Assembly (NCBI RefSeq): GCF_029360705.1
Contig: NZ_JARKMX010000008.1
Location: forward strand, 1,177,949-1,241,948
DNA length: 64,000 nucleotides
Reading direction: 5' to 3'
From: Paraflavitalea pollutisoli
GTDB lineage: Bacteria > Bacteroidota > Bacteroidia > Chitinophagales > Chitinophagaceae
Both the position numbers and the translations under genes were made by a program. The notes under the pieces were generated by a model. It worked only from the letters and a program-made list of their open reading frames with translations. It was not told the DNA's origin and did no database searches. This document shows, piece by piece, positions 1 through 64,000 of this stretch (within the stretch, counting starts at the first letter, position 1; every line of letters begins with the position of its first letter).

Positions 1-1
1 T

Positions 2-304
2 CTTGTAAAAGCGACGGGAGCAGCAGCCGATGCGTTGTACTCTTGCGCCCATGGCGCCGGGCGTAAACTTTCGCGCTTCGACACCATGAAATACTGGAAA
101 ACAGTGTTGAAAGAGAAACAACGCAAAGCCTACCGTCAGCAGTTCAGTGAATTGCTGGATAGATCGGGTAATTTTCCGAACGGCTATATCCAGGAGTTCG
201 ACTTTGCCTATAAAGAGGCCGGCGACATACTGGATCATATGCCTTATCTGCAGGAAGTAACGCATACGCGGCCAATTGTCACCGTGAAATACAGTGAGAT
301 CTAA
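2..304 (+). CDS. rtcB: RtcB-family RNA ligase, C-terminal part (5' end outside window)
   Basis: Only the last 100 codons lie in the window; the frame is open from base 2. The visible protein has the hallmark CAHGAGRKLSR block, matching the HGAGR motif of RtcB tRNA-splicing/RNA-repair ligases. In the family, the histidine of this block is the one that becomes guanylylated. The C-terminal stretch ends with EVTHTRPIVTVK, as in RtcB, where the last strand closes the active-site pocket. RtcB ligases join RNA 2',3'-cyclic phosphate or 3'-phosphate ends to 5'-OH using GTP and Mn2+. The gene ends at a TAA-region stop followed at once by a strong hairpin terminator, so it is the last gene of its transcript. 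The subtype cannot be decided from the tail alone. Confidence 0.85.
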   Translation, partial: LVKATGAAADALYSCAHGAGRKLSRFDTMKYWKTVLKEKQRKAYRQQFSELLDRSGNFPNGYIQEFDFAYKEAGDILDHMPYLQEVTHTRPIVTVKYSEI

Positions 305-310
305 TCGTAC

Positions 311-341
311 CAGGGGAACCTTCAACGGTTCCCCTGTTTTT
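311..341 (+). terminator. Rho-independent terminator after rtcB
   Basis: Perfect 10-bp arms (311-320 and 327-336, caggggaacc / ggttcccctg) enclose a 6-base loop and are followed by five T residues. It sits 7 bases after the RtcB stop codon. Confidence 0.9.
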
Positions 342-486
342 ATGCCTGCCCTACCAATGTGGCCTGCAAAACCATTTCAGGCAATCGAGAATTGGATTCA
401 GCCTTGTACGTCGACATGATGCGCCAGTTGGTAGAGATCATTTCGGTTAGCCTGGGCGACACTGCAATTTTGCCGAAAACACCGCC

Positions 487-1803
487 ATGAAGCAATTTTA
501 TGCCGCCCTGCTGGCCATACTCCCGTACCCCTGCATCGCGCAAACACAACCGCTACCAGATACCCGAACAAAACAGGCCCTGGTCGACAGTCTCTCCCAC
601 GCACTCAACCACTACTACGTCTACCCTGATAAAGCCGACGGGATGAGTCGGCACATCGCACAACAACTGCGCAACAACCGATACGACAGCGCTTCCAGTG
701 CTGCCGAACTGGCTAACCAACTGAATAAAGACCTGCGGACCATCTACAACGACAAGCACCTGGTGATTCGCTTCGACCCCGACCTCCAAAAAAGGATTAT
801 CGCTTTCAACACCACGAAACGTTCAGACCCTGCGGACCAACAAAGGGAACAACGCCAGAACTATTTCTTCAGGAAGTTGGAGATCTTACCTTCCAATATA
901 GGCTACCTCGAATTCACCAATTTCGCTGATACCAGCGCAGCCGCCCGTAAAACCATCCGGGCCGCGCTGCAATTTCTGGAGCATACGGACGCCATCATTA
1001 TTGACCTGCGTAATAATTATGGTGGCAATGGAATCCTGGCCGGTGAGTTCGCGGGTTTCTTCTTCGATAAGAAAATCTTTGGCGGTCGCAGTTACAACCG
1101 GCTGACCAATCAATGGACGGATCAATGGCTACAAAACAACCCCGCTGTAACGCAGGGCTTGTATATGAATATGCCTATCTACCTGTTAACCAGCCATCGC
1201 ACATTTTCAGCTGCGGAAGGACTGGCCTACACGTTACAAACATTACGCAAAGCGACCGTAGTAGGTGACACGACCCGGGGTGGTGCACATCTTACCCGCA
1301 GCTTCAGTCTCGGCAATGGGTTTGTTGGTTTTATTCCCTTCACCCGTCACGAAAACGCCGTCACCCATACTGATTGGGAGGGCACAGGGGTGCTACCGGA
1401 TGTATACGCTTCAGAAAACAACAGTTTGCCCCAAGCACAAAAGCTCATCCTGCAGCGACAACTCACGACTACCACCCATGAAAACGAACAACGAAAGATC
1501 CAATGGCAGATCAACTACCTGACTGCGCAGCAACCAGCGTGGACACCCACCGCCAACGAACTGAAGACGCTGGCTGGCGAATTTGAAGAATTTGTCTTCC
1601 TGGTTCGCGATGGTCAGTTGGTCTGTGTGAATAAACACCAGTCCAACCAAACCAACAGGCTAGTATCTATTGAACGGAACCTGTTTCAGGTGAACGCTTC
1701 CATGCAGGTAGCCTTCTTCGTAAACGATCAGGGACTAGCTGATACCGTTAAGTTATACTGGAATGATGGCTGGGTCGACACGATCAAACGGACTGGCCCC
1801 TAA
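487..1803 (+). CDS. Secreted S41-family serine peptidase (tricorn/CTP-like)
   Basis: The 438-residue protein starts at ATG 487 with a short hydrophobic signal peptide ending near residue 18 (CIAQ). Residues about 30-110 form an N-terminal helical S41 region containing IYNDKHLVIRF. Residues 137-310 carry the peptidase core: GYLEFTNF, then IIIDLRNNYGGNG near 173-182, and the nucleophile segment TSHRTFSAAEG with Ser241. GDTTRGGAH follows near 260. No PDZ domain is evident. This arrangement is common in exported Bacteroidota S41 peptidases, which cleave unfolded or signal-tagged periplasmic proteins. The C-terminal 100 residues are poorly conserved. It appears to be a single-gene unit, bounded upstream by the rtcB terminator and downstream by a hairpin. 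Confidence 0.85.
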   Translation: MKQFYAALLAILPYPCIAQTQPLPDTRTKQALVDSLSHALNHYYVYPDKADGMSRHIAQQLRNNRYDSASSAAELANQLNKDLRTIYNDKHLVIRFDPDLQKRIIAFNTTKRSDPADQQREQRQNYFFRKLEILPSNIGYLEFTNFADTSAAARKTIRAALQFLEHTDAIIIDLRNNYGGNGILAGEFAGFFFDKKIFGGRSYNRLTNQWTDQWLQNNPAVTQGLYMNMPIYLLTSHRTFSAAEGLAYTLQTLRKATVVGDTTRGGAHLTRSFSLGNGFVGFIPFTRHENAVTHTDWEGTGVLPDVYASENNSLPQAQKLILQRQLTTTTHENEQRKIQWQINYLTAQQPAWTPTANELKTLAGEFEEFVFLVRDGQLVCVNKHQSNQTNRLVSIERNLFQVNASMQVAFFVNDQGLADTVKLYWNDGWVDTIKRTGP

Positions 1804-1858
1804 GCCAGTCTCTACAGCAGGGTACCGTTAGCACTTTGTTAATGCCTCCGTTAGGACC

Positions 1859-1907
1859 GACCAAACGCCGCCTGTACATCATGATAAAGCGGCGTTTGGT
1901 CAAAAAA
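1859..1907 (+). terminator. Terminator hairpin after the S41 peptidase
   Basis: Perfect 13-bp arms (1859-1871 gaccaaacgccgc and 1889-1901 gcggcgtttggtc) are separated by 17 bases and followed by six A residues rather than a T run. It lies between the S41 stop and the next start. It could act as a terminator or as an mRNA-stabilising stem. Confidence 0.65.
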
Positions 1908-1944
1908 CCTATCTTGCCTGCGGAACGCCTAGTAACATTGAGCC

Positions 1945-4617
1945 ATGATCAAAACAACCCTGCTTGCACTCGTAAGTATAGCCAGTACTTTCTTCGCTAC
2001 CGCCCAGAACGTCAAGGGCGATACCGCCATCGTTCGCAAACAATATTATACCCAACGTCTTACAGGTACTATCACCCTGGACGGGGTGCCCGATGAAGCA
2101 GCCTGGAATGCTGTGCCGTGGGGCGGCGAATTCACCCAATGGCAACCCCATGAAGGCAACGCTCCCTCCCAGCCCACCAGCTTCAAGATCCTCTACGACG
2201 AAAAATTTCTCTACGTAGCGTATCGCTGCCACGATTCGGCGCCCGACTCTATCGTGCGCCGCATGGACCGCCGTGACCGTTTTCCCGGCGACTGGGTCGA
2301 GATCAATATCGACAGCTACCATGACCTGCGTACCTGATTTTCTTTCACCCTATCTGCCTCGGGTGTACGCAGCGAAGAATTCGCCTCCAATGACGGCAAC
2401 AACTGGGATGCCAACTGGAACCCCATCTGGTTTGCCAAAACCCGCATCGATCAACAAGGGTGGACAGCCGAAGTGAAGATTCCCCTTAGCCAGCTTCGCT
2501 ATGGCAATGAACCCGATAAGGTATGGGGCCTGCAGGTGAACCGACGCCTGTTTCGCAAAGAAGAACGTTCCTACTGGCAATACATTCCGCAGAACTCCGG
2601 CGTATGGGTGAGCCGTTTTGGTGAACTGCGCGGATTAAAAGACATCCCCACTTACCGCCAGGTAGAAATTGCGCCTTATGTTATTGCACAAGTCGATAAA
2701 TACAAAGAACAACCTGGCAATCCCTTCGCCAAAGGCCTCGATGGCAAAATTACGGCAGGGCTCGATGGCAAACTGGCCGTTACGAATGACCTCATCCTCG
2801 ACTTTACCATCAACCCCGATTTCGGGCAGGTAGAAGCCGATCCATCACAAGTGCGCATCGATGGGTTCCAGAACTTCTTCGAAGAGCGCCGCCCCTTCTT
2901 CATTGAAAGCCGCAACATCTTTGATTACCAACTGACCGGTTCTGAAGCAGGTGGCGATTACGACTCCGACCTGTTGTTTTATTCGCGGCGTGTTGGCAGT
3001 TCACCCCATGGCTATCCCAACCTCGGCAATGGCGAGTACATGAAATCGCCTCAAAACACTTCCATATTGGGGGCTGCCAAGTTCAGCGGCAAAACGAAGA
3101 AAGGCTGGAGTATCGGCATCCTGGAGAGCGTGACCCAGCGTGAGATGGCTACCATCGACCATAGCGGTGATCGCCGCAAAGAACTGGTAGAACCGCTTAC
3201 CAATTACTTTGTGGGGCGCCTGCAAAAAGACATCAAATCGGGCAATACCATTATCGGTGGCATCTTCACCGCCGTGAACCGCGAGAAAGGGCTTCATGAC
3301 TTCCTGCATAAAAGTGCCTATTCGGCCGGCATCGATTTTCTACAATACTGGCGCAACAGGGCGTGGTACCTGCGGGGCAATATCGTATTCAGCCAGGTGC
3401 AGGGCAGCAAGGAAGCTATCCTGCATACACAAACCGCCTTCGAGCACCTCTTCCAGCGGCTGGATGCACCCGAAGTATCAGTAGACAGTAACCGCACTTC
3501 ACTGGCAGGCATGGGTGGTACAATCCGCTTTGGAAAAATAGGCGGCAAGAGGGGAAAACATGGGGAGATCTTGCGTTTTGAAACCGGCGTTACTTTCCGG
3601 TCACCGGAGCTGGAGCTGAATGATATCGGCTTTATGCTGACCGCCAATGAGATCAACCATTTTACCTGGGCTGGTGTACAATGGCAAAAACCTATCCTGG
3701 TATTCCGCCAGGCCAGGATCAACTACAACCATTGGTCGCGCTGGGATTTTGGCGGCCAGTTCCTGAACCAGGCTTTCAACACCAATACACACGCTACTTT
3801 CAACAACAACTACCAGGCAGGTACGGGCCTTACCTGGACAGTATATGACGTCAGCAACACCGCTTTACGTGGTTCGACGTCCATGCGCCAGCCAGGTGCA
3901 TTGGCTCATAACATTTACCTGAACAGCGATATGCGCAAAAAGGTCTATGCCAATCTCTCCTTCTACAATGTGTGGGGATCTGAAAACAGCATTAAGAACC
4001 ATGAAATCAATGCTGGTGTTACCTATCAACCCATCAATGCGTTGCAATTCAGCATCAGTGGCGCCTACCAGCATTACTGGCGCCGGCAGGATCAATATGT
4101 ATCGACCGCGGACTTCAACGGCATGACCCGGACCATTGTGGGCGAAGTAACACAAAATACCCTGCGCTTCACGGGTCGCCTCAGCTATAATATTACGCCC
4201 GACCTTACCCTGCAATACTATGGACAACCTTATACCACCCGCCCACTGTATGATCATTTTGGATATGTATCCGACCCGCATGCCAGCCATTACGACAACC
4301 GCTTCCACCCCTATCAGCCGGGAGAGATCAGTGAGAACAACGGACTATTTTCGGTTGACGAAAACAAAGACGGTGTCACCGATTACACCTTCCGCAAGCC
4401 CGACTTCAATTTTGTGCAATTCCGTTCCAACCTGGTGATACGTTGGGAATACAAACCGGGTTCGGAGCTTTACCTGGTATGGTCGCAGGGCAATACGCCC
4501 GACGCCTCGCAGGACCTTGACCGCCCGCTGTTCCGAAGCCTGGTCAACAATGCTTTCAGCAACGAGCAGGCCAGAAATATCTTCCTGGTGAAATGCACGT
4601 ACCGGTTTGTGCGATAA
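1945..4617 (+). pseudogene. DUF5916 / CBM9-like outer-membrane protein, interrupted by in-frame TGA
   Basis: Two open segments in the same frame (1945-2337 and 2338-4617) together encode one DUF5916 protein of about 890 residues. It has a signal peptide (MIKTTLLALVSIASTFFATAQ), a CBM9-like N-terminal domain (ITLDGVPDEAAWNAVPW, LYVAYRCHDS, GDWVEINIDSYHD), and a long C-terminal beta-rich region ending in the aromatic strand CTYRFVR, typical of outer-membrane barrels. The frame is broken by a single TGA at 2335-2337, between RT and FSFTLSASGVR. Sequence on both sides matches the family without a shift, so one base change explains it. The second segment could restart at ATG 2473 but would lack the signal peptide and half of CBM9. 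It is either a recent nonsense mutation, a sequencing error or a read-through site. Confidence 0.85.
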
Positions 4618-4620
4618 ACG

Positions 4621-7554
4621 TCAACGTTTAATGGTTTCTGGAACTACACCGTAAGCTGGTGCCGCGTTTCCAAAACGGATCAGTATTCTATCAAGTATCA
4701 CACCGGGGTCGATGGCGTAGATGGTCAGCCGGTGTTTGCCGGGCAATAAAGAAGGCCATGCTATTTGACGGACCGTCGTATTACTTAACACATTCTGCTT
4801 CCATTCTTCGCTGCGGCCCAACGTTCTGGTATCCACCACCTGAACAGCTCCATCATCCAGCCGTACACCATATCTCATACTGACACTGTTGTGCAATGTA
4901 TGGGTAGGCAGTGTATAGATACGAGCAACAGGCGGTTCCTGGCTGAGCGAGAAAAACGTATACGCTATGGTGGCAGCACCTGTTGCCGGCAGGCTATCGG
5001 TCAAAGCGACATAGGCGCGCCGTTCGACGTTCGCTTCTACCGATGCGCCAGAGTGGCCGAGATTCGCCACCCTACGCCAGGAGCTGCCAATGCCAGTCGT
5101 TAGCAGACTGCTTCCCGCAGCCTTTATTGACACCAGCTTGTTTTGCTCCACAAACCCCTTGTACGCCGACCAGCCTGCAATGCCTGGCCTCTTGGCGCTG
5201 ACCAACACACGTTCCTGCCGGTCATTGGCCTGAAAAACGATGTACCCGCTTGATACAGTACCTGCTGGCGCCTTTGCAACATCAATACTCACCCAAAGCC
5301 GGATGCTGTTATTGGGATAGCCTTGTGTTAACCGACCACGGGTTGCCGACAACCGTATCCAGTCTGCTGAAGTTTTTGCCGTCCACTCGACCGCCATCGT
5401 ATCACCCAGAAAAACATCTATGAACCGCTGCTCCTCCAGGCCGGCCGTAAAGACGGGTAAGGCAGGAGCAGCGTTATGGACCGTATTAGTATCCTGCCCT
5501 TCCACGGCCACCGCCCAATCCCGTTGCACGGCCGGGTTGCCTGCAGGCAATACCGGGGGAAGAAACACCGGCAAATTCCGAGGCTGCATCGACATAATAT
5601 GCTTCCACTTACCGCCGGCGAGTTGTTCGTTGTAGAAGGCCGTCTCGCGTTCAATACTATCCTGCATAGCCCTACTCAAGCGCGCATAATCATTGGCCAC
5701 CAAACGCCCTTGCTGGTGATAGATCCACGCTTTATCGCGGTACAGGAATTTCTTGTTGAGCCAGGATGCCCCCATGACGGGATAGTAAACCAGTTGGTAA
5801 AAAGCGGCGCGACTATCAGTTGACAGCTGCCCGCGCAAAGCGCGCACAGTCTGCTCCAGTCGGGAATACCCATCAATACGTCTTTGGGCTTCGTCGCGAT
5901 AACTAAAATGATTATAACCCGTCAGCCTTGTTTTTGTAGTCGGCTCCGTCTGGCTCCAGCCCATGAACTCGGGCCGCCGTTCGAAGGCCATTTGATAATA
6001 CTGCCACATGATGGAAGAGAGCGCGGACGCTGTTCCTCTATCCACCTGCTGGGCCAGCCAGCGGTTCAAATGACCGTACAGACTGAGCCCGTCTTTGAAA
6101 GCGCTGGCATCGTAAGCCATGTCGAGGAACAGTTGCGTGTTGTACTCCAGCGGTTTGATATCGCCCACATTCAACACCCACAGTTGCCGGGCACCATGGT
6201 CGTAGGCTTTCATCATTTCTTCGCGCATCAACCCGGGATGGGCCGTACCGAGCCACAGGTAATCATGCGGCCGCCCCCAGTAAGAAGCATGGTAGTACAC
6301 ACCGGCACCGCCTTTGCGCTTTTGTTCCGTTTCATTACTCAACCGTTGAATGTAGCCATAGTTATCATCGGGCCATACCAGCGTTATGTCATCCGGTAAC
6401 CGAAGCCCTTTATCGTAAATATCCAATACCTCTTTGTAGGCCGTGAATACCTGTGGGATACGCGCAGTATCCATTTGTCGGTATTTCGCCAGCAACCCCC
6501 GTTGGTCCTGAAAGATCTGTTCCAGTAAAGGCACGGCTGCTGCAGGATCTTTGATGCCTTCCATACCACTGTCGTGTACACCACGCATACCCATTGAATA
6601 GATCACCGATTGCTGGCCGGTTTGCCGAACCCGTTCTTCCCAATATTGGTATACCCGGTTGCGGTTCGTGATATAATTAAAGGGGCCCATGGAGCTCTCC
6701 TCCCATTCGCTCACGTTGTTGCGCATCATAGGTTCGGCGTGAGAAGTACCTACTACGATGGCATAAGCTTCAGCCATCGCAGGATTACCGGGATAGTGAT
6801 AAAATGCTTTGGTACTGGGGTGCATTGCCGGCCAGATGAGGTTGGCTTTCAGGCGGAGCAACAACTCAAAAACCTTTGCGTAGGTTTTGGGGCCTATATC
6901 ACCCGTTTCGCGTTCAAACGTTTTGGCAGCCCAGGGTTGCAAACCCCAATCTTCATCGTTGATAAAGATGCCGCGGTATTTAACGGAAGGCGTTGGTGAC
7001 AAATACGGCGCCTGGTGGATCGACAACGTGGCTTTTCGCCGCACTGGTGCATTGGCCCACCAATACCAGGGAGAAACGCCGATCTGCTCCGACAGCGCAA
7101 ATACCCCATAAGCCATACCGCGCACATCGCTGCCTGCAATCACCAGGGCCTGGTCTATTTCAGGCATAGGGCGATTCACCACTCGTACGCCATAGCGCTC
7201 CCAGCCACCTGATAAAGAAGTCAGCCACTGGCCATGTACGCCCATCACCTGACTGATCAATGGCGCGCCCACGCGACCGATGACTACCACACACCTACCA
7301 GCCCCCGCCAACCGGGTGACCACGGGAGGCCGCTTACCAGTGACCCGCTGAATATCATCGGCCAATAAATGAGCCGCTATGGAATCCAGCTTTTCACCGC
7401 CCGACTGGTATACAATGGAAGCGGTTCCGGCTTTGCTTACCAGGTGGAAACGATCGGCCTGCCGGGCGAATAGCCCAACTGGCAATAAGATGAGTAAAAT
7501 CAGGAAAAACGGCCAGTGGCGAACGGGCAGGAAGGCAATCATATAGCAAGGCAT
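4621..7554 (-). CDS. GH115 xylan alpha-1,2-glucuronidase
   Basis: About 977 residues from ATG 7554. The longer reading from TTG 7575 is less likely, and ATG 7542 is also possible. A hydrophobic signal segment (FFLILLILLPVGLFA) directs export. The N-terminal alpha/beta domain contains GMAYGVFALSEQIGVSPWYWW. The catalytic domain contains KYRGIFINDEDWGLQPWA, AMHPSTKAF, GTSHAEPMMRNN and WPDDNYGYIQRL, all characteristic of GH115. GH115 enzymes remove glucuronic or 4-O-methylglucuronic acid from xylan side chains. The C-terminal third (about 680-970) is beta-rich, as in the family. The gene converges on the DUF5916 gene with only three bases between the stop codons. No other xylan gene is adjacent. 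Confidence 0.88.
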   Translation of the reverse strand: MPCYMIAFLPVRHWPFFLILLILLPVGLFARQADRFHLVSKAGTASIVYQSGGEKLDSIAAHLLADDIQRVTGKRPPVVTRLAGAGRCVVVIGRVGAPLISQVMGVHGQWLTSLSGGWERYGVRVVNRPMPEIDQALVIAGSDVRGMAYGVFALSEQIGVSPWYWWANAPVRRKATLSIHQAPYLSPTPSVKYRGIFINDEDWGLQPWAAKTFERETGDIGPKTYAKVFELLLRLKANLIWPAMHPSTKAFYHYPGNPAMAEAYAIVVGTSHAEPMMRNNVSEWEESSMGPFNYITNRNRVYQYWEERVRQTGQQSVIYSMGMRGVHDSGMEGIKDPAAAVPLLEQIFQDQRGLLAKYRQMDTARIPQVFTAYKEVLDIYDKGLRLPDDITLVWPDDNYGYIQRLSNETEQKRKGGAGVYYHASYWGRPHDYLWLGTAHPGLMREEMMKAYDHGARQLWVLNVGDIKPLEYNTQLFLDMAYDASAFKDGLSLYGHLNRWLAQQVDRGTASALSSIMWQYYQMAFERRPEFMGWSQTEPTTKTRLTGYNHFSYRDEAQRRIDGYSRLEQTVRALRGQLSTDSRAAFYQLVYYPVMGASWLNKKFLYRDKAWIYHQQGRLVANDYARLSRAMQDSIERETAFYNEQLAGGKWKHIMSMQPRNLPVFLPPVLPAGNPAVQRDWAVAVEGQDTNTVHNAAPALPVFTAGLEEQRFIDVFLGDTMAVEWTAKTSADWIRLSATRGRLTQGYPNNSIRLWVSIDVAKAPAGTVSSGYIVFQANDRQERVLVSAKRPGIAGWSAYKGFVEQNKLVSIKAAGSSLLTTGIGSSWRRVANLGHSGASVEANVERRAYVALTDSLPATGAATIAYTFFSLSQEPPVARIYTLPTHTLHNSVSMRYGVRLDDGAVQVVDTRTLGRSEEWKQNVLSNTTVRQIAWPSLLPGKHRLTIYAIDPGVILDRILIRFGNAAPAYGVVPETIKR

Positions 7555-7826
7555 TATCCGTAGTGTGTTGTGCAAAAACGCTCCCTAAAATGGTGAATAA
7601 CTGTAACATACTCATCCTGTACTATGGGGTATGGACGAGCAATGGCAGGGTGTCGATGATAGGTCAAAAGCCGTTGTATAGGGGTGGTTAACGACAAATA
7701 GCGGGGCAATTCGGACAAACTGCCTGCCGGACCCCGCCACTGTACTAAATATCAGTAATTTTAGTCTGCCTACGATCCGCACCCCGCACAACGAATCAAA
7801 ACATATTCATCAACAATTACTCAGCT

Positions 7827-8435
7827 ATGAAAAAGATGATCTTTATGGCCATGGCACTGGCCACACTTGCTTTTATCGTGCCTACCAATCCGCTGACCGA
7901 CAAAGAAAGAAAAGATGCCATCGACCTCTTGCATTCCACGCAAAAAGAATTGATGGATGAGATCAAAGGATTGAGTGAAGCGCAACTCAAGTACAAGCCT
8001 TCCCCTGATCGCTGGAGCGTAGAAGAATGTGTGAAGCACATTGTAGTTACAGAAGGTATGCTGTGGCAAATGACAGAAGCCGCTATCAAGCAGCCTGCCA
8101 ATCCCGAAAAACGCAGTGAGATCAAAGTGACCGACGAACAAGCCGTTAAGATGGTTGAGGACCGCAGCGAAAAGCGCAAGACCTCCGACCAGCTCAAACC
8201 AGAAAACACCAAGTACGCCACACTGGCTGAGGCACTCGACGCGTTCAAGACAGGTCGCACAAAACTGGAGGACTATATCAAGACCACCAACGACGACCTG
8301 CGCGGCCACGTGATGACCATGCCTTTCGGCAGCGTAGACAGCTACCAGATGCTGTTGTTCCTGGCGGCTCATACCAACCGGCACACACAACAAATACGTG
8401 AAGTAAAAGCCGACGCCGGATTTCCTAAGCAATAA
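7827..8435 (+). CDS. DinB-superfamily protein with signal peptide
   Basis: The 202-residue protein begins with a hydrophobic export signal (MKKMIFMAMALATLAFIV). It then has the four-helix DinB/YfiT fold, with RWSVEECVKHIVVTEG providing the first metal-ligand histidine and AAHTNRHTQQIREV providing the other two in the usual HxxxH arrangement. Family members bind a divalent metal; some are thiol-dependent transferases, but most have no known substrate. Export of a DinB protein is less common than the cytoplasmic form, though it recurs in Bacteroidota. It is the first gene of a tight three-gene run: the MoaD/ThiS gene starts 9 bases after its stop. Confidence 0.85.
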   Translation: MKKMIFMAMALATLAFIVPTNPLTDKERKDAIDLLHSTQKELMDEIKGLSEAQLKYKPSPDRWSVEECVKHIVVTEGMLWQMTEAAIKQPANPEKRSEIKVTDEQAVKMVEDRSEKRKTSDQLKPENTKYATLAEALDAFKTGRTKLEDYIKTTNDDLRGHVMTMPFGSVDSYQMLLFLAAHTNRHTQQIREVKADAGFPKQ

Positions 8436-8444
8436 TGTACCGGC

Positions 8445-8717
8445 ATGCCTACCGTCAAGTTTACCCAGGCTCTCAAACGTTTTTTCCCCGGCCTGCAGAA
8501 CATGCAGGCCGGCGGAAAAACGCTCGCTGCCATTCTCGATGAAATGGAAGGGCACTTTCCTGGTATCCGCCGTTATCTACTCGACGAACAAGGCCGGCTG
8601 CGCAAACATGTAAACATCTTCATCGATGGTGCGCTCATCAAAGACAAAACACACCTCACAGACCCCTTCAACGACAACAGCGAGATCTACATCCTGCAAG
8701 CCCTTTCGGGCGGATAA
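8445..8717 (+). CDS. MoaD/ThiS-family ubiquitin-like protein
   Basis: The 90-residue beta-grasp protein ends in Gly-Gly (ILQALSGG), the C-terminus that E1-like enzymes adenylate or thiocarboxylate in MoaD and ThiS. Other family marks are the N-terminal strand MPTVKFTQALKRFF, the helix GKTLAAILDEMEGHFPGI and the HVNIFIDGALI strand. It lies between a DinB protein and a BNR propeller, with 9- and 18-base gaps. No MoaE, ThiF/MoeB, ThiG or JAB peptidase gene is in the window, so a standard role in molybdopterin or thiamine synthesis is not supported by context. It may be a sulfur carrier or protein modifier for its neighbours, which is inference. Confidence 0.85.
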   Translation: MPTVKFTQALKRFFPGLQNMQAGGKTLAAILDEMEGHFPGIRRYLLDEQGRLRKHVNIFIDGALIKDKTHLTDPFNDNSEIYILQALSGG

Positions 8718-8735
8718 CACTTCAACCAACGTTAT

Positions 8736-9818
8736 ATGAAAACAACGCTATTGCTGGGAACCCGCAAAGGGTTCATCGCCTATGAATACAGGCATGGTGC
8801 CTGGCAATCGGCCAACCTTTCTTTCGAGGGCCAACCCGTATCCATCGCGTATGCCGATCCTCGTAATGGCACCTGGTGGGCGGCATTGGACCATGGACAT
8901 TGGGGTGTAAAACTCCACCGATCCAGAGATCGGGGCCGCAACTGGCAAGAGGTGGCCGCACCCGCCTATCCGGAAGGAGCCGAAGTAAAAGATGGTCAGC
9001 CCGCTTCCACACGCTATATCTGGTCGATGGCACATGGCGGCATACAATACCCCTCCCGTTTGTGGGCAGGTACCGATCCCGGCGGACTTTTCGTGAGCGA
9101 AGACGAAGGAAATAGTTTTGAGTTGGTAACATCATTGTGGGATCACCCCTCCCGCAAAGAGTTTTGGATGGGCGGAGGACGCGACCTGCCTGGCATACAT
9201 TCCATTGTCGTGGACCCACGCAACGAAAATCATGTTCATATCGGCATCAGTTGTGCCGGTGTATTCGAAACGACCGATGCCGGCAAAACCTGGAACGTGC
9301 GCAACCATGGACTGCGCGCTAACTTTCTGCCAGACCCCAGCACGGATGTAGGGCATGATCCGCACATACTGGTGGCCGCTCCGGGCAACCCCGATCATCT
9401 CTGGCAACAAAATCATTGTGGTATCTTTCGTTCTGTCAATGGAGCCCGGCAATGGGAAGATGTAGGACAACCCGGTGGCCCGGCCTGGTTCGGTTTTGCC
9501 ATTGCAGTAGCCGACGACAATCCATTGCAAGCCTGGGTAGCACCCGCCAACAGCGATGAAACACGTACGGCCATAAATGGAGCCTTATGTATTTGCCGTA
9601 CGGATGATGGGGGGCGATCCTGGCAGGAGCAACGCCATGGACTTCCTCAATCCAACTGCTTCGACATCGTATACCGCCATGCCCTAACTAGTTCCGGCCA
9701 TGGTGTTGCCTTTGGCACTACCACCGGCAATCTCTTCTTTTCCCCAGACAAAGGCGAACACTGGCAGGTGGTCAACAATTACCTGCCCATGATCCATTCT
9801 GTACAATTCGCCGATTGA
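8736..9818 (+). CDS. BNR/sortilin-like beta-propeller protein (exo-alpha-sialidase-like)
   Basis: The 360-residue protein shows repeated Asp-box-like blades: SRDRGRNWQEV, SEDEGNSFELV, TTDAGKTWNVR, SVNGARQWEDV, RTDDGGRSWQEQ and SPDKGEHWQVV. These are the S-x-D-x-G-x-x-W repeats of BNR and sortilin-type propellers. It begins MKTTLLLGTRKGFIAYEY and has no signal peptide, so it is probably cytoplasmic. Database names such as sialidase or glycosyl hydrolase rest on the fold only; no catalytic triad can be assigned here. It is the third gene of the DinB-MoaD-BNR run and is followed by a terminator hairpin. Its tight link to a MoaD/ThiS protein suggests that the two work together. Confidence 0.8.
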   Translation: MKTTLLLGTRKGFIAYEYRHGAWQSANLSFEGQPVSIAYADPRNGTWWAALDHGHWGVKLHRSRDRGRNWQEVAAPAYPEGAEVKDGQPASTRYIWSMAHGGIQYPSRLWAGTDPGGLFVSEDEGNSFELVTSLWDHPSRKEFWMGGGRDLPGIHSIVVDPRNENHVHIGISCAGVFETTDAGKTWNVRNHGLRANFLPDPSTDVGHDPHILVAAPGNPDHLWQQNHCGIFRSVNGARQWEDVGQPGGPAWFGFAIAVADDNPLQAWVAPANSDETRTAINGALCICRTDDGGRSWQEQRHGLPQSNCFDIVYRHALTSSGHGVAFGTTTGNLFFSPDKGEHWQVVNNYLPMIHSVQFAD

Positions 9819-9836
9819 CTGGTCTTCCTGAGAATG

Positions 9837-9869
9837 AAGAGGCCCCTGTATACACCAGGGGCCGTCTTA
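9837..9869 (+). terminator. Terminator of the DinB-MoaD-BNR operon
   Basis: Arms ggcccctg (9841-9848) and caggggcc (9856-9863), extended by flanking AAGA and TCTT pairing, form a hairpin with a 7-base loop just after the BNR stop. The T tract is weak. Confidence 0.7.
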
Positions 9870-10207
9870 CTTTCAAATATAAACACGCGCTCATTTAATC
9901 AATGTTTGCGGGCTTCTTCCCCTTCCGCTAACAAGTTCAAATTTCCTGGCAAAGGACAGAACATGCTGCCAATAGTTGCTTCTAATTACTATACCTCATT
10001 ACAATGGGAGAAAGGAACCCTATGTCAAAAACACAGGTATTGAGTGTATGACAACTATTGAATAGATAATAAATACGGCTCTATTTCGTACGCAAGAAGG
10101 AGCTGACCACGTTGATGAAGACAACAAATATAATAGCATCACACACACTCTACCAAATAATCGCCTATATTTGTCTATATTTTTAGTGGACTACTAAACT
10201 CGTGGCT
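9870..10207. other. Gene-free stretch with possible promoter
   Basis: About 340 bases without a convincing gene. A short open frame on the plus strand (9834-10043) has no protein character. Near the right end, tatatttg at 10166-10173 fits the Bacteroidota -7 consensus TAnnTTTG and lies 35 bases before the next ATG. No clear TTG element was found at -33. Confidence 0.4.
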
Positions 10208-10519
10208 ATGTTGCGTAAATACACCCGTCTATTATTGCTCACGGCCTGGATCATTCCAGCGGCCTGGTCTGTAACTGCTGATCGAACCATTTCAGGCACC
10301 ATTGTTACTGCCGATGACAATACACCGGTAGAAGGTGTACAGGTTGCCGTAAAAGGAACCAACCGTACTTCCGGCACGCAGGCCGATGGCGTATTCTACA
10401 TACCTGTGAAGGAGAAAGATTCTGTGCTCACGTTCACGCATTCGGATTACGAGCAACAGGATGTCAAATTAACCAGCTCCAATGATTACACGATCACCAT
10501 GCGGCATAAAAAACAATAA
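10208..10519 (+). CDS. Small exported carboxypeptidase-regulatory-like (CarboxypepD_reg) protein
   Basis: ATG 10208 gives 103 residues; an upstream GTG at 10202 is possible but unneeded. A signal peptide (LLLLTAWIIPAAWSVTA) is followed by a single beta-sandwich domain of the CarboxypepD_reg/DUF4480 type: ISGTIVTADDNTPVEGVQVAVKGTNRTSGTQADGVFYIPV, then LTFTHSDYEQQDVKL (quoted in parts; about residues 27-95). This is the domain normally found in front of TonB-dependent SusC receptors. Here it stands alone and stops with MRHKKQ, with no plug or barrel. It could be a free-standing periplasmic domain or a relic of a larger receptor. No barrel-like sequence follows. Confidence 0.7.
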   Translation: MLRKYTRLLLLTAWIIPAAWSVTADRTISGTIVTADDNTPVEGVQVAVKGTNRTSGTQADGVFYIPVKEKDSVLTFTHSDYEQQDVKLTSSNDYTITMRHKKQ

Positions 10520-10535
10520 ACAAAGGGCATAAAAA

Positions 10536-10563
10536 ATCCCTGCTGCGACCATACAGCAAGGAT
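10536..10563. terminator. Bidirectional hairpin between convergent genes
   Basis: Arms atccctgctg (10536-10545) and cagcaaggat (10554-10563) pair with one G-T wobble. A-rich sequence to the left would give a T run on the minus strand, so it should terminate the SnoaL-like gene or both neighbours. Confidence 0.6.
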
Positions 10564-10581
10564 TCACTTATAAGGAGGCTA

Positions 10582-10935
10582 TTACTTCTTTTTATCGATA
10601 TTGTAAGTTACCATTTTTTTGATCTTCCCGTTCTCCATCTGATATACATCGCAATAGTCCATATGGTACTCTTTACCTGTCTTGTCATTGCGGCACAGCA
10701 CTTCCCCTGTAATAGCCGCCTCCTCGCCCTGCAAGATAAAATGAGTGCGGGTAGATCTGACTAATTTCATATCCGCATTGTCCGTAAAGAATTTACGCAG
10801 CGCATCCTTCCCATCAATCGTCATATCCCCGATCATATCCCAATGCATATCATCAGTAACATAGCTTAAAATGGCCTCGGTATCATTCCTGTCGAATGCG
10901 CCCAGGAATCCATTCAAAATTTGTTTATTGTCCAT
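10582..10935 (-). CDS. NTF2-like / SnoaL-like protein
   Basis: The 117-residue cone-shaped-fold protein has family marks: MDNKQILNGFLGAFDRNDTEAILSYVTDDMHWDMIG at the start, a central IDGKDALRKFF helix, and the terminal strands YCDVYQMENGKIKKMVTYN. SnoaL/NTF2-like proteins bind or isomerise small hydrophobic ligands, but most stand-alone members have no known substrate. There is no signal peptide, so it is cytoplasmic. It is convergent with the CarboxypepD_reg gene and appears to be monocistronic. Confidence 0.8.
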   Translation of the reverse strand: MDNKQILNGFLGAFDRNDTEAILSYVTDDMHWDMIGDMTIDGKDALRKFFTDNADMKLVRSTRTHFILQGEEAAITGEVLCRNDKTGKEYHMDYCDVYQMENGKIKKMVTYNIDKKK

Positions 10936-11105
10936 AGCAAAACGGTTTCGTTAAAGTGTGTTCAACAAAGCTAACAATCCCGTGCCAGCCTGGCCGGGTA
11001 CCTACCTGACAAATCGCAGGGGGTATTGCGACAATTCAGTATATTGTAGTTACTTGAAAACAACATCCTAGTCCTGCCCTACCGTTCAATAACCAACACG
11101 ATCGC

Positions 11106-11672
11106 ATGGACCAATTCTTCCACATCCGGATGCTCATGAGCATTATCGTCAGTCTCAGCGTGGCGACACTCCTGAAAGGGGTTGCCAAACTAATCGAGCA
11201 CCCCACCAAAGTAAAACTCTATTGGGTGCACCTATCCTGGGTATTGTATATATTCCTAACGCTCATCGATTTCTGGTGGTGGGAAATCAGGTTGAAAGGC
11301 GTTAAAGAATGGAGCTTTCAATCTTACCTGTTCATTATCTGTTATGTGGTCGTATTTTATATCATCTGCTCGCTGCTCTTCCCCGACGACATGAAGGAGT
11401 ACGATGGCTACAAGGGATATTACTATTCCCGCAAAAAATGGATCTTCTCCTTTCTGGGCATCTCCTTTCTGTTCGACGTGGGCGATACCTTTCTCAAAGG
11501 CGTCGAATACTATCAGTCGTTGGGCACCGAATACCTGGTGCGGATCATGGTGCATGTGCTCCTATGCCTGGTGGCCATCCGGTCGCGCAATGAAAAGGTA
11601 CATGCAGCCCTGGTGATCTTCTTCCTCTTGTACAACCTGATCTGGTTTATCCGGAAATACCAGGTACTGTAG
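11106..11672 (+). CDS. Hypothetical membrane protein with about six helices
   Basis: The 188-residue protein is not recognised as a named family. Hydrophobic segments near residues 8-26 (MLMSIIVSLSVATLLKGV), 40-58 (VHLSWVLYIFLTLIDFWWW), 75-92 (SYLFIICYVVVFYIICSLLF), 113-128, 146-160 (IMVHVLLCLVAI) and 168-183 suggest five to six membrane spans. A short soluble loop (DDMKEYDGYKGYYYSRKK) carries many tyrosines. It is followed by, and convergent with, the GHKL-nuclease gene, 58 bases apart. No function can be assigned. Confidence 0.65.
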   Translation: MDQFFHIRMLMSIIVSLSVATLLKGVAKLIEHPTKVKLYWVHLSWVLYIFLTLIDFWWWEIRLKGVKEWSFQSYLFIICYVVVFYIICSLLFPDDMKEYDGYKGYYYSRKKWIFSFLGISFLFDVGDTFLKGVEYYQSLGTEYLVRIMVHVLLCLVAIRSRNEKVHAALVIFFLLYNLIWFIRKYQVL

Positions 11673-11730
11673 ACGGCAGTTTTCTTTAATGAACAATAGA
11701 CAAAACAGGCAGCACTCCACCACCACGTTG

Positions 11731-13731
11731 TCAGTCAGCTTGCCTGGCCGCTGTATTTCGCTTTACCTTTTGCACGGTCTCTGTAGCAGTAGCAGCAGGC
11801 TGGTACAAAAGCTTGCGCTCCAACTGCAGTTTATCATTGAGAAACTTGTGCTTCATCTCAAATTCGTTGATCAACTCGCTCCATTTCTTCACATAGATCT
11901 TGTACTGTCCGGTCCGGAATGCCAGCGATGGCTCACCATGCGGCCGGGCGTTGTCCAGCGCCGCTTCGATCTCTCCTTTGCTGTTGAAGTCGGTACCTAC
12001 CAGGTAAAAAGTCCAGGTCATATTGGCGCCATTGAACTGCGCTTCATTCATGATCACGTTCATGTACTTCTTGACCTGCGCCAGTTCCTGCTCGCCCAGT
12101 TTCAAGGCCGGATGCTTCAGCTCCACCACGATATTCCTGATCTCATTGGTCAGTACATCCTGCCGGCACAGAAAGATATCCATCTCCCGGTACTTGTCTT
12201 CGTGCTGCACTGGTTTGGCGGGTTGCTCACCACGTAACAGGTGTATGTGCCGGCGCAGGGCTTCATCAAATTTCGGCTCAGCTGCCGTCACCAGGTGATA
12301 CTGCTCCCCAAAGATCCAGTAATGTGCTTCGATCAACTGTTGCAGATGATCCCGTTCATTCGCTTTTAGCTCTTTGCGCACGAGGAGGTCCCGCAGGCCA
12401 TCGATCGTCTTATAACGGTCTTCGATCATCCGGATCGTGTGATTGATTCGCGACAGGCGCGTTACTTTGATCAACTCCGACATCTGCTGCCGCTCTTCGG
12501 TCGATAACTCCACCACCCCCTCCAGAATGGCGAACAGCCGGTCGCGCTCTTCACTATCGAGCAACAGGTTGAGCAGGCGAACAAAGGTTTTTTTCTGCTC
12601 GATATTGAGGTTCAGGAACAACTTGGGTTGTATCTCGTAAAGCCCGCGCACCAGGTTCTCCAACTCTGCCTTACGCATGCCATCCCAGCTGTTTGCCGCA
12701 AAGGTGGGAAACACCTTATCTGCTTCGTATTGCTGTATCAAAACATCGGTATATTGCTTCAGGTAGGGCTTGCGTTTATCCTGCAGGTAATTGTTGAGCC
12801 ACTTGTGCAGAAAACGGAATACCGCATCCATCCGGTTGCCGCCGATCAGGGTCAACTGGTTTTCACCGATACCGCCTTTAAAACGGAACTGGTCGAAATA
12901 GGGGCTCTTGATATAGACACTGTGAAAGAAATGGTCGCCTTTGTTGTTGAGCGAGGTAAATTCCTTGAACCGCTCCGTATGATCCGATCCGATATAATAA
13001 TACTTGGAGAACTCCTTGTTGATCTTTTCATTCCACCGCACATACTGTACCTCAAAGGCATTTCCGGTATCATCATGATTCAACATGAAGTGGGCAGTAT
13101 CGCCGATGATCGCCGAGTAATCCAGCGGCTGACCGTTGATCAGCAAGGCATGCCCGCTGTCTTTGTTGAGCTCCAGGTACCAGCCGAATTCCAGGCAGAG
13201 AAAGGGGATCAGCTCATCCTGGAGCCGCGCCTCGATGATATCGGGCAGGATGTTGTGAAAGGTAACCGTAGTGCCGGTCGGTTTCTTTACCTCCCGTATA
13301 CCAGAGTCAGGACTTTCGTAGCGGTTGATCGATCCAAACTTGATGTTGATAAAATATTCGTAGTGTTTTTTCTTCTCCCCATACACAGTTCGCCAGGTAG
13401 CTTCAGCAGCAAACTTAAAGAAGGTCAGTCGCCCCACCCCGTTTTTGCCGTGCACGGCAGAAGTGTTTTTGGGGGACTCTATCTCGATGGCCTTTTGAGA
13501 ATCGAAAAAGGGAGAAAACTTCTCCGACAATTTAGCGCGGTCGATACCATACCCATTATCCGACACTTCAATCTTCGCTACAAAACCGAGGGCATTGGCT
13601 TCATAATCCAGCCTAACCGTCGTTGCCCGCGCATCGAAGCCATTCCAGATGTATTCTGCAATCGCCTGCTTATAATCGAATTTGCTCAGTACCCGCTGAA
13701 TCCCCTTCCCCGTGATCTCGATATTCGCCAT
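11731..13731 (-). CDS. GHKL (Hsp90/MutL/MORC-like) ATPase fused to a Shedu/DUF4263-like nuclease domain
   Basis: 666 residues from ATG 13731. The N-terminal GHKL ATP-binding fold is complete: N box EYIWNGFDA with Glu26, Asn30 and Asp33; DNGYGID at 58-64; HGKNGVGR at 94-101; PTGTTVTFHN at 151-160. A transducer-like middle region (160-300) and a helical linker (300-460) follow. The C-terminal domain (about 464-625) starts with LIEAHYWIFG (Glu468). It continues with a PD-(D/E)XK-type core of MDIFL (Asp518) and VVELKHP (Glu537, Lys539), then EQELAQVKKY, an arrangement like DUF4263/Shedu nucleases. ATP-gated DNA or nucleic-acid cleavage is the natural prediction, as in bacterial MORC-like proteins associated with restriction. 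It stands alone with its own promoter-like sequence. There is no signal peptide. Function is inferred; the domains are clear. Confidence 0.82.
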   Translation of the reverse strand: MANIEITGKGIQRVLSKFDYKQAIAEYIWNGFDARATTVRLDYEANALGFVAKIEVSDNGYGIDRAKLSEKFSPFFDSQKAIEIESPKNTSAVHGKNGVGRLTFFKFAAEATWRTVYGEKKKHYEYFINIKFGSINRYESPDSGIREVKKPTGTTVTFHNILPDIIEARLQDELIPFLCLEFGWYLELNKDSGHALLINGQPLDYSAIIGDTAHFMLNHDDTGNAFEVQYVRWNEKINKEFSKYYYIGSDHTERFKEFTSLNNKGDHFFHSVYIKSPYFDQFRFKGGIGENQLTLIGGNRMDAVFRFLHKWLNNYLQDKRKPYLKQYTDVLIQQYEADKVFPTFAANSWDGMRKAELENLVRGLYEIQPKLFLNLNIEQKKTFVRLLNLLLDSEERDRLFAILEGVVELSTEERQQMSELIKVTRLSRINHTIRMIEDRYKTIDGLRDLLVRKELKANERDHLQQLIEAHYWIFGEQYHLVTAAEPKFDEALRRHIHLLRGEQPAKPVQHEDKYREMDIFLCRQDVLTNEIRNIVVELKHPALKLGEQELAQVKKYMNVIMNEAQFNGANMTWTFYLVGTDFNSKGEIEAALDNARPHGEPSLAFRTGQYKIYVKKWSELINEFEMKHKFLNDKLQLERKLLYQPAATATETVQKVKRNTAARQAD

Positions 13732-13766
13732 AACTGACCGTTAATATATTTAGTTAAAAGTACGCA

Positions 13767-13794
13767 TTTATACTAAATAAATTAGCATTGTCAA
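13767..13794 (-). promoter_or_regulatory. Sigma70-like promoter for the GHKL-nuclease gene
   Basis: Read on the minus strand, TTGACA (13794-13789) is followed after 16 bases by TATAAA (13772-13767), about 35 bases before the ATG at 13731. This resembles the E. coli-type promoter more than the Bacteroidota TAnnTTTG form. Confidence 0.5.
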
Positions 13795-14085
13795 GCATAA
13801 AAAATGTCCAGATTCTCCGACCGTAGTATTGACCTGTTCATCAAGGATCAACAAATAAGCATTGTGCAAATTTGAATGCCGCTTCGTCATTTTACCGTAT
13901 TTCCCTTTGTTGAACGCTGGTTTTTGGGGTTTACGGGAAAATCTTTGCTACTGGTTGGTAACCAGCCTGCTATAAGCCGAACACTTTTCTACTACTCCTA
14001 CCGGGGTGGTACTCAATCATAGGGGAAATCGACGTTTTCGAGTTGTAACGCAATCAGGGAGCAGCCCCCTACAGCGTCGGGCAGG
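13795..14085. other. Gene-free stretch between GHKL-nuclease and DUF4159 genes
   Basis: Beyond the promoter-like element just downstream, no open frame, repeat or RNA gene was recognised in these about 290 bases. It must hold the 3' end signals of the DUF4159 transcript, but no good hairpin with a T run was found. Confidence 0.4.
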
Positions 14086-14712
14086 CTATGCCTGCATCGC
14101 GTACAGGATAATATTCAAGCCAAACTTCGTGTTGTCTTCAGCCATGAAACGCTTGTTGCGGAAATCATAATCCCATTCGCAACCATAATCTTTGTTGCTG
14201 TACAAAACTCCGATGCGTCCGTTGATCTCAACGGCTTTCAGGTAGTCATGGATCAGGTCATCGCCCCAGCCATTGAGTTCGAAAGAAGTTGGGGGAGGCC
14301 CTTTTTCGAAGGTGAAAAAGGAGCGGTATAGCTCGTGGTTATTGGGGATCTTCCTGAGCGCCTGTTGCCCAAACGTCGTAGCCATCTGGTTCTCGAAAGA
14401 TTTGGCAAACAGCCCATCGATATCGTGGTTGCAGTCGTCTACAAAAACAAATCCACCATTCTGCACGTATTTTTTGAAATTGGCTTGCTCCCGTGCATTG
14501 AACTGTACCAGTTTGTGGCCACTGAGGTAGCAGAAAGGTGCGGAAAAAATATCCTCACTATCCAAGGCCACCACACGCTCCTGCGGATTTACAGGAATGG
14601 TAGTGTACTCGATCAATGAGTTCAATAAATTTACCGGCATGCGCTGGTCCGTATCCCAGTCGCCGGAATGGTAGCTGATGCGGGTAAATGTAAACTTGTT
14701 GCCGTGCCTCAT
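14086..14712 (-). CDS. DUF4159 domain protein
   Basis: The 208-residue protein has the class I glutamine-amidotransferase-like fold of DUF4159. Recognisable parts are FTFTRISYHSGDWDTDQRM at the start, VVALDSEDIFSAPFCYLSGHK in the middle, the flexible segment FKKYVQNGGFVFVDDCNHD, and YGCEWDYDFRNKRFMAEDNTKFGLNIILYAMQ at the end. No catalytic Cys-His-Glu triad is evident, so a binding or structural role is likely. In many bacteria DUF4159 proteins are encoded with MoxR, DUF58 and BatA genes. That cluster starts 245 bases away here, transcribed divergently, which supports membership in the same system. No signal peptide is seen from this start. Confidence 0.8.
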   Translation of the reverse strand: MRHGNKFTFTRISYHSGDWDTDQRMPVNLLNSLIEYTTIPVNPQERVVALDSEDIFSAPFCYLSGHKLVQFNAREQANFKKYVQNGGFVFVDDCNHDIDGLFAKSFENQMATTFGQQALRKIPNNHELYRSFFTFEKGPPPTSFELNGWGDDLIHDYLKAVEINGRIGVLYSNKDYGCEWDYDFRNKRFMAEDNTKFGLNIILYAMQA

Positions 14713-14957
14713 AGTTTGAATCCTTAATGCAGTTCCTGCAGCTACCAGTTACCACTGGTGTCGGATGCAAGGAAGCGAATTACCGGAATAAAATTGACAT
14801 TAAAATTGAAATATTTTAAACTCGGCGAAAGAAAAAGAAATGATTTGACGTCAAAATTCCCGAACTTCCGTCGCTACGGAGTAAAAAAGCACCTATCAAT
14901 TAAACCTTCATAGACGCCATTGCTGACCCATTGAAAGACACTTAACCAAAACTACTA

Positions 14958-15959
14958 TTGACGTTGGTACTGACAGAATCAAAAGTTGGCGACCTGCTTA
15001 AAAAGGTTTCCCTACTCAAACAGGAAATTCAGAAAGTGATCGTAGGACAGGATGAGGTCCTGGAAGAAATACTGGTAGCCTTGCTCGCCGGTGGCCACTG
15101 TCTGCTGGAAGGCGTTCCCGGCCTGGCCAAAACACTCATGGTTCGCACCATGTCGCAGGCACTCCACCTCAGTTTCCGCCGCATACAGTTTACGCCCGAC
15201 CTGATGCCCTCCGACATCGTTGGCACAGAGATTCTCGAAGAGGACCTGGTAACCGGTAAACGTTCGTTCATCTTTACCAAAGGTCCCATCTTCGCCAATA
15301 TACTACTGGCCGACGAGATCAATCGTACACCTCCCAAAACACAATCGGCCCTGCTGGAAGCCATGCAGGAATTTGAAGTGACCTATGCCGGTAAAACCTA
15401 CCACCTCGATCGTCCCTTCTTTATCCTGGCTACGCAAAACCCGATCGAACAGGCAGGCACCTATCCCCTGCCTGAAGCACAGCTCGATCGCTTCCTGCTG
15501 TATGTGAAGATCGGTTACCCATCCGAACAGGAAGAGATCCGCATTCTCAGTAATACCACCGGTTCAAAGAAAAATAAAGTAGAAGCCATTGTCAGCGGCG
15601 AAGAGATCATTCAGCTGCAGAACATGGTACGGGATGTTACCATCAGTGATGACCTGACAGCCTGGGCTGGCAAGATCGTTCGTGCGACCCGGCCAGATAC
15701 CACTACTGCCGACTATGTAAAAGAATGGGTACGCTGGGGCGCCGGTCCACGTGCGGGGCAGGCATTGATCCTTACCGCCAAAGCGAGAGCCCTGTTGCAC
15801 GGACGATACGCCGTTACACCAGCCGATATCCAGGCCATGGCCTACCCCGTACTGCGCCACCGCATATTGATGAACTTCAAAGCCGATGCAGAAAGAGTTA
15901 CTTCGGATATGGTCACTGCCAACCTGTTGAAAGTGATCGAAAGACCCAAAGCCCTCTAG
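14958..15959 (+). CDS. MoxR-family AAA+ ATPase
   Basis: 333 residues, starting at TTG 14958 (TTG 14964 is also possible); there is no in-frame ATG upstream before a stop. The Walker A is EGVPGLAKT (residues 51-59), with Lys58. Walker B is ILLADEINRTPP with Asp119 and Glu120. FILATQNPIEQAGTYPLPEAQLDRF carries sensor 1 and the arginine finger (quoted as a landmark; about residues 156-180). MoxR ATPases act as chaperones that mature or activate VWA-domain partners. It is the first gene of a plus-strand run with DUF58, BatA-N and DUF4175-like genes, the usual partners. A divergent DUF4159 gene shares its upstream region. Confidence 0.92.
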   Translation: MTLVLTESKVGDLLKKVSLLKQEIQKVIVGQDEVLEEILVALLAGGHCLLEGVPGLAKTLMVRTMSQALHLSFRRIQFTPDLMPSDIVGTEILEEDLVTGKRSFIFTKGPIFANILLADEINRTPPKTQSALLEAMQEFEVTYAGKTYHLDRPFFILATQNPIEQAGTYPLPEAQLDRFLLYVKIGYPSEQEEIRILSNTTGSKKNKVEAIVSGEEIIQLQNMVRDVTISDDLTAWAGKIVRATRPDTTTADYVKEWVRWGAGPRAGQALILTAKARALLHGRYAVTPADIQAMAYPVLRHRILMNFKADAERVTSDMVTANLLKVIERPKAL

Positions 15960-16041
15960 GGGCTACCCCGTTTCAGGTATACAGCCATGCAATACAAAGG
16001 CCCTGCCTACACAGGGCATCACCTGTAATGAATAGTATACA

Positions 16042-16923
16042 ATGGCATTAGCCGACCCAAACATATTGCTGTCTTTAAGGAACCTCGCGCTGGCGGCTAA
16101 AACCACCATCGACGGGTTCATGACGGGCGCCAACAAAAGCACCATCAAGGGAAGCGGTATGGAGTTCAGCCAATACCGTAGTTATATGCCGGGCGACGAT
16201 CTGCGTTGGATGGATTGGAAGATGTATGCCCGCAGTGACCGGTATTACATCCGTGAATCGGAGTCGGAGACCAATATCAGCGTGCGCCTGCTGGTCGATG
16301 CTTCCGCTTCGATGGAGCACCGTGATGGATCATTCAGCAAGATGGAGTATGCCCGTTACCTCGCTGCCAGTCTGGCCTACCTCGCCAATATGCAAGGCGA
16401 TGCGGTGGGCTTGTACGTAATGCGGGAAGATGGCATTTTTTCGCTGGCCGCCCGACAGGGTTTTCAAAACCTCAACCGCTTGTTCTATCAACTGGAGCAA
16501 GCCGGACCTGCCGGCAAGTTTACCGAGTCGGTTTATTACAAAGACATTTATGCCGGCGGCCGCACGCGCGAGCTGCTGATCTTTGTTACGGATATGTACC
16601 AGCAGGATAACGAGATCTATCAACTCCTCGACCTGCTGGGTGCCCTGCGCCACGAGATCATCGTATTGCACCTCATGGCGCGCAATGAAATGGAGTTGAA
16701 TTACCCTGGCTATACCACGCTGGAAGACCTGGAAACGGGCCAAACCATCAAAGTAGACACCGCTGCCGTGAAAAAGGAATACGACACCAAACTTGCCGCC
16801 CATCTGGACGGCATTAAAAAAGAACTGATAGGTCGACATATCGATTACCGGTTGATGATCACAGACCAACCGATAGACCAGGCGTTGAGAGATTACCTGA
16901 GGGCGAGGGGCAGACACCGATAA
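16042..16923 (+). CDS. DUF58 (VWA-like) protein, MoxR partner
   Basis: The 293-residue protein carries the DUF58 signature FSQYRSYMPGDDLRWMDWK (about residues 42-60), which is the R-x-Y-x-P-G-D-D-x-R-x-x-D-W motif. The following VWA-like domain begins LLVDASASM with Asp86, Ser88 and Ser90 forming a MIDAS-type metal site. It ends with a conserved alpha/beta region (ELLIFVTDMYQQDNE, HEIIVLHLMARNE). DUF58 proteins are proposed substrates or adaptors of MoxR chaperones. It starts 82 bases after the MoxR stop, on the same strand. There are no transmembrane spans, so it is cytoplasmic. Confidence 0.9.
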   Translation: MALADPNILLSLRNLALAAKTTIDGFMTGANKSTIKGSGMEFSQYRSYMPGDDLRWMDWKMYARSDRYYIRESESETNISVRLLVDASASMEHRDGSFSKMEYARYLAASLAYLANMQGDAVGLYVMREDGIFSLAARQGFQNLNRLFYQLEQAGPAGKFTESVYYKDIYAGGRTRELLIFVTDMYQQDNEIYQLLDLLGALRHEIIVLHLMARNEMELNYPGYTTLEDLETGQTIKVDTAAVKKEYDTKLAAHLDGIKKELIGRHIDYRLMITDQPIDQALRDYLRARGRHR

Positions 16924-17009
16924 TCATGGGGAGTGGCAATTGGAAGCCTTCAGGGGGTTTCCTCGTTGCCTTGATGCCTGGTTGCCTCGTATAAAAACAT
17001 GAGAGAAAC

Positions 17010-18509
17010 GTGCTACAATTATTGAATCCCATAGGACTCCTGGCCGCCACCGCGGTGCTGATACCGGTATTGGTACACCTTTGGCGTGAACGTATCGGCA
17101 AAACCTTGCGCATCGGCAGCATCCGGCTGCTGGCGAATAGCAACCGCACCCAATCCAATAGCCTGCGCATCTACAACTGGCCACTATTTCTCTTACGTTG
17201 TTTGCTGGTGTTGCTGCTGGCGCTGTTGTTGGCAAAACCCGTTTGGCAACAACAACCCAAAGCGGGTGTTCAGCAAGGATGGATACTGATACCCCAGTCA
17301 GAAAGGCGCCTCGCTTATACGCAATACAAAACTACTATCGACTCCTTGCTGGCTGCCAAATGGGAGCTGCATGACCTGGGAACAGGATTCAGGACATTCA
17401 ATATTTCCGAACCGATCGCGCCGCCCAGTCAATCGGAATATAAAGGCGCCGGCTCACCCCGTATTTACCTGGCCGGCGAAACGGAAACAGCTGCTATCTC
17501 TACCTGGTCGCTGATGAAGGAACTCGATAGCCGCTTACCTGCCGGCTATGCCGTACAGGTATTCACGAGTAATCGCCTGGCACAATACGAGGGCACCCGA
17601 CCGGCCACCAGCCTATCGTTGCGCTGGCACAGCTACCTGCCCGCGGATTCTTCCATCACGACGAATATGGCTGCCTGGATCGGCCCCAAACAGGCTATAA
17701 AGACCCTGGTGCAAACAGCCACCCCTGCCGCCCTGCAGTATGCCGTAACGACGGCCAACACCCTCCCGCAAGACATCGAAGTCGATACAGCGTTGTACCG
17801 TATAGCCATTTATCCCGGCGCCAACACTGCCGATGCTCGTTACCTCAAGGCAGCTCTGCAAGCGATCGGCGACGTCAGTGAACTACGCTTTGATATTTCA
17901 ACCCTTTCGACAGGCCAGCTACCTGCGGCACCACAACAGCTGATCATTCAACTGAATGCCACACCTGCCCTGCCACTTGATGCACTTAGCCCGGGAGGAA
18001 AACTATTGAAGTACGATACCGGCAAGCTGGTCAGTCACGCGAGCTGGCAGCAAGCCGATGGCCTGGTATCCCTCGGTACAAGCATGCAGCGAACGTATAG
18101 CTATATACCCGGTCAACAGGTAGGCAGACCGTTATGGACGTTGGCCAATGGACAACCGTTGCTCACGGTACAGGACACAGCCGGCAAACAGGTGTTCCGC
18201 TTCAAAGCACAATTTAATCCGGCTGCCGGCGACCTGGTATGGTCTGGTGATTTTGCACAACAGCTATTACCCCTGGTACTCGCCACACCTGCTACCACGA
18301 GCGACAACGATATCCGTAGTATCGACGACCGACAGGCGATGCCCACTACCAGCACCACTCCACGTCCACTCAACAGGGCGGATATGACAACCAATAACGC
18401 CAATGACCAAACTGATCTTTCCACGCTTATTGGAATGCTCGTGATACTCACGTTGGCGGCAGAACGGCTATTGGTTTACCGTCAACAAAACAAACTCCAC
18501 CATGCCTGA
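17010..18509 (+). CDS. BatA-like membrane protein (aerotolerance regulator N-terminal domain)
   Basis: 499 residues from GTG 17010. The N-terminus matches the BatA/aerotolerance domain: LLNPIGLLAATAVLIPVLVHLW, then KTLRIGSIRLL and a second span WPLFLLRCLLVLLLALLLAKPVW. The middle (100-450) is a periplasmic region of low similarity without a MIDAS motif. A third span lies near the C-terminus (LSTLIGMLVILTLAAERLLVY). The family anchors VWA-type complexes to the inner membrane and works with MoxR and DUF58. It overlaps the next gene by 8 bases, showing translational coupling. Confidence 0.85.
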   Translation: MLQLLNPIGLLAATAVLIPVLVHLWRERIGKTLRIGSIRLLANSNRTQSNSLRIYNWPLFLLRCLLVLLLALLLAKPVWQQQPKAGVQQGWILIPQSERRLAYTQYKTTIDSLLAAKWELHDLGTGFRTFNISEPIAPPSQSEYKGAGSPRIYLAGETETAAISTWSLMKELDSRLPAGYAVQVFTSNRLAQYEGTRPATSLSLRWHSYLPADSSITTNMAAWIGPKQAIKTLVQTATPAALQYAVTTANTLPQDIEVDTALYRIAIYPGANTADARYLKAALQAIGDVSELRFDISTLSTGQLPAAPQQLIIQLNATPALPLDALSPGGKLLKYDTGKLVSHASWQQADGLVSLGTSMQRTYSYIPGQQVGRPLWTLANGQPLLTVQDTAGKQVFRFKAQFNPAAGDLVWSGDFAQQLLPLVLATPATTSDNDIRSIDDRQAMPTTSTTPRPLNRADMTTNNANDQTDLSTLIGMLVILTLAAERLLVYRQQNKLHHA

Positions 18510-20673
18510 ACAACAAAGCCTACCTACGCTACAGGCCCTTACAGACAGGTGGACCCGTAATAACCGCGCAGGCGCCCTGCTGACTGCAATCGCCGCTGCA
18601 TTGCCCGTCGCCGCGTTGGCTTATTTCGTGGCCAACCTGCCCCTCTGGGGGGCTGCGCTTTCGGCCCTCGTTGTCGCCATCGTCGTTTTGTACAGCAAGC
18701 GACCACGCACCCTTACCACCAGCGATATCTCCAGTTACCTCAACCATACCTATCCCGAATTGGAGGAAAGCACACAATTGCTATTGGTGCCCACGCCATC
18801 CCTCAACCTCCTGCAGCAACTGCAGGTAACTAAAATAACACCGGTACTGGAAGCGCTGCCTGCGCCGCCAGCCGTCGTAAAGCCGGTTACCAAAGGTTTT
18901 TGGAAGCTATTCGCAGGCGTACTCATCAGCATCACGATCATTGCAGGCTCCATGGCATTTGCCCATCAGCGCACGCCCTCAGAGGATGAGGAAGCATCGA
19001 CAGCTCCGGTCATCACTGAAAAAATATTACCCGGCATCAGCGGCTTTAGCGTACACATTACCCCGCCCGCTTATACCCATCGCGCTGCCCGGCAACAACA
19101 GCAGTTCACAGTGAAAGCAGAAACCGGCAGCCTGGTGCAATGGACGATCCATACCAATCAACCCTTGCACCAGGTACAACTCGTCTTCAACGCCAAAGAC
19201 ACCCTCCTGCTACAACCTGCTGCAGGAGATAGCACACAATGGGCACTTCAAAAAGACCTACAGGAAACGGGCTTCTACCAGGTAGTACTGGCCGGACAGG
19301 CTTCGCAGTTATACACGCTGGAGGCTATACCCGATCAGCCGGTAGACATCCATATTCTCACGCCCAAACAATACAGTGTGATAGAGCCCGGCCGTGCTGC
19401 CGTCAGTAATTTGTCGGTGCAGCTCTCCGACGATTATGGTATCCGTCAGGCAGGTATTGTGGCCACCAAAGCCAGTGGTAAAGGAGAAAGTGTCTCCTTC
19501 CAGGAGCAACAGCTCTCCTTCAATACGCCGGTGGAAGGCCAACAACAAATTACCCTGCACAAAACACTCGACCTGCATGCCCTCGGCCTGAAGGCTGGTG
19601 ATGAACTCTATTTCTACATCAAAGCCCTGGACAATCACGGGCAGGAAAGCCGGTCTGATATGTATTTCATCAGTCTGCCCGATACCGCAGAACTGCTCAG
19701 CATGTCGGGTATGGAATCCGGTATCAGCCAGGTACCCGAATATTTCAGAAGCCAACGGCAGATCATCATCGATATCGAGAAATTGTTAAAAGAACAACCT
19801 GCTATACCGGCCGACAGCTTCAAACAACGCAGCAATATCCTTGGCGACGATCAAAAACTGCTACGCCTGCGTTATGGCAAGTTTGTAGGTGAAGAATGGG
19901 AAAGTGGTGGTCATACTCCCGGTGATGGGCACGATCACGACGGGGAACACGCCGGTGAAGAACATGGCGAAGAAAAACACGCCGAGCAAACGGTGCCCAT
20001 CGGTGACATCAAAGCCATCGAAGACCAGTATGCCCACAAACACGACAATGCAGAAGACGCCTCATACCTGGAGCCCGCACAAAAAGCACAACTAAAACTA
20101 ATCCTGAATGAAATGTGGAGCAGCGAGCTGAAGCTGCGCACCTACTATCCACGCGAAGCGCTGCCCTATGCCTACAAAGCCCTGCGCATGCTCAAAGACA
20201 TGCAACAAAAGTCCAGGGCGTATGTCAGCAAAACCTCGGTCAAAATGCCGCCCCTCAAACCAGAAAAAAGACTCACGGGAGAGTTGGACAAGATTGGCAC
20301 CCCGACAGCGAGCAAACAAGCACCGCAGGTCGATGAACGCGCTATCAAACTAGCGCAGGCACTCACCCAACTCGAAGCGCTGAAGCACGGTCAATACGAT
20401 GCTGCGTTGTTACTGCCCGCGCTGACCCATGCCACACAACTGATCGGCGAGCAGGCCGTCAAAGCGCCTGCTGATTACCTGGCTGCGCTCAATGCCCTCC
20501 GTACCATTCGTGAGGGGCCCGACAAGGCCAGCAAAGCCCTCATTACCAAAGCACAGGCCGCTTTACAACGCTTGCAGGCAACACCGGCCGTGTTACCGCA
20601 ACAGGCGGGCAAGGGTGCTGCCGGAAGCCTGACCGATGCTTATTACAAACACCTGAAAGCAAACAGCCGTTGA
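18502..20673 (+). CDS. DUF4175-like large membrane protein of the MoxR/Bat cluster
   Basis: 723 residues starting inside the end of the previous gene. The first 160 residues hold three membrane spans (ALLTAIAAALPVAALAYFVA, LWGAALSALVVAIVVLY, LFAGVLISITIIAGSMAF). Residues 180-420 are beta-sandwich-like periplasmic sequence (ISGFSVHITPPAYTHRA, YSVIEPGRAAVSNLSVQLSDDYGIR, ELYFYIKALDNHGQESRS). The remainder is alpha-helical, as in DUF4175 proteins. A striking His/Asp/Glu-rich loop (about 473-497, GHTPGDGHDHDGEHAGEEHG) could bind metal ions. The family has no established function; its place in MoxR clusters suggests an envelope-quality role. It overlaps the next start by one codon (TTGA). Confidence 0.75.
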   Translation: MPEQQSLPTLQALTDRWTRNNRAGALLTAIAAALPVAALAYFVANLPLWGAALSALVVAIVVLYSKRPRTLTTSDISSYLNHTYPELEESTQLLLVPTPSLNLLQQLQVTKITPVLEALPAPPAVVKPVTKGFWKLFAGVLISITIIAGSMAFAHQRTPSEDEEASTAPVITEKILPGISGFSVHITPPAYTHRAARQQQQFTVKAETGSLVQWTIHTNQPLHQVQLVFNAKDTLLLQPAAGDSTQWALQKDLQETGFYQVVLAGQASQLYTLEAIPDQPVDIHILTPKQYSVIEPGRAAVSNLSVQLSDDYGIRQAGIVATKASGKGESVSFQEQQLSFNTPVEGQQQITLHKTLDLHALGLKAGDELYFYIKALDNHGQESRSDMYFISLPDTAELLSMSGMESGISQVPEYFRSQRQIIIDIEKLLKEQPAIPADSFKQRSNILGDDQKLLRLRYGKFVGEEWESGGHTPGDGHDHDGEHAGEEHGEEKHAEQTVPIGDIKAIEDQYAHKHDNAEDASYLEPAQKAQLKLILNEMWSSELKLRTYYPREALPYAYKALRMLKDMQQKSRAYVSKTSVKMPPLKPEKRLTGELDKIGTPTASKQAPQVDERAIKLAQALTQLEALKHGQYDAALLLPALTHATQLIGEQAVKAPADYLAALNALRTIREGPDKASKALITKAQAALQRLQATPAVLPQQAGKGAAGSLTDAYYKHLKANSR

Positions 20674-22460
20674 TCATCACGCTTATCATATTACTATCCC
20701 TACTCGCCGCTTTTCTCATTTGGAAAGAAGTGAAGCGACCAGCACGGCAGCACCGTGGCTTGCGCATCGTCAGTAGCCTGGTCGCCTTAGCTGCTCTGGC
20801 AGCCCTGCTTTTTCCGCCCATGTATACCGTGACCGCAAACAGCAACGACGGACAACCACTTCTGCTGCTGACGACGGGATACGATCGGAAAAACCTTCCG
20901 TCAACTGCCCGGCAGCAGGCCTATACGACAGACCCTACCCTTTCCAACCGCGAGATCGCCTATATCCCCAACCTACCAGGCTATCTCGAAGCGCACCCAG
21001 GCATTACAACGATTCAATTATACGGAAACGGTCTTGAACCCGCCTTGCTGCATCAGCTCAGCGAAAGGCAAATCGCCATTACTTATCAGGTCCCCGTTAC
21101 TCCGGCTGGTTTTGTGGCCGCAGGATGGCCACGCCAGTTGCGCAAAGGCGAATGGCTGGAAGTGCAGGGACAATACCACAACAATACCCGTGATAGTGTA
21201 CGGATCGTACTGACGGGCGTCGGCACACGGTTCGATTCGGTGACCCTTCCGCCATCAACCACGCAACCATTCCATCTTCGGTGCAAACCGCAACACCTGG
21301 GTCAAACCCTGTATCAACTGGAAGCCTCCACCACCAGCCAGGTATTGGCCACGGAAAAACTACCTGTGATCATTGCCGCAGCCAGTCCACTGCAGGTGTT
21401 GGTACTGAATTCATCACCTGACTTCGACAACAAGTTCCTGGCCGCCTGGCTGCACGATCACCAATACCAGGTGGCTGTTCGCAGTACGGTAAGCCAAAAC
21501 AAATACAGTAAACAATTTCTCAATCAACCGGCGACGGGCTTACAATCCATCACGCCGGCATTGCTACAACCACTCGATGTAGTCATCGCCGACGCGGGTG
21601 CCCTGGCAGCCATTACACCCGGTGAAAAAAATGCTATTCGTGCGCAGGTACAGCAAGGTATGGGTATCATCCTCCAGGTCGACAGTACCGACGGAAAAGA
21701 CCCGATGACCGCCGGCCTGCAGGTCAGGAAACAACCAGGGGCCACCGTACCGGCGAAAACGCTGGTAGTGCCAACCGGCCAACAAGTGACTGCCCCCTTA
21801 CAGCCGGCGCAATGGCTATCCATCGACCAGCAACCGTTGGTGCAACCATTGGTCCTTGATGAGCAGGGGCACCTGGTCGCAGCCGCTACGCTGTACGGGG
21901 CCGGCAAACTGGTACTCAATACGATCGCCCCTACCTATAGCTGGGTGCTCGGCGGGCACCAGGCCGACTACGCCCGTTTCTGGACGGCTTTATTGCAAAA
22001 AGCGGCTCGCCGCTCTTCTTCGGCGGCTACCTTTCAACAGGTCACCGCGCTGCCAACCGTAGGGCAGCCCGTTCAGCTCACGATCGAGAAAAACACGCCA
22101 GGACTGCCGGCATTGCAAACACCCGATGGCAGCATTGCCCTGGCACAACATCCCTGGCTGCTCCACCAGTTTACAGGTACCTGGTGGCCGTTGCAGGCAG
22201 GCTGGCAGCCCCTGCGCCAGGAGCAAGACAGTACCCGCCTGTATGTGTTTGGCGCCACCGACTGGGCTGCTGCAAAAGCCTTTACGTCCATCAACAACAA
22301 TCAACAATACAGCGCAGTAACCAGCCGCGAACCGGCGTCTAAGCGGGAACCGGTCAGCCGGCAGCAATTACCCGTACCGCCGGTCATATTCTTGCTGGTT
22401 TTCTTGTCTTGTTGTAGTTATTTGTGGTGGGAGGAAAAAAAGGCCCGGGCAACGGCCTGA
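20670..22460 (+). CDS. Bat-cluster membrane protein with amidotransferase-like domain
   Basis: 596 residues, starting at TTG 20670 that overlaps the previous stop (TTGA). Two N-terminal spans (IITLIILLSLLAAFLIW and RIVSSLVALAALAALLFPPM) and one C-terminal span (VIFLLVFLSCCSYLWWEEKK) enclose a large periplasmic portion. Residues about 240-335 (LQVLVLNSSPDFDNKFLAAWL ... VVIADAGALAAITPGEKNAIRAQV, about 246-325) resemble the glutamine-amidotransferase-like fold found in Bat-cluster proteins and DUF4159, without a catalytic cysteine. No named family beyond that can be given. The overlap and shared topology suggest that it forms a complex with the two preceding membrane proteins. Confidence 0.65.
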   Translation: MIITLIILLSLLAAFLIWKEVKRPARQHRGLRIVSSLVALAALAALLFPPMYTVTANSNDGQPLLLLTTGYDRKNLPSTARQQAYTTDPTLSNREIAYIPNLPGYLEAHPGITTIQLYGNGLEPALLHQLSERQIAITYQVPVTPAGFVAAGWPRQLRKGEWLEVQGQYHNNTRDSVRIVLTGVGTRFDSVTLPPSTTQPFHLRCKPQHLGQTLYQLEASTTSQVLATEKLPVIIAAASPLQVLVLNSSPDFDNKFLAAWLHDHQYQVAVRSTVSQNKYSKQFLNQPATGLQSITPALLQPLDVVIADAGALAAITPGEKNAIRAQVQQGMGIILQVDSTDGKDPMTAGLQVRKQPGATVPAKTLVVPTGQQVTAPLQPAQWLSIDQQPLVQPLVLDEQGHLVAAATLYGAGKLVLNTIAPTYSWVLGGHQADYARFWTALLQKAARRSSSAATFQQVTALPTVGQPVQLTIEKNTPGLPALQTPDGSIALAQHPWLLHQFTGTWWPLQAGWQPLRQEQDSTRLYVFGATDWAAAKAFTSINNNQQYSAVTSREPASKREPVSRQQLPVPPVIFLLVFLSCCSYLWWEEKKARATA

Positions 22461-22544
22461 TCACCCAAAGCGGGCATGGCCCGAGATAAACAGTAGATTT
22501 AGAACACGATATAAATCATCCTTTTTTTGAACCATTAAAACTGC

Positions 22545-22550
22545 GGAGGA
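22545..22550 (+). promoter_or_regulatory. Strong Shine-Dalgarno site before TldD-1
   Basis: GGAGGA lies 7 bases before the TTG start at 22558. Such a site is unusual in this window and supports the TTG as the true start of the TldD gene. Confidence 0.6.
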
Positions 22551-22557
22551 ATCTACA

Positions 22558-24195
22558 TTGAAACGGAAAGACTTTATCAAGTACACGGGGCTGAGCCTTG
22601 GATCGCTCATGCTCCCCGGCATGTCCGCCTTCTCGCGCGACATCGATCCGGCCGAAGCCCTGCAGGGCGTTGACGCTGCTGTAAAGCGTGAACTGGCCGA
22701 TGTAGCCTTGAATGCTGCAAAATCCAAAGGAGCTGCCTACGCCGATGTACGCATTGGTCGTTACCTGCGCCAGTTTGTTGCCACGCGCGACAAGCGGGTA
22801 CAGGGTGTTGCCAATACCGAGAACTATGGTGTCGGTATCCGCGTACTCGTCAACGGCGCCTGGGGTTTTGCTGCTACCCACACCGTCACCAAAGACGCGA
22901 TCGCCAAATGTGCCGAGCAGGCCGTGGCAGTAGCGAAAGCGAATGCCAAACTGCAGGGGGAACCCGTGCAACTCGCCCCCCAGAAAGGATATGGCGAGGT
23001 GAACTGGAAATGTCCCATCGAGATCAATGCCTTTGAGGTGCCCATCAAGGAAAAAGTCGATCTCCTGCTCCAGGTGAACGACATCGCCATCACCAATGGC
23101 GCCAGCTTCGTGACGGCCATGATCTCTGCAGTGAACGAACAGAAATATTTTGCGTCTACCGACGGCTCCTATATCGACCAGGACATCCACCGCATCTATC
23201 CCACGTTCAACGTGACCAAGATCGATCGTGCGGCTGGTAAGTTCATGCAACGCAACGCCTTCAGTGCCCCCATGGGCATGGGCTACGAATACATGCACGC
23301 ACGTCCGCAAGACAAGATCCAGGGCATCGTTACCCGTTACAAAGACCGCTACGATATCCTGGAAGACGTCAAGAACGCGACCAAAGACGTAGATGACAAA
23401 CTGAAAGCAAAATCAGTAGAGCCCGGCAAATACGATGTGATCCTCGATCCTTCGCACCTGTGGCTCACTATCCACGAATCGGTTGGTCACCCCACCGAAC
23501 TGGACCGCGTACTCGGCTACGAAGCCAACTATGCCGGTACCAGCTTCCTCACCCTCGACAAATGGCAGTCGAAGAAATTCAACTTCGGCAACAAGAACGT
23601 CAACATCGTAGCCGACAAATTACAAAAAGGCTCACTGGGCGCTGTAGGTTGGGATGATGAAGGCGTAAAATGTAAAGAGTGGGACCTGATCAAGGATGGC
23701 GTACTCGTCAATTACCAGGCGATCCGCGACCAGGCACATATCATCGGCCTCAAAGAATCACAAGGTTGCTGTTACTCGCAGGGATGGGACGACATCCAGT
23801 TCCAGCGTATGCCCAACGTATCGCTGCGCCCCGGCAAGCAAAAGCTGAGTGTAGACGACATGATCAAAAATGTAGAGAAAGGTATCTATATCCTGGGAGA
23901 TGGCTCCTACTCTATCGACCAGCAGCGCTACAACTTCCAGTTTGGCGGACAAACCTTTTATGAGATCACCAACGGTAAGATCACCGGCATGCTCAACGAC
24001 GTAGCCTACCAGTCCAATACCCAGGAGTTCTGGAATTCCTGCGCAGCCATCTGCGACGAAAGCGACTACCGCCTCGGTGGTTCGTTCAACGACGGTAAAG
24101 GACAACCTGGTCAAAGCAGCGCTGTATCGCACGGTAGCTCTACCACCCGGTTCAATGGCGTCAACGTGATCAATACCGGTCGTAAGATTGGATAA
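22558..24195 (+). CDS. TldD-family metallopeptidase with Tat-like signal (copy 1)
   Basis: 545 residues from TTG 22558. The N-terminus MKRKDFIKYTGLSLGSLMLP resembles a twin-arginine signal with RK in place of RR. The TldD/PmbA fold follows: AAKSKGAAYADVRIGRY, YGVGIRVLVNGAWGFAAT, and the zinc motif HESVGHPTELDR with His306, Glu307 and His311. RDQAHIIGLKESQGCCYSQ and SSAVSHGSST end the conserved parts. TldD with TldE degrades unfolded peptides and matures peptides such as microcins and CcdA in proteobacteria. It is the first of three Tld genes on the same strand, 98 bases after the Bat cluster. About 60-70% of positions appear shared with copy 2 by eye. Confidence 0.88.
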   Translation: MKRKDFIKYTGLSLGSLMLPGMSAFSRDIDPAEALQGVDAAVKRELADVALNAAKSKGAAYADVRIGRYLRQFVATRDKRVQGVANTENYGVGIRVLVNGAWGFAATHTVTKDAIAKCAEQAVAVAKANAKLQGEPVQLAPQKGYGEVNWKCPIEINAFEVPIKEKVDLLLQVNDIAITNGASFVTAMISAVNEQKYFASTDGSYIDQDIHRIYPTFNVTKIDRAAGKFMQRNAFSAPMGMGYEYMHARPQDKIQGIVTRYKDRYDILEDVKNATKDVDDKLKAKSVEPGKYDVILDPSHLWLTIHESVGHPTELDRVLGYEANYAGTSFLTLDKWQSKKFNFGNKNVNIVADKLQKGSLGAVGWDDEGVKCKEWDLIKDGVLVNYQAIRDQAHIIGLKESQGCCYSQGWDDIQFQRMPNVSLRPGKQKLSVDDMIKNVEKGIYILGDGSYSIDQQRYNFQFGGQTFYEITNGKITGMLNDVAYQSNTQEFWNSCAAICDESDYRLGGSFNDGKGQPGQSSAVSHGSSTTRFNGVNVINTGRKIG

Positions 24196-24282
24196 GAAGT
24201 CACCAAGGCATCGAGGCAAAGAGTAAGCCCGCATCGATGCAGAAACACATTTTCAAACAGTATTTAAAGCACAATAAAAAAC

Positions 24283-25620
24283 ATGGCTATTTTAAGTAAA
24301 GACGATACCCAGGCCATTCTGAAAAAGGTATTGAGTTTCGCGAAAGCCGACGAAACAGAAGTGAGCCTCGGTGGTTCACAAAGCGGCAATATCCGCACAG
24401 CCCGCAATGCGGTATCTACAGCAGGTGAAGTAAGTAACCTGAGCCTGGGCGTAAGCTCTTCCTTCGGAAAAAGAACTGGCAACGCCAGCATCAACGAGTT
24501 TGATGACGCTTCGCTCGAAAAGGTCGTACGCCGCGCAGAAGAGCTGGCACGCCTGGCTCCCGAGAATCCTGAATACATGCCACTCCTCGGCCCCTCCAAT
24601 TTTGCAGAATCCATTGGCTACAATGAGAAGACCGCTGCCATGACGCCCGACACCCGCGCTGAAATGGTTGCCAAGAGTCTGAAAGTAGCCAAAGACAATA
24701 AGTTGGAAGCAGCAGGCTTCCTGCAGAACAGTGCCGGTTTCCGCGCTGTCATGAATTCCAAAGGGCTGTTTGCCTACAACAAGAGTACCGATGTAGCCTT
24801 CTCCGTTACTGTACGGAACCAGGAAGGCACGGGCTCTGGTTATGTAGATCACAGCTACAACGATGTCGGCAAACTCGACACACTCGCGCTTACGAAGATC
24901 GCTGCCAACAAAGCCACCAGCTCGGTGGGTGCCAAAGCGATCGAACCAGGCCGTTATACCGTGATCCTCGAGCCACTGGCAGCCAGCGATATGCTCGGCG
25001 GCATCATCCGTGGATTCGATCTGCGTACTGCCGACGAAGGCCGCAGCTTCATGAGCAAGAAGGGAGGTGGTACCCGTCTCGGTGAACAACTCTTCGATGA
25101 AAAAGTAAATATCTGGAGCGATCCACTCAACCCCGAGTTGCCCGGCTCTACCTGGAGTGGAGATGGCATGCCTGTAGGGAAAACAACCTGGGTAGAGAAT
25201 GGCGTGGTCAAGAACCTGGCGGTGAGCCGTTACTGGGCGCAGAAAAAAGGCGTTCAGCCCCTCTCCGGTCCTGGTGGTGGACGTTTTGGCGGTGGCGGTA
25301 TGATCATGGCCGGTGGCACCGCATCCATCGAAGAAATGATCAAGAATACGGAAAAAGGCATCCTCGTGACCCGCTTCTGGTATATCCGCATGGTCGACCA
25401 GCAAACACTGGTGCAAACGGGCCTCACGCGCGACGGAACTTTCTTCATCGAGAACGGTCAGATCAAGTTCCCCATCAAGAACTTCCGTTTCAATGAAAGC
25501 CCGATCATCATGCTCAACAATGTGGAAGAACTGGGTAAGCCCGTACGTAGCGGCTCCTCCATCCTGCCACCGATGAAGATCCGGGATTTCACGTTCACGT
25601 CACTCTCCGACGCTATCTAA
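24283..25620 (+). CDS. TldE/PmbA-like protein
   Basis: 445 residues of the TldD/PmbA fold: VSLGGSQSGNIRTARN, SNLSLGVSSSFGKRTGNAS, FLQNSAGFRAVMNSKGLFAYN, YTVILEPLAASDMLGGIIRGF and RFWYIRMVDQQTLVQTGLTRDG. The HExxxH metal motif of TldD is absent, and EPLAASDML takes its place, as in TldE. It should therefore be the non-catalytic partner of a TldD heterodimer. No signal peptide is present (MAILSKDDTQAILKKVLSF), unlike both flanking TldD copies, so the compartment of the complex is unclear. A glycine-rich loop (GPGGGRFGGGGMIMAGG, about 326-342) is unusual. Confidence 0.85.
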   Translation: MAILSKDDTQAILKKVLSFAKADETEVSLGGSQSGNIRTARNAVSTAGEVSNLSLGVSSSFGKRTGNASINEFDDASLEKVVRRAEELARLAPENPEYMPLLGPSNFAESIGYNEKTAAMTPDTRAEMVAKSLKVAKDNKLEAAGFLQNSAGFRAVMNSKGLFAYNKSTDVAFSVTVRNQEGTGSGYVDHSYNDVGKLDTLALTKIAANKATSSVGAKAIEPGRYTVILEPLAASDMLGGIIRGFDLRTADEGRSFMSKKGGGTRLGEQLFDEKVNIWSDPLNPELPGSTWSGDGMPVGKTTWVENGVVKNLAVSRYWAQKKGVQPLSGPGGGRFGGGGMIMAGGTASIEEMIKNTEKGILVTRFWYIRMVDQQTLVQTGLTRDGTFFIENGQIKFPIKNFRFNESPIIMLNNVEELGKPVRSGSSILPPMKIRDFTFTSLSDAI

Positions 25621-25695
25621 GCAAATTATACCTGGTTGCGGTAAACGGCAGGCCCGGCCTTTCGGTTACCGCAACCTTTATTAAAACTACCAGCG

Positions 25696-27339
25696 TTGAA
25701 AAGAAGAAACTTTATTGGACTCGCCGGCATGGGCGCCGCAGGTGCCCTGCTACAGGGATTCCCGGTTCTGGGCCGCACCATTGAAGAAGCGGAATTCCTG
25801 GTACAACGTGCCGATGCTGCCGCTAAAAAACGCATGGCAGATATTGCCCTGCAGGCAGCCCGCAGCAAAGGCGCCACCTATACCGACGTACGCATCGGTC
25901 GCTACCTTAACCAGGCAGTCATTACACGCGACAACCGCGTACAGAACGTGGCCAATACCGAAAGCTACGGCATCGGCATCCGCGTGATCGCCAACGGTAG
26001 CTGGGGTTTTGCTGCGACCGAAAAACTCGACAACGACAGCATTGCGAAAACAGCCGCTCTTGCCGTCGCCATTGCCAAAGGGAATTCGAAACTCATCATC
26101 GAGTCCGTGCAACTGGCGCCACAAAAAGGGCTGGGTGAAGTAAGCTGGAAAACACCCATCGAAAAGAATGGCTTTGAGATACCGGTAAAGGAAAAGGTCG
26201 ACCTGCTGCTGAGTGTAAACGATGCAGCCCTGAAAGGCGGCGCCAACTTTATCAATGCTTCGATCTTCATGATCAACGAGCAAAAGTATTTCGCCAGCTC
26301 CGACGGCTCTTATATCGATCAGGATGTACACCGCATCTGGCCCTCCTTCACGGTTACAAAGACCGATAAGGCGAGTGGCAAGTTCCAGACCCGTGATGCG
26401 CTGAGTGCTCCCATGGGCATGGGATACGAGTATATGTATGCCGGTCCGGAGCACAAGGTCAACAATGGTCCGCTTACCTTGTACAAAGGACGCTATGATA
26501 TGTTGGAAGACGTGAAAGCGGCTACCCAACACGTACACGAGAAAATCACCGCCAGAAGTGTAGAACCTGGCAAGTACGATCTGGTACTAGACCCTACGCA
26601 CCTTGGCCTCACTATTCACGAAGCGACGGGTCACCCTACCGAACTGGACCGTGTTCTGGGCTATGAAGCCAACTATGCAGGTACCAGTTTCCTGACCCTC
26701 GACAAATGGAAATCGAAAAACTTCAACTACGGCAGTAAGCTCGTCAACGTGCAGGCCGATAAACTGCAACCAGGTTCGCTTGGCGCTGTTGGTTACGACG
26801 ACGAAGGCGTACCCAGCGGACAGTGGGACATCATCAAGGATGGCATCCTGGTCAATTACCAAACCATTCGCGACCAGGCTCATATCCTGGGCCTCAAAGC
26901 TTCGCAGGGTTGTTGCTATGCCGATAGCTGGGATAGTGTGCAATTCCAGCGCATGCCCAACGTATCGCTGATGCCCAACAAGAACAAGCGCAGCGTACAA
27001 GACATCATCAAGAGTGTGAAGAAAGGTATCTACATCGTAGGCCGGGGCTCCTACTCCATCGATCAGCAACGCTACAACTTCCAGTTTGGCGGTCAGCTGT
27101 TCTATGAGATCAAAGACGGACAGATCGTCGGCATGCTCAACGATGTAGCCTATCAGTCCAATACCCAGGAGTTCTGGAATTCGATGACAGATATCGCCGA
27201 CCAGAGCGACTATCGCCTCTTCGGCACCTTCAACGATGGGAAAGGACAACCTTCGCAGTCAAGCGCTGTATCACATGGCTCTTCAACCGCCAAGTTTGAA
27301 GGCGTCAATGTGATTAATACTGGTCGTAAGATTGGGTAG
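25696..27339 (+). CDS. TldD-family metallopeptidase with Tat signal (copy 2)
   Basis: 547 residues from TTG 25696. The start MKRRNFIGLAGMGAAGALLQG is a good twin-arginine signal (RRNFIGL). The rest parallels copy 1 closely: YTDVRIGRYLNQAVITRD, YGIGIRVIANGSWGFAAT, zinc motif HEATGHPTELDR, RDQAHILGLKASQGCCYAD, QSSAVSHGSSTAKFEGVN. The gene begins 75 bases after the TldE-like gene and is closed by a strong terminator. It is a tandem paralogue from a duplication that kept all catalytic residues. An exported TldD-type protease is likely, though export is predicted from the N-terminus only. Confidence 0.88.
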   Translation: MKRRNFIGLAGMGAAGALLQGFPVLGRTIEEAEFLVQRADAAAKKRMADIALQAARSKGATYTDVRIGRYLNQAVITRDNRVQNVANTESYGIGIRVIANGSWGFAATEKLDNDSIAKTAALAVAIAKGNSKLIIESVQLAPQKGLGEVSWKTPIEKNGFEIPVKEKVDLLLSVNDAALKGGANFINASIFMINEQKYFASSDGSYIDQDVHRIWPSFTVTKTDKASGKFQTRDALSAPMGMGYEYMYAGPEHKVNNGPLTLYKGRYDMLEDVKAATQHVHEKITARSVEPGKYDLVLDPTHLGLTIHEATGHPTELDRVLGYEANYAGTSFLTLDKWKSKNFNYGSKLVNVQADKLQPGSLGAVGYDDEGVPSGQWDIIKDGILVNYQTIRDQAHILGLKASQGCCYADSWDSVQFQRMPNVSLMPNKNKRSVQDIIKSVKKGIYIVGRGSYSIDQQRYNFQFGGQLFYEIKDGQIVGMLNDVAYQSNTQEFWNSMTDIADQSDYRLFGTFNDGKGQPSQSSAVSHGSSTAKFEGVNVINTGRKIG

Positions 27340-27395
27340 AGGAAGGCATCGAGGTATAGAGGCAACAAGGAAGACAAAATAGTCTACCATAAACA

Positions 27396-27435
27396 GCAAA
27401 ACAGGATGGCTTACCTCCATCCTGTTTGCTTTTTT
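27396..27435 (+). terminator. Terminator of the Tld genes
   Basis: Arms 27396-27409 (gcaaaacaggatgg) and 27417-27429 (ccatcctgtttgc) pair almost perfectly and are followed by a run of six T residues. It is a classic rho-independent signal ending the 15-27 kb plus-strand block. Confidence 0.9.
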
Positions 27436-27468
27436 GCCTGCCTAAACTAAAATGCCTGACCCTTACAA

Positions 27469-28257
27469 CTAAATTTTCTTCAACCAGTCTAATATATAAT
27501 CAGCGTCTTCTTTCCAGGTAGATTGTCCCAGTACATAGTGGTTGCGTCCTTTGAACTCTTTGTATTCGAGTATAGAACCATTTTGCTTGTACGCCTTGTA
27601 ATTGCGGTAATTCAAATGCGCGGGAATGATATTGTCTTCGCTACCCGATGTAATCAGCAACGGCACATGAGGTTTCTTCCAATCGAGCTTGGCCATCGAT
27701 GACAGACCACCACGGGCTACCGTCTTCGACTCCGGAATCGTATTGGCCTCCCAGGTAGCTTTTTGCTCTTCGAGCGGCATACCATTGACAAAAGCATATT
27801 GCCAGTCCTTCAGCGACATGAGGTAGGTCTTGTTTAGCGAGGTAAACAATCCCAGCGATTTCCAGCCAGCTTTCAGGAAAGAGAATTCGTAAGGGAACAC
27901 ACCCAATGGTGGCACCGGGTGAATGGCTACACCAGCCGCCGCATAGCCCCGGTTCACCAGGATCTGTGTCATCATACCACCCAGCGAGTGGCCAATGATG
28001 ATGGGTTTCTCCCGGAAACTTTGCGCATGTTTGGCATAGGAGTCGATCACTTCAGCGAGGGTAAGCCGCGCCAGTTTGGTGTCATTGGGCTGACGGTTGC
28101 GCAGTTCTGCTGCAGTAGCACCATCCTTATAGGGCCAGGAGGGCGCGATACAGTTGTAGCCTTTACTTTCAAAGTATTTGACCCAGTCGTCCCAGCCCTT
28201 GTGAATAACGAAGGCGCCGGTAACGAACATGACTGATTTTGAATTGATGGTAGACAT
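27469..28257 (-). CDS. Alpha/beta hydrolase
   Basis: Start chosen at ATG 28257 (262 residues, MSTINSKSVMFVTGAFV); an upstream extension to 28374 has no protein character. The fold marks are VMFVTGAFVIHKGWDDWVKYF near the oxyanion region, the nucleophile elbow IIIGHSLGG with Ser91, a charge-relay Asp in ITSGSEDNIIP and His in GRNHYVLG. The substrate is unknown; close relatives are annotated only as alpha/beta hydrolases. There is no signal peptide. It is convergent with the Tld operon and separate from the PUL-like locus upstream. Confidence 0.87.
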   Translation of the reverse strand: MSTINSKSVMFVTGAFVIHKGWDDWVKYFESKGYNCIAPSWPYKDGATAAELRNRQPNDTKLARLTLAEVIDSYAKHAQSFREKPIIIGHSLGGMMTQILVNRGYAAAGVAIHPVPPLGVFPYEFSFLKAGWKSLGLFTSLNKTYLMSLKDWQYAFVNGMPLEEQKATWEANTIPESKTVARGGLSSMAKLDWKKPHVPLLITSGSEDNIIPAHLNYRNYKAYKQNGSILEYKEFKGRNHYVLGQSTWKEDADYILDWLKKI

Positions 28258-28461
28258 AAGCTGGTTGGTTTGTAGCCCAAAAGTACAGTTACCCACCAAC
28301 CCCTTCAATTGACAAATAAGGGGAAAACTTGTACATTTTCCTGTCTTATGCAGGCATACCCCTGCCTTATTCAATTAATCCCCTGGTATCCAAATCATAC
28401 GGAATGCGTCCGGGCAGCAGCCCCCAATTCGCCCCGCTGGATCGATCTCACAATAGCAGGC

Positions 28462-28493
28462 AAAAAAATGGCCCCGTGCAGACGCACGCGGCC
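28462..28493 (-). terminator. Terminator after the GH18 gene
   Basis: On the minus strand, arms ggccgcgtgc and gcacggggcc (one mismatch) around a 4-base loop are followed by an A and seven T residues, about 20 bases beyond the GH18 stop. Confidence 0.75.
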
Positions 28494-28512
28494 TTGCTTA
28501 CTAAAACTGCTA

Positions 28513-29745
28513 TTATTGGATCCTGACAGACGTAACGACGTCATTCGCAGTCGGCGACAGCGCCGTGAAATTAGCGTTGTTGGCCGTCAGGGTCCAGGAC
28601 GTACCCGTCCAATTGTTGTTTGTATACATAATGACCGTCCACCCGGCAGGCACCTGGAGTGAAGAAGCCCAGTTGTCGACAAACCCATAGGCCTGCAACT
28701 GTGCCAGCGTATAATTGCCCTTCGGGATACTGCTGGTAGCAGTGCCCCCGTAATTGATGTGCTGGTAAAACTTCACGCCCGTAGTTCCCGTACCGCCGTT
28801 GTACACGGTGGGCTGACTGTACAGCACATTGGAAATATTACTGAGGTAGCCACTCACATCATTGTTGGGCAGGTTGTAGGTGAGGTAGATACCGTAGTTG
28901 TTGTTCTTCGTTTGCGTGGCCAGGGAGGCAGCGGTGGAAGAACTGGTCGATGTGATGTTGACGGCAGCTGGTCCCAGGTTGGCGGCCGTGAGCCCCGGCA
29001 CATTGGGCACCGACCAGGTACCGTAAATCGCATTCCAGCTATAGTTCACTTTGGAGCCTACTGTTACGCCGTTGTACGACAAACGCGACGTAGCAGGCCC
29101 ATAGTAATAAAAGGAAATGATCTTGTTGGGCAGCAGGTTGCGCAAAGCCGTCACCAGGTATACGAAAGAACTGGCATTCGGCTGGCCCGTACCATTGGTG
29201 CCGTAGTCTGAATATTCATCATCGAAGTCGATGCCATCGAGCCCATAGGTGTTGACCGCATTGGCCAGCTCCTGGGCAAAAGCCTGTGCGGCGGCCTGGC
29301 TGGGGAAATTACAAATGCCTGCCCCCTGATGGTTACCCAAAATGGACAGCAGTACCTTGATGCCTTTCGCTTGCACCGGTTGAATGGTGGTAGCGCGGTT
29401 GTTGAGAACGTTCGTTACCTGCGTATTGAAGTGCAGATAAGCCGACTGTGTCGACGTGTTGTAATTGATGTTGGCGGCAAAGATGATCCCGATGTCGAAT
29501 AGCGGTTGACCCGTCGACAGCGAATACTTGCCCACATTGGCAAAATCATTGCTGTTGACCTCTACATACACCACCGCTTTGGGGCCGGCTACACCGACCG
29601 CATTGGTGGCCACTTCTTCATCGTTGCCCGTCACGGCTTCATCGTTGCCAGGCATGTTTTTGTTACAGGAATAAGTTAAGCAAGCCATCGTTAAGAGGAC
29701 CGATACCGTTAGATTTCTTTTGTTCAGATAGAATAGGTTTACCAT
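28513..29745 (-). CDS. GH18 endo-beta-N-acetylglucosaminidase (EndoH/F-like) with beta/gamma-crystallin domain
   Basis: The 410-residue lipoprotein has signal plus lipobox LTYSC (Cys27). Residues 55-320 are a GH18 TIM barrel of the EndoH type: KAVVYVEVNSNDFANVGKY, SILGNHQGAGICNFPS, and the catalytic strand LDGIDFDDEYSDYG with Asp173, Asp175 and Glu177. EndoH-like enzymes cut the chitobiose core of N-glycans. From about residue 325, a beta/gamma-crystallin domain follows: VKFYQHINYGG, WASSLQVPAGWTVIMY, NDVVTSVRI. It may bind calcium or glycans. The gene is downstream of SusD on the same strand, but a terminator at 30017-30047 separates them. It probably supplies the surface glycosidase of the PUL. 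Confidence 0.87.
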   Translation of the reverse strand: MVNLFYLNKRNLTVSVLLTMACLTYSCNKNMPGNDEAVTGNDEEVATNAVGVAGPKAVVYVEVNSNDFANVGKYSLSTGQPLFDIGIIFAANINYNTSTQSAYLHFNTQVTNVLNNRATTIQPVQAKGIKVLLSILGNHQGAGICNFPSQAAAQAFAQELANAVNTYGLDGIDFDDEYSDYGTNGTGQPNASSFVYLVTALRNLLPNKIISFYYYGPATSRLSYNGVTVGSKVNYSWNAIYGTWSVPNVPGLTAANLGPAAVNITSTSSSTAASLATQTKNNNYGIYLTYNLPNNDVSGYLSNISNVLYSQPTVYNGGTGTTGVKFYQHINYGGTATSSIPKGNYTLAQLQAYGFVDNWASSLQVPAGWTVIMYTNNNWTGTSWTLTANNANFTALSPTANDVVTSVRIQ

Positions 29746-30016
29746 AATAAGTGGTTTAATGAATAAAAGAATACGCTACGGGCACAGATCGTTCATGCTA
29801 CCATAGGCAACCGGGTTTGGTGACTAAATAAGATCAGTTCGGCGGAGAGTCGGGATCGTGTAGTAAAGGGCCGGCACGCAACAAGGGTTGCTTTCGTGGG
29901 GTTAACGGTTGATGCGGCTATTGTAACCGCCCATGGTTATACTGGCACGGAAGAGGGTGCCTGGGGTGCAAATCGGGAGAATGGCACGTACTGACTACGA
30001 ATACCTATCGATGGGG
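29746..30016. other. Intergenic region upstream of GH18
   Basis: About 270 bases with no gene; it presumably holds the separate promoter of the GH18 gene on the minus strand. No confident TAnnTTTG element was located. Confidence 0.3.
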
Positions 30017-30047
30017 CAAAAAAAGAGCCCGGGCCCCCGCCCGGGCT
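30017..30047 (-). terminator. Strong terminator after SusD
   Basis: Arms agcccgggc (30026-30034) and gcccgggct (30039-30047) enclose CCCC. Reading on the minus strand, they are followed by C then several T residues. It closes the SusC-SusC-SusD transcript 36 bases after the SusD stop. Confidence 0.9.
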
Positions 30048-30082
30048 TTGCAAATGCTCAACTATTGGTTGTTTGGGTCAGC

Positions 30083-31723
30083 CTATGGTTTTTTATCCCA
30101 CCAGAGCTTGGTGCCGGGATTGTCGGGACCACCCAGCGTAGCAACCGCCTTGTCGTAACCGGCCTTGTTGCTGTTCTTGAACTTGGACGGGATCGGCAGG
30201 CGCTTGATAAAACCAGTCACCGTACCACCGCTGTTGTTCACCACTACCGGAAACAGTTTGGGATAACCTGTACGGCGAAACTCGCTCCAGGCTTCCTGGC
30301 CATCCGGATACACCGCCAGCCATTTCTGGGTGATGATCCTTTCCAGTTTCTGTTCGTTGGTCGAAGCGCCATCCCATTTGATGGTAATGGTGCTCAGGTT
30401 GGCATTCCCCGCAGGAACGTTGTTGGCCCCTGCCACCTGTGATTTGGTATCTACATAAGGCGCCGCTTTACTCGTGGAGTTCGCCTTATAGGCGGTAGCA
30501 GAACCAGCCCCCCATTCTTCAAAAGAACGGTCGATACCGGTTTCATAGTTCACCTGAATATCGCCGGCATTGGCCCAACCACGCAGCGCTGCTTCTGCCT
30601 TCAGGAACCAGGCTTCTGCCGAAGAAGCGATCTTCGCGCGGCCGCCTGCCTTATCGAAATAATTACCGACAGCAGCCAATGCAATGGGCTTGGAATAACC
30701 TGAATAACGCGCCTTGGCGTCGATGGCTACTCCATTACGGATACCGATGTATTGACCAGCCACAGCCGCATCAGAAGCGGGTGACAGGTATTTACCAATA
30801 CGGGGATCGCTGTAACCGTTCATCAGCGAGCTCAGCGGTGCACCGGCACGGATATCATCCCAATCATTGATGATCACACCAATGGGACTTTCTGTACCAT
30901 ATTTTACCAGGGCATCTTCTGCGATCGACGACAGCAATCCGCCATTGGCAGGATCCAGTGCTTTTTCGCCCTGGGTTTTCGCGGTAGCCGCATCGGCATA
31001 AGCAATGCGCAGCGCCAGGCGCAGGCGCAAGGTATTGGCCAGCTTCAACCATTTGGCCGCATCGCCGCCATAGATCAGGTCGGCTTTCGAGAACGCCGTA
31101 CCCACTTTCTTGGTACCTGCTACATACGGCTTCAGGTTGGTCACCGCTACGTCGAGGTCGGCAAAGAAAGCCTTGTAGGCATCCTGCTGCGAATCATAGT
31201 CGATCGACAGATCGGGATTGGGTTTGCCAAATCTTGTATAGATCACCGGCCCAAATACATCGGCTGCTTTGTGCATACCGATCACATTGAGGATCTTGGC
31301 CATGGCTGCAGCGTCATTCAGGTCTGCGCCCTTATAACGTTGGCTGAATTTATCGAAGTCGGAAGTCGCCTGCAGCACACCATCATAAGCGATGTTCAAC
31401 ACCCACTCGTTCCAGTTGTCCATCATGAAGTAGTTGCCATTGTTGTTGCCCCCATTGAACGGTGTAGGGCTCATCATATAGCCACTGTAAATATCGGCAT
31501 TGAGGTTCTGCTGCAGTTGGTACTGCCAGTTCACATAATGCACCAGGCTACGTTGTCCATTTTGCAGGGGAAGGATGACCGCCTGAAAATCGGCGAGGAA
31601 CACATCCACTGTTACACCCGCCGGATTGGTATTGATATCCTGAAAATCCCTGGCACACCCTGTTCCCAGCATCGCAGCAATCGAACAGGCAGCCGTCAAT
31701 TTATATAAAGATGATTTGCTCAT
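30083..31723 (-). CDS. SusD/RagB-family surface lipoprotein
   Basis: The 546-residue SusD-like protein has lipoprotein signal MLGTGC (Cys23) followed by ARDFQDINTNPAGVT, the usual N-terminus of the SusD-like_2 group. Further family marks are WNEWVLNIAYDGVLQATSDF, the helix pair KADLIYGGDAAKWLKLANTLRLRLALRI (TPR-like, about residues 214-241), and QKWLAVYPDGQEAWSEFRRTGYP near the C-terminus. It acts as the glycan- or peptide-binding lid over a SusC barrel at the cell surface. It follows the second SusC gene by 35 bases, and is the only SusD for two SusC proteins. Confidence 0.92.
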   Translation of the reverse strand: MSKSSLYKLTAACSIAAMLGTGCARDFQDINTNPAGVTVDVFLADFQAVILPLQNGQRSLVHYVNWQYQLQQNLNADIYSGYMMSPTPFNGGNNNGNYFMMDNWNEWVLNIAYDGVLQATSDFDKFSQRYKGADLNDAAAMAKILNVIGMHKAADVFGPVIYTRFGKPNPDLSIDYDSQQDAYKAFFADLDVAVTNLKPYVAGTKKVGTAFSKADLIYGGDAAKWLKLANTLRLRLALRIAYADAATAKTQGEKALDPANGGLLSSIAEDALVKYGTESPIGVIINDWDDIRAGAPLSSLMNGYSDPRIGKYLSPASDAAVAGQYIGIRNGVAIDAKARYSGYSKPIALAAVGNYFDKAGGRAKIASSAEAWFLKAEAALRGWANAGDIQVNYETGIDRSFEEWGAGSATAYKANSTSKAAPYVDTKSQVAGANNVPAGNANLSTITIKWDGASTNEQKLERIITQKWLAVYPDGQEAWSEFRRTGYPKLFPVVVNNSGGTVTGFIKRLPIPSKFKNSNKAGYDKAVATLGGPDNPGTKLWWDKKP

Positions 31724-31758
31724 AATTGAATGCGTTTATTCGTGGAGAAATACCTGTT

Positions 31759-34700
31759 TTAGAAAGAACATTTAAGACTGAGACCATAGCTGCGGTAGGC
31801 AGGGAAACCAAACGCATCGATACCTACCCCACCGGCATTGACACCAGCCACTTGCTCAGGATCAAACGGTGCATCCCGTTTGAAGAAGAACAGGTTGTTG
31901 CCGATAGCAGCAATCCGCAGGTTCTTCACCACTTTGCTGTTCAAAGGTATCTGGTAGCCGATAGAGATCTCGCGCATACGTACTGCGGTGGCGCTGTACG
32001 AATAGGCCGCACCCGCAGGTGTTTTACCACCAATATGGCGATAGTACGTAGCAGCATCTACATCACCACTCCACGCATGGCCTGCATTGTCGACAGCATT
32101 GTCGATCTTCACCTTACCACCACTGTTGCGGGCATCAGCGGTACGCTGGCTCACACCAAACTGATCCAGGTAAGCTTCGGTAATGCTCAGCACTTTACCA
32201 CCAAACTTGCCGTCGATCAGCATACCGACTGTGAAGTTGCCGAACGTGAAGGTATTGTTCCAGCCCAAAATGAATTTGGGGTTGGGATTCGCAAAGAAGC
32301 TGTCCACAAACTCAGGCAGGTGCGTCGTAGCATCTACAACCGTGCGTCCCTGTGCATCGGTCTTGAATGTACGACCAAAGAGTGTACCGAAAGCAATGCC
32401 TTCCATCAGGGCTGTATAGCTTCCGCTTTGACCCAGTACATACTTCGCATCTTTGGTAGCACCAGGCACCACGGCAGGATCAAACAACTGCACGATTTTG
32501 TTTTGGTTGCGGGAGAAGTTGACCGTTGTAGTCCAGTTCAGCTTTTTGGAGTTGAATACTTTGTACGATACGGAAGCTTCTACACCACTGTTCTGGATAT
32601 TACCGGTATTGATGTCCGACTTGGTCGAATACCCTTGCAGCGACAGACCGCTGAAGTACTGGTTGGTCGTGTTCGTTTTATAATAGGTCACATCGAGGGT
32701 TAACCTGTTTTGCATAAAGCCCCATTGTGTACCCACCTCAAAAGCCTTGCTCTTTTCAGGCTTCAGGTCGATATCCAGATTGGCAGCGCTCAATGGATAG
32801 CTGTTGGGAGGCGAAGACATACCGCCCTGGCTGAAGGTATACAACGGCAGCGTGCTGAACGCACCGATATCGTTACCCACCACGGCGTATGACACGCGTA
32901 CTTTCGCAAAATCGATAGCAGCAGGCAACCGGAACAGATCGCTCAGGATGCCGCTCGCACCGACGGAGTAGTAGTTGTAGCCTTTCTTTTCGGTAGGCGT
33001 AAAGGCCAGCGTAGATGACCAGTCGTTACGATCACTGAAATCTACGAAGATCCTGTTCTTCCAGTTCAACTGAATAGACCCCAGCAGCGACTGTACTTTG
33101 CGACGGGCAGGGTTGCCATTGTCGTAGTTGCGCACATCGATCGTAGCCTTGTCGAGGGCCGATTCCAGGAATACGTTGGGAACGGTAGGCGAGCCGTTTA
33201 TGATCAGCATTTTACCTCTTTGGTCCTGTACCACCGCACCGGCAGTGAAGTTCAAACCAATATCCTGGGTGAGTTGACGATCACCGATGATCAGTACATC
33301 ACCATACAGGTTGGTGGTATTGGTACGCGTGGAATTGTAGTTACCATTGAAGCGGGCCAGTGTTCCCTGCGTACTGGCGTATACATTACGTTGGTACTCG
33401 TTGATGAAATTATTGATGTTACCACGCATTTGCAGGCTCAACCAGGGTGTTATGGCGTACCGGGCAAGCAAGGCAGCATACACATTCTGGTTGCGGGTAT
33501 CTACCGTATTGCGGTTCATTACCCAGTAAGGGTTCTGCTGGTAATCCTGTCCTACCCAACCGCCGCCATTGGCGAGATCCTTGTCATAGTTGATGTTCCA
33601 CCAGTTCTGTGCATACAGGTAACGGGAAGGAGACTGGTATTCGAAATTGTCTCTGAAAGTGTTGAAATTCTGTCCGCGGGGAAACAGGTACAGACCGGTC
33701 AGCGGGTTGAAGTAGATACCCGGTGTCATCCGGTTGTGTGCCTTTTGCAGGCTACCGGTGAAGGTACCGTCGAGGATCAGCTTGTCCTGCAACAACTTGG
33801 TCGTTTGACGGAAGGTCAACGTATGTTGACGCAGGGTGCTCGAAGGCAGGATACCTTTATTGTCTGTATTGGAATAAGACAGGTAGTTGGTCGATTTGTC
33901 GTTACCCGTGGTAAGCCCTACCGAGTTGATGAAGGTAAGACCAGTCTGGAAGAAGTCCTTCACATAGTCGCCGGAAGTATTGGCGGCGCCTTTTGCCCCC
34001 CAGGAGTCTTCACTACCGGGTGAAGCAGCCGTAGCCGGCGTAGACTGCGCATAGTCGTATTGCAGCTTGGGCAATACAGATACTTTATCCATGGTTACAC
34101 TGCTCGAAAAATCAAGCCGGGCGGTGCCACTCTTACCTTTTTTCGTCGTAATGAGGATAACACCATTGCTACCCTGGCTACCATACAAAGCCGAAGCTGA
34201 GGCGCCTTTCAACACACTCATCGACTCGATATCGTCGGGGTTCATGGTACTCAACAGGTCGCCGGCATCGGGTGCACCATTATATAGGCCTGCATCCGGA
34301 CCGCCGATCTGGTTCACGATGGGCATACCGTCTACCACGTACAGCGGTTGGCTGTTGCGGGTAGATTTGTCACCACGCAAGGTGACCCTTACGGAACCAC
34401 CAGCACCGCCAGAGGTTCGGTTGACCTGCACACCCGCCACCTTACCATTGAGGCTGTTCAGTACGTTGGTGTTCTTTACCGTACTCAAATCTTCGTTACC
34501 AATACTCTGCGTGGAATAGGTAACCGACCTGGCCTTACGCGTGATACCGAGGGCCGTAACGACCACCGTTTCAAGATTTTTAGCATCGGCCTGGAGTACG
34601 AGTGATAATTCATTGCTGCTGCCCACGGGCATTAGCAGGCGCGCAAAACCAGTAGAGGTGATCTCGAGGGTATCGTTGTTGACTACCCCGATCGTAAAGC

Positions 34701-34869
34701 GGCCGTTGTCGTTGGATACGGCCCCTGCGCCACTCACTCTTGCTTTGATGGATACCGCACTGACTACTTTACCACCGGCTTCTGTGACCACGCCCGACAC
34801 GGTCCGGGTTTGGGAGAAAACCGTTACGGAAACAAATAGCAGCCCGAAACCAAGGAGAGATCGTTTCAT
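31759..34869 (-). CDS. SusC/RagA TonB-linked outer-membrane receptor (without STN)
   Basis: 1036 residues from ATG 34869. A signal peptide (MKRSLLGFGLLFVSVTVFSQ) is followed by a CarboxypepD_reg-like domain (TVSGVVTEAGGKVVSAVSIK ... FTIGVVNNDTLEITSTGFA). The plug domain follows: NTNVLNSLNGKVAGVQVNRT, SGGAGGSVRVTLRGDKS, and PDDIESMSVLKGASASALYGSQGSNGVI. The rest is a TonB-dependent barrel ending in LSLKCSF. It imports the cargo captured by SusD, powered by TonB. It lacks the STN signalling domain present in the next gene upstream and is probably the dedicated transporter of the pair. Confidence 0.93.
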   Translation of the reverse strand: MKRSLLGFGLLFVSVTVFSQTRTVSGVVTEAGGKVVSAVSIKARVSGAGAVSNDNGRFTIGVVNNDTLEITSTGFARLLMPVGSSNELSLVLQADAKNLETVVVTALGITRKARSVTYSTQSIGNEDLSTVKNTNVLNSLNGKVAGVQVNRTSGGAGGSVRVTLRGDKSTRNSQPLYVVDGMPIVNQIGGPDAGLYNGAPDAGDLLSTMNPDDIESMSVLKGASASALYGSQGSNGVILITTKKGKSGTARLDFSSSVTMDKVSVLPKLQYDYAQSTPATAASPGSEDSWGAKGAANTSGDYVKDFFQTGLTFINSVGLTTGNDKSTNYLSYSNTDNKGILPSSTLRQHTLTFRQTTKLLQDKLILDGTFTGSLQKAHNRMTPGIYFNPLTGLYLFPRGQNFNTFRDNFEYQSPSRYLYAQNWWNINYDKDLANGGGWVGQDYQQNPYWVMNRNTVDTRNQNVYAALLARYAITPWLSLQMRGNINNFINEYQRNVYASTQGTLARFNGNYNSTRTNTTNLYGDVLIIGDRQLTQDIGLNFTAGAVVQDQRGKMLIINGSPTVPNVFLESALDKATIDVRNYDNGNPARRKVQSLLGSIQLNWKNRIFVDFSDRNDWSSTLAFTPTEKKGYNYYSVGASGILSDLFRLPAAIDFAKVRVSYAVVGNDIGAFSTLPLYTFSQGGMSSPPNSYPLSAANLDIDLKPEKSKAFEVGTQWGFMQNRLTLDVTYYKTNTTNQYFSGLSLQGYSTKSDINTGNIQNSGVEASVSYKVFNSKKLNWTTTVNFSRNQNKIVQLFDPAVVPGATKDAKYVLGQSGSYTALMEGIAFGTLFGRTFKTDAQGRTVVDATTHLPEFVDSFFANPNPKFILGWNNTFTFGNFTVGMLIDGKFGGKVLSITEAYLDQFGVSQRTADARNSGGKVKIDNAVDNAGHAWSGDVDAATYYRHIGGKTPAGAAYSYSATAVRMREISIGYQIPLNSKVVKNLRIAAIGNNLFFFKRDAPFDPEQVAGVNAGGVGIDAFGFPAYRSYGLSLKCSF

Positions 34870-34963
34870 AAGCAATCATTTTAGAGGTTTGATGATTAGT
34901 CCTCCAAAAAGACTCACAGGCGAAAAAAGGGTACCTATTGAATTAAAAAAAAGTTAACCTTTT

Positions 34964-37900
34964 TTATAACGAATACTGCAGACTAAAACCAATGCTGCGG
35001 TAGGAAGGCAAACCAAACACATCTACTCCTACTCCACCAGGGTTTACGCCCGCCACCTGCTCGGGGTCGAAGGGTGCACTACGTTTCAGGAACAACAGGT
35101 TGCTGCCCACGATACCAAACCGGAGGTCGCCCAGCTTTTTGTTGCGCAACGGCAGCCGGTAAGCAACAGATACTTCCCGCAAGCGAATGGCCGTAGCATC
35201 GAACATATAAGCTTCTGCCAGCGGCGTTTTGCCTCCAATGAATTTATAGAACCGTTCAGCTTCGATTCCGGTTTTCCAGGGCTGACCATGTTCATCGACG
35301 GCATGCTCCAGGTATACCAGGCCGCCGCGGTCGCGTGCATTGCCCGAACGCTTGCTCACCCCCAACTGGTCCATATAAGCTTCTGCAATACTCATTACCT
35401 TACCACCAAATTTTCCATCCACCACAAAACTGACCGTGCAATTGCGGAATGTGATGCTGTTTTGCACGCCCAGGATCAGTTTGGGATTGGGATTACCCAG
35501 GAACAGGTCATCCGCCACCAGGGGTAAGCCAGATACGGACGACACGATGATGCGCCCCTGATCGTCACGCTGGTAGCCACTACCATAAAAATCGCCATAA
35601 CTGCCACCCTGCTTCAAAATACCATCGTAGCCGCCCGTACCGCCTTGCAAGCGGTAAAGCTGATTGGGGGTGGTACTCGGTACGATTGCGGGATCAAACA
35701 GTTCCAACACCCGGTTGCTGTTGTGCGACGCATTGAACGTGGTAGCCCATTCGAAATCCGTAGCCTTCCACCAGCTTACCCGCACACTGCCTTCCACGCC
35801 CGCGTTCCTGATATTACCGCTATTGATATCGGCATACCCACCAGAACCCAGGCCCGGTGGCAATGCCACTCCTTTAAAGTATTGGTTCACGATATTTGAC
35901 CGGTACCAGGATGCATCCAACTGCACCCGGTTGTCCATCGACTTCCACTGCAGGCCTACCTCCAGCGAACGGTTCTTCTCCGGTTTCAGTCCCTTACCCG
36001 GCACCCCCACCGGCGCACTCACGGGCGGAACAGCACTACCTCCCTGAAAAGTGTACAGGGGATAACTGCTAAACGCCGCTATATCATTGCCCACGACGGC
36101 ATACGAAGCACGCAGGCGCAGGTAATCAAGCACGGGCGGCAACCGGAACATTTCATGCAGGGCCAGTGCCGTACCAAAGGAGAAATAATTGTAGCCCCTT
36201 CTTTCCGAAGCCGTGTAGGCCAGCGTCGACGACCAGTCGTTGCGATCAGACAGGTCGAAGAAGATCTTATTGCGGTAACTCAACTGCACCGTACCCAACA
36301 ACGACTGCACTTGCTTTCGTGCAGGCGTACTGTTCTTATCATTGAAATTCCGGATATCGATGGTAGCCCGGTCCAGGGCCGATTCCAGAAACACATTGGG
36401 CACCGTAGGAGAACCCGCCACCCACAGCATCGTGCCCTGGTGGTGTTGAATGGCCGCCCCTGCCGTAAAGTTCATTTCCCAATTGTAATCGAACTTGTGA
36501 CTACCACTCAGCAACACGTCGCCGTAGGCGGTCGTGTTAGCCGTTTTGATCGTATGAAAAATCCCATTGAAGCGCGACAAGGTAGCCTGTGTCGTGGCAT
36601 AAATATGCCGGTCGTATTCATTCACAAAATGGTTGACATACCCACGCGCCTGCAGGGTGAAGCCGTTGTTGAAATAATATTTAAGAGAAGCAGATAACCA
36701 GGCATGCTGGTTGGTCGTCAGCACCGTATTCCGGTTCATGACCCAATAGGGGTTTTGCTGATAATCCTGTCCCCCCCAGCCGCCGCCACTGGCCAGGTCT
36801 TTCTCGTAATTGATATTCCACCAGTTTTGTACGTTCAGGTAACGCGTGGGAGAAAAGAATTCAAACTGCTTGAATGGATCGAAATCAAACCCGCGCGGCA
36901 TCAGGTATAAACCGGTCAATGGATTGTAATAAATGCCTGGCGTCAACCGGTTGTAGGCGCTTTGCAGACTACCGAGAAAACTGCCGTCGATCACCAGTTT
37001 ATCATTCAGGAATTTGCCGCTTTGCCGGAAACTCAGGGTATGTTGTTTAAAACTGCTGGTTGGCAGAAAACCCTTGTTACTGGTATTGGAGTAAGAGAAG
37101 TATTGAGAAGACCGGTTGGTGCCACCAGTGATATTGACACCATTGATAAAGGTAAGCCCTGTTTGAAAGAAATCGTTGATGTAGCTCCGCCTGGGCAAGG
37201 TAGTACCGCCAGCGCCCCAGCTATCTTCACTGCCTGGGTTGGTGGCATCGCCCAGGGCGGTTTGTCCATAATTAAACTGCGTTTCGGGAAATACCATGGG
37301 CTGCTCTGCTGTAACACTGCTGGATAGGTTGATCCTCGCCTGCCCGGGATTGCTGCCCCGGGTGGTAATAAGTACCACCCCATTACTGCCCTGGCTACCG
37401 TACAATGCCGAGGCCGCCGCACCTTTGAGGATGCTGACACTTTCAATGTCATCCGGATTGATGGAGCTGATGATATCGCCGGCATCGGGCGCGTCGTTGT
37501 ACAACCCTGCTACCGGACCACCCGTCGGGTTAACAATGGGCAAGCCGTCGAGCACATACAGCGGTTGGCTGTTACGGGTCGATTTGTCGCCCCGCAGCAC
37601 CACCCGCACCGAGCCACCAGCCCCGCCGGAGGTGCGATTTACCTGTACACCACTTACTTTACCATTGAGGCTATTGAGAATATTGGTATTCTTTACCGTG
37701 TTGAACTCTTCACCGTTCACCTTTTGTGTGGCATACGTAAGCGAACGTGTCTTACGCGCCAGGCCCAGCGCCGTTACGGTGATCTCATCCAGCCGGTCTT
37801 CCGTTTTGGGTAGCGATACCTCGATGGGCGGCGTATTTTGCGCTACCACCACCGACTGCTGTATAGACTCGTATCCCACAAAAGAGATCACTACGGTGTA

Positions 37901-38359
37901 GGAACCTGGTGGAACGTGGTCTACTACAAAATGCCCGGCCGCATTTGTTTGGGCGGCCCGTTTTATCTCTTTCAGCATCACCGATGCGCCCGGCAGACCA
38001 AGACTGTCTTTGCCGAGGATCGTTCCGCGGATCTCCAGCAGGGGCTTCTGTTCCGGACCAGCCACCAGCTTTTCGCGGATCACAATGATGTTGTCGGTAA
38101 TAACATAGGTAAAAGGAAGGTCTTTCAGGCAAAGGTCCATGACCGTTTGTACGCTTGCCTCCCGGACATCGATACTGATCTTCCGGTCGTTTTTGATGAG
38201 GCGGCTGTCGTAGAAAAGTGACAAGCCACTTTGTTGCTGAATGAGGGTAAAAACCTTACCGAGTGGTACGTTCTTTTGGACAATAGTTATGCCCTGGGCA
38301 TAGGAGTCCAGTCTGATCAGCAGTAGTAAGGTAGTAAGCAAAGCGTAGATGACCCGCAT
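34964..38359 (-). CDS. SusC/RagA TonB-linked receptor with STN signalling domain
   Basis: 1131 residues, longer than its neighbour because a signal peptide is followed by an STN (secretin/TonB short N-terminal) domain at about 25-95: VPLGKVFTLIQQQSGLSLFYD and DVREASVQTVMDLCLKDLPF. A CarboxypepD_reg-like domain (about 105-190), plug (NTNILNSLNGKVSGVQVNRT, GDKSTRNSQPLYVLDGLP) and barrel ending in FSLQYSL complete it. STN domains contact FecR-type anti-sigma factors, and a fecR and ECF sigma gene lie immediately upstream. It is thus likely the sensor-transporter that switches on the locus. It has no SusD directly after it and is followed by a second SusC. Confidence 0.93.
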   Translation of the reverse strand: MRVIYALLTTLLLLIRLDSYAQGITIVQKNVPLGKVFTLIQQQSGLSLFYDSRLIKNDRKISIDVREASVQTVMDLCLKDLPFTYVITDNIIVIREKLVAGPEQKPLLEIRGTILGKDSLGLPGASVMLKEIKRAAQTNAAGHFVVDHVPPGSYTVVISFVGYESIQQSVVVAQNTPPIEVSLPKTEDRLDEITVTALGLARKTRSLTYATQKVNGEEFNTVKNTNILNSLNGKVSGVQVNRTSGGAGGSVRVVLRGDKSTRNSQPLYVLDGLPIVNPTGGPVAGLYNDAPDAGDIISSINPDDIESVSILKGAAASALYGSQGSNGVVLITTRGSNPGQARINLSSSVTAEQPMVFPETQFNYGQTALGDATNPGSEDSWGAGGTTLPRRSYINDFFQTGLTFINGVNITGGTNRSSQYFSYSNTSNKGFLPTSSFKQHTLSFRQSGKFLNDKLVIDGSFLGSLQSAYNRLTPGIYYNPLTGLYLMPRGFDFDPFKQFEFFSPTRYLNVQNWWNINYEKDLASGGGWGGQDYQQNPYWVMNRNTVLTTNQHAWLSASLKYYFNNGFTLQARGYVNHFVNEYDRHIYATTQATLSRFNGIFHTIKTANTTAYGDVLLSGSHKFDYNWEMNFTAGAAIQHHQGTMLWVAGSPTVPNVFLESALDRATIDIRNFNDKNSTPARKQVQSLLGTVQLSYRNKIFFDLSDRNDWSSTLAYTASERRGYNYFSFGTALALHEMFRLPPVLDYLRLRASYAVVGNDIAAFSSYPLYTFQGGSAVPPVSAPVGVPGKGLKPEKNRSLEVGLQWKSMDNRVQLDASWYRSNIVNQYFKGVALPPGLGSGGYADINSGNIRNAGVEGSVRVSWWKATDFEWATTFNASHNSNRVLELFDPAIVPSTTPNQLYRLQGGTGGYDGILKQGGSYGDFYGSGYQRDDQGRIIVSSVSGLPLVADDLFLGNPNPKLILGVQNSITFRNCTVSFVVDGKFGGKVMSIAEAYMDQLGVSKRSGNARDRGGLVYLEHAVDEHGQPWKTGIEAERFYKFIGGKTPLAEAYMFDATAIRLREVSVAYRLPLRNKKLGDLRFGIVGSNLLFLKRSAPFDPEQVAGVNPGGVGVDVFGLPSYRSIGFSLQYSL

Positions 38360-38485
38360 TACGGCAGTTTACATCAATGAAATTCGTACGGCACCCGGCA
38401 ATTTATGTTTTTTATACCTGTTACCGTAAAAAATCATCATATTTTACAACCCTTTACCCTATTGGGTTTCAGGAGTAATTATTCA

Positions 38486-39709
38486 CTAAGGATAAACCAC
38501 TAAGCGGTTCCGGTCGACGGCGCATTTGATCCCGCCCTGCTTCAGGGCATTAACGACACCCGACAAGGGAATGTCGCGGTCGATCCGTCCATTGAAGTGT
38601 GAAGTTGGCAGCGAGTCTTTGTATTCAATATCAACATCATACCAGCGGGATACCTGCTGCATGATGGAGGTCACAGGCGCTTCGTTGAATTGGAAATAGC
38701 CATCTTTCCAGGCAGTAGCTTCCAGCAGGTCGGCGTCGGCCACCATACTAAAGAGATGGGCCCCATTGTTTACGATAGCCTGGTTGCCCGGTTTCAGCAA
38801 TGCGAGGTCGTGATTGTTCTTTACTTCCACCGAACCTTCCACCAACGTGGCTTTCCAGGCTTCTCCGGCGTAGGCGCTGACATTGAAATGGGTGCCGAGC
38901 ACTTTTACATCGGCTTGTCCGGTACGCACGATAAATGGCTTGGTGGCATCTTTGGCCACTTCAAAATACCCTTCTCCCTCCAGCTCAACCAGGCGCTGGG
39001 TACCAGTAAAGGATACCGGAAAACGCAGGGAAGAGGAGGCATTCAGCCATACCAGCGTACCGTCTGCCAGGCTCAGCTGATAGAAGCCGCCGCGTGGTAC
39101 AGCGATCGTATTGAACACGATTTCGTTGGTGCGGGAATAGTTGGCAGCGGACCGGTCGGCCGAATAGGCGATCTTACCGTCGGCATCTTTGAAGACCCGC
39201 ATATTGGCCTGTACAGAAACAATCCCATTGGCAGCGGTATCCAATACCACTTCCGAGCGGTCGGCGAGGATGAGCCGCGCTTTATGGCTCCCAGCCTTGA
39301 TCTCCGTAGGTTTGGAATCAGCCGAAACAACAGGCGCCGTGGCACCCGACGTGGGTTGGGTCTGGGTAAGATAAAAAATAACCACCGATACGATGGCCAG
39401 AAATGCAGCCGCTACCGCAATCCTTTTCCATAATCCAAAGAAGTTGAGGGGAGTATGTTGAACCGGGGCATCTGGGGCCGTTTTATCGGCTGCCAGGATT
39501 TGGTCGGCCATGGCCGATATGTTATCGGCAGCTGGCGGGGTATAGGTTGCGTCGGCAGGTCGCTGATCAAGGAAGGAGGTGATCTGCTGCGTAACAGACA
39601 GGTCGGCGTCGTGGTGCAGCGCGTCCGTCAGTTCGCGCAATTCACCGTCACTGGCCTTGCCTGCCAGCGCTTTATCCAACAACTCCTTCAACCGGGCTTC
39701 CTGTAACAT
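38486..39709 (-). CDS. FecR-family anti-sigma factor
   Basis: 407 residues: a cytoplasmic N-terminal part (ELLDKALAGKASDGELRELTDALH) that binds sigma, a single membrane span near 95-114 (IAVAAAFLAIVSVVIFYLT), and the periplasmic FecR domain (VPRGGFYQLSLADGTLVWLN, ASSLRFPVSFTGTQRLVELEGEGYFEV, VLGTHFNVSAYAGEAWKATLVEGSVEV; positions about 205-290). The C-terminal DUF4974-type domain (SIMQQVSRWYDVDIEY) resembles STN. It holds the neighbouring sigma factor until the STN-SusC signals. It sits between the sigma and SusC genes with short gaps. Confidence 0.93.
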   Translation of the reverse strand: MLQEARLKELLDKALAGKASDGELRELTDALHHDADLSVTQQITSFLDQRPADATYTPPAADNISAMADQILAADKTAPDAPVQHTPLNFFGLWKRIAVAAAFLAIVSVVIFYLTQTQPTSGATAPVVSADSKPTEIKAGSHKARLILADRSEVVLDTAANGIVSVQANMRVFKDADGKIAYSADRSAANYSRTNEIVFNTIAVPRGGFYQLSLADGTLVWLNASSSLRFPVSFTGTQRLVELEGEGYFEVAKDATKPFIVRTGQADVKVLGTHFNVSAYAGEAWKATLVEGSVEVKNNHDLALLKPGNQAIVNNGAHLFSMVADADLLEATAWKDGYFQFNEAPVTSIMQQVSRWYDVDIEYKDSLPTSHFNGRIDRDIPLSGVVNALKQGGIKCAVDRNRLVVYP

Positions 39710-39748
39710 TATATTCCCCTTTTTATACAGTTATAAAAGACGCTCAGG

Positions 39749-40345
39749 TCATGGTTTAGTACCTATAAGCGTTAAAAAAAATACCAAAGTGGTAATGCCT
39801 GCCTTCTCCAGGTACTCCCGGATGAATTTCAGGGCTCTCACCAGCGTATTTTTCACGGATTGTTCGGATAGGCCCATTTTGCGGGCAATCTCGGCGTTTT
39901 TAAGTCCGCTGTCGCGGCTCAGGCTGTAGGCTTTTTTCTGCTGTCCCGGCAATTGGGCTACTGCCTGCCGGATGAGAGCTTCTGTTTGCCGGAAGGCCAA
40001 CTGCTGCTCGGTATCGGCATCCTGGTCACCAGGGCGAAGCCGGGTAATGGCTTTCTGATGGATGGATTGATCCCGCAGCCAGGTAAACGCCTGAAAATAG
40101 GCAATGCGCAGGATCCAGGCGCGCGGATGCTCGATCGTTGTCAGTCGGTCGCGGTGCATCCACAAGCGTAAAAAAGTTTCCTGGATAATGTCTTCCGCGA
40201 CGGGGCCCGATTTCGTCACCTGGGCAATCATGGGATACAGGGAAGGCAGGTAGGCCTGAAACAGTTGGCGGAAGGCAGCCTCATCCCCATCTGCTATTTG
40301 GGCAAATAGCCATTTTTCGTTGGGCAATGGTGAAGGGATGTTCAC
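39749..40345 (-). CDS. ECF sigma factor (Bacteroidota FecI-like)
   Basis: 198 residues from GTG 40345. Region 2 reads DEAAFRQLFQAYLPSLYPMI ... AEDIIQETFLRLW, and region 4 reads LPGQQKKAYSLSRDSGLKNAEIARKMGLSEQSVKNTLVRALKFI (about residues 131-174), a complete HTH. It is the regulator of the downstream FecR, SusC and SusD genes. A C-terminal hydrophobic tail (ITTLVFFLTLIG) is slightly unusual. It is the first gene of the locus and divergent from the 40425 gene. Confidence 0.93.
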   Translation of the reverse strand: MNIPSPLPNEKWLFAQIADGDEAAFRQLFQAYLPSLYPMIAQVTKSGPVAEDIIQETFLRLWMHRDRLTTIEHPRAWILRIAYFQAFTWLRDQSIHQKAITRLRPGDQDADTEQQLAFRQTEALIRQAVAQLPGQQKKAYSLSRDSGLKNAEIARKMGLSEQSVKNTLVRALKFIREYLEKAGITTLVFFLTLIGTKP

Positions 40346-40424
40346 AGGCGGCGGTCCGTTTTAGCGGTAAATATATACAAATAGGAAGACTAGCCTAAAT
40401 TCGTCCCGCGAAATCTATACACAC

Positions 40425-41090
40425 TTGTTTGAACAATTACAGATCAGGATCAAAAGAGGCAGCCGTGTTACCAGCCCCGACGACAACTGGACTGCCAGCG
40501 ATAAGCTCTATTGCGGTGCGAGGCTGACGGTAGGTTTTGGGGAAATCTTTGACTGGAACGACACAGACCTGCTGCCATTACAAAAGCTGGTAGCCTTTTA
40601 CCACGACCTGGGCCAGTCGGTACGTTCTTCTGCTCCAACAGCCTTCCAATATAGCTTTCCTTACAGGAACGGTTCCGTACAACTGCACTGGACCATTCAA
40701 CCCCATGCGCAACTGAATTTCACCATCAGTTACCGGCAGGGAAACAGGGAAAGAGAAGTATTGTCCAAACCGGTCGATATTCCGGCAATCATTCTTTGGA
40801 TGGATACGACCTATGAAACCATCCTGACGCAGGTCACCGAAATAGCGCCGCCCGCCATCAGCCTGATGGTGGGAGAACTTTTTTCGCCGGGACCCCATGC
40901 CGGCTTTCGCTTCGGCCCGGGACAAAAAGTAAGAACCGTATTAAGTACCCAGGTTCGCCAACTTCATATCGGGTACATACTACACCGCATCCGGCAAGAC
41001 GATGACAATAACAATTACTATCAGATCCTGGTAAACGGTAAACCGCTTAAAAGGCGCTACCTGGAAGAAGAGCTGGAGCCTATTACTTGA
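40425..41090 (+). CDS. Hypothetical protein, 221 residues
   Basis: Starts at TTG 40425 (MFEQLQIRIKRGSRVTSPDD). Not recognised. Alternating hydrophobic and polar strands (FQYSFPYRNGSVQLHWTIQPHAQLNF) and an acidic NNNNY-like stretch near the C-terminus (RQDDDNNNYYQILV) suggest a soluble beta-rich protein without a signal peptide. It is divergent from the sigma factor gene, 79 bases apart, so their promoters may overlap. Codon use looks like that of its neighbours. No function is proposed. Confidence 0.6.
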   Translation: MFEQLQIRIKRGSRVTSPDDNWTASDKLYCGARLTVGFGEIFDWNDTDLLPLQKLVAFYHDLGQSVRSSAPTAFQYSFPYRNGSVQLHWTIQPHAQLNFTISYRQGNREREVLSKPVDIPAIILWMDTTYETILTQVTEIAPPAISLMVGELFSPGPHAGFRFGPGQKVRTVLSTQVRQLHIGYILHRIRQDDDNNNYYQILVNGKPLKRRYLEEELEPIT

Positions 41091-41153
41091 AAACATTTTG
41101 TTATTGAGGTGATCACGGCCAATCAATGCCCTGATATTTAGTAACTTCACCCG

Positions 41154-41537
41154 ATGTACAGAAAACACCCCCAACCATCCGTGCTGGCAAAGGCCCTACT
41201 GCTGGGGGGATATTTTGTGCTGTTTGCCGTTCACCTGCACCTCCGTTACGCGCTGCTGTCTTTCTTTACCCCAGGAGTTACCCTGGCAGCGCAAGCAACG
41301 CAGCACCCTGCTCCCAAAGGATACAAGGTTGCCGGCGAGCATTTCAAATCCACCAAAGCCGAAGGCAAACTCAACAAACGGTTCCTGCCACAGCAGGTAA
41401 ACGATCTTTTCCCAGCCGTCGGCATTGCCCCAGCCATGTACGTACTGGTGCAGGCAGTTTATCCCGCTACCACTCCAACACTTTGTAGTACTCCTACCGA
41501 TCATTTCTATCTCCGCGGCCCTCCCGCAACAGCCTGA
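41154..41537 (+). CDS. Hypothetical small membrane-anchored protein
   Basis: 127 residues: one clear N-terminal span (LAKALLLGGYFVLFAVHLHL) followed by a Pro/Thr-rich periplasmic part with HPAPKGYKVAGEHFKSTKAEGKLNKRF. It lies 121 bases upstream of the TolC-family gene on the same strand and may belong to the same efflux transcript. No family is recognised; it is supported mainly by position and a believable signal/anchor segment. Confidence 0.55.
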   Translation: MYRKHPQPSVLAKALLLGGYFVLFAVHLHLRYALLSFFTPGVTLAAQATQHPAPKGYKVAGEHFKSTKAEGKLNKRFLPQQVNDLFPAVGIAPAMYVLVQAVYPATTPTLCSTPTDHFYLRGPPATA

Positions 41538-41658
41538 TAGGACGACCACCACTTACAGTTATGGGTGTCGCTGTCCGGTATCCGACCACCGGATCGCTAC
41601 CTGATTATTTTCTGCCTGCCGATCCGACCGGCAGGCGCCACTACAATGTATACAGATC

Positions 41659-43047
41659 ATGAGAACTAGTTCATCGGGCCGTACCTGGTACGGCTTACTA
41701 TGCCTGTTGGTATCCCTGCCGGCATGGTCACAAACACGTGCGCTCCCGCTAAAAGATCTACTCACCGGCGTAGAAACCTATTCACCCGCCTTGCAGGCCG
41801 ATGCCGCCGCTGTACAATGGCGGGAGGCACAGGAAAGCGCCACAGCGGGTATACGACTGCCTAACCTGCGGCTCAATTACCAGGTAGATGCCGGCACCAA
41901 CAACAATATGCCGGGCGGTTATTTTTCCTACGGCATCGTACCCGGCAATTCGCGGGTGCGCGTGGAAGGCAATAGCAATACGATACTCAGCGACCTGGGT
42001 GTTGCCGCCTTCGATTGGGATCTGTATAATTTTGGCGGCTTCGAAGCACAGCAGAAAGCAGCCCATGCGGATGTGCAGGTAGAGCAAGCGCGCTACGAAC
42101 AAAGCCGATACCAGGTTAAAGCCTATTCTATCTTCACCTACCTGCAGCTACTTCGGTTATACGACCTGCAATCCATCCAGCAACTCAATATCCAACGCAA
42201 CCGCGAGATCCGGCAGTCGATACAGGCATTGGCCAAAAGCGGCATCATCGCGGGGGTGGATACCAGCATTGCCGAAGCCGAACTCTCCCGGTCACGATTG
42301 GTACAATTGGAGCTATCCAACCAATACCGCCAATTGCAACTACAGCTTTCAGCGATGTCCGGTATCAAACCCGACCGGATCGTGCCCGACACCAACTATG
42401 CTCCACAGCTGCTGCAACTACCGGAAGGCATCATACTCGCAGACGCCGATACCATCAACCATCCGGTAATCGGTTATTTCCGGTCCCTCATTACCAATAG
42501 CACGGTACGGGAAGAGCTCACGCGCAAAAGTTATTACCCGAAAATATCCCTGCAGGCAGCCGTGTGGGGCCGTGGCGCCAGCCTCAGTGCTGCCGATGAA
42601 TTTCGCCCACTGATCAAGGGACTGGGTTTCGAAAGAGGCAATTACCTGGTGGGCCTGGGTGTCACGTACAATATTTTCGACAACAAACGCAAGCACCTTC
42701 AATTACAGGTACAACAGGCGAATACCCGCTTCGCGCAACAAAAGCTGGCAGAACAGCAGAATAACCTGCAGGCCAGCATCAACCAGTCGGATGCAGAGCT
42801 GGGCATTGCCCACCAACGCCTTGAGGAGATACCGAATCAGCTGGTGGCCGCACAAGCAGCCTACCGGCAGAAGTTCTCTTTGTACAGAACCGGGCTGACG
42901 AATATCGTTGACCTGAATGCCGCCCTCAACCTGCTGTACCGCGCAGAAACCGACCTCATCAACGCCCGTTATGCTTACTGCCTGGCCCTGTTCAAAAAAG
43001 CATTGAATGAAAACCAGGTAGACGTACTCCTGAACGCTTTAAAATAA
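41659..43047 (+). CDS. TolC-family outer-membrane efflux protein
   Basis: 462 residues with signal peptide (YGLLCLLVSLPAWSQT). It has the duplicated TolC helical/barrel layout: VETYSPALQADAAAVQWREAQ at the first helix, FDWDLYNFGGFEAQQ for the first barrel strand, and the second half YLVGLGVTYNIFDNKRKHL with LYRTGLTNIVDLNAALNLLYRAETDLINARY (about residues 412-442). It forms the outer-membrane channel of a tripartite pump. The RND gene starts 5 bases after its stop, and the adaptor follows that, giving the order TolC-RND-MFP. Confidence 0.92.
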   Translation: MRTSSSGRTWYGLLCLLVSLPAWSQTRALPLKDLLTGVETYSPALQADAAAVQWREAQESATAGIRLPNLRLNYQVDAGTNNNMPGGYFSYGIVPGNSRVRVEGNSNTILSDLGVAAFDWDLYNFGGFEAQQKAAHADVQVEQARYEQSRYQVKAYSIFTYLQLLRLYDLQSIQQLNIQRNREIRQSIQALAKSGIIAGVDTSIAEAELSRSRLVQLELSNQYRQLQLQLSAMSGIKPDRIVPDTNYAPQLLQLPEGIILADADTINHPVIGYFRSLITNSTVREELTRKSYYPKISLQAAVWGRGASLSAADEFRPLIKGLGFERGNYLVGLGVTYNIFDNKRKHLQLQVQQANTRFAQQKLAEQQNNLQASINQSDAELGIAHQRLEEIPNQLVAAQAAYRQKFSLYRTGLTNIVDLNAALNLLYRAETDLINARYAYCLALFKKALNENQVDVLLNALK

Positions 43048-43052
43048 TTGCG

Positions 43053-46000
43053 ATGTCATTAACTACTTCCGCACTCAGGCGGCCCATTACCACGGTAGTG
43101 ATCACGCTCAGCCTGTTGCTGTTTTCCGTACTGAGTGCTACGAAAATACCCATCGATATCTTTCCGAAACTGAACCTGCCTACCATCTATGTGATCGAAT
43201 CCTATGGAGGTATGTCGGCCCAGCAAATGGAAGGTTTTTTTGCCACCCGCCTGCAGGACCAGTTCCTGTATGTGAACGGCATTAAAAATATCAGCACCAA
43301 GAATATCCAGGGGCTTACCCTTTTAAAGTTGAGTTTTTACGAAGAGACGGATATGGCGGAAGCTTCTGCACAGGTGGCCCTGCAGGTCAACCGGGCGATG
43401 AAGTTCTTTCCTCCGGGTGCCCTGCCACCGCAGGTAATCCGGTTTGACGCTTCCTCACTGCCTGTGGGCCAGCTGGTGATCTCGAGTAAGTCACGTAGTC
43501 TGAAAGAGATCTACGATCTCGCCGCCACCCGGGTTCGCCCCGCTTTTGCCAGCATATCCGGCCTTTCTGCACCACCGCCCTTTGGTGCCAACTCGAGGGC
43601 CATCACCGTTAACGTGGACCCCAACAAGCTACGCAGCTATAATATCACCGCCGATGAGGTTGTCACGGCGCTGTCGAAGTTCAATGTGATGTCGCCCTCC
43701 GGCAACCTGCGGCTCGACAATACCATGTACCTCACCACCATCAATACCCTGATCAAAGAGGTGGATGAATTTGGGAATATACCGGTGGTCACCAAAAACG
43801 GCGTACCGGTATTGATCAAGGACCTCGCAAGGGTGGCGGATGCGGCCGATATCACCGTAGACTATGCCCTGATCAATGGTAAACGATCAGTCTATATCCC
43901 GGTCGTCAAAACAGCCGATGCCTCCACCTGGGAAGTGGTGAAGCAGCTAAAGCAAAAAATACCCGATATGCAGAGCCTGCTGCCCGATGATGTACAACTC
44001 TCTTATGAGTTTGACCAATCGGTGTTTGTGGTCAATGCCGTCGAAAGCCTCATTACCGAAGGAGCGCTGGGCGCCTTGCTCACGGGCCTCATGGTGCTGC
44101 TATTCCTGCGCGATCTGCGCAGCAGCCTCATCGTGGTGATCACCATACCGGTATCGATCCTGATCGGTGTATTGTTGCTCAAACTCTTCGGGCAAACCAT
44201 CAACATCATGACCCTGAGTGGCCTCGCATTGGCCATCGGCATCCTGGTAGACCAGGCCACGGTGGCGATTGAAAATATACACCAGCACCTGGAAATGGGT
44301 AAGAGTAAACGGTTAGCAATTTACGACGCCTGCCAGGAAGTGAGTTTCCCCTTACTCTTGATCCTGCTATGTATCCTCGCCGTTTTTGCCCCCTCCTTTC
44401 TCATGAATGGCGTACCCAAGGCCATGTTCCTGCCGCTGTCTTTATCGATCGGCCTCACCATGATCGTGTCTTATATCGTGGCCTTGACGGTGGTGCCCAT
44501 ATTGTCGAACTGGATGATCAGGGCGGAAAAATACAACTACCACCATGGTCAGGTGCACGCCCATGCCGGACAGGCACTCGATGACAAGGAAATCAAACAG
44601 GTGGCCGCACACCTGCAGGAAGAACAGGCAGCACCCCATAAAAACGACCTGTTTGAACGCATCAAGCTGCGCTATATCCGGGTGCTGAACAAGAACATGC
44701 CGCGCAAAAAATGGCTGATCCCCCTTTACCTGCTGGTGTCTATCGGCCTTGCAGCCATTAGTTATCTCATCATTGGCAAGGACATGATGCCGAAGATCAA
44801 CAACGGACAATTCCAGATACGACTCAAAGAGCCCGATGGCACCCGGCTGGAACGCACGGAAGACAAGGTGCGGCAGGTATTGCAGATCATCGATACCACG
44901 GTCAACCACCAGGTAGCCATCAGCTCGGCGTATATCGGCCTTATCCCCAGCAGCTATGGCTCCAGCAACCTGTATGTGTTTAATACGGGCACCCACGAAG
45001 CGGTCGTACAGGTCAATCTCGACAAGGAATACAAAGTGAATATGGACGACCTGAAAGAGGCCTTACGCCGCAACATCAAACACCGGTTGCCGGAAATGCG
45101 CATCAGCTTTGAGCCCATCGACATGACGGAGAAGATCATGAGCCAGGGAGCATCTACCCCTATCGAAGTACGGGTAGCGGGCAAGGATATGAAAGAGATC
45201 GAAACCTACTCCAACCAACTCGTGGCCAAACTGAAAGGCGTACCCTTTCTACGGGATGTTCAGATCGCTCAACCCCTGCATTTTCCGGTGATCTCCATCA
45301 GCATTGACCGGTTGAAGGCGGCACAACTGGGCTTGAACGTAGCCGATATTGCCCGATCCGTAACGGCCAGCACGTCTTCGAGCCGCTTCACCGAAAAAAA
45401 CCAATGGCTCGATGAAAGCAAGGCCTATACCTACCAGGTGCAGGTACAGGTGCCCGAATACGTGATGAATACCATGGACGAGCTCAAGGAGATTCCCCTG
45501 ATCAAAGGACAAAACAGCCCCGTGCTGGGCGATATCGCCCTTTTCAAAACCGATTATGCCCCCGGAGAATATGATCGTGCAGGGCCCCGCCGCTTCCTCA
45601 CCGTGAGTGCCAATATCCACCACAAAGACCTGGGTGCTGCCACGAAGGCTGTCGAGCAGGCGATTGCTGCGGCGGGCGACCCGCCCAAAGGAACCATTGC
45701 GGAAGTACGAGGTATGAGCAGCCTACTTACGGAAACGCTCGACAGCCTGCAAACCGGTCTGCTATTTGCCATCATCGTGATCCTGCTGTTGCTGGCGGCC
45801 AATTACCAGTCGGTGAAGCTTGCCCTCACGGTGCTTTGTACCATCCCTGCGGTAATCGCCGGGTCACTGATCCTGCTCCTGATCACCGGCTCTACGCTCA
45901 ACCTGCAATCGTATATGGGTATGATCATGTCTACAGGGGTATCAGTAGCGAATGCGATCCTGATCGTGACCAACGCCGAAAGCCTTCGCATCAGCTACCG

Positions 46001-46283
46001 GGATGCCACCAGGGCTGCGACGACGAGTGCGTCTATCCGGCTGCGCCCGATCCTGATGACCAGCTTCGCCATGATCGCGGGCATGATCCCCATGGCCTCA
46101 GGTATGGGAGAAGCGGGCGAGCAATCGGCTCCGTTGGGCAGGGCCGTTATCGGCGGACTTGCCGCCTCCACCATCGCGGCCCTCTTCGTACTCCCCCACG
46201 TATTTTCCTGGGCGCAAAACAAGGCCAGCCTGCGTTCACCCTCGCTGATGCCGGAGACCAACGACGACAATCTTTCAAAATAA
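43053..46283 (+). CDS. RND efflux transporter (AcrB/HAE family), inner-membrane subunit
   Basis: 1076 residues with twelve membrane spans and two large periplasmic loops. Family marks are TTSALRRPITTVVITLSLLL at TM1, KIPIDIFPKLNLPTIYV, RDLRSSLIVVITIPVSILIG at TM3, SGLALAIGILVDQATVAIEN at TM4, and LRPILMTSFAMIAGMIPMASG at TM11. In TM4, the usual Asp-Asp pair of the proton relay (VDDA) reads VDQA, leaving a single Asp. A His-rich cytoplasmic loop (YNYHHGQVHAHAG) follows TM6. The pump exports drugs, lipids or metabolites using the proton gradient. It sits between its TolC and adaptor partners. Confidence 0.92.
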   Translation: MSLTTSALRRPITTVVITLSLLLFSVLSATKIPIDIFPKLNLPTIYVIESYGGMSAQQMEGFFATRLQDQFLYVNGIKNISTKNIQGLTLLKLSFYEETDMAEASAQVALQVNRAMKFFPPGALPPQVIRFDASSLPVGQLVISSKSRSLKEIYDLAATRVRPAFASISGLSAPPPFGANSRAITVNVDPNKLRSYNITADEVVTALSKFNVMSPSGNLRLDNTMYLTTINTLIKEVDEFGNIPVVTKNGVPVLIKDLARVADAADITVDYALINGKRSVYIPVVKTADASTWEVVKQLKQKIPDMQSLLPDDVQLSYEFDQSVFVVNAVESLITEGALGALLTGLMVLLFLRDLRSSLIVVITIPVSILIGVLLLKLFGQTINIMTLSGLALAIGILVDQATVAIENIHQHLEMGKSKRLAIYDACQEVSFPLLLILLCILAVFAPSFLMNGVPKAMFLPLSLSIGLTMIVSYIVALTVVPILSNWMIRAEKYNYHHGQVHAHAGQALDDKEIKQVAAHLQEEQAAPHKNDLFERIKLRYIRVLNKNMPRKKWLIPLYLLVSIGLAAISYLIIGKDMMPKINNGQFQIRLKEPDGTRLERTEDKVRQVLQIIDTTVNHQVAISSAYIGLIPSSYGSSNLYVFNTGTHEAVVQVNLDKEYKVNMDDLKEALRRNIKHRLPEMRISFEPIDMTEKIMSQGASTPIEVRVAGKDMKEIETYSNQLVAKLKGVPFLRDVQIAQPLHFPVISISIDRLKAAQLGLNVADIARSVTASTSSSRFTEKNQWLDESKAYTYQVQVQVPEYVMNTMDELKEIPLIKGQNSPVLGDIALFKTDYAPGEYDRAGPRRFLTVSANIHHKDLGAATKAVEQAIAAAGDPPKGTIAEVRGMSSLLTETLDSLQTGLLFAIIVILLLLAANYQSVKLALTVLCTIPAVIAGSLILLLITGSTLNLQSYMGMIMSTGVSVANAILIVTNAESLRISYRDATRAATTSASIRLRPILMTSFAMIAGMIPMASGMGEAGEQSAPLGRAVIGGLAASTIAALFVLPHVFSWAQNKASLRSPSLMPETNDDNLSK

Positions 46284-46310
46284 TATTACCACTACGATAA
46301 ACAGAAGGAT

Positions 46311-47402
46311 ATGAAAACAATCTGGATAACAACGATAGTAATCACGGCGGCTTTACTGGCCGGCTGTGGTGGACACGAAAACCCCGTCGACCTGACGGGC
46401 GCCAAAGCCGATCCCCACCAAAGTAAATACGAGATCGGCACGGTCGTGAAGAAGCCTTTGGCCACCTATGTCAAGCTACCCGGCCAGCTAAAACCTTTTG
46501 AAGAAGTAAACATCTACGGCAAGGTCAATGGCTTTGTACGTGAAGTACTGGTCGACCGGGGCACCATGGTACGCAAGGGGCAAACACTGGTTACGCTGGA
46601 GGCACCCGAGCTGGAATCGCAGCTGCAGGCGGCTACCTCCAAATATGTGCAGGCACAGGAAAATGCGACTGCCAGCCGCGAGAAATACAAACGCCTCAAG
46701 GAAGCTGCGCAGGAAGCGGGAGCGGTAGCTCCCCTTGACCTCGACAATGCGTTGTCGAGGATGCGGGCCGATGAGGCGATCGTTTTGTCGGAACGATCCA
46801 ATATGGAATCGATGAGCAATATCAAAAGCTACCTCACTATTACGGCGCCCTTCGATGGCTTCATCGTGCAAAGGAATATCTCTGCCGGCGCCCTGGTAGG
46901 GCCAGGAAGCAAATCCAACGACCTGCCGATGCTGGTATTGCAGCACCTGGCCAGGCTCAGGCTCGAAGTCTTTATTCCGGAAGCCTATGTGGACAAGGTA
47001 GACCTCAAACGACCGGTCACTTTTATCTACAATGCCATTCCCGGCCGGGAGAACAAGGCTACCATCAGTCGCTCTGCCAATGCCTTGAGCAGCCTGCGAT
47101 CGGAGGCGATCGAGATCGATGTACAGAACCGTAACGGCGAACTGAAGCCAGGCATGTATGCGGAAGTGAAAGTACCGTTACTGACAGCCTCCCAATCGCT
47201 GTTATTGCCCAATAACGCGATCGTGCGCTCTACCGAAAGGCAGTATGTGATCACGGTAAAAGACGGTAAGGCTAAGATCGTATCCATCCAGGAAGGGTTA
47301 CGCACCAATGATTCCACTGAAGTGTTTGGCGACCTTCGCAGCGGCGACGAGATCATCCTGCATGCCACCGACGAAGTCAAGGATGGAACGGTCATCAAAT
47401 AA
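46311..47402 (+). CDS. RND periplasmic adaptor (membrane-fusion protein), lipoprotein
   Basis: 363 residues with lipobox LLAGC (Cys19). Standard MFP layout: first half-lipoyl and beta strands (YVKLPGQLKPFEEVNIYGKV), a helical hairpin (ATSKYVQAQENATASREKYKRL), the second lipoyl half (YLTITAPFDGFIVQRNI), then beta-barrel (LRLEVFIPEAYVDKV) and membrane-proximal domains. It bridges RND and TolC, which are encoded just upstream; its start lies 27 bases after the RND stop. It is the last gene of the operon, followed by a large hairpin. Confidence 0.92.
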   Translation: MKTIWITTIVITAALLAGCGGHENPVDLTGAKADPHQSKYEIGTVVKKPLATYVKLPGQLKPFEEVNIYGKVNGFVREVLVDRGTMVRKGQTLVTLEAPELESQLQAATSKYVQAQENATASREKYKRLKEAAQEAGAVAPLDLDNALSRMRADEAIVLSERSNMESMSNIKSYLTITAPFDGFIVQRNISAGALVGPGSKSNDLPMLVLQHLARLRLEVFIPEAYVDKVDLKRPVTFIYNAIPGRENKATISRSANALSSLRSEAIEIDVQNRNGELKPGMYAEVKVPLLTASQSLLLPNNAIVRSTERQYVITVKDGKAKIVSIQEGLRTNDSTEVFGDLRSGDEIILHATDEVKDGTVIK

Positions 47403-47409
47403 ATGCAGC

Positions 47410-47452
47410 CGGCAAAAGGCCCCGGGAATAATAATCCCGGGGTCGCTTGCCG
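47410..47452 (+). terminator. Long stem-loop after the efflux operon
   Basis: Inner arms ccccggga/tcccgggg (47420-47427 and 47435-47442) are extended by outer arms cggcaa/ttgccg (47410-47415, 47447-47452). No T tract follows, so it may protect or process the mRNA rather than terminate strictly. Confidence 0.6.
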
Positions 47453-47515
47453 AAGTGCGATCCATTGGCTAAATTGAGCGCCCAATAAAAAGCATCTTAC
47501 CCATATAAACAGATT

Positions 47516-48226
47516 ATGCAACTCAGTGAAGTAGGACTCGTTCTCATCAAAGTTTCAGCCAACGATCAGGACGCTATACATATGAAGATCTACCGGGACA
47601 GTACCGTGTGCCGCTATGGCGCAGGCGGCTTGCCCCAACTCGGCATTACCGGCATGAGCTATTTCGGCGATGCCCGTTTCTTTGATCCCATTATAGCGCA
47701 GGTACCGGAAGAACTGCTGGCACAGCCGATCAATTATGAAGAACCAACGCCCAACGGTTCATTGGAATATGTAGTCGCATTTTTCGGCGAGTCGACAAAC
47801 GGAGAGACCGATGAGCGGGCCGAATGGTCGAAGTCTACCGGCATCCGCATCAAAATAGACCAGCGTTCAGGTTTCAACCACCCCATCATGGGTTTCCTCG
47901 ACAACCTGACCATGGTCGCTGCCGAGCTGACCAATGAATGGTATTTCGACATTATGGTGAAAGCGCAGTACAATATGTCCAGCTCTACCCTGCCGATCCT
48001 CACCTTTGTTACCCAACCACGGCAACAAGCAGAAATAGAGAATAACTTCGGACTGTACATCAACCAAATGCTGACGAGCGCCCGCCGTTGGTCCTTGGCG
48101 AGCTACGACCAAAATAAGACTTACGAAAAAGACGACCTCCTTTACCGAGGCGTCATAGAAGAAACACCCGAATCGTTTCGCATGGAGTTTCGTGCAATGA
48201 ATGGTCCGTTACCGGTGGAATCCTAG
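47516..48226 (+). CDS. Hypothetical protein, 236 residues
   Basis: Not recognised. Soluble, without a signal peptide. The N-terminal half (LVLIKVSANDQDAIHMKIYRD, VCRYGAGGLPQLG) is strand-rich, and the C-terminal half contains HPIMGFLDNLTMVAAELTNEWYFDIMV. Ordinary codon use and a good ATG support a real gene. It follows the efflux operon stem-loop and precedes a membrane protein by 124 bases on the same strand; no functional link is evident. Confidence 0.6.
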   Translation: MQLSEVGLVLIKVSANDQDAIHMKIYRDSTVCRYGAGGLPQLGITGMSYFGDARFFDPIIAQVPEELLAQPINYEEPTPNGSLEYVVAFFGESTNGETDERAEWSKSTGIRIKIDQRSGFNHPIMGFLDNLTMVAAELTNEWYFDIMVKAQYNMSSSTLPILTFVTQPRQQAEIENNFGLYINQMLTSARRWSLASYDQNKTYEKDDLLYRGVIEETPESFRMEFRAMNGPLPVES

Positions 48227-48350
48227 TCCCGGACCATATCATTATCCACCAATAAAGCTACGGGCCGGCATCAAACCTGCCCGTAGCAATGTTAGTTGCC
48301 GGTAGATGTGTAACTTGCCACCAACCTAACCGGACAAACGCAATCAACCC

Positions 48351-49100
48351 ATGGAACCCCTCATCAACTTTGCCGAATACTACAAGACGATCTCCGATGA
48401 AGAACTGCTGAAGATCGTATATAACCCGGAGGCCTACCAGGCCATCGCAGTAGCCGCTGCCCGGGAGGAACTGAACAGCCGGCAATTGAGTGAAGAGCAA
48501 CTGGCCAGTGCCAATCAGGCGGCCCAATCGCGGGCCGCTAAAAAACAGGAGCAGACACAGGACCTGGATAGGAAGATCAAACAAAATACCCGGCTGTTAC
48601 TCGACACCATCGATCCGCAACAGGCATCCGATACCAGTCCGGAAAAAATGATCCGGTTGATCGTGATCATTCTCGGCGTTATGTGGTTGTGGAATACGAT
48701 ACAGGTTGCGCCGCGCACCATTGACGGGCTTGATTACCCCTCACCCAGCCTGCGACGCATCAATATGCGCTCGCTGGTGATCATGGGTATAGCCCCTGTA
48801 GCCCTGTTCTTCTTTTGGCTAAAAACAAAACCGGGCTGGGTATTACTGACCTTTCTGCTGGTGTACCATTTACTGGGGAGCATATTGACCCTACCCTATT
48901 ATTTCCAGGAGTCTGTTTATTTTAATAAGAACAGCCGTTTTCTGCCCAACCTCATGTTCACCGCCGCCATGACCATCTTTTGGGCCGGCGTATTGTATAG
49001 CGTCTGCCGGCCAGGCATCCGTAAGCTAACGACAGTATCGCCGGCCACCATGTGGATCACACTGGCGGTAGCAGCCGTCATCAGTTTGCTGCTACCGTAA
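48351..49100 (+). CDS. Hypothetical membrane protein with N-terminal acidic coiled segment
   Basis: 249 residues. The first 95 residues are helical and charged (ADEELLK-type: SDEELLKIVYNPEAYQ, ANQAAQSRAAKKQEQTQDL) and probably form a cytoplasmic coiled coil. Four to five spans follow (LIVIILGVMWLWNTI, SLVIMGIAPVALFFFWL, WVLLTFLLVYHLLGSIL, NLMFTAAMTIFWAGVLY, MWITLAVAAVISLLLP). This pattern recurs in many small Bacteroidota membrane proteins of unknown role. Monocistronic; convergent with the next gene. Confidence 0.65.
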   Translation: MEPLINFAEYYKTISDEELLKIVYNPEAYQAIAVAAAREELNSRQLSEEQLASANQAAQSRAAKKQEQTQDLDRKIKQNTRLLLDTIDPQQASDTSPEKMIRLIVIILGVMWLWNTIQVAPRTIDGLDYPSPSLRRINMRSLVIMGIAPVALFFFWLKTKPGWVLLTFLLVYHLLGSILTLPYYFQESVYFNKNSRFLPNLMFTAAMTIFWAGVLYSVCRPGIRKLTTVSPATMWITLAVAAVISLLLP

Positions 49101-49102
49101 GC

Positions 49103-49129
49103 GAAGCCGGCCTTTACCGGCCAGCCTTC
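49103..49129. terminator. Hairpin between convergent genes
   Basis: Arms gaagccggcc (49103-49112) and ggccagccttc (49119-49129) pair with one bulge. T-rich sequence follows on the plus strand. It overlaps the 3' end of the minus-strand gene. Confidence 0.5.
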
Positions 49130-52100
49130 TTTTCTTCTTTCAGTTCCGCCAGGAAACTCACCACATCCCGAATTTCTTTCTTCGAAAGCAGGTACCGCAT
49201 TTCGGGCATGCTGGAGGCTGCATCAGTGCGGGTGCCTATGGTAGCTTTGGCTACCACCTCGGTTTTATCACCCACTTTGAGCGTAATGTCTTTATCAGTC
49301 TCGCCGGTCAGGATGCCGGTCAACGTTTTACCATCTTTCAATTTCAATATCACAGCACCATAACCAGGCGCCAGGCGCGCACTGGGTTTCACCAGGGCTT
49401 CCAGCAATTGTTCACGCGTCAGGTGGTCGGCAATACCATTCAACCGGGGGCCTGCGTTGCCACCATAGTCGTCGTACGAATGACATTTAATACACTGTGC
49501 CGTCTGATTGGAATAGAAGATCCTGCGACCCTTTTGCGGATCGCCACCATACAGACTGCCGGCATAAGACGCACTCAGCGTATCACCGGAGAGGCCATTG
49601 CTCACGGTTTTGTATTTTGCGATCAGGGCCGATGAACGGCTGCTATCGATCGCCTCCGCCAACTCGAGGTACATGACAGCAGGCAGTTTACCCGACGACA
49701 TTTTAGTCAGTAAACCTTCCAGCACCGGTTGCGAATATTGCACGGGCAGGTTACCCAGCGTCAGCAAAGCCGCCTGCTGTTCTTCCGTCGTTTTCGTATT
49801 GATCACATCGGTCAGCAACGACACCATCAACTCTTTGGAGATATTCATCTTCGCGATCAGGTCGATGCCTGCCACACGAACGGCTTTATCTTTATCCGCT
49901 ACTGCCAGCTTGATCGCTTCACCGATCTGCGCATACTGCAACTTCGCCAACGACTTCAAGGCGCCTACCCGCACCGCAGGTACCGCATCGCGTTGCAAAA
50001 GGCCCAACAACACCGGGTTGCTCTGGGCAATCCCCAATCGGCTGACAGCCTTGACGGCACTCAGCCGCACCTTTTCTTCTTTATCAGTCAGCAAGCTGGT
50101 CAGCGCATCTCCTGACTTTGCTTTCACTTCGTTCGAATCCCTGGTAAACTCACCACGATACCTTCCGTCCACCCGGTCCACCAACGAAGGCTTCACCCAG
50201 GTGCTCAGCGCATCGATGGCTTCCGCCCGCATAGCGGCGGGCGCACTGGCCTTGCCCGCAAATTCGATCAGCCGGGCCATTGCCTCGCTGGTGCCCAGTC
50301 GTAGGTTCGCATTGATAGCGCGCCGTAGCAAGGCTTCATTGCTATAGATAGTGGTCGGCAGGATGCCGCCCAGTGCCGGCATGGCATCCCTGATCGACAG
50401 GTCATCATTGATACCCCGGGCTGCTTCCGTTACTATGAATTCATCCGTATCCTGGAGGAATGAAGCTATACCCGGATGCTCCATCCGGCGCAATGCTACG
50501 ACGGCAGCAATACGCACCGGGCGGGAAGGATCTTTGGCCAATGCCACCAGGGGTTCGGCTTTACCGATCCGCGCCAACGCCAGACTAGCCCCATGGCGGA
50601 TATATACATCTTCATCATTGTTATTGCGTAAGAGACCGATGAGGGCATTCACCGCAGGTTCATACCCAATTCTACCAATAGCTTCGGCAGCGAAAAAGCG
50701 CGCCCTGCTATACGGGTCATTCAGCAGCACGACCAACTTTTCACCTGCTTCCTTGTATTTGATATCGCCCAGCCATTTGGCCGCCTGCGCCCGGATCTCA
50801 GGATCTTTGTCTTGCAGCAGCGGCAGCAAAGCCTGTGCGTATTTTGCCTCCTTCCGGGCCAGCTGGCTCAATCCCCAGATGGCATGCACCCTTGACAACT
50901 GCTGGCTGTTGGGCGCCAATACCTTCTTAAATACTTCCTCTCCCGCTGCACCGCGTTTCACCAGTTCAAACTGCGCCTTCATACGCACCTGTTTGTCGGC
51001 ATTTGAAAGCAATGCGCCCAGTTCATCGGGTTGCTTTTGGGAGAAATCAGCTACCAACAGCGACTGTGTCAGTTTACGGTCTGCTTGTCCTACTCCGCGT
51101 TTATCATCCAGCTTCCAGATACGGCCATAGTCATGCGTCTTCCAACCATCGATCCAATCTGCGATGTAGAGCGCTCCATCGGGACCAAAGTCAAGCCCCG
51201 TCGGCAATATGCCGCCAACCACCAGGGTATCGTCGCCCAATTCAAAACCGGCGCCTTTCGCATTCAGCTTGAAACCATACACACCCGACTGGGCGGGATT
51301 ACCTACAAACTTGGCGATAAAGAACATATTTTTAAAAGCGGGGCTCAGAGCCGTTCCGGGGTTGTATACCATCCCGGCAGGGCCGCTCACATAGTTGGCC
51401 ACACAAGGCACGATATGAGCAGCCTGTCCTTCCCAGCGGGGCTTCCACATCTTTTCGTCCATCCACACTTTATAGGTGTTATTGAGCGGATCACGGTATT
51501 TTCCGTATTGCCAGTTGGCACGCCAGCCGGCATCGGCGCCGTTTACGACATACACCAGGCGCTCTTCTTCACCGGCATGGTCACCGTCATTGTCTTCACT
51601 GATCAGGTTGCCGTAGTCATCAAATACAAACTCATGGGTATTGCGCAAACCGTGTGCGAATATTTCAAAGTCGCTGCCGTCGGGATTGCTGCGGGCAATG
51701 ACACCGCAGTTGGGATAAGACCAGCGTTTACCGGTTTGGTCAACCCCGTTGAAACCAATATCACCGATCTGCCAGTAGATCCTGCCATCGGGCCCCATCT
51801 CTACCCCCGACATACCATGGCCGCTAAAGCCGATATGGATGCCATAGCCGTTCGACATGGACGTCTTTTCATCGACAATACCATCCCCATTCTTGTCTCT
51901 CATGCGCCACATATCCGGGCCTACCGCCACATACAGGTTTTCACCATCTTTCATCACGCCACCGGCAACGTCGGTCACCTCGTCATGGAAATCATCCACC
52001 ACCAGTTGTGACTGATCGGCGACCCCGTCGCCATCGGTATCCCGCAACCGGTATATATTATCTTTCTCCACGGTCATATCCCGCCAGTCGTGCGAGCTAT

Positions 52101-52548
52101 CGCCATTCAGGTCAGCCAGCCAGGTATTGTGCTGGCTGTTTTCCGATGAGAGGTATTTGTGCAGGAAGGCACGTTTATCGTCGATGGATTGCAACTGGAT
52201 GGAAGGTATCTCCCAATCCTGGTGGCCGCGAATATCAAACTCGGAGTTCTTTTGCCGGTTCGTGGTGGTATAATACAGGCTACCATCATCATCGATATCG
52301 ATGGCAATCGGGGAGATCACCAGGGAATCGATGCCCCATAATTTCAGGGTCAGGTTGGTATCCGTAATAATAGGTTTGACAACAGAGTCTACAGATGCCG
52401 CCATCCTGGCTGCTTTGGCAGGCTCTATTTGTTTGATGCGTTTGTCGGCGGGTTCCTGCCGGCAGGCTGCGAGCAGGGCAACAGAAAAAGACAAAAACAA
52501 CAGGGATCGGCTGGTCCGGGGCGGGTTGGTACAGGTCTGTGCAATCAT
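49114..52548 (-). CDS. Large lipoprotein: sugar-dehydrogenase-like propeller, HEAT repeats and cytochrome c (DUF7133/PVC-type)
   Basis: 1144 residues from ATG 52548, chosen because it directly precedes a lipoprotein signal (LLFLSFSVALLAAC); a reading from 52638 adds an unlikely leader. Residues about 60-470 form a glucose-dehydrogenase-like propeller (DIDDDGSLYYTTTNRQ, GHGMSGVEMGPDGRIYWQIGD, GLRNTHEFVFDDYGNL). Residues 480-1000 are HEAT repeats (DPEIRAQAAKWLGDIKY, VRVGALKSLAKL). A C-terminal cytochrome c domain has CIKCH as haem site and MPEMRYLLSKKEIRDVVSFL. Proteins of this layout are periplasmic or surface oxidoreductases with unknown substrates. It follows the VirD4 gene by 139 bases on the same strand but is probably independent. 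Confidence 0.85.
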   Translation of the reverse strand: MIAQTCTNPPRTSRSLLFLSFSVALLAACRQEPADKRIKQIEPAKAARMAASVDSVVKPIITDTNLTLKLWGIDSLVISPIAIDIDDDGSLYYTTTNRQKNSEFDIRGHQDWEIPSIQLQSIDDKRAFLHKYLSSENSQHNTWLADLNGDSSHDWRDMTVEKDNIYRLRDTDGDGVADQSQLVVDDFHDEVTDVAGGVMKDGENLYVAVGPDMWRMRDKNGDGIVDEKTSMSNGYGIHIGFSGHGMSGVEMGPDGRIYWQIGDIGFNGVDQTGKRWSYPNCGVIARSNPDGSDFEIFAHGLRNTHEFVFDDYGNLISEDNDGDHAGEEERLVYVVNGADAGWRANWQYGKYRDPLNNTYKVWMDEKMWKPRWEGQAAHIVPCVANYVSGPAGMVYNPGTALSPAFKNMFFIAKFVGNPAQSGVYGFKLNAKGAGFELGDDTLVVGGILPTGLDFGPDGALYIADWIDGWKTHDYGRIWKLDDKRGVGQADRKLTQSLLVADFSQKQPDELGALLSNADKQVRMKAQFELVKRGAAGEEVFKKVLAPNSQQLSRVHAIWGLSQLARKEAKYAQALLPLLQDKDPEIRAQAAKWLGDIKYKEAGEKLVVLLNDPYSRARFFAAEAIGRIGYEPAVNALIGLLRNNNDEDVYIRHGASLALARIGKAEPLVALAKDPSRPVRIAAVVALRRMEHPGIASFLQDTDEFIVTEAARGINDDLSIRDAMPALGGILPTTIYSNEALLRRAINANLRLGTSEAMARLIEFAGKASAPAAMRAEAIDALSTWVKPSLVDRVDGRYRGEFTRDSNEVKAKSGDALTSLLTDKEEKVRLSAVKAVSRLGIAQSNPVLLGLLQRDAVPAVRVGALKSLAKLQYAQIGEAIKLAVADKDKAVRVAGIDLIAKMNISKELMVSLLTDVINTKTTEEQQAALLTLGNLPVQYSQPVLEGLLTKMSSGKLPAVMYLELAEAIDSSRSSALIAKYKTVSNGLSGDTLSASYAGSLYGGDPQKGRRIFYSNQTAQCIKCHSYDDYGGNAGPRLNGIADHLTREQLLEALVKPSARLAPGYGAVILKLKDGKTLTGILTGETDKDITLKVGDKTEVVAKATIGTRTDAASSMPEMRYLLSKKEIRDVVSFLAELKEEKKAGR

Positions 52549-52687
52549 GGTTCTAAAAATATTCCATTTTTTCCAAAAACCGGCGCACCACCCCTTCTTT
52601 CCGGGTGTTTGGTTAATCAACAACCGAACATCCCGCAAAAAAGTATCATATTCCCTATCAGTTGTACAGACCGCTCGCTAACCTACG

Positions 52688-54679
52688 CTAAAAGAGACTT
52701 TGATACCCCGGTGCCAACTGGAAGGGAAAATGCATGCCTGTCTTGAACTTTCCATCATTGAAGAACTTTATTTTTCTGGCCCGGATGGGATAAAGTTCGT
52801 CGGTAAAGATCAACTGCAGAGAGGTCCTGAACAACTGGTCGGGATATACCAGCTTGCGTTCCTGGCTGGTATAAGAATGGGTGGCATTTTTACCGTTATA
52901 CCCACCAGGCACACCGATGGTGCCGGTCGTGATCGTCGTCATGCCTGCCAGCGCAGAAACATACTCTGCCGTCGTTTGGTCCGAGACCCCAAAGAACTGT
53001 TGTACCCTGGCATTGGAGGAAAAAGTTTTCCAGGCATTCGCCCCATAAATCGATTCCATCTGTGGAATATCCTGGAAGAACATCCACAGGTTCAGCCCAT
53101 ACCCACGCAGCAGACTTACCGCCTGCATCAGCGGCTCCATTTTTCCCAATTGGGCCATTTCATCCACCAACATGAGGATACGTTCTTTCGGCAGCTCCGG
53201 GCTGATGGAAATAGCACTGATGATCGAGGCGATCCAGATGCGCGCCAACCGGCTATAGGTGTCTATCTTATTGGACGGCAGGACCAGGTAGATCGACCTT
53301 GCTTTTTCTTTGATATCCAGCAGGCTGCAGTCTGCACGACTGAGGTTATTGCCAGCCATAGGTGAACCGATAAACTCGAGGTGACGCAAGACGAATGACA
53401 AGACAGATTTACCTTCTTCGGCCCCCATCAGTTTGAACTCACTGGCCATGGCCTTGAGGTAGTAAGCATGCTTACTCTGCTGGCAAACATTGTAGAAAGC
53501 GGTCAATGCTTCTTCGTCTTCAAAAACCTCCAGTATCAATGTTCTCAATTCAACAAGGTTCTTCGGCTCATCCGCATACATTTCATGCAACACCAGAAAA
53601 ACAATCATGTTTTTAATGATCATGCGTGCTTTCTCATTCCAGTGCGGATCGGACTCTTCCTTTGTTTTCACCACGATCATATTGGCCAGCACAGCCCCCT
53701 GGTCGATCACTTCCTGGTAATTGCCGGCAGCAGCTAGTGCTGTTATCGGCTCAAGTGGATTGATGCCCTTGTAATAGTCGCCGGAGGGCTGCCGCAGCGT
53801 TCCATCAACCTCAAAAACAGGTGGCGCTACGCGGGATAGCAACCCGGTATAAAAAGATTTGATCTCCGCGATATTCGGAAAATCATGCTTACTTGCTTCA
53901 ATAAGCTGGATACGGCTAAGCTGCCGCTCTACCTGTTTGTGCACTTCTCCAAATGGATCGATCAGACAAATCTCCTGTTTATGCAGATTTGCCCGGGCAT
54001 ATACACTACGAATAAAGTTCTCCCCTTTGGGGTCGATCACCACCACCGATCCGTTGTAGTTGAGCAGATTCGGCACTACCACCCCTACGCCTTTACCCGA
54101 ACCCGTCTTCGCAACGGTAAGGATATGACCTTCGCCACGAAATCCGATCATGGCCCCACTATCGGGGTCCCGGCCAAGGATGAACCCATTCTCTTCGGTC
54201 ATACCTTTGCCTTCCAACTCCTTGAACCGGCTAAAACGCGATTCGCCAAAAGTGCCCGGAGGTGTATCGAAATTGAAATCCCCACCCTTGACCAGGTACT
54301 TGTACAAGATCAGTATCAGGCCTATACCAGCCAACAGGTATAAGGCCAGTGGCGAGATCCTGTACAACAGGTAACCAAGAAATACCAGTGATAACCCGTT
54401 AAAGAAGGCATTGTTGATGAACTTCAAGGGTGATTTCACAAAAAGCAAGTAGAAAGCGCCAAAGCACAGCAATAGCAACACAAGCTTACTCAAAGTAGCC
54501 ACCGGGTCGCTCATGTTCAACAGGAAATCGTCCAGCATCGCCGTCGTGCCCGGCGCTTCGGTATGCACATACACATTGTAAAGAATACTGGCTGTCAACA
54601 AAGAAAGCGCGATCACGAAAGCACCCTCCTTCCACAGGAAGAGCAAGGGCCTTCCCAGGTTACGAAATATCTGGTCCAT
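52688..54679 (-). CDS. VirD4/TraG-family coupling ATPase (orphan type IV secretion component)
   Basis: 663 residues from ATG 54679. Four N-terminal spans between residues 19 and 130 (GAFVIALSLLTASILYNVY, LVLLLLCFGAFYLLFV, GLSLVFLGYLLYRI, LYLLAGIGLILILYKYL) anchor it. The T4CP ATPase core is complete: Walker A VAKTGSGKG with Lys196, VVIDPKGE near 213-220, GINPLEP near 305, Walker B LMLVDEMAQLG with Asp506 and Glu507, and FFQDIPQ with Gln536. Coupling proteins pump DNA or effectors through type IV secretion channels as hexamers. Here no VirB4, pilus, relaxase or pore gene is nearby. It is the last gene of a compact run with VWA, membrane, charged, TPR and NB-ARC genes, 12 bases after the VWA gene. 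Confidence 0.9.
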   Translation of the reverse strand: MDQIFRNLGRPLLFLWKEGAFVIALSLLTASILYNVYVHTEAPGTTAMLDDFLLNMSDPVATLSKLVLLLLCFGAFYLLFVKSPLKFINNAFFNGLSLVFLGYLLYRISPLALYLLAGIGLILILYKYLVKGGDFNFDTPPGTFGESRFSRFKELEGKGMTEENGFILGRDPDSGAMIGFRGEGHILTVAKTGSGKGVGVVVPNLLNYNGSVVVIDPKGENFIRSVYARANLHKQEICLIDPFGEVHKQVERQLSRIQLIEASKHDFPNIAEIKSFYTGLLSRVAPPVFEVDGTLRQPSGDYYKGINPLEPITALAAAGNYQEVIDQGAVLANMIVVKTKEESDPHWNEKARMIIKNMIVFLVLHEMYADEPKNLVELRTLILEVFEDEEALTAFYNVCQQSKHAYYLKAMASEFKLMGAEEGKSVLSFVLRHLEFIGSPMAGNNLSRADCSLLDIKEKARSIYLVLPSNKIDTYSRLARIWIASIISAISISPELPKERILMLVDEMAQLGKMEPLMQAVSLLRGYGLNLWMFFQDIPQMESIYGANAWKTFSSNARVQQFFGVSDQTTAEYVSALAGMTTITTGTIGVPGGYNGKNATHSYTSQERKLVYPDQLFRTSLQLIFTDELYPIRARKIKFFNDGKFKTGMHFPFQLAPGYQSLF

Positions 54680-54691
54680 AAGCAGTTTTTA

Positions 54692-55582
54692 TTAGTAAGT
54701 CTTTATTACGTTGTACAATTCGTCCATCGTCGTAGTATTGAAGTACTTCATTTGGTGCTGATATACGTTTATCGTTGTATCCGAGAAATACTCTTCCCAG
54801 AAATTACGTACATTAATCTTGGCCATAGGACTTTGGGATACAATAGAAGTAGAATAGCTATCATATACCACCACTTTCGCCTGTTGCAGGTTACAAAGCA
54901 GCTTCTTCTCCCGCAACGACGTAAACAGCGGCTGAAATTCACTGTGCTGTATCCCTTTCTTGGTATTAAAATTTGCCAGTTCACTTTCCTGCACGAGGTC
55001 GGAGAAAATTACCAGGTAATTCACATTGTCCTCACCGGAAATCATTGATTTTTCCTTTTGCTTTACCATATCATCTTTCACACTATAGATCGCTGAAAAG
55101 ATATCCGTTTCCCGACCATAAGGACGACGCACTTGTTTTAGCGAGTCCAATCGTCGCACGATCATCGGCGCTATTACTTTTACATACCCATCCAGGCGTT
55201 TTTGCTTGCGGGATGCCGCCGTGAATGCGTCTTCTCCTTTCTTTTTGAATGGGGGACTGATAGAATCCGGCAGGTTAAGATGCTTGAAAGTAACACCCAT
55301 TGTATTGGTCGCACTGCGAAAGTCTTCATATACGATGGCCACGCGGTCGGTGATTGAACCGCCGTCGATGGGGTACACGATGAGCCGGTCTTCGGGTCCC
55401 ATCGCATACAGGATCGTCTTGATACCTTCGGCATAAGATAACATTTGCCGCTCCTCCAGGCTATTCGAAAAATCTACCAGGCAGATAATATTTTTTATTT
55501 CCGGCCGGAAATCCGGTGGGCATTTACCGCTCAGGAAAGGAATGGAGAGAATAATCAGTAAGGGGAAGTATTTCTTGATCAT
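54692..55582 (-). CDS. Exported VWA-domain-like protein
   Basis: 296 residues with a Sec signal (YFPLLIILSIPFLSG); the following Cys lacks a perfect lipobox. The body resembles a von Willebrand A domain: the first strand and MIDAS loop ICLVDFSNSLE with Asp37, Ser39 and Ser41; ETDIFSAIYSV as the likely Thr site; YLVIFSDLVQES as the Asp site. A metal-dependent protein-binding role in the periplasm is expected. It starts at ATG 55582, inside the last codons of the preceding gene (ATGA overlap), and is followed by the VirD4 gene after 12 bases. Translational coupling argues strongly for a shared complex. The VWA assignment is by motif, not search. Confidence 0.75.
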   Translation of the reverse strand: MIKKYFPLLIILSIPFLSGKCPPDFRPEIKNIICLVDFSNSLEERQMLSYAEGIKTILYAMGPEDRLIVYPIDGGSITDRVAIVYEDFRSATNTMGVTFKHLNLPDSISPPFKKKGEDAFTAASRKQKRLDGYVKVIAPMIVRRLDSLKQVRRPYGRETDIFSAIYSVKDDMVKQKEKSMISGEDNVNYLVIFSDLVQESELANFNTKKGIQHSEFQPLFTSLREKKLLCNLQQAKVVVYDSYSTSIVSQSPMAKINVRNFWEEYFSDTTINVYQHQMKYFNTTTMDELYNVIKTY

Positions 55583-56631
55583 ACGGCAGTTTTGAGCGGG
55601 TTTTCAACATTTTCAAGTATGCGTAAGGTTTCCGGCTCCAGCCGCTGTTTGACAAATTCCTTCAGCTGATTCTGGTCAGTGGTATGGGGCAGTCCGGAGG
55701 TATTGTACCGCTCTTGCTTTCCTTCTGCAGAACGCATTTTTGTGTTCAGTCCTTCCAGGTAATTGCGAAACCGGTTCACACGACGATAACTGTTGGCAAT
55801 TTCCTTATTGAGGGTTCTTGCCCGCCGCACAGAGAACACATCGATGAAATTCAGTTTCTTCTTTTTATCGTACTCAACGATATGACGGTAGCGGATCATG
55901 GCCCTATAGGCAGACACGATGTTGTGGTTCTTCTTGATCAGCAACATACAAATCCCTCCCAGGAAAGGTAGCAACAAGGCCACCAGGGTGATCGGCGATA
56001 CCAACATACCATTGCCTGTCACCGTCAATCCTGCAGCCTGTGCCATCACCTCCGCCCTCTTCTGGGAAAACAGGAAAATTGCCCATAAGCAACCTATTAA
56101 CATCAACGCACTAAGTACCAGGAAAAGCAAACGACTTTTTTCGCCTACCCCTATTTTTTGAGAAAAACTAATATTGGTCGAGTCCGGGAAATTGAATTTC
56201 TCCTTATCGCTTTCAAGCCAGTGGTGAAACAACACCTCGAGGGTAAGATCGGCGGCAATGATACTACCGAGGGTAAGGATCAGCGCCGTAAATACACGCA
56301 TGGATACCGCCCGGATGCCTTCCTCCCCCGGCATGATAAATATCTCCATATTTTCATAGTTGAGGGAAGATTCTGCAATCAGCAAGGCGACAAAAACAAC
56401 GAGAAAAAGCGCTTTCTTCAATAGCGAATTTTTATACACATTGCGCTTCGCTGTCATATTCACCACATCTCCGTCGGTAATAAATGACTGGTGGTCTTTC
56501 GACAAAAAGGAAAGTTGACGGTTGATGCGTTTCACGGTTTTGGTAACGACATGCGACGCGAAATTCTCCAGCCCCTTTTCTTTATTTTTCAACCATTGGC
56601 GGTGAGTAATTGGGAATAAAAATGTCAGCAT
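55579..56631 (-). CDS. Four-helix membrane protein of the VirD4/STAND cluster
   Basis: 350 residues, not a recognised family. Spans near 73-86 (LLKKALFLVVFVALLIAE), 109-128 (MRVFTALILTLGSIIAADL), 165-183 (LLFLVLSALMLIGCLWAIF) and 211-233 (VSPITLVALLLPFLGGICMLL) give four helices. A basic N-terminal region (1-70) and a long basic C-terminal cytoplasmic tail (YDKKKKLNFIDVFSVRRARTLNKE) follow, ending with acidic helices. It could anchor a complex joining the periplasmic VWA protein to the VirD4 ATPase. It overlaps the VWA start by four bases and lies 26 bases after the small charged gene. Confidence 0.7.
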   Translation of the reverse strand: MLTFLFPITHRQWLKNKEKGLENFASHVVTKTVKRINRQLSFLSKDHQSFITDGDVVNMTAKRNVYKNSLLKKALFLVVFVALLIAESSLNYENMEIFIMPGEEGIRAVSMRVFTALILTLGSIIAADLTLEVLFHHWLESDKEKFNFPDSTNISFSQKIGVGEKSRLLFLVLSALMLIGCLWAIFLFSQKRAEVMAQAAGLTVTGNGMLVSPITLVALLLPFLGGICMLLIKKNHNIVSAYRAMIRYRHIVEYDKKKKLNFIDVFSVRRARTLNKEIANSYRRVNRFRNYLEGLNTKMRSAEGKQERYNTSGLPHTTDQNQLKEFVKQRLEPETLRILENVENPLKTAV

Positions 56632-56657
56632 AAACAGCTTTTTGGTATTCGTGTAGG

Positions 56658-56903
56658 TTATAACTTCAAATTATTACCGGGCTTAGGCTTGGGCGTGTAT
56701 TTTTCAGCATCCGTCTTGTTCGGGACAGGTACTTTGGTAATATCATTGCCGTTCTTCTGATGATCGTCCTTGAGCTCTTTATTTTGCTCTTTGGTCCTCG
56801 GCTCTTTCTCTTTTGTAGCCTCTGTCGACTTACCGGCCTTCGAAGCGTCGGAAGGGCCGTTTTTATCGGCAAAGGAATCTGCTTTGTCTCTGAATTTGCT
56901 CAT
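56658..56903 (-). CDS. Small charged, probably disordered protein
   Basis: 81 residues from ATG 56903 (MSKFRDKADSFADKNG); the longer open frame to 57038 has no protein character upstream. The protein is rich in Lys, Asp, Glu, Asn and Pro (TKEKEPRTKEQNKELKDD, KTDAEKYTPKPKPGNN) with no hydrophobic core, hence probably unfolded. A secretion substrate, chaperone-bound peptide or linker is possible. It lies 26 bases before the membrane protein gene and 177 bases after the TPR gene on the same strand. Without homologues, whether it is functional rests on its position in the run. Confidence 0.5.
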   Translation of the reverse strand: MSKFRDKADSFADKNGPSDASKAGKSTEATKEKEPRTKEQNKELKDDHQKNGNDITKVPVPNKTDAEKYTPKPKPGNNLKL

Positions 56904-57080
56904 GGGATAATATTTTATCCAAAGAAATTCAACTCCGGCAAACACCCATACATGTTGTATGGTTTGCACCCGAAAACTCTTTCCCAAATCCATAAAATAC
57001 TTTTTCACCGGCCCGACCGGGAGGCCCATTACGCCCACAAAAGACCAGACATTGACCCAATAACGTTGTGCAGTAAATGT

Positions 57081-58634
57081 TTAGGCAGGAAATGAAAGCT
57101 TAAAAAAATACGAGGCATTTAGCCTTCTGCCAATGGAGGGATATAACCCGATCATTTTCCTGATCACCCAGCCAACGCTTGCCAGGTAGCCAGGATCTCC
57201 GGGCGACCGATGCACAAACTGCATGGATGCCCGGTAATACAGTAAAAAATAGTACAATGACTTACGTATATCATTCGAGGCACACCAGGCCAGTCCGAGG
57301 TCCTGGTACACGATAGCCAGGTCGTCCTGATACTGCATCACCTCCGGATGCGTACGGCACAATTCTTTACTCAATGACAATTGATCCGCAAGAAAAGACA
57401 ATGCCTTCACATGATCACCTGCAGTACTGTATACTGCAGCCAGCCGGCCTAGCGACAGCCCTTTCAATCGCTGCTGACCGCGATAGGCCGGTTCATACAC
57501 GGCTACCGCTTGGGCGTACTCCGCAAAGCGCAGGTACTGCGCCAGGGCCTCTGCGGATTGCTGCCGTGCCAGATAAACATCTCCAATGTGCATATACACC
57601 GTCGCCATGCCCGCACTCATTTGCACCAAACCGGGTTGTTTGTGCAACAATTTCTCCCTGATACCCAGGCATTCACCATAACATTCCAACGCTTTATCAA
57701 ACTGGTTGGCCGCCCGGTAGGCGCCCCCCATCCTATTGAGCGAAATAGCATGTATCTCCGGGTACCAAAAGTTCTCGGGAAAACGATCGCATAGGTCGCG
57801 CAACTGGTTTTCGCCCGCCCGGAAACAATTGTCAGCAGCCCGGTGCATCGACAACGTAAGATAGGCCATACCGGTGTCCATCAACACCACTCCATACTCC
57901 TTCTGCACTTCCGCATATTGCTTCATCGACGGCCAGCACTTCCTGTATTGCCGGATAGCCTGTTTATAAAACGAAAGCGATAAAGCCAATTGACCATTGT
58001 CACGGTAAACAGCTCCCATTTTGCCCAAAGCCCTGGCCAGGTCGAAAGGCAGCTCATTGTCACCGCCAGCCCAACCCGCAAAGTGTTGCATACGTTCATA
58101 AAATTGCCGGAAACAAGCTGAAGCCTCTTTCACCTGCCCGTTTGCCAACAACACCTCACCCAACACCTCGAAGGAGAGCAGGTAATTCCTGTAGTAGTAA
58201 GCATTCAGCGGGAACTCCCGGTGTAGCTGCTCCTGCACCACCAGTGCAGTGCTCAAAAAATGAATAGACCGATCGTATTGTTTTTGTTGAAAATAATAAC
58301 GGCCCAACCGGTCTATCGACTGGAGCATCTCGCTCGTGAAAGATGCTTTATCGACGGCCGGACCAACCGTTTCGAGGTAACCGCCCAGTGCCTTTACATG
58401 TTCTTCATAGACCATAGCAGCAGCATCCTGCTGCCCCATTTGTGTCAGTATATTCGCCCGGTTAAGCAGGCAAGTGGTATAACCGATATGCCCGGCAGCA
58501 CGGTAAAGCGCCTCTGCCTGTTCAATCACTTCCAGCGCCTCCCGGTATTCTCCATTTTCCTGCAACGGCTCAGCGATCGACAATACGCCTTCCGCCCAAA
58601 CCAGGGCCTCATCGCCTGCTGTTTCTTCCTGCAT
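57081..58634 (-). CDS. TPR-repeat protein, partner of the NB-ARC ATPase
   Basis: 517 residues made almost wholly of tetratricopeptide-like helix pairs: EYREALEVIEQAEALYRAAG, FQQKQYDRSIHFLSTALVV, YRDNGQLALSLSFYKQAIRQY, YRAANQFDKALECYGECLGI, YLARQQSAEALAQYLRFAEY and YSTAGDHVKALSFLADQLSL. At least six to eight repeats fill residues 15-480. No signal peptide or enzymatic domain. It begins 7 bases after the NB-ARC ATPase stop, so the two are translated together. In NLR-like STAND proteins the sensor repeats are usually on the same chain as the NTPase; here they are a separate subunit. Confidence 0.85.
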   Translation of the reverse strand: MQEETAGDEALVWAEGVLSIAEPLQENGEYREALEVIEQAEALYRAAGHIGYTTCLLNRANILTQMGQQDAAAMVYEEHVKALGGYLETVGPAVDKASFTSEMLQSIDRLGRYYFQQKQYDRSIHFLSTALVVQEQLHREFPLNAYYYRNYLLSFEVLGEVLLANGQVKEASACFRQFYERMQHFAGWAGGDNELPFDLARALGKMGAVYRDNGQLALSLSFYKQAIRQYRKCWPSMKQYAEVQKEYGVVLMDTGMAYLTLSMHRAADNCFRAGENQLRDLCDRFPENFWYPEIHAISLNRMGGAYRAANQFDKALECYGECLGIREKLLHKQPGLVQMSAGMATVYMHIGDVYLARQQSAEALAQYLRFAEYAQAVAVYEPAYRGQQRLKGLSLGRLAAVYSTAGDHVKALSFLADQLSLSKELCRTHPEVMQYQDDLAIVYQDLGLAWCASNDIRKSLYYFLLYYRASMQFVHRSPGDPGYLASVGWVIRKMIGLYPSIGRRLNASYFFKLSFPA

Positions 58635-58641
58635 CGAATAA

Positions 58642-60210
58642 CTACTTTTTACTGATTGACAGTTCCGGCAACTTACGTGACGCGGCCCGCAAATACTTTT
58701 TATAGGCGGTGAATTCGCTGTCTGACATGGCTCGCCGATCGTGCATGATCTCCGTTAACGATTTCACCAAAGGAGCACAATTCTTCATAGTAGGTTTTAA
58801 CTTCTCGGCTACCACCTCCTGTATCAGGTGGTGCATCTTATAGGTCAAGCCCTGTTTACCGGCATATTCACTTTTTATCCAGCCGGTTTGCTTCAGGATA
58901 TCCAGCCGCTCCTCAAAATCATTGGCCTGCTGCTCTTTGACCTGCCAAAGTGTTTTCAGGTGATTGATCGGGATCTCTACGGAGGGCAAAACGGAAAAGA
59001 ACTGCAACATGCTAACCCTTTGCCGGTTCTCCGCAGCCACAGACTCTTCGGTTGTTGCAGCCAGCAGGTAATCGGTATCGAATATACTCAGCATGTACTG
59101 GTGCAGGGTGGCTTTGCTCAGGCTGTTGGAAGTGTGGAAAGGGTGCGCTCCGGTATTGACAGGCCTGTCCAACGCCGGGTGCCGAAGATCGGCAGCCTTG
59201 AGGTGTTCCAGCAATTGTTGCGGCGTAGCCCGCGTTTTATACCCTGTTTTGGCGAGTAATTCTGTAAATAAGGTATGACAGCGAATATGATAGAGCAGTT
59301 TCTCCAGGTCGGGCCGCAGTTGCCGCTCCTTCATGTACTGGAACAATGACGTTTCTTCCCGGTCAGTCATATCCGGCACATAGTAATGCAAAAATAACAA
59401 CATGGCATCTTTCAGGTCCAGCTCCTTTACATCGATATACTCCATCCCATCGGGGTTGGTGCGTGTCGTGATCAATATCTTCCAGCCTGTTCTCCTGAAA
59501 TGACGATACATGCTCACCAGCTCATCATAATCGGCTTCGTTGATATTGTCGATGGCTACCAGGTTGTCGCCCTCCTGCCGCTGCATAGCCTGTATCACCA
59601 TCTCCAACCGCTTCTCCCTGGCAAAAACCGCAGAAAGATCGAGTTGCAACGCGTCGGCCACCCCCTGCACAAAAGCACTCTCCAGGTTCCTATGCACCGA
59701 TACGGAAATGATCCATTTAAAGTGCTGGCGGCAAAGGTCCCTGTTCAGGTACTCGTGCAGTAAAGTGGTCTTTCCCATTCCGCCCATACTGGTCAACAAC
59801 AACACATTGTCACGTTGTCTCCTGTCCGTAAGCCGGTCATGGATTTCCCGCAACAGTTCACCCCGACCCAGGAATAGTTCAGGCCTTGCCGGCATGTTGA
59901 TGTGATATTTTGAATGCAGAAAGGTGCCAGCTGATTCTTCGACCGGTGCAGCTATCGAGGCTGTCAACACCTCCTGATCCATGGCCTGTCGAAAGACATC
60001 GAAGTTTTTGTACCCTGTATAGGTCAGAAATAGCTGCCGGGTGTCAGCGTGCAGATCACCCAGGCTATCATTTTTAAGATAGCGTGCAGCCTGGGCCGGA
60101 GAAATGTCCGTATCGGTCGACAATATTCTAGCCTTTCCGGCACATTTTTCCCGCACCTTTTCCCAAAGCTGCCGGTTATACTCTTCCTCATTGAATCGCC
60201 AAATCATCAT
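58642..60210 (-). CDS. NB-ARC STAND ATPase (NLR-like)
   Basis: 522 residues. Residues 1-85 form a small helical domain (ISPAQAARYLKND, YTGYKNFDVFRQAM). The NB-ARC module follows: LFLGRGELLREIHDRL at 112-127, Walker A SMGGMGKTTL (141-150) with Lys147, Walker B NLVAIDN with Asp221, ILITTRTNP (RNBS-B/sensor 1) with Arg250, winged-helix region and an MHD-like MHHLIQE at 459-465. All key nucleotide-binding residues are present, so it should be an active signal-transducing switch. The C-terminus is short and has no sensor repeats; the next gene, 7 bases away, is a TPR protein that can supply them. STAND ATPases of this type act in defence, signalling and regulation. It is the first gene of the run ending in VirD4. 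Confidence 0.88.
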   Translation of the reverse strand: MMIWRFNEEEYNRQLWEKVREKCAGKARILSTDTDISPAQAARYLKNDSLGDLHADTRQLFLTYTGYKNFDVFRQAMDQEVLTASIAAPVEESAGTFLHSKYHINMPARPELFLGRGELLREIHDRLTDRRQRDNVLLLTSMGGMGKTTLLHEYLNRDLCRQHFKWIISVSVHRNLESAFVQGVADALQLDLSAVFAREKRLEMVIQAMQRQEGDNLVAIDNINEADYDELVSMYRHFRRTGWKILITTRTNPDGMEYIDVKELDLKDAMLLFLHYYVPDMTDREETSLFQYMKERQLRPDLEKLLYHIRCHTLFTELLAKTGYKTRATPQQLLEHLKAADLRHPALDRPVNTGAHPFHTSNSLSKATLHQYMLSIFDTDYLLAATTEESVAAENRQRVSMLQFFSVLPSVEIPINHLKTLWQVKEQQANDFEERLDILKQTGWIKSEYAGKQGLTYKMHHLIQEVVAEKLKPTMKNCAPLVKSLTEIMHDRRAMSDSEFTAYKKYLRAASRKLPELSISKK

Positions 60211-60613
60211 ATATCAACGAATTAGACGGTTGTACTAAATATCCCCTACAATTTTCCCGGGCTACAGGAGAATGTCCTGGTCCTTCAGGAGAAAATAAGA
60301 GCACGTTATGAGAAATGCTTGTACGGTTATGAGAAAACAGTGACGCACGCCCCCTTTTAAATAGCTCCAACTGATCACATCTTCTCATAAGCCTTGCTGA
60401 CATTTGATGCAGCAAACGGCACAACACCAGCGGTTATACAGCGCTGATTATCCTCCGGAGAAGTAACCAGGTTGACCGTTCGCCAGTTCCCTGGCCAGGG
60501 TTCTTTTCACCAGCCCGAGATTCCAGACACCCAGCACGATGACATCAAGCTGGTCAGCAATGACCATCCGGACTTCTCATGGCTATTCCGAAAACAATTT
60601 CAATCAAAAAACA
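60211..60613. other. Divergent intergenic region with repeated TTATGAGAA boxes
   Basis: About 400 bases between the STAND gene and the small lipoprotein gene. No gene is seen. gttatgagaaa occurs at 60305-60315 and 60326-60336 (21 bases apart, about two helical turns), and the inverted form ttctcataa at 60382-60390. These look like operator sites for a regulator of one or both flanking genes. Confidence 0.45.
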
Positions 60614-60886
60614 ATGACAAAGAAAATAATAGCATTACTCATGCTCCTATCAGCCCTGTATAGCTGCAGCAAAAAAGACAGCGAAGACGATGATCGTAAA
60701 ATAATCATCAAACCACCAACAAACAATACCACTTCACCCGACTCTACTCAACAATCATCCGCAGGAGAGGATGACGACAGAAAGATCATCATCAAAACAT
60801 TCGCCGCGGAAGGTGCCGCCGCCGACTCAACCAGTGAAGGAGAAGATGGCGAAGACGATGACAGAAAGATCATCATCAGACCCTAA
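60614..60886 (+). CDS. Small lipoprotein with three 28-residue repeats
   Basis: 90 residues from ATG 60614 (MTKKIIALLMLLSALYSC); an upstream extension to 60539 is not needed. A lipoprotein signal with Cys18 is followed by three copies of EDDDRKIIIK(R) at residues 24-33, 52-61 and 80-89, an exact period of 28 residues or 84 bases. The linkers are Ser/Thr/Gln/Ala/Gly-rich. No family is recognised. The acidic-then-basic-then-isoleucine pattern could bind cations or a partner surface. A perfect terminator follows, so it is monocistronic, and the kinase gene starts 69 bases later. Confidence 0.65.
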   Translation: MTKKIIALLMLLSALYSCSKKDSEDDDRKIIIKPPTNNTTSPDSTQQSSAGEDDDRKIIIKTFAAEGAAADSTSEGEDGEDDDRKIIIRP

Positions 60887-60896
60887 AATACGCCGA

Positions 60897-60927
60897 CATC
60901 CGGAATCTAACAATTCCGGATGTTTTT
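60897..60927 (+). terminator. Terminator after the repeat lipoprotein
   Basis: Perfect 10-bp arms catccggaat (60897-60906) and attccggatg (60913-60922) with a 6-base loop, then five T residues. Confidence 0.9.
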
Positions 60928-60955
60928 GTTATTTTTAAACACCACACTGCTTATT

Positions 60956-62893
60956 ATGCTATCCAAACCAATTGTTTGTATACTGACGACCCTGCTGTTC
61001 ATCCAGGCCTGCCGACCATTTGCCAAAGACAAGTTATATGCCCTCACACACCAATTGGAGGATGCCAATTTACCCGATAGCCAGCAAATAGCCTTGATAC
61101 TGCAGGCAGATTCACTGGCCGCGCTGGCGGGCAACGACAGCATCCGGGTAGCCTTACACACCAGGGCGGGAGAATTATACCTGAATAAGTCCAGGGCACT
61201 GCAGGCAAAAAAGCATTTCCAGCAAGCGGTCTCCATCGCGACACAAACCAGGGACCAACAAAAACTGGCAGCAGCGCTCAACAATATCGGAGTGGCCTGG
61301 GACGACCTGGCCGAATCCGATAGCGCTATCAAATATTATACATCGGCCACCTCTATCTACCGGGCAAAAAAGGACTCGCTGCGTCTGGCACAGGGCCTTG
61401 TAAACATAGGCATTCTATATAAGAACAAAGGCGACCATGAACAAGCCGTGGCTGCCACCACGGAGGCGGCGGCTATCCTGGAAAACACCAACGACAAACG
61501 CAGTCTTTCCGATGCCTATAGCTCGTTGGGCAATAGCCTGAAAGACCTCAACCGGTATGAGCTGGCCCTGTCATATCACCACAAAGCGCTCCGGCTACGC
61601 GAAGCCATCGATGATTCTTTTGGTATAGCGCAGTCATTCAATAACATCGGCAATATCTATCGCTACCAGAAAAAATACCCGGAAGCGTTGCAGCAATATG
61701 CCGCTTCACTCGCTATCAAAGAAAAATCGGGTACCCCCAAATCCATTGCCAACACCATCGATAACATCGCCGTCGTATACCTCGAGCAACGCCAGTATGG
61801 ACAAGCCAGGGCCTACTTCGGGAAAGCGCTTGCCCAAAGAAAAGCTGCCAACGATAAAGAAGGCGTTATCACCACCATCAACCGGCTCTGCCAATTGCTC
61901 ATCGAGATGAATGACCTGAAAGGGGCATCCGAACTGGCACAACAAGGCGATAGCTTATCGCAGCAACTCGATAATCCCAAGCAGCGGATCGATAACATCA
62001 GTGTATTGACAGAAATCAATCGCCGAACAGGCAACCCCCAGGCAGCCCTGGCTTACGCCTTGCTCAACCTGCAGTTGAAAGACAGTCTGTTCAATCGGGA
62101 TATCGCACAGGCCACTACACAGTCCGAAACAAGATACAGAGCCCTCGAAAAAGAACAGGAGCTGGCATTTGTCAATCAGCTCAAAGACCAGCAGACGATC
62201 GAGATCAACAGGCAAAAAATATTCATCGTAGCGCTGTCGACCCTGCTGGCCTTGCTGATCCTGGCCACCATATTACTGATCAGGTCCCGAAACACGGTCA
62301 ATGTATTGTTCAAAGAACTGGCTCACCGGGTAGATAACAACCTGCAGATCCTGCTGGGCGTGCTAACGCTGAAAAAATATACCACGAAAGATCCGGACCA
62401 GCAGGCCGCACTCCAGACGCTCGAAGAGCGTGTCAACGCCATGGCATCTATCCATCATATATTGAAGGCCCCTGCCTACAACAAGCGTGTACAGGTAGAC
62501 ATGAACCTTTTCATCAACGACCTGGTAACGCATATCAACAATACTTACGCGAAGGCATCGATCCACTTTACAGTTCGCACGGACATCGACACTGCTCCTT
62601 TCGAAGGAAACCGGGCAGTAACCATCGGCTTGCTTATCAACGAATTATTGACTAACCTTTACAAGCATGGCACACCCCGGCACAACAGCGGAGAGATCCG
62701 CGTGAGCCTGAAAAGATCGGACAAGAAATACCTGTTAACGATTGCTGATGATTGTGCGCCCTGGCATCCGGCGCCAGGAAAGGGCAATAAAGGAATGGGA
62801 CTATTTTTGATTCAAACATTGAGCGAACAACTGAAGGGCAAACTGAAGACAGCAAGCAACGATTCCGGCACCACCACCACCCTGTTGTTTTGA
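60956..62893 (+). CDS. TPR-containing sensor histidine kinase (HisKA_2 type)
   Basis: 645 residues from ATG 60956 (MLSKPIVCILTTLLFIQAC), chosen because it precedes a signal/lipobox-like segment. Residues 60-360 contain about seven TPR units (AAALNNIGVAWDDLAESDSAIKYY, YSSLGNSLKDLNRYELALSYHHKAL, FNNIGNIYRYQKKYPEALQQY). A coiled stretch and one span (IFIVALSTLLALLILATILLI, about 423-443) lead to the kinase core: ELAHRVDNNLQILLGVL with the phospho-acceptor His, N box LLINELLTNLYKHG and G box GNKGMGLFLIQTL. It senses an envelope signal and phosphorylates a response regulator, very likely the convergent LytTR protein 11 bases away. Confidence 0.9.
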   Translation: MLSKPIVCILTTLLFIQACRPFAKDKLYALTHQLEDANLPDSQQIALILQADSLAALAGNDSIRVALHTRAGELYLNKSRALQAKKHFQQAVSIATQTRDQQKLAAALNNIGVAWDDLAESDSAIKYYTSATSIYRAKKDSLRLAQGLVNIGILYKNKGDHEQAVAATTEAAAILENTNDKRSLSDAYSSLGNSLKDLNRYELALSYHHKALRLREAIDDSFGIAQSFNNIGNIYRYQKKYPEALQQYAASLAIKEKSGTPKSIANTIDNIAVVYLEQRQYGQARAYFGKALAQRKAANDKEGVITTINRLCQLLIEMNDLKGASELAQQGDSLSQQLDNPKQRIDNISVLTEINRRTGNPQAALAYALLNLQLKDSLFNRDIAQATTQSETRYRALEKEQELAFVNQLKDQQTIEINRQKIFIVALSTLLALLILATILLIRSRNTVNVLFKELAHRVDNNLQILLGVLTLKKYTTKDPDQQAALQTLEERVNAMASIHHILKAPAYNKRVQVDMNLFINDLVTHINNTYAKASIHFTVRTDIDTAPFEGNRAVTIGLLINELLTNLYKHGTPRHNSGEIRVSLKRSDKKYLLTIADDCAPWHPAPGKGNKGMGLFLIQTLSEQLKGKLKTASNDSGTTTTLLF

Positions 62894-62904
62894 CAACAGG
62901 ATTA

Positions 62905-63678
62905 TCATTCAAAAACATCATTAGGCGATTGCAACTTATTGGTCGTAACCAGCTTCTTCAACCTGCTGAGCACATCCGGCTTAAATGACTGCGTAAGCGG
63001 TATCTGCTTAGTGCCGATAACGAGTGCATCAGCTGTAATACTATCTACCCGGTGGATATTTACATAAAAAGACTTGGCCGTCTTGACGATGGCCGGACAG
63101 CCCAACTGCGCCACGACATTATTCGAACTCATGGTAATCGTATACAGGCGGCTGTTGGAACAATGGATCTTCGTGTAGGCCCCGTCGGCTGCCAGGTACA
63201 GGATATCTGAAAAAAGAACTTTTTGGTAGGCACCATTCGACAGCACGAAAATACCATTCTCCACCCTTTCACCCAATGCCTGCACGTTGCCGGCCACCAT
63301 ATCCGGCATCGCCGTTTTGGCGAAGGCCGCCGCCACCGCTTTCACCAACGCAGCTTCCGAAAAAGGCTTGCTGATATAGTCCGATGGAAACGCCGTCTGT
63401 GCCTGCCGGTATACCTGGTAGTTGGTATGATCGGTGATGAAGATCACAGGCACTTTATACTGGTGGGAAATAATACCGGCGGTGGTGATGCCATCCAACT
63501 TGCCGCCCAGCCCGATATCCATCAATATCAGGTCCGGCGCATATAGTGGGATCTGCTCCAACGCCTCTTCGCCGGAAGTGACCATCGAGCAGGTATAACC
63601 CTCATGTTCAAGTATCAGTGAGATACTTTTGCTGATGATCAGCTCGTCTTCCACTATTAAAATGTTTCCGCTGTTCAT
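62905..63678 (-). CDS. LytTR-family response regulator
   Basis: 257 residues: receiver domain with ILIVEDE at the start, the phospho-acceptor Asp54 in LILMDIGLGG, Thr in VIFITDHTN and Lys in YISKPFS; then a LytTR DNA-binding domain (ILYLAADGAYTKIHCSN, TKSFYVN-type: AKSFYVNIHRVDSI, IPLTQSFKPDVLSRL). It is the probable output of the adjacent TPR kinase, with which it converges. Such pairs usually regulate genes next to them; the repeat lipoprotein is the nearest candidate. No second regulator is in the window. Confidence 0.93.
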   Translation of the reverse strand: MNSGNILIVEDELIISKSISLILEHEGYTCSMVTSGEEALEQIPLYAPDLILMDIGLGGKLDGITTAGIISHQYKVPVIFITDHTNYQVYRQAQTAFPSDYISKPFSEAALVKAVAAAFAKTAMPDMVAGNVQALGERVENGIFVLSNGAYQKVLFSDILYLAADGAYTKIHCSNSRLYTITMSSNNVVAQLGCPAIVKTAKSFYVNIHRVDSITADALVIGTKQIPLTQSFKPDVLSRLKKLVTTNKLQSPNDVFE

Positions 63679-63908
63679 GAATCTAGTTTAAAGGTGTAAA
63701 CCAAAAATACTATTCTGCCGTTGATTTCAAAACCCGCGCCCCTACTCTTTTTTAACGACGATGCACAAAATAGTTTCAAAAAAGAAAACACTGGTTTCAG
63801 AAAGAAAACACCCTCCTTTACCGCACCTGGTAACGAACTCTTATGGGTATGGCACATATTGCATACAGCATCAGCAAGATGCAATCACCAAATCCTGACT
63901 GCCATTGT

Positions 63909-64000
63909 ATGATCCTGAACAAGTCGATCGCTCCTGCGGAAGGCGAGTTTTCCGTCAAGTCCTACGTATGCACCAGTCTTCGGTCGTTGGTGTTTAACAT
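63909..64000 (+). CDS. Possible start of a gene truncated by the window edge
   Basis: From ATG 63909 the frame stays open for 30 codons to the end of the window (MILNKSIAPAEGEFSVKSYV and on). The peptide looks protein-like, with no stop in this frame. Too short to identify; the 230 bases between it and the LytTR gene would hold divergent promoters. Confidence 0.35.
   Translation, partial: MILNKSIAPAEGEFSVKSYVCTSLRSLVFN

What the first reader, a model, noticed from the sequence alone, without database searches (positions are those of the whole stretch)
52688..60210. Six-gene run linking an NLR-like NB-ARC/TPR pair to an orphan VirD4 coupling ATPase
NB-ARC ATPase, TPR protein, small charged protein, four-helix membrane protein, VWA protein and VirD4 lie on one strand, mostly with gaps below 30 bases and one ATGA overlap. 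Key ATPase residues are intact in both the NB-ARC protein (Lys147, Asp221, Arg250) and VirD4 (Lys196, Asp506, Glu507). STAND ATPases sense and oligomerise; VirD4 moves substrates. A sensor-gated export or DNA-uptake and killing device is a plausible undescribed system. The combination is what the sequence shows; the function is inference.
Basis: partly seen in the sequence, partly recalled or inferred. Interest (0 to 1): 0.85.

Follow-up and report, generated by a model that had tools for sequence, protein, structure and literature searches.

The report
Orphan VirD4 pump with membrane-VWA partners
Beside an NLR-like gene pair lies a separate small cluster in which a DNA-transfer motor without a transfer machine sits with an unnamed membrane-plus-periplasm protein duo whose distant relatives are in some cases found inside CRISPR immune loci, which hints at an undescribed envelope machine.

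Summary
The six genes are real and the named catalytic residues are present. They look like two units. In the only close relative found (Parachryseolinea silvisoli, another family), membrane protein, VWA protein and VirD4 keep their order at 55-57% identity, with a short Lys-rich ORF in front, but NB-ARC and TPR genes are missing from 40 kb and no conjugation genes were recognised nearby. NB-ARC and TPR together resemble one split STAND protein. VirD4 forms a deep two-member clade with an insertion of some 40-50 residues absent from 18 others compared.

The membrane-VWA pair belongs to a wider, unnamed module: 12 further loci have both genes side by side, VWA with FWxxYF in 14 of 14. Three of the 12 lie in CRISPR-Cas loci and a fourth is syntenic with one of these; five have an OmpA-type gene; none of the eight screened with the VirD4 profile has VirD4. 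I read the core as an orphan coupling-ATPase envelope complex, possibly defensive; function is inference. The sensor-gated link is not supported, though VirD4 loci number only two.

The parts
52688..54679 (-). VirD4/TraG-type coupling ATPase, 663 aa, four N-terminal hydrophobic segments, Walker A K196, D506/E507; insertion within residues 245-306 (between DPFG and NPL)
54692..55582 (-). exported VWA-like protein, 296 aa, D37-x-S39-x-S41, SDL from 194, FWEEYF from 261; a lipobox pattern was found in the relative, not in the window copy
55579..56631 (-). membrane protein, 350 aa, four hydrophobic segments; Glu87 at the end of the first
56658..56903 (-). short Lys-rich ORF (81 aa, pI 9.5); a similar-looking ORF stands in the same place in the relative, but sequence similarity is not above shuffles
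57081..58634 (-). TPR protein, 517 aa; neighbour, probably not part of the conserved core; best stretch matches positions 524-711 of the FxSxx_TPR model
58642..60210 (-). NB-ARC STAND ATPase, 522 aa; neighbour, probably not part of the conserved core; best stretch matches positions 1-335 of the FxSxx_TPR model

Best explanation
Two units meet here. Unit 1 (NB-ARC + TPR) is one STAND sensor split into two genes. Unit 2 is an orphan coupling-ATPase complex: VirD4 (by family an inner-membrane hexameric translocase) with a 4-TM protein and an exported VWA protein. The TM-VWA pair is a reusable envelope module that other genomes hold beside CRISPR-Cas genes or an OmpA-type gene. Most likely working (inferred): VirD4 engages a cytoplasmic substrate, DNA or possibly the short Lys-rich protein, and drives it at or through the inner membrane; the 4-TM protein docks and gates it, and the periplasmic VWA domain senses or locks the open state. 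The likeliest role is protection against foreign DNA or phage, because of the module's company elsewhere. Shown: gene set, its conservation in one relative, change of partners among distant relatives. Inferred: complex formation, translocation, defence.
For: Same order and near-equal identity of the three proteins (57, 56, 55%) in another family. Sparse occurrence that fits joint transfer. No conjugation genes recognised among scanned neighbours and no second coupling protein by profile in the window or in 40 kb around the relative. VWA homology across subfamilies by hhalign: 2.3e-16, 8.7e-26, 2.4e-15. A gene with three or more TM segments directly before VWA in 14 of 14 loci, and FWxxYF in 14 of 14 (two near-duplicate pairs included). 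CRISPR-Cas company at L069, L071, L072. OmpA company.
Against: Only two loci carry VirD4. The membrane partner is significantly similar to that of the nearest subfamily (2.4e-7), not directly to the CRISPR-linked ones (0.13 and 0.082), only by way of the nearest subfamily (8.8e-5, probability 59.9%). No cas or defence gene was recognised beside VirD4 except the STAND pair in the window. L067, L070, L073 and the five OmpA-linked loci show no company that I recognised as defence. AlphaFold models failed (pLDDT 43.5 and 42.1). The short ORFs of the two loci are not detectably related. No assay.
Confidence: 0.4

Rival explanations
1. Six-gene sensor-gated device: the STAND pair senses infection and switches the VirD4 complex.
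For: Same strand and short gaps except one; STAND ATPases are established defence sensors (general knowledge); both halves are rare among the sampled relatives; VirD4 and NB-ARC have similar GC (0.494, 0.502).
Against: The relative lacks the pair in 40 kb; the 177 bp gap lies at the boundary.
Confidence: 0.12
2. Orphan coupling protein that lends substrates to a conjugation machine encoded elsewhere in the genome.
For: Both genomes hold Bacteroidota-type conjugation ATPases. In the 19 kb fetched around each of the two in the window genome the coupling-protein profile finds none; around the one in G622 it finds a weak match (1.9e-5) at the edge. Small plasmids with a relaxase and their own coupling protein exist.
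Against: No relaxase recognised among the scanned neighbours; VirD4 sits on a stem of 1.84 changes per column apart from the other coupling proteins compared; it does not explain the TM and VWA partners.
Confidence: 0.15
3. Secretion device for a protein substrate such as the Lys-rich product, for example in competition with neighbours.
For: Coupling ATPases also recruit proteins (general knowledge); a Lys-rich ORF precedes the core in both loci.
Against: The two short ORFs are not detectably related (1081 of 2000 shuffles score as high); no outer-membrane part recognised in the set.
Confidence: 0.15
4. General envelope maintenance or stress complex; the CRISPR company of relatives is incidental.
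For: OmpA-TM-VWA sets on plasmids of Pantoea, Paraburkholderia and Aliarcobacter in surroundings that I did not recognise as defence (the Aliarcobacter one lies among IS elements).
Against: Of seven other VWA-positive genomes in a draw of 287, three hold the pair in CRISPR-Cas loci and a fourth is syntenic with one of them.
Confidence: 0.18

Closest known systems
VirD4/TraG type IV coupling proteins (Pfam PF02534; PDB Cag5 8dol, TrwB 1e9r)
   Same: Walker motifs, T4SS-DNA_transf, TraG-D_C and TrwB_AAD_bind profiles, N-terminal TM segments
   Different: no T4SS gene or relaxase recognised beside it; insertion absent from 18 other coupling proteins compared
vWA-related systems that associate with CRISPR loci alongside transmembrane and other proteins (PMC10910872, passages seen)
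   Same: VWA plus membrane protein; CRISPR linkage of some relatives of this module
   Different: the window copy has VirD4 and no cas genes were recognised; whether the paper's clusters are this family was not checked (supplements not available)
vWA-MoxR-VMAP ternary systems (named in PMC10910872, passages seen)
   Same: VWA protein with an ATPase
   Different: the ATPase is VirD4, not MoxR AAA+; the VWA protein looks exported
FxSxx-COOH system TPR protein / NB-ARC-TPR STAND proteins
   Same: NB-ARC and TPR proteins match successive parts of one model
   Different: two genes; far below the model's cut-off (53.2 and 46.6 against 300 bits)

Membership tests
VirD4/TraG coupling proteins | Walker A/B and T4SS-DNA_transf profile | tested here: met
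VirD4/TraG coupling proteins | N-terminal TM segments | tested here: met
   four hydropathy segments
VirD4/TraG coupling proteins | partner T4SS and relaxase in the locus | tested here: not met
   none recognised among 10 window neighbours and 10 L012 proteins scanned with Pfam; farther neighbours were not scanned
STAND NB-ARC | P-loop, Walker B Asp, sensor Arg | tested here: met
STAND NB-ARC | effector domain on the chain | tested here: inconclusive
   no N-terminal domain recognised by Pfam, PADLOC or NCBIfam; an unknown domain is possible
VWA domain | Pfam VWA profile above cut-off | tested here: not met
VWA domain | MIDAS D-x-S-x-S and a later Asp | tested here: met
   D37, S39, S41, D195 in the window protein
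CRISPR type III accessory module | cas genes in the locus | tested here: not met
   none recognised beside the window or L012 copies; met for relatives L071 and L072
known anti-phage systems of PADLOC 2.0 | model match | tested here: not met
   only mad8 at 1.2e-5 to VirD4, an ATPase-type match by my reading; otherwise nothing below E 0.3
functional defence system | protects against phage or plasmid | not testable with these tools
   no assay

The most novel reading that the evidence does not exclude
The TM-VWA pair is a transferable membrane end-piece that bacteria plug onto different nucleic-acid machines: type III CRISPR complexes that sense RNA, or an orphan VirD4 motor that grips DNA. The VirD4 version would be a stand-alone, ATP-driven envelope immune device that detects or pumps out invading DNA, with the periplasmic VWA protein as its gate.
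Probability: 0.22. Interest if true: 0.85.

Novelty: new variant of a known kind. Interest (0 to 1): 0.6.

Why it matters
Coupling ATPases are treated as parts of conjugation and secretion machines. A conserved set in which one sits with a membrane-VWA pair instead would be a new use of the motor. The pair has no Pfam, NCBIfam or PADLOC name above cut-off in the members scanned, yet it recurs in the window's phylum and on plasmids of Pseudomonadota and Campylobacterota beside three kinds of partner, which gives a direct way to test what it does.

Tried and rejected
Viral-contig scans with VirD4, membrane and VWA queries: seven scans, no close relative; one search gave six coupling proteins at 22-28%. 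VirD4 against plasmids gave 3389 records, none covering 80% of the query, the 15 listed at 31-33% identity. Plasmid tblastn with membrane and VWA proteins of the window and L012 and with the VWA proteins of L069 and L070: no match; phages with the window VWA: no match. Structure predictions from two-row alignments failed, so no fold search was run. Homology of the two short ORFs is unproven. A direct-repeat search found no repeats flanking the run; no Rfam match at gathering threshold in the window; promoter-like and terminator-like sites were about as many as in shuffles. Four weak membrane-profile matches (E 3.3e-4 to 3.9e-3, L024-L027) were not followed up. Of the eight stretches fetched around the distant VirD4 matches I read ORF lists of two, L035 and L037, which look like Trb-type conjugation loci by eye; the other six were only scanned for the VWA and membrane profiles. 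L050, a fragment, was left out of the tree. Papers: searches gave no paper; one search gave 905 papers holding at least one of the two terms, 15 listed; two searches gave PMC10910872 only; one search gave 18, 12 listed; one search gave 111, 12 listed, none of these with VirD4; one search gave one on Bartonella toxins. In these listings I saw no paper on this gene set. Only open-licence PMC text is held.
Full report
WHAT IS THERE. The six ORFs exist on the minus strand at the stated coordinates, in the order NB-ARC, TPR, short Lys-rich ORF, membrane protein, VWA-like protein, VirD4. Junctions are 7, 177, 26, -4 and 12 bp; the 177 bp gap lies between TPR and the short ORF if the ATG at 56903 is used (42 bp with an upstream GTG). 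Pfam recognises NB-ARC, TPR and VirD4 strongly; the membrane, VWA and short proteins have no match above cut-off.

HOW COMMON. The host genome has 8.76 Mb in 16 contigs. The membrane protein was found in 1 of 119 genomes (the window's own and relatives), its own. VirD4 at E <= 1e-30 was found in 1 of 195 genomes of the family, its own, and at E <= 1e-25 in 9 of 395 of the phylum: its own and eight others at 26-33% identity. The membrane profile in 392 phylum genomes gave its own and four weak matches at 3.3e-4 or worse. These draws overlap in part. A scan of the genome-contig collection (84,980 species) with six exact VirD4 peptides matched 39 stretches, of which one encodes a relative: Parachryseolinea silvisoli (Cytophagales, Fulvivirgaceae), 56% over the full length (L012). 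Such a scan can miss relatives of that identity or lower. In a draw of that genome's family the membrane profile matches 1 of 148, its own (none of the listed handles had been drawn for the window's family, so I take it as another family). In a draw of its order VirD4 at E <= 1e-30 matches 3 of 321: its own and two partial matches near 1e-33 and 1e-31.

THE RELATIVE. L012 has the membrane protein (8072-9106), VWA (9113-9988) and VirD4 (10001-11983) in the same order, 55, 56 and 57% identical to the window. A short Lys-rich ORF (7842-8054) stands before them as in the window, but its sequence is no more similar to the window's than shuffles (1081 of 2000 reach the score), so it is only positional evidence. 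NB-ARC and TPR queries have no match at E <= 1e-4 in L031, L012 and L032, which together cover 40 kb. No conjugation gene was recognised in the 10 L012 proteins scanned, and a coupling-protein profile finds only the VirD4 itself in the window and in these three loci.

TWO UNITS. The NB-ARC protein matches positions 1-335 and the TPR protein positions 524-711 of one NCBIfam model (FxSxx_TPR), both far below its cut-off. In 119 genomes the NB-ARC protein has other matches in one genome only (same order, about 30%, two places); one of these is a frame that runs from NB-ARC into TPR-like repeats, the repeats judged by eye. So the pair reads as one STAND protein in two genes. GC is 0.44-0.46 for short ORF, membrane and VWA genes, 0.494 for VirD4, 0.50-0.52 for NB-ARC and TPR and 0.50-0.54 for flanking genes; VirD4 therefore does not stand apart from NB-ARC by composition. 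In three same-genus genomes (G001-G003) the gene left of VirD4 has an ortholog (80-84%) but none of the six genes matches in the 10-17 kb fetched beside it.

VIRD4. The window and L012 proteins form a clade with 100/100 support on a stem of 1.84 changes per column; its place among 17 other coupling proteins is unresolved. From DPFG to the end of NPLxx they have 71 and 66 residues; 18 others have 11-30 (L050, the 11, is a fragment). PDB relatives by sequence are Cag5 and TrwB. Both genomes also carry Bacteroidota-type conjugation ATPases (TIGR03783): two in G000, 2.2 Mb away on the same contig and on contig C11, and one in G622, 163 kb away. A VirB4-type Pfam model adds no further place. In the 19 kb fetched around each, the coupling-protein profile finds nothing in the two G000 loci and a weak match (1.9e-5) at the edge of the G622 one; so I cannot say that these elements bring their own coupling protein.

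THE TM-VWA MODULE. A profile of the two VWA proteins was searched in 287 phylum genomes: 8 have a match, one being the window's; 12 match rows fall in nine genes. I fetched the eight other loci (9-19 kb, several cut by contig ends). None has a VirD4 match (best E 0.1), and two have a membrane-profile match in the gene just before VWA (8e-6 and 4.5e-5, L067 and L070). L071 is a type III-A CRISPR locus (Csm1/Cas10, RAMPs, Csm4, a CARF protein, Cas6, a reverse transcriptase) with a membrane gene and VWA inside. L072 holds type III-B genes (Cmr2, Cmr4 and Cmr6 above cut-off, Cmr3 and Cas6 below), an RT-Cas1 fusion and an array of 14 repeat copies, with the pair among them. L069 has RT-Cas1 and an array of 65 copies before the pair; no effector complex was identified there. 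L068 is a 9 kb contig with the same genes around the pair as L069. L067, L070 and L073 show no such company; L074 has the weakest VWA match (9.9e-4). Plasmid tblastn with two of these VWA proteins gave Paraburkholderia, Caballeronia, Pantoea and Aliarcobacter matches, 25-32% over about half the query in the rows listed. In the four records opened that carry annotation (L075, L080, L081, L082) the order is OmpA family, a protein with TM segments, VWA; L074 also has a glycine-zipper/OmpA-like protein in front by my reading. The fifth opened record, L076, has no annotation there.

HOMOLOGY WITHIN THE MODULE. VWA profiles align across subfamilies (2.3e-16, 8.7e-26, 2.4e-15). In 14 of 14 VWA proteins compared, FWxxYF and SD[M/L] are present, D-x-[ST] in the first 80 residues in 13 of 14, and a gene with three or more TM segments lies directly before in 14 of 14 (gap -77 to +94, start codons chosen by me). 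The 14 include near-duplicates (L068/L069, L081/L082). Membrane partners: window/L012 against L067/L070 2.4e-7 (probability 93.5%); L067/L070 against L071-L073 8.8e-5 (59.9%); direct comparison of window/L012 with L071-L073 and with L069 is not significant (0.13 and 0.082). A Glu followed by S, G or F at the end of a hydrophobic stretch was found in 11 of 14; the pattern was chosen after looking, so it is suggestive only.

PRIOR WORK. [quoted passage not shown] So a VWA-membrane-CRISPR association is in print in general terms; I could not check the supplement for this family. Searches for VirD4 with von Willebrand, for orphan coupling proteins and for VirD4 with defence terms showed nothing on this set in what was listed.

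READING. The last three genes, perhaps with the short ORF, are an orphan coupling-ATPase complex on a reusable envelope pair. Translocation of DNA or protein by VirD4, gating by the TM protein and a periplasmic VWA role are inferred from the families; a defence role is inferred from the CRISPR company of some relatives and is weakened by the OmpA-linked members. The NB-ARC/TPR pair may be an unrelated neighbour; two loci cannot exclude a recent functional addition.

Noticed in passing
60539-60886: Small ORF with three copies of a ~40 bp repeat at 84 bp spacing that encode DDRKIIIK-like units.
   Followed up: no
60920-63678: Convergent TPR-histidine kinase (HisKA_2) and LytTR response regulator next to the run.
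   Followed up: no
L012:2788-5691: TPR-CHAT protein (CHAT 4.7e-65) two genes from the Parachryseolinea set, opposite strand; TPR-CHAT proteins are known in type III-E immunity (recalled).
   Followed up: no
L071:6171-7926: CARF protein plus an unnamed 330-aa protein directly before the TM-VWA pair in a type III-A locus; a possible signal-to-membrane route.
   Followed up: partly
L067:1250-1771: ORF after VWA with a GIY-YIG-like motif by eye; untested.
   Followed up: no
L075, L080, L081, L082: Three-gene set OmpA / TM protein / VWA, the last two annotated as hypothetical or zinc-ribbon proteins, on large plasmids of Paraburkholderia, Aliarcobacter and Pantoea.
   Followed up: partly
L077, L078, L079: Bacteroidota-type conjugation loci in the window genome (two) and the Parachryseolinea genome (one).
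   Followed up: partly
49114-52638: Large HEAT-repeat/cytochrome c protein (DUF7133), 80-84% conserved in three same-genus genomes, left flank of the run.
   Followed up: partly
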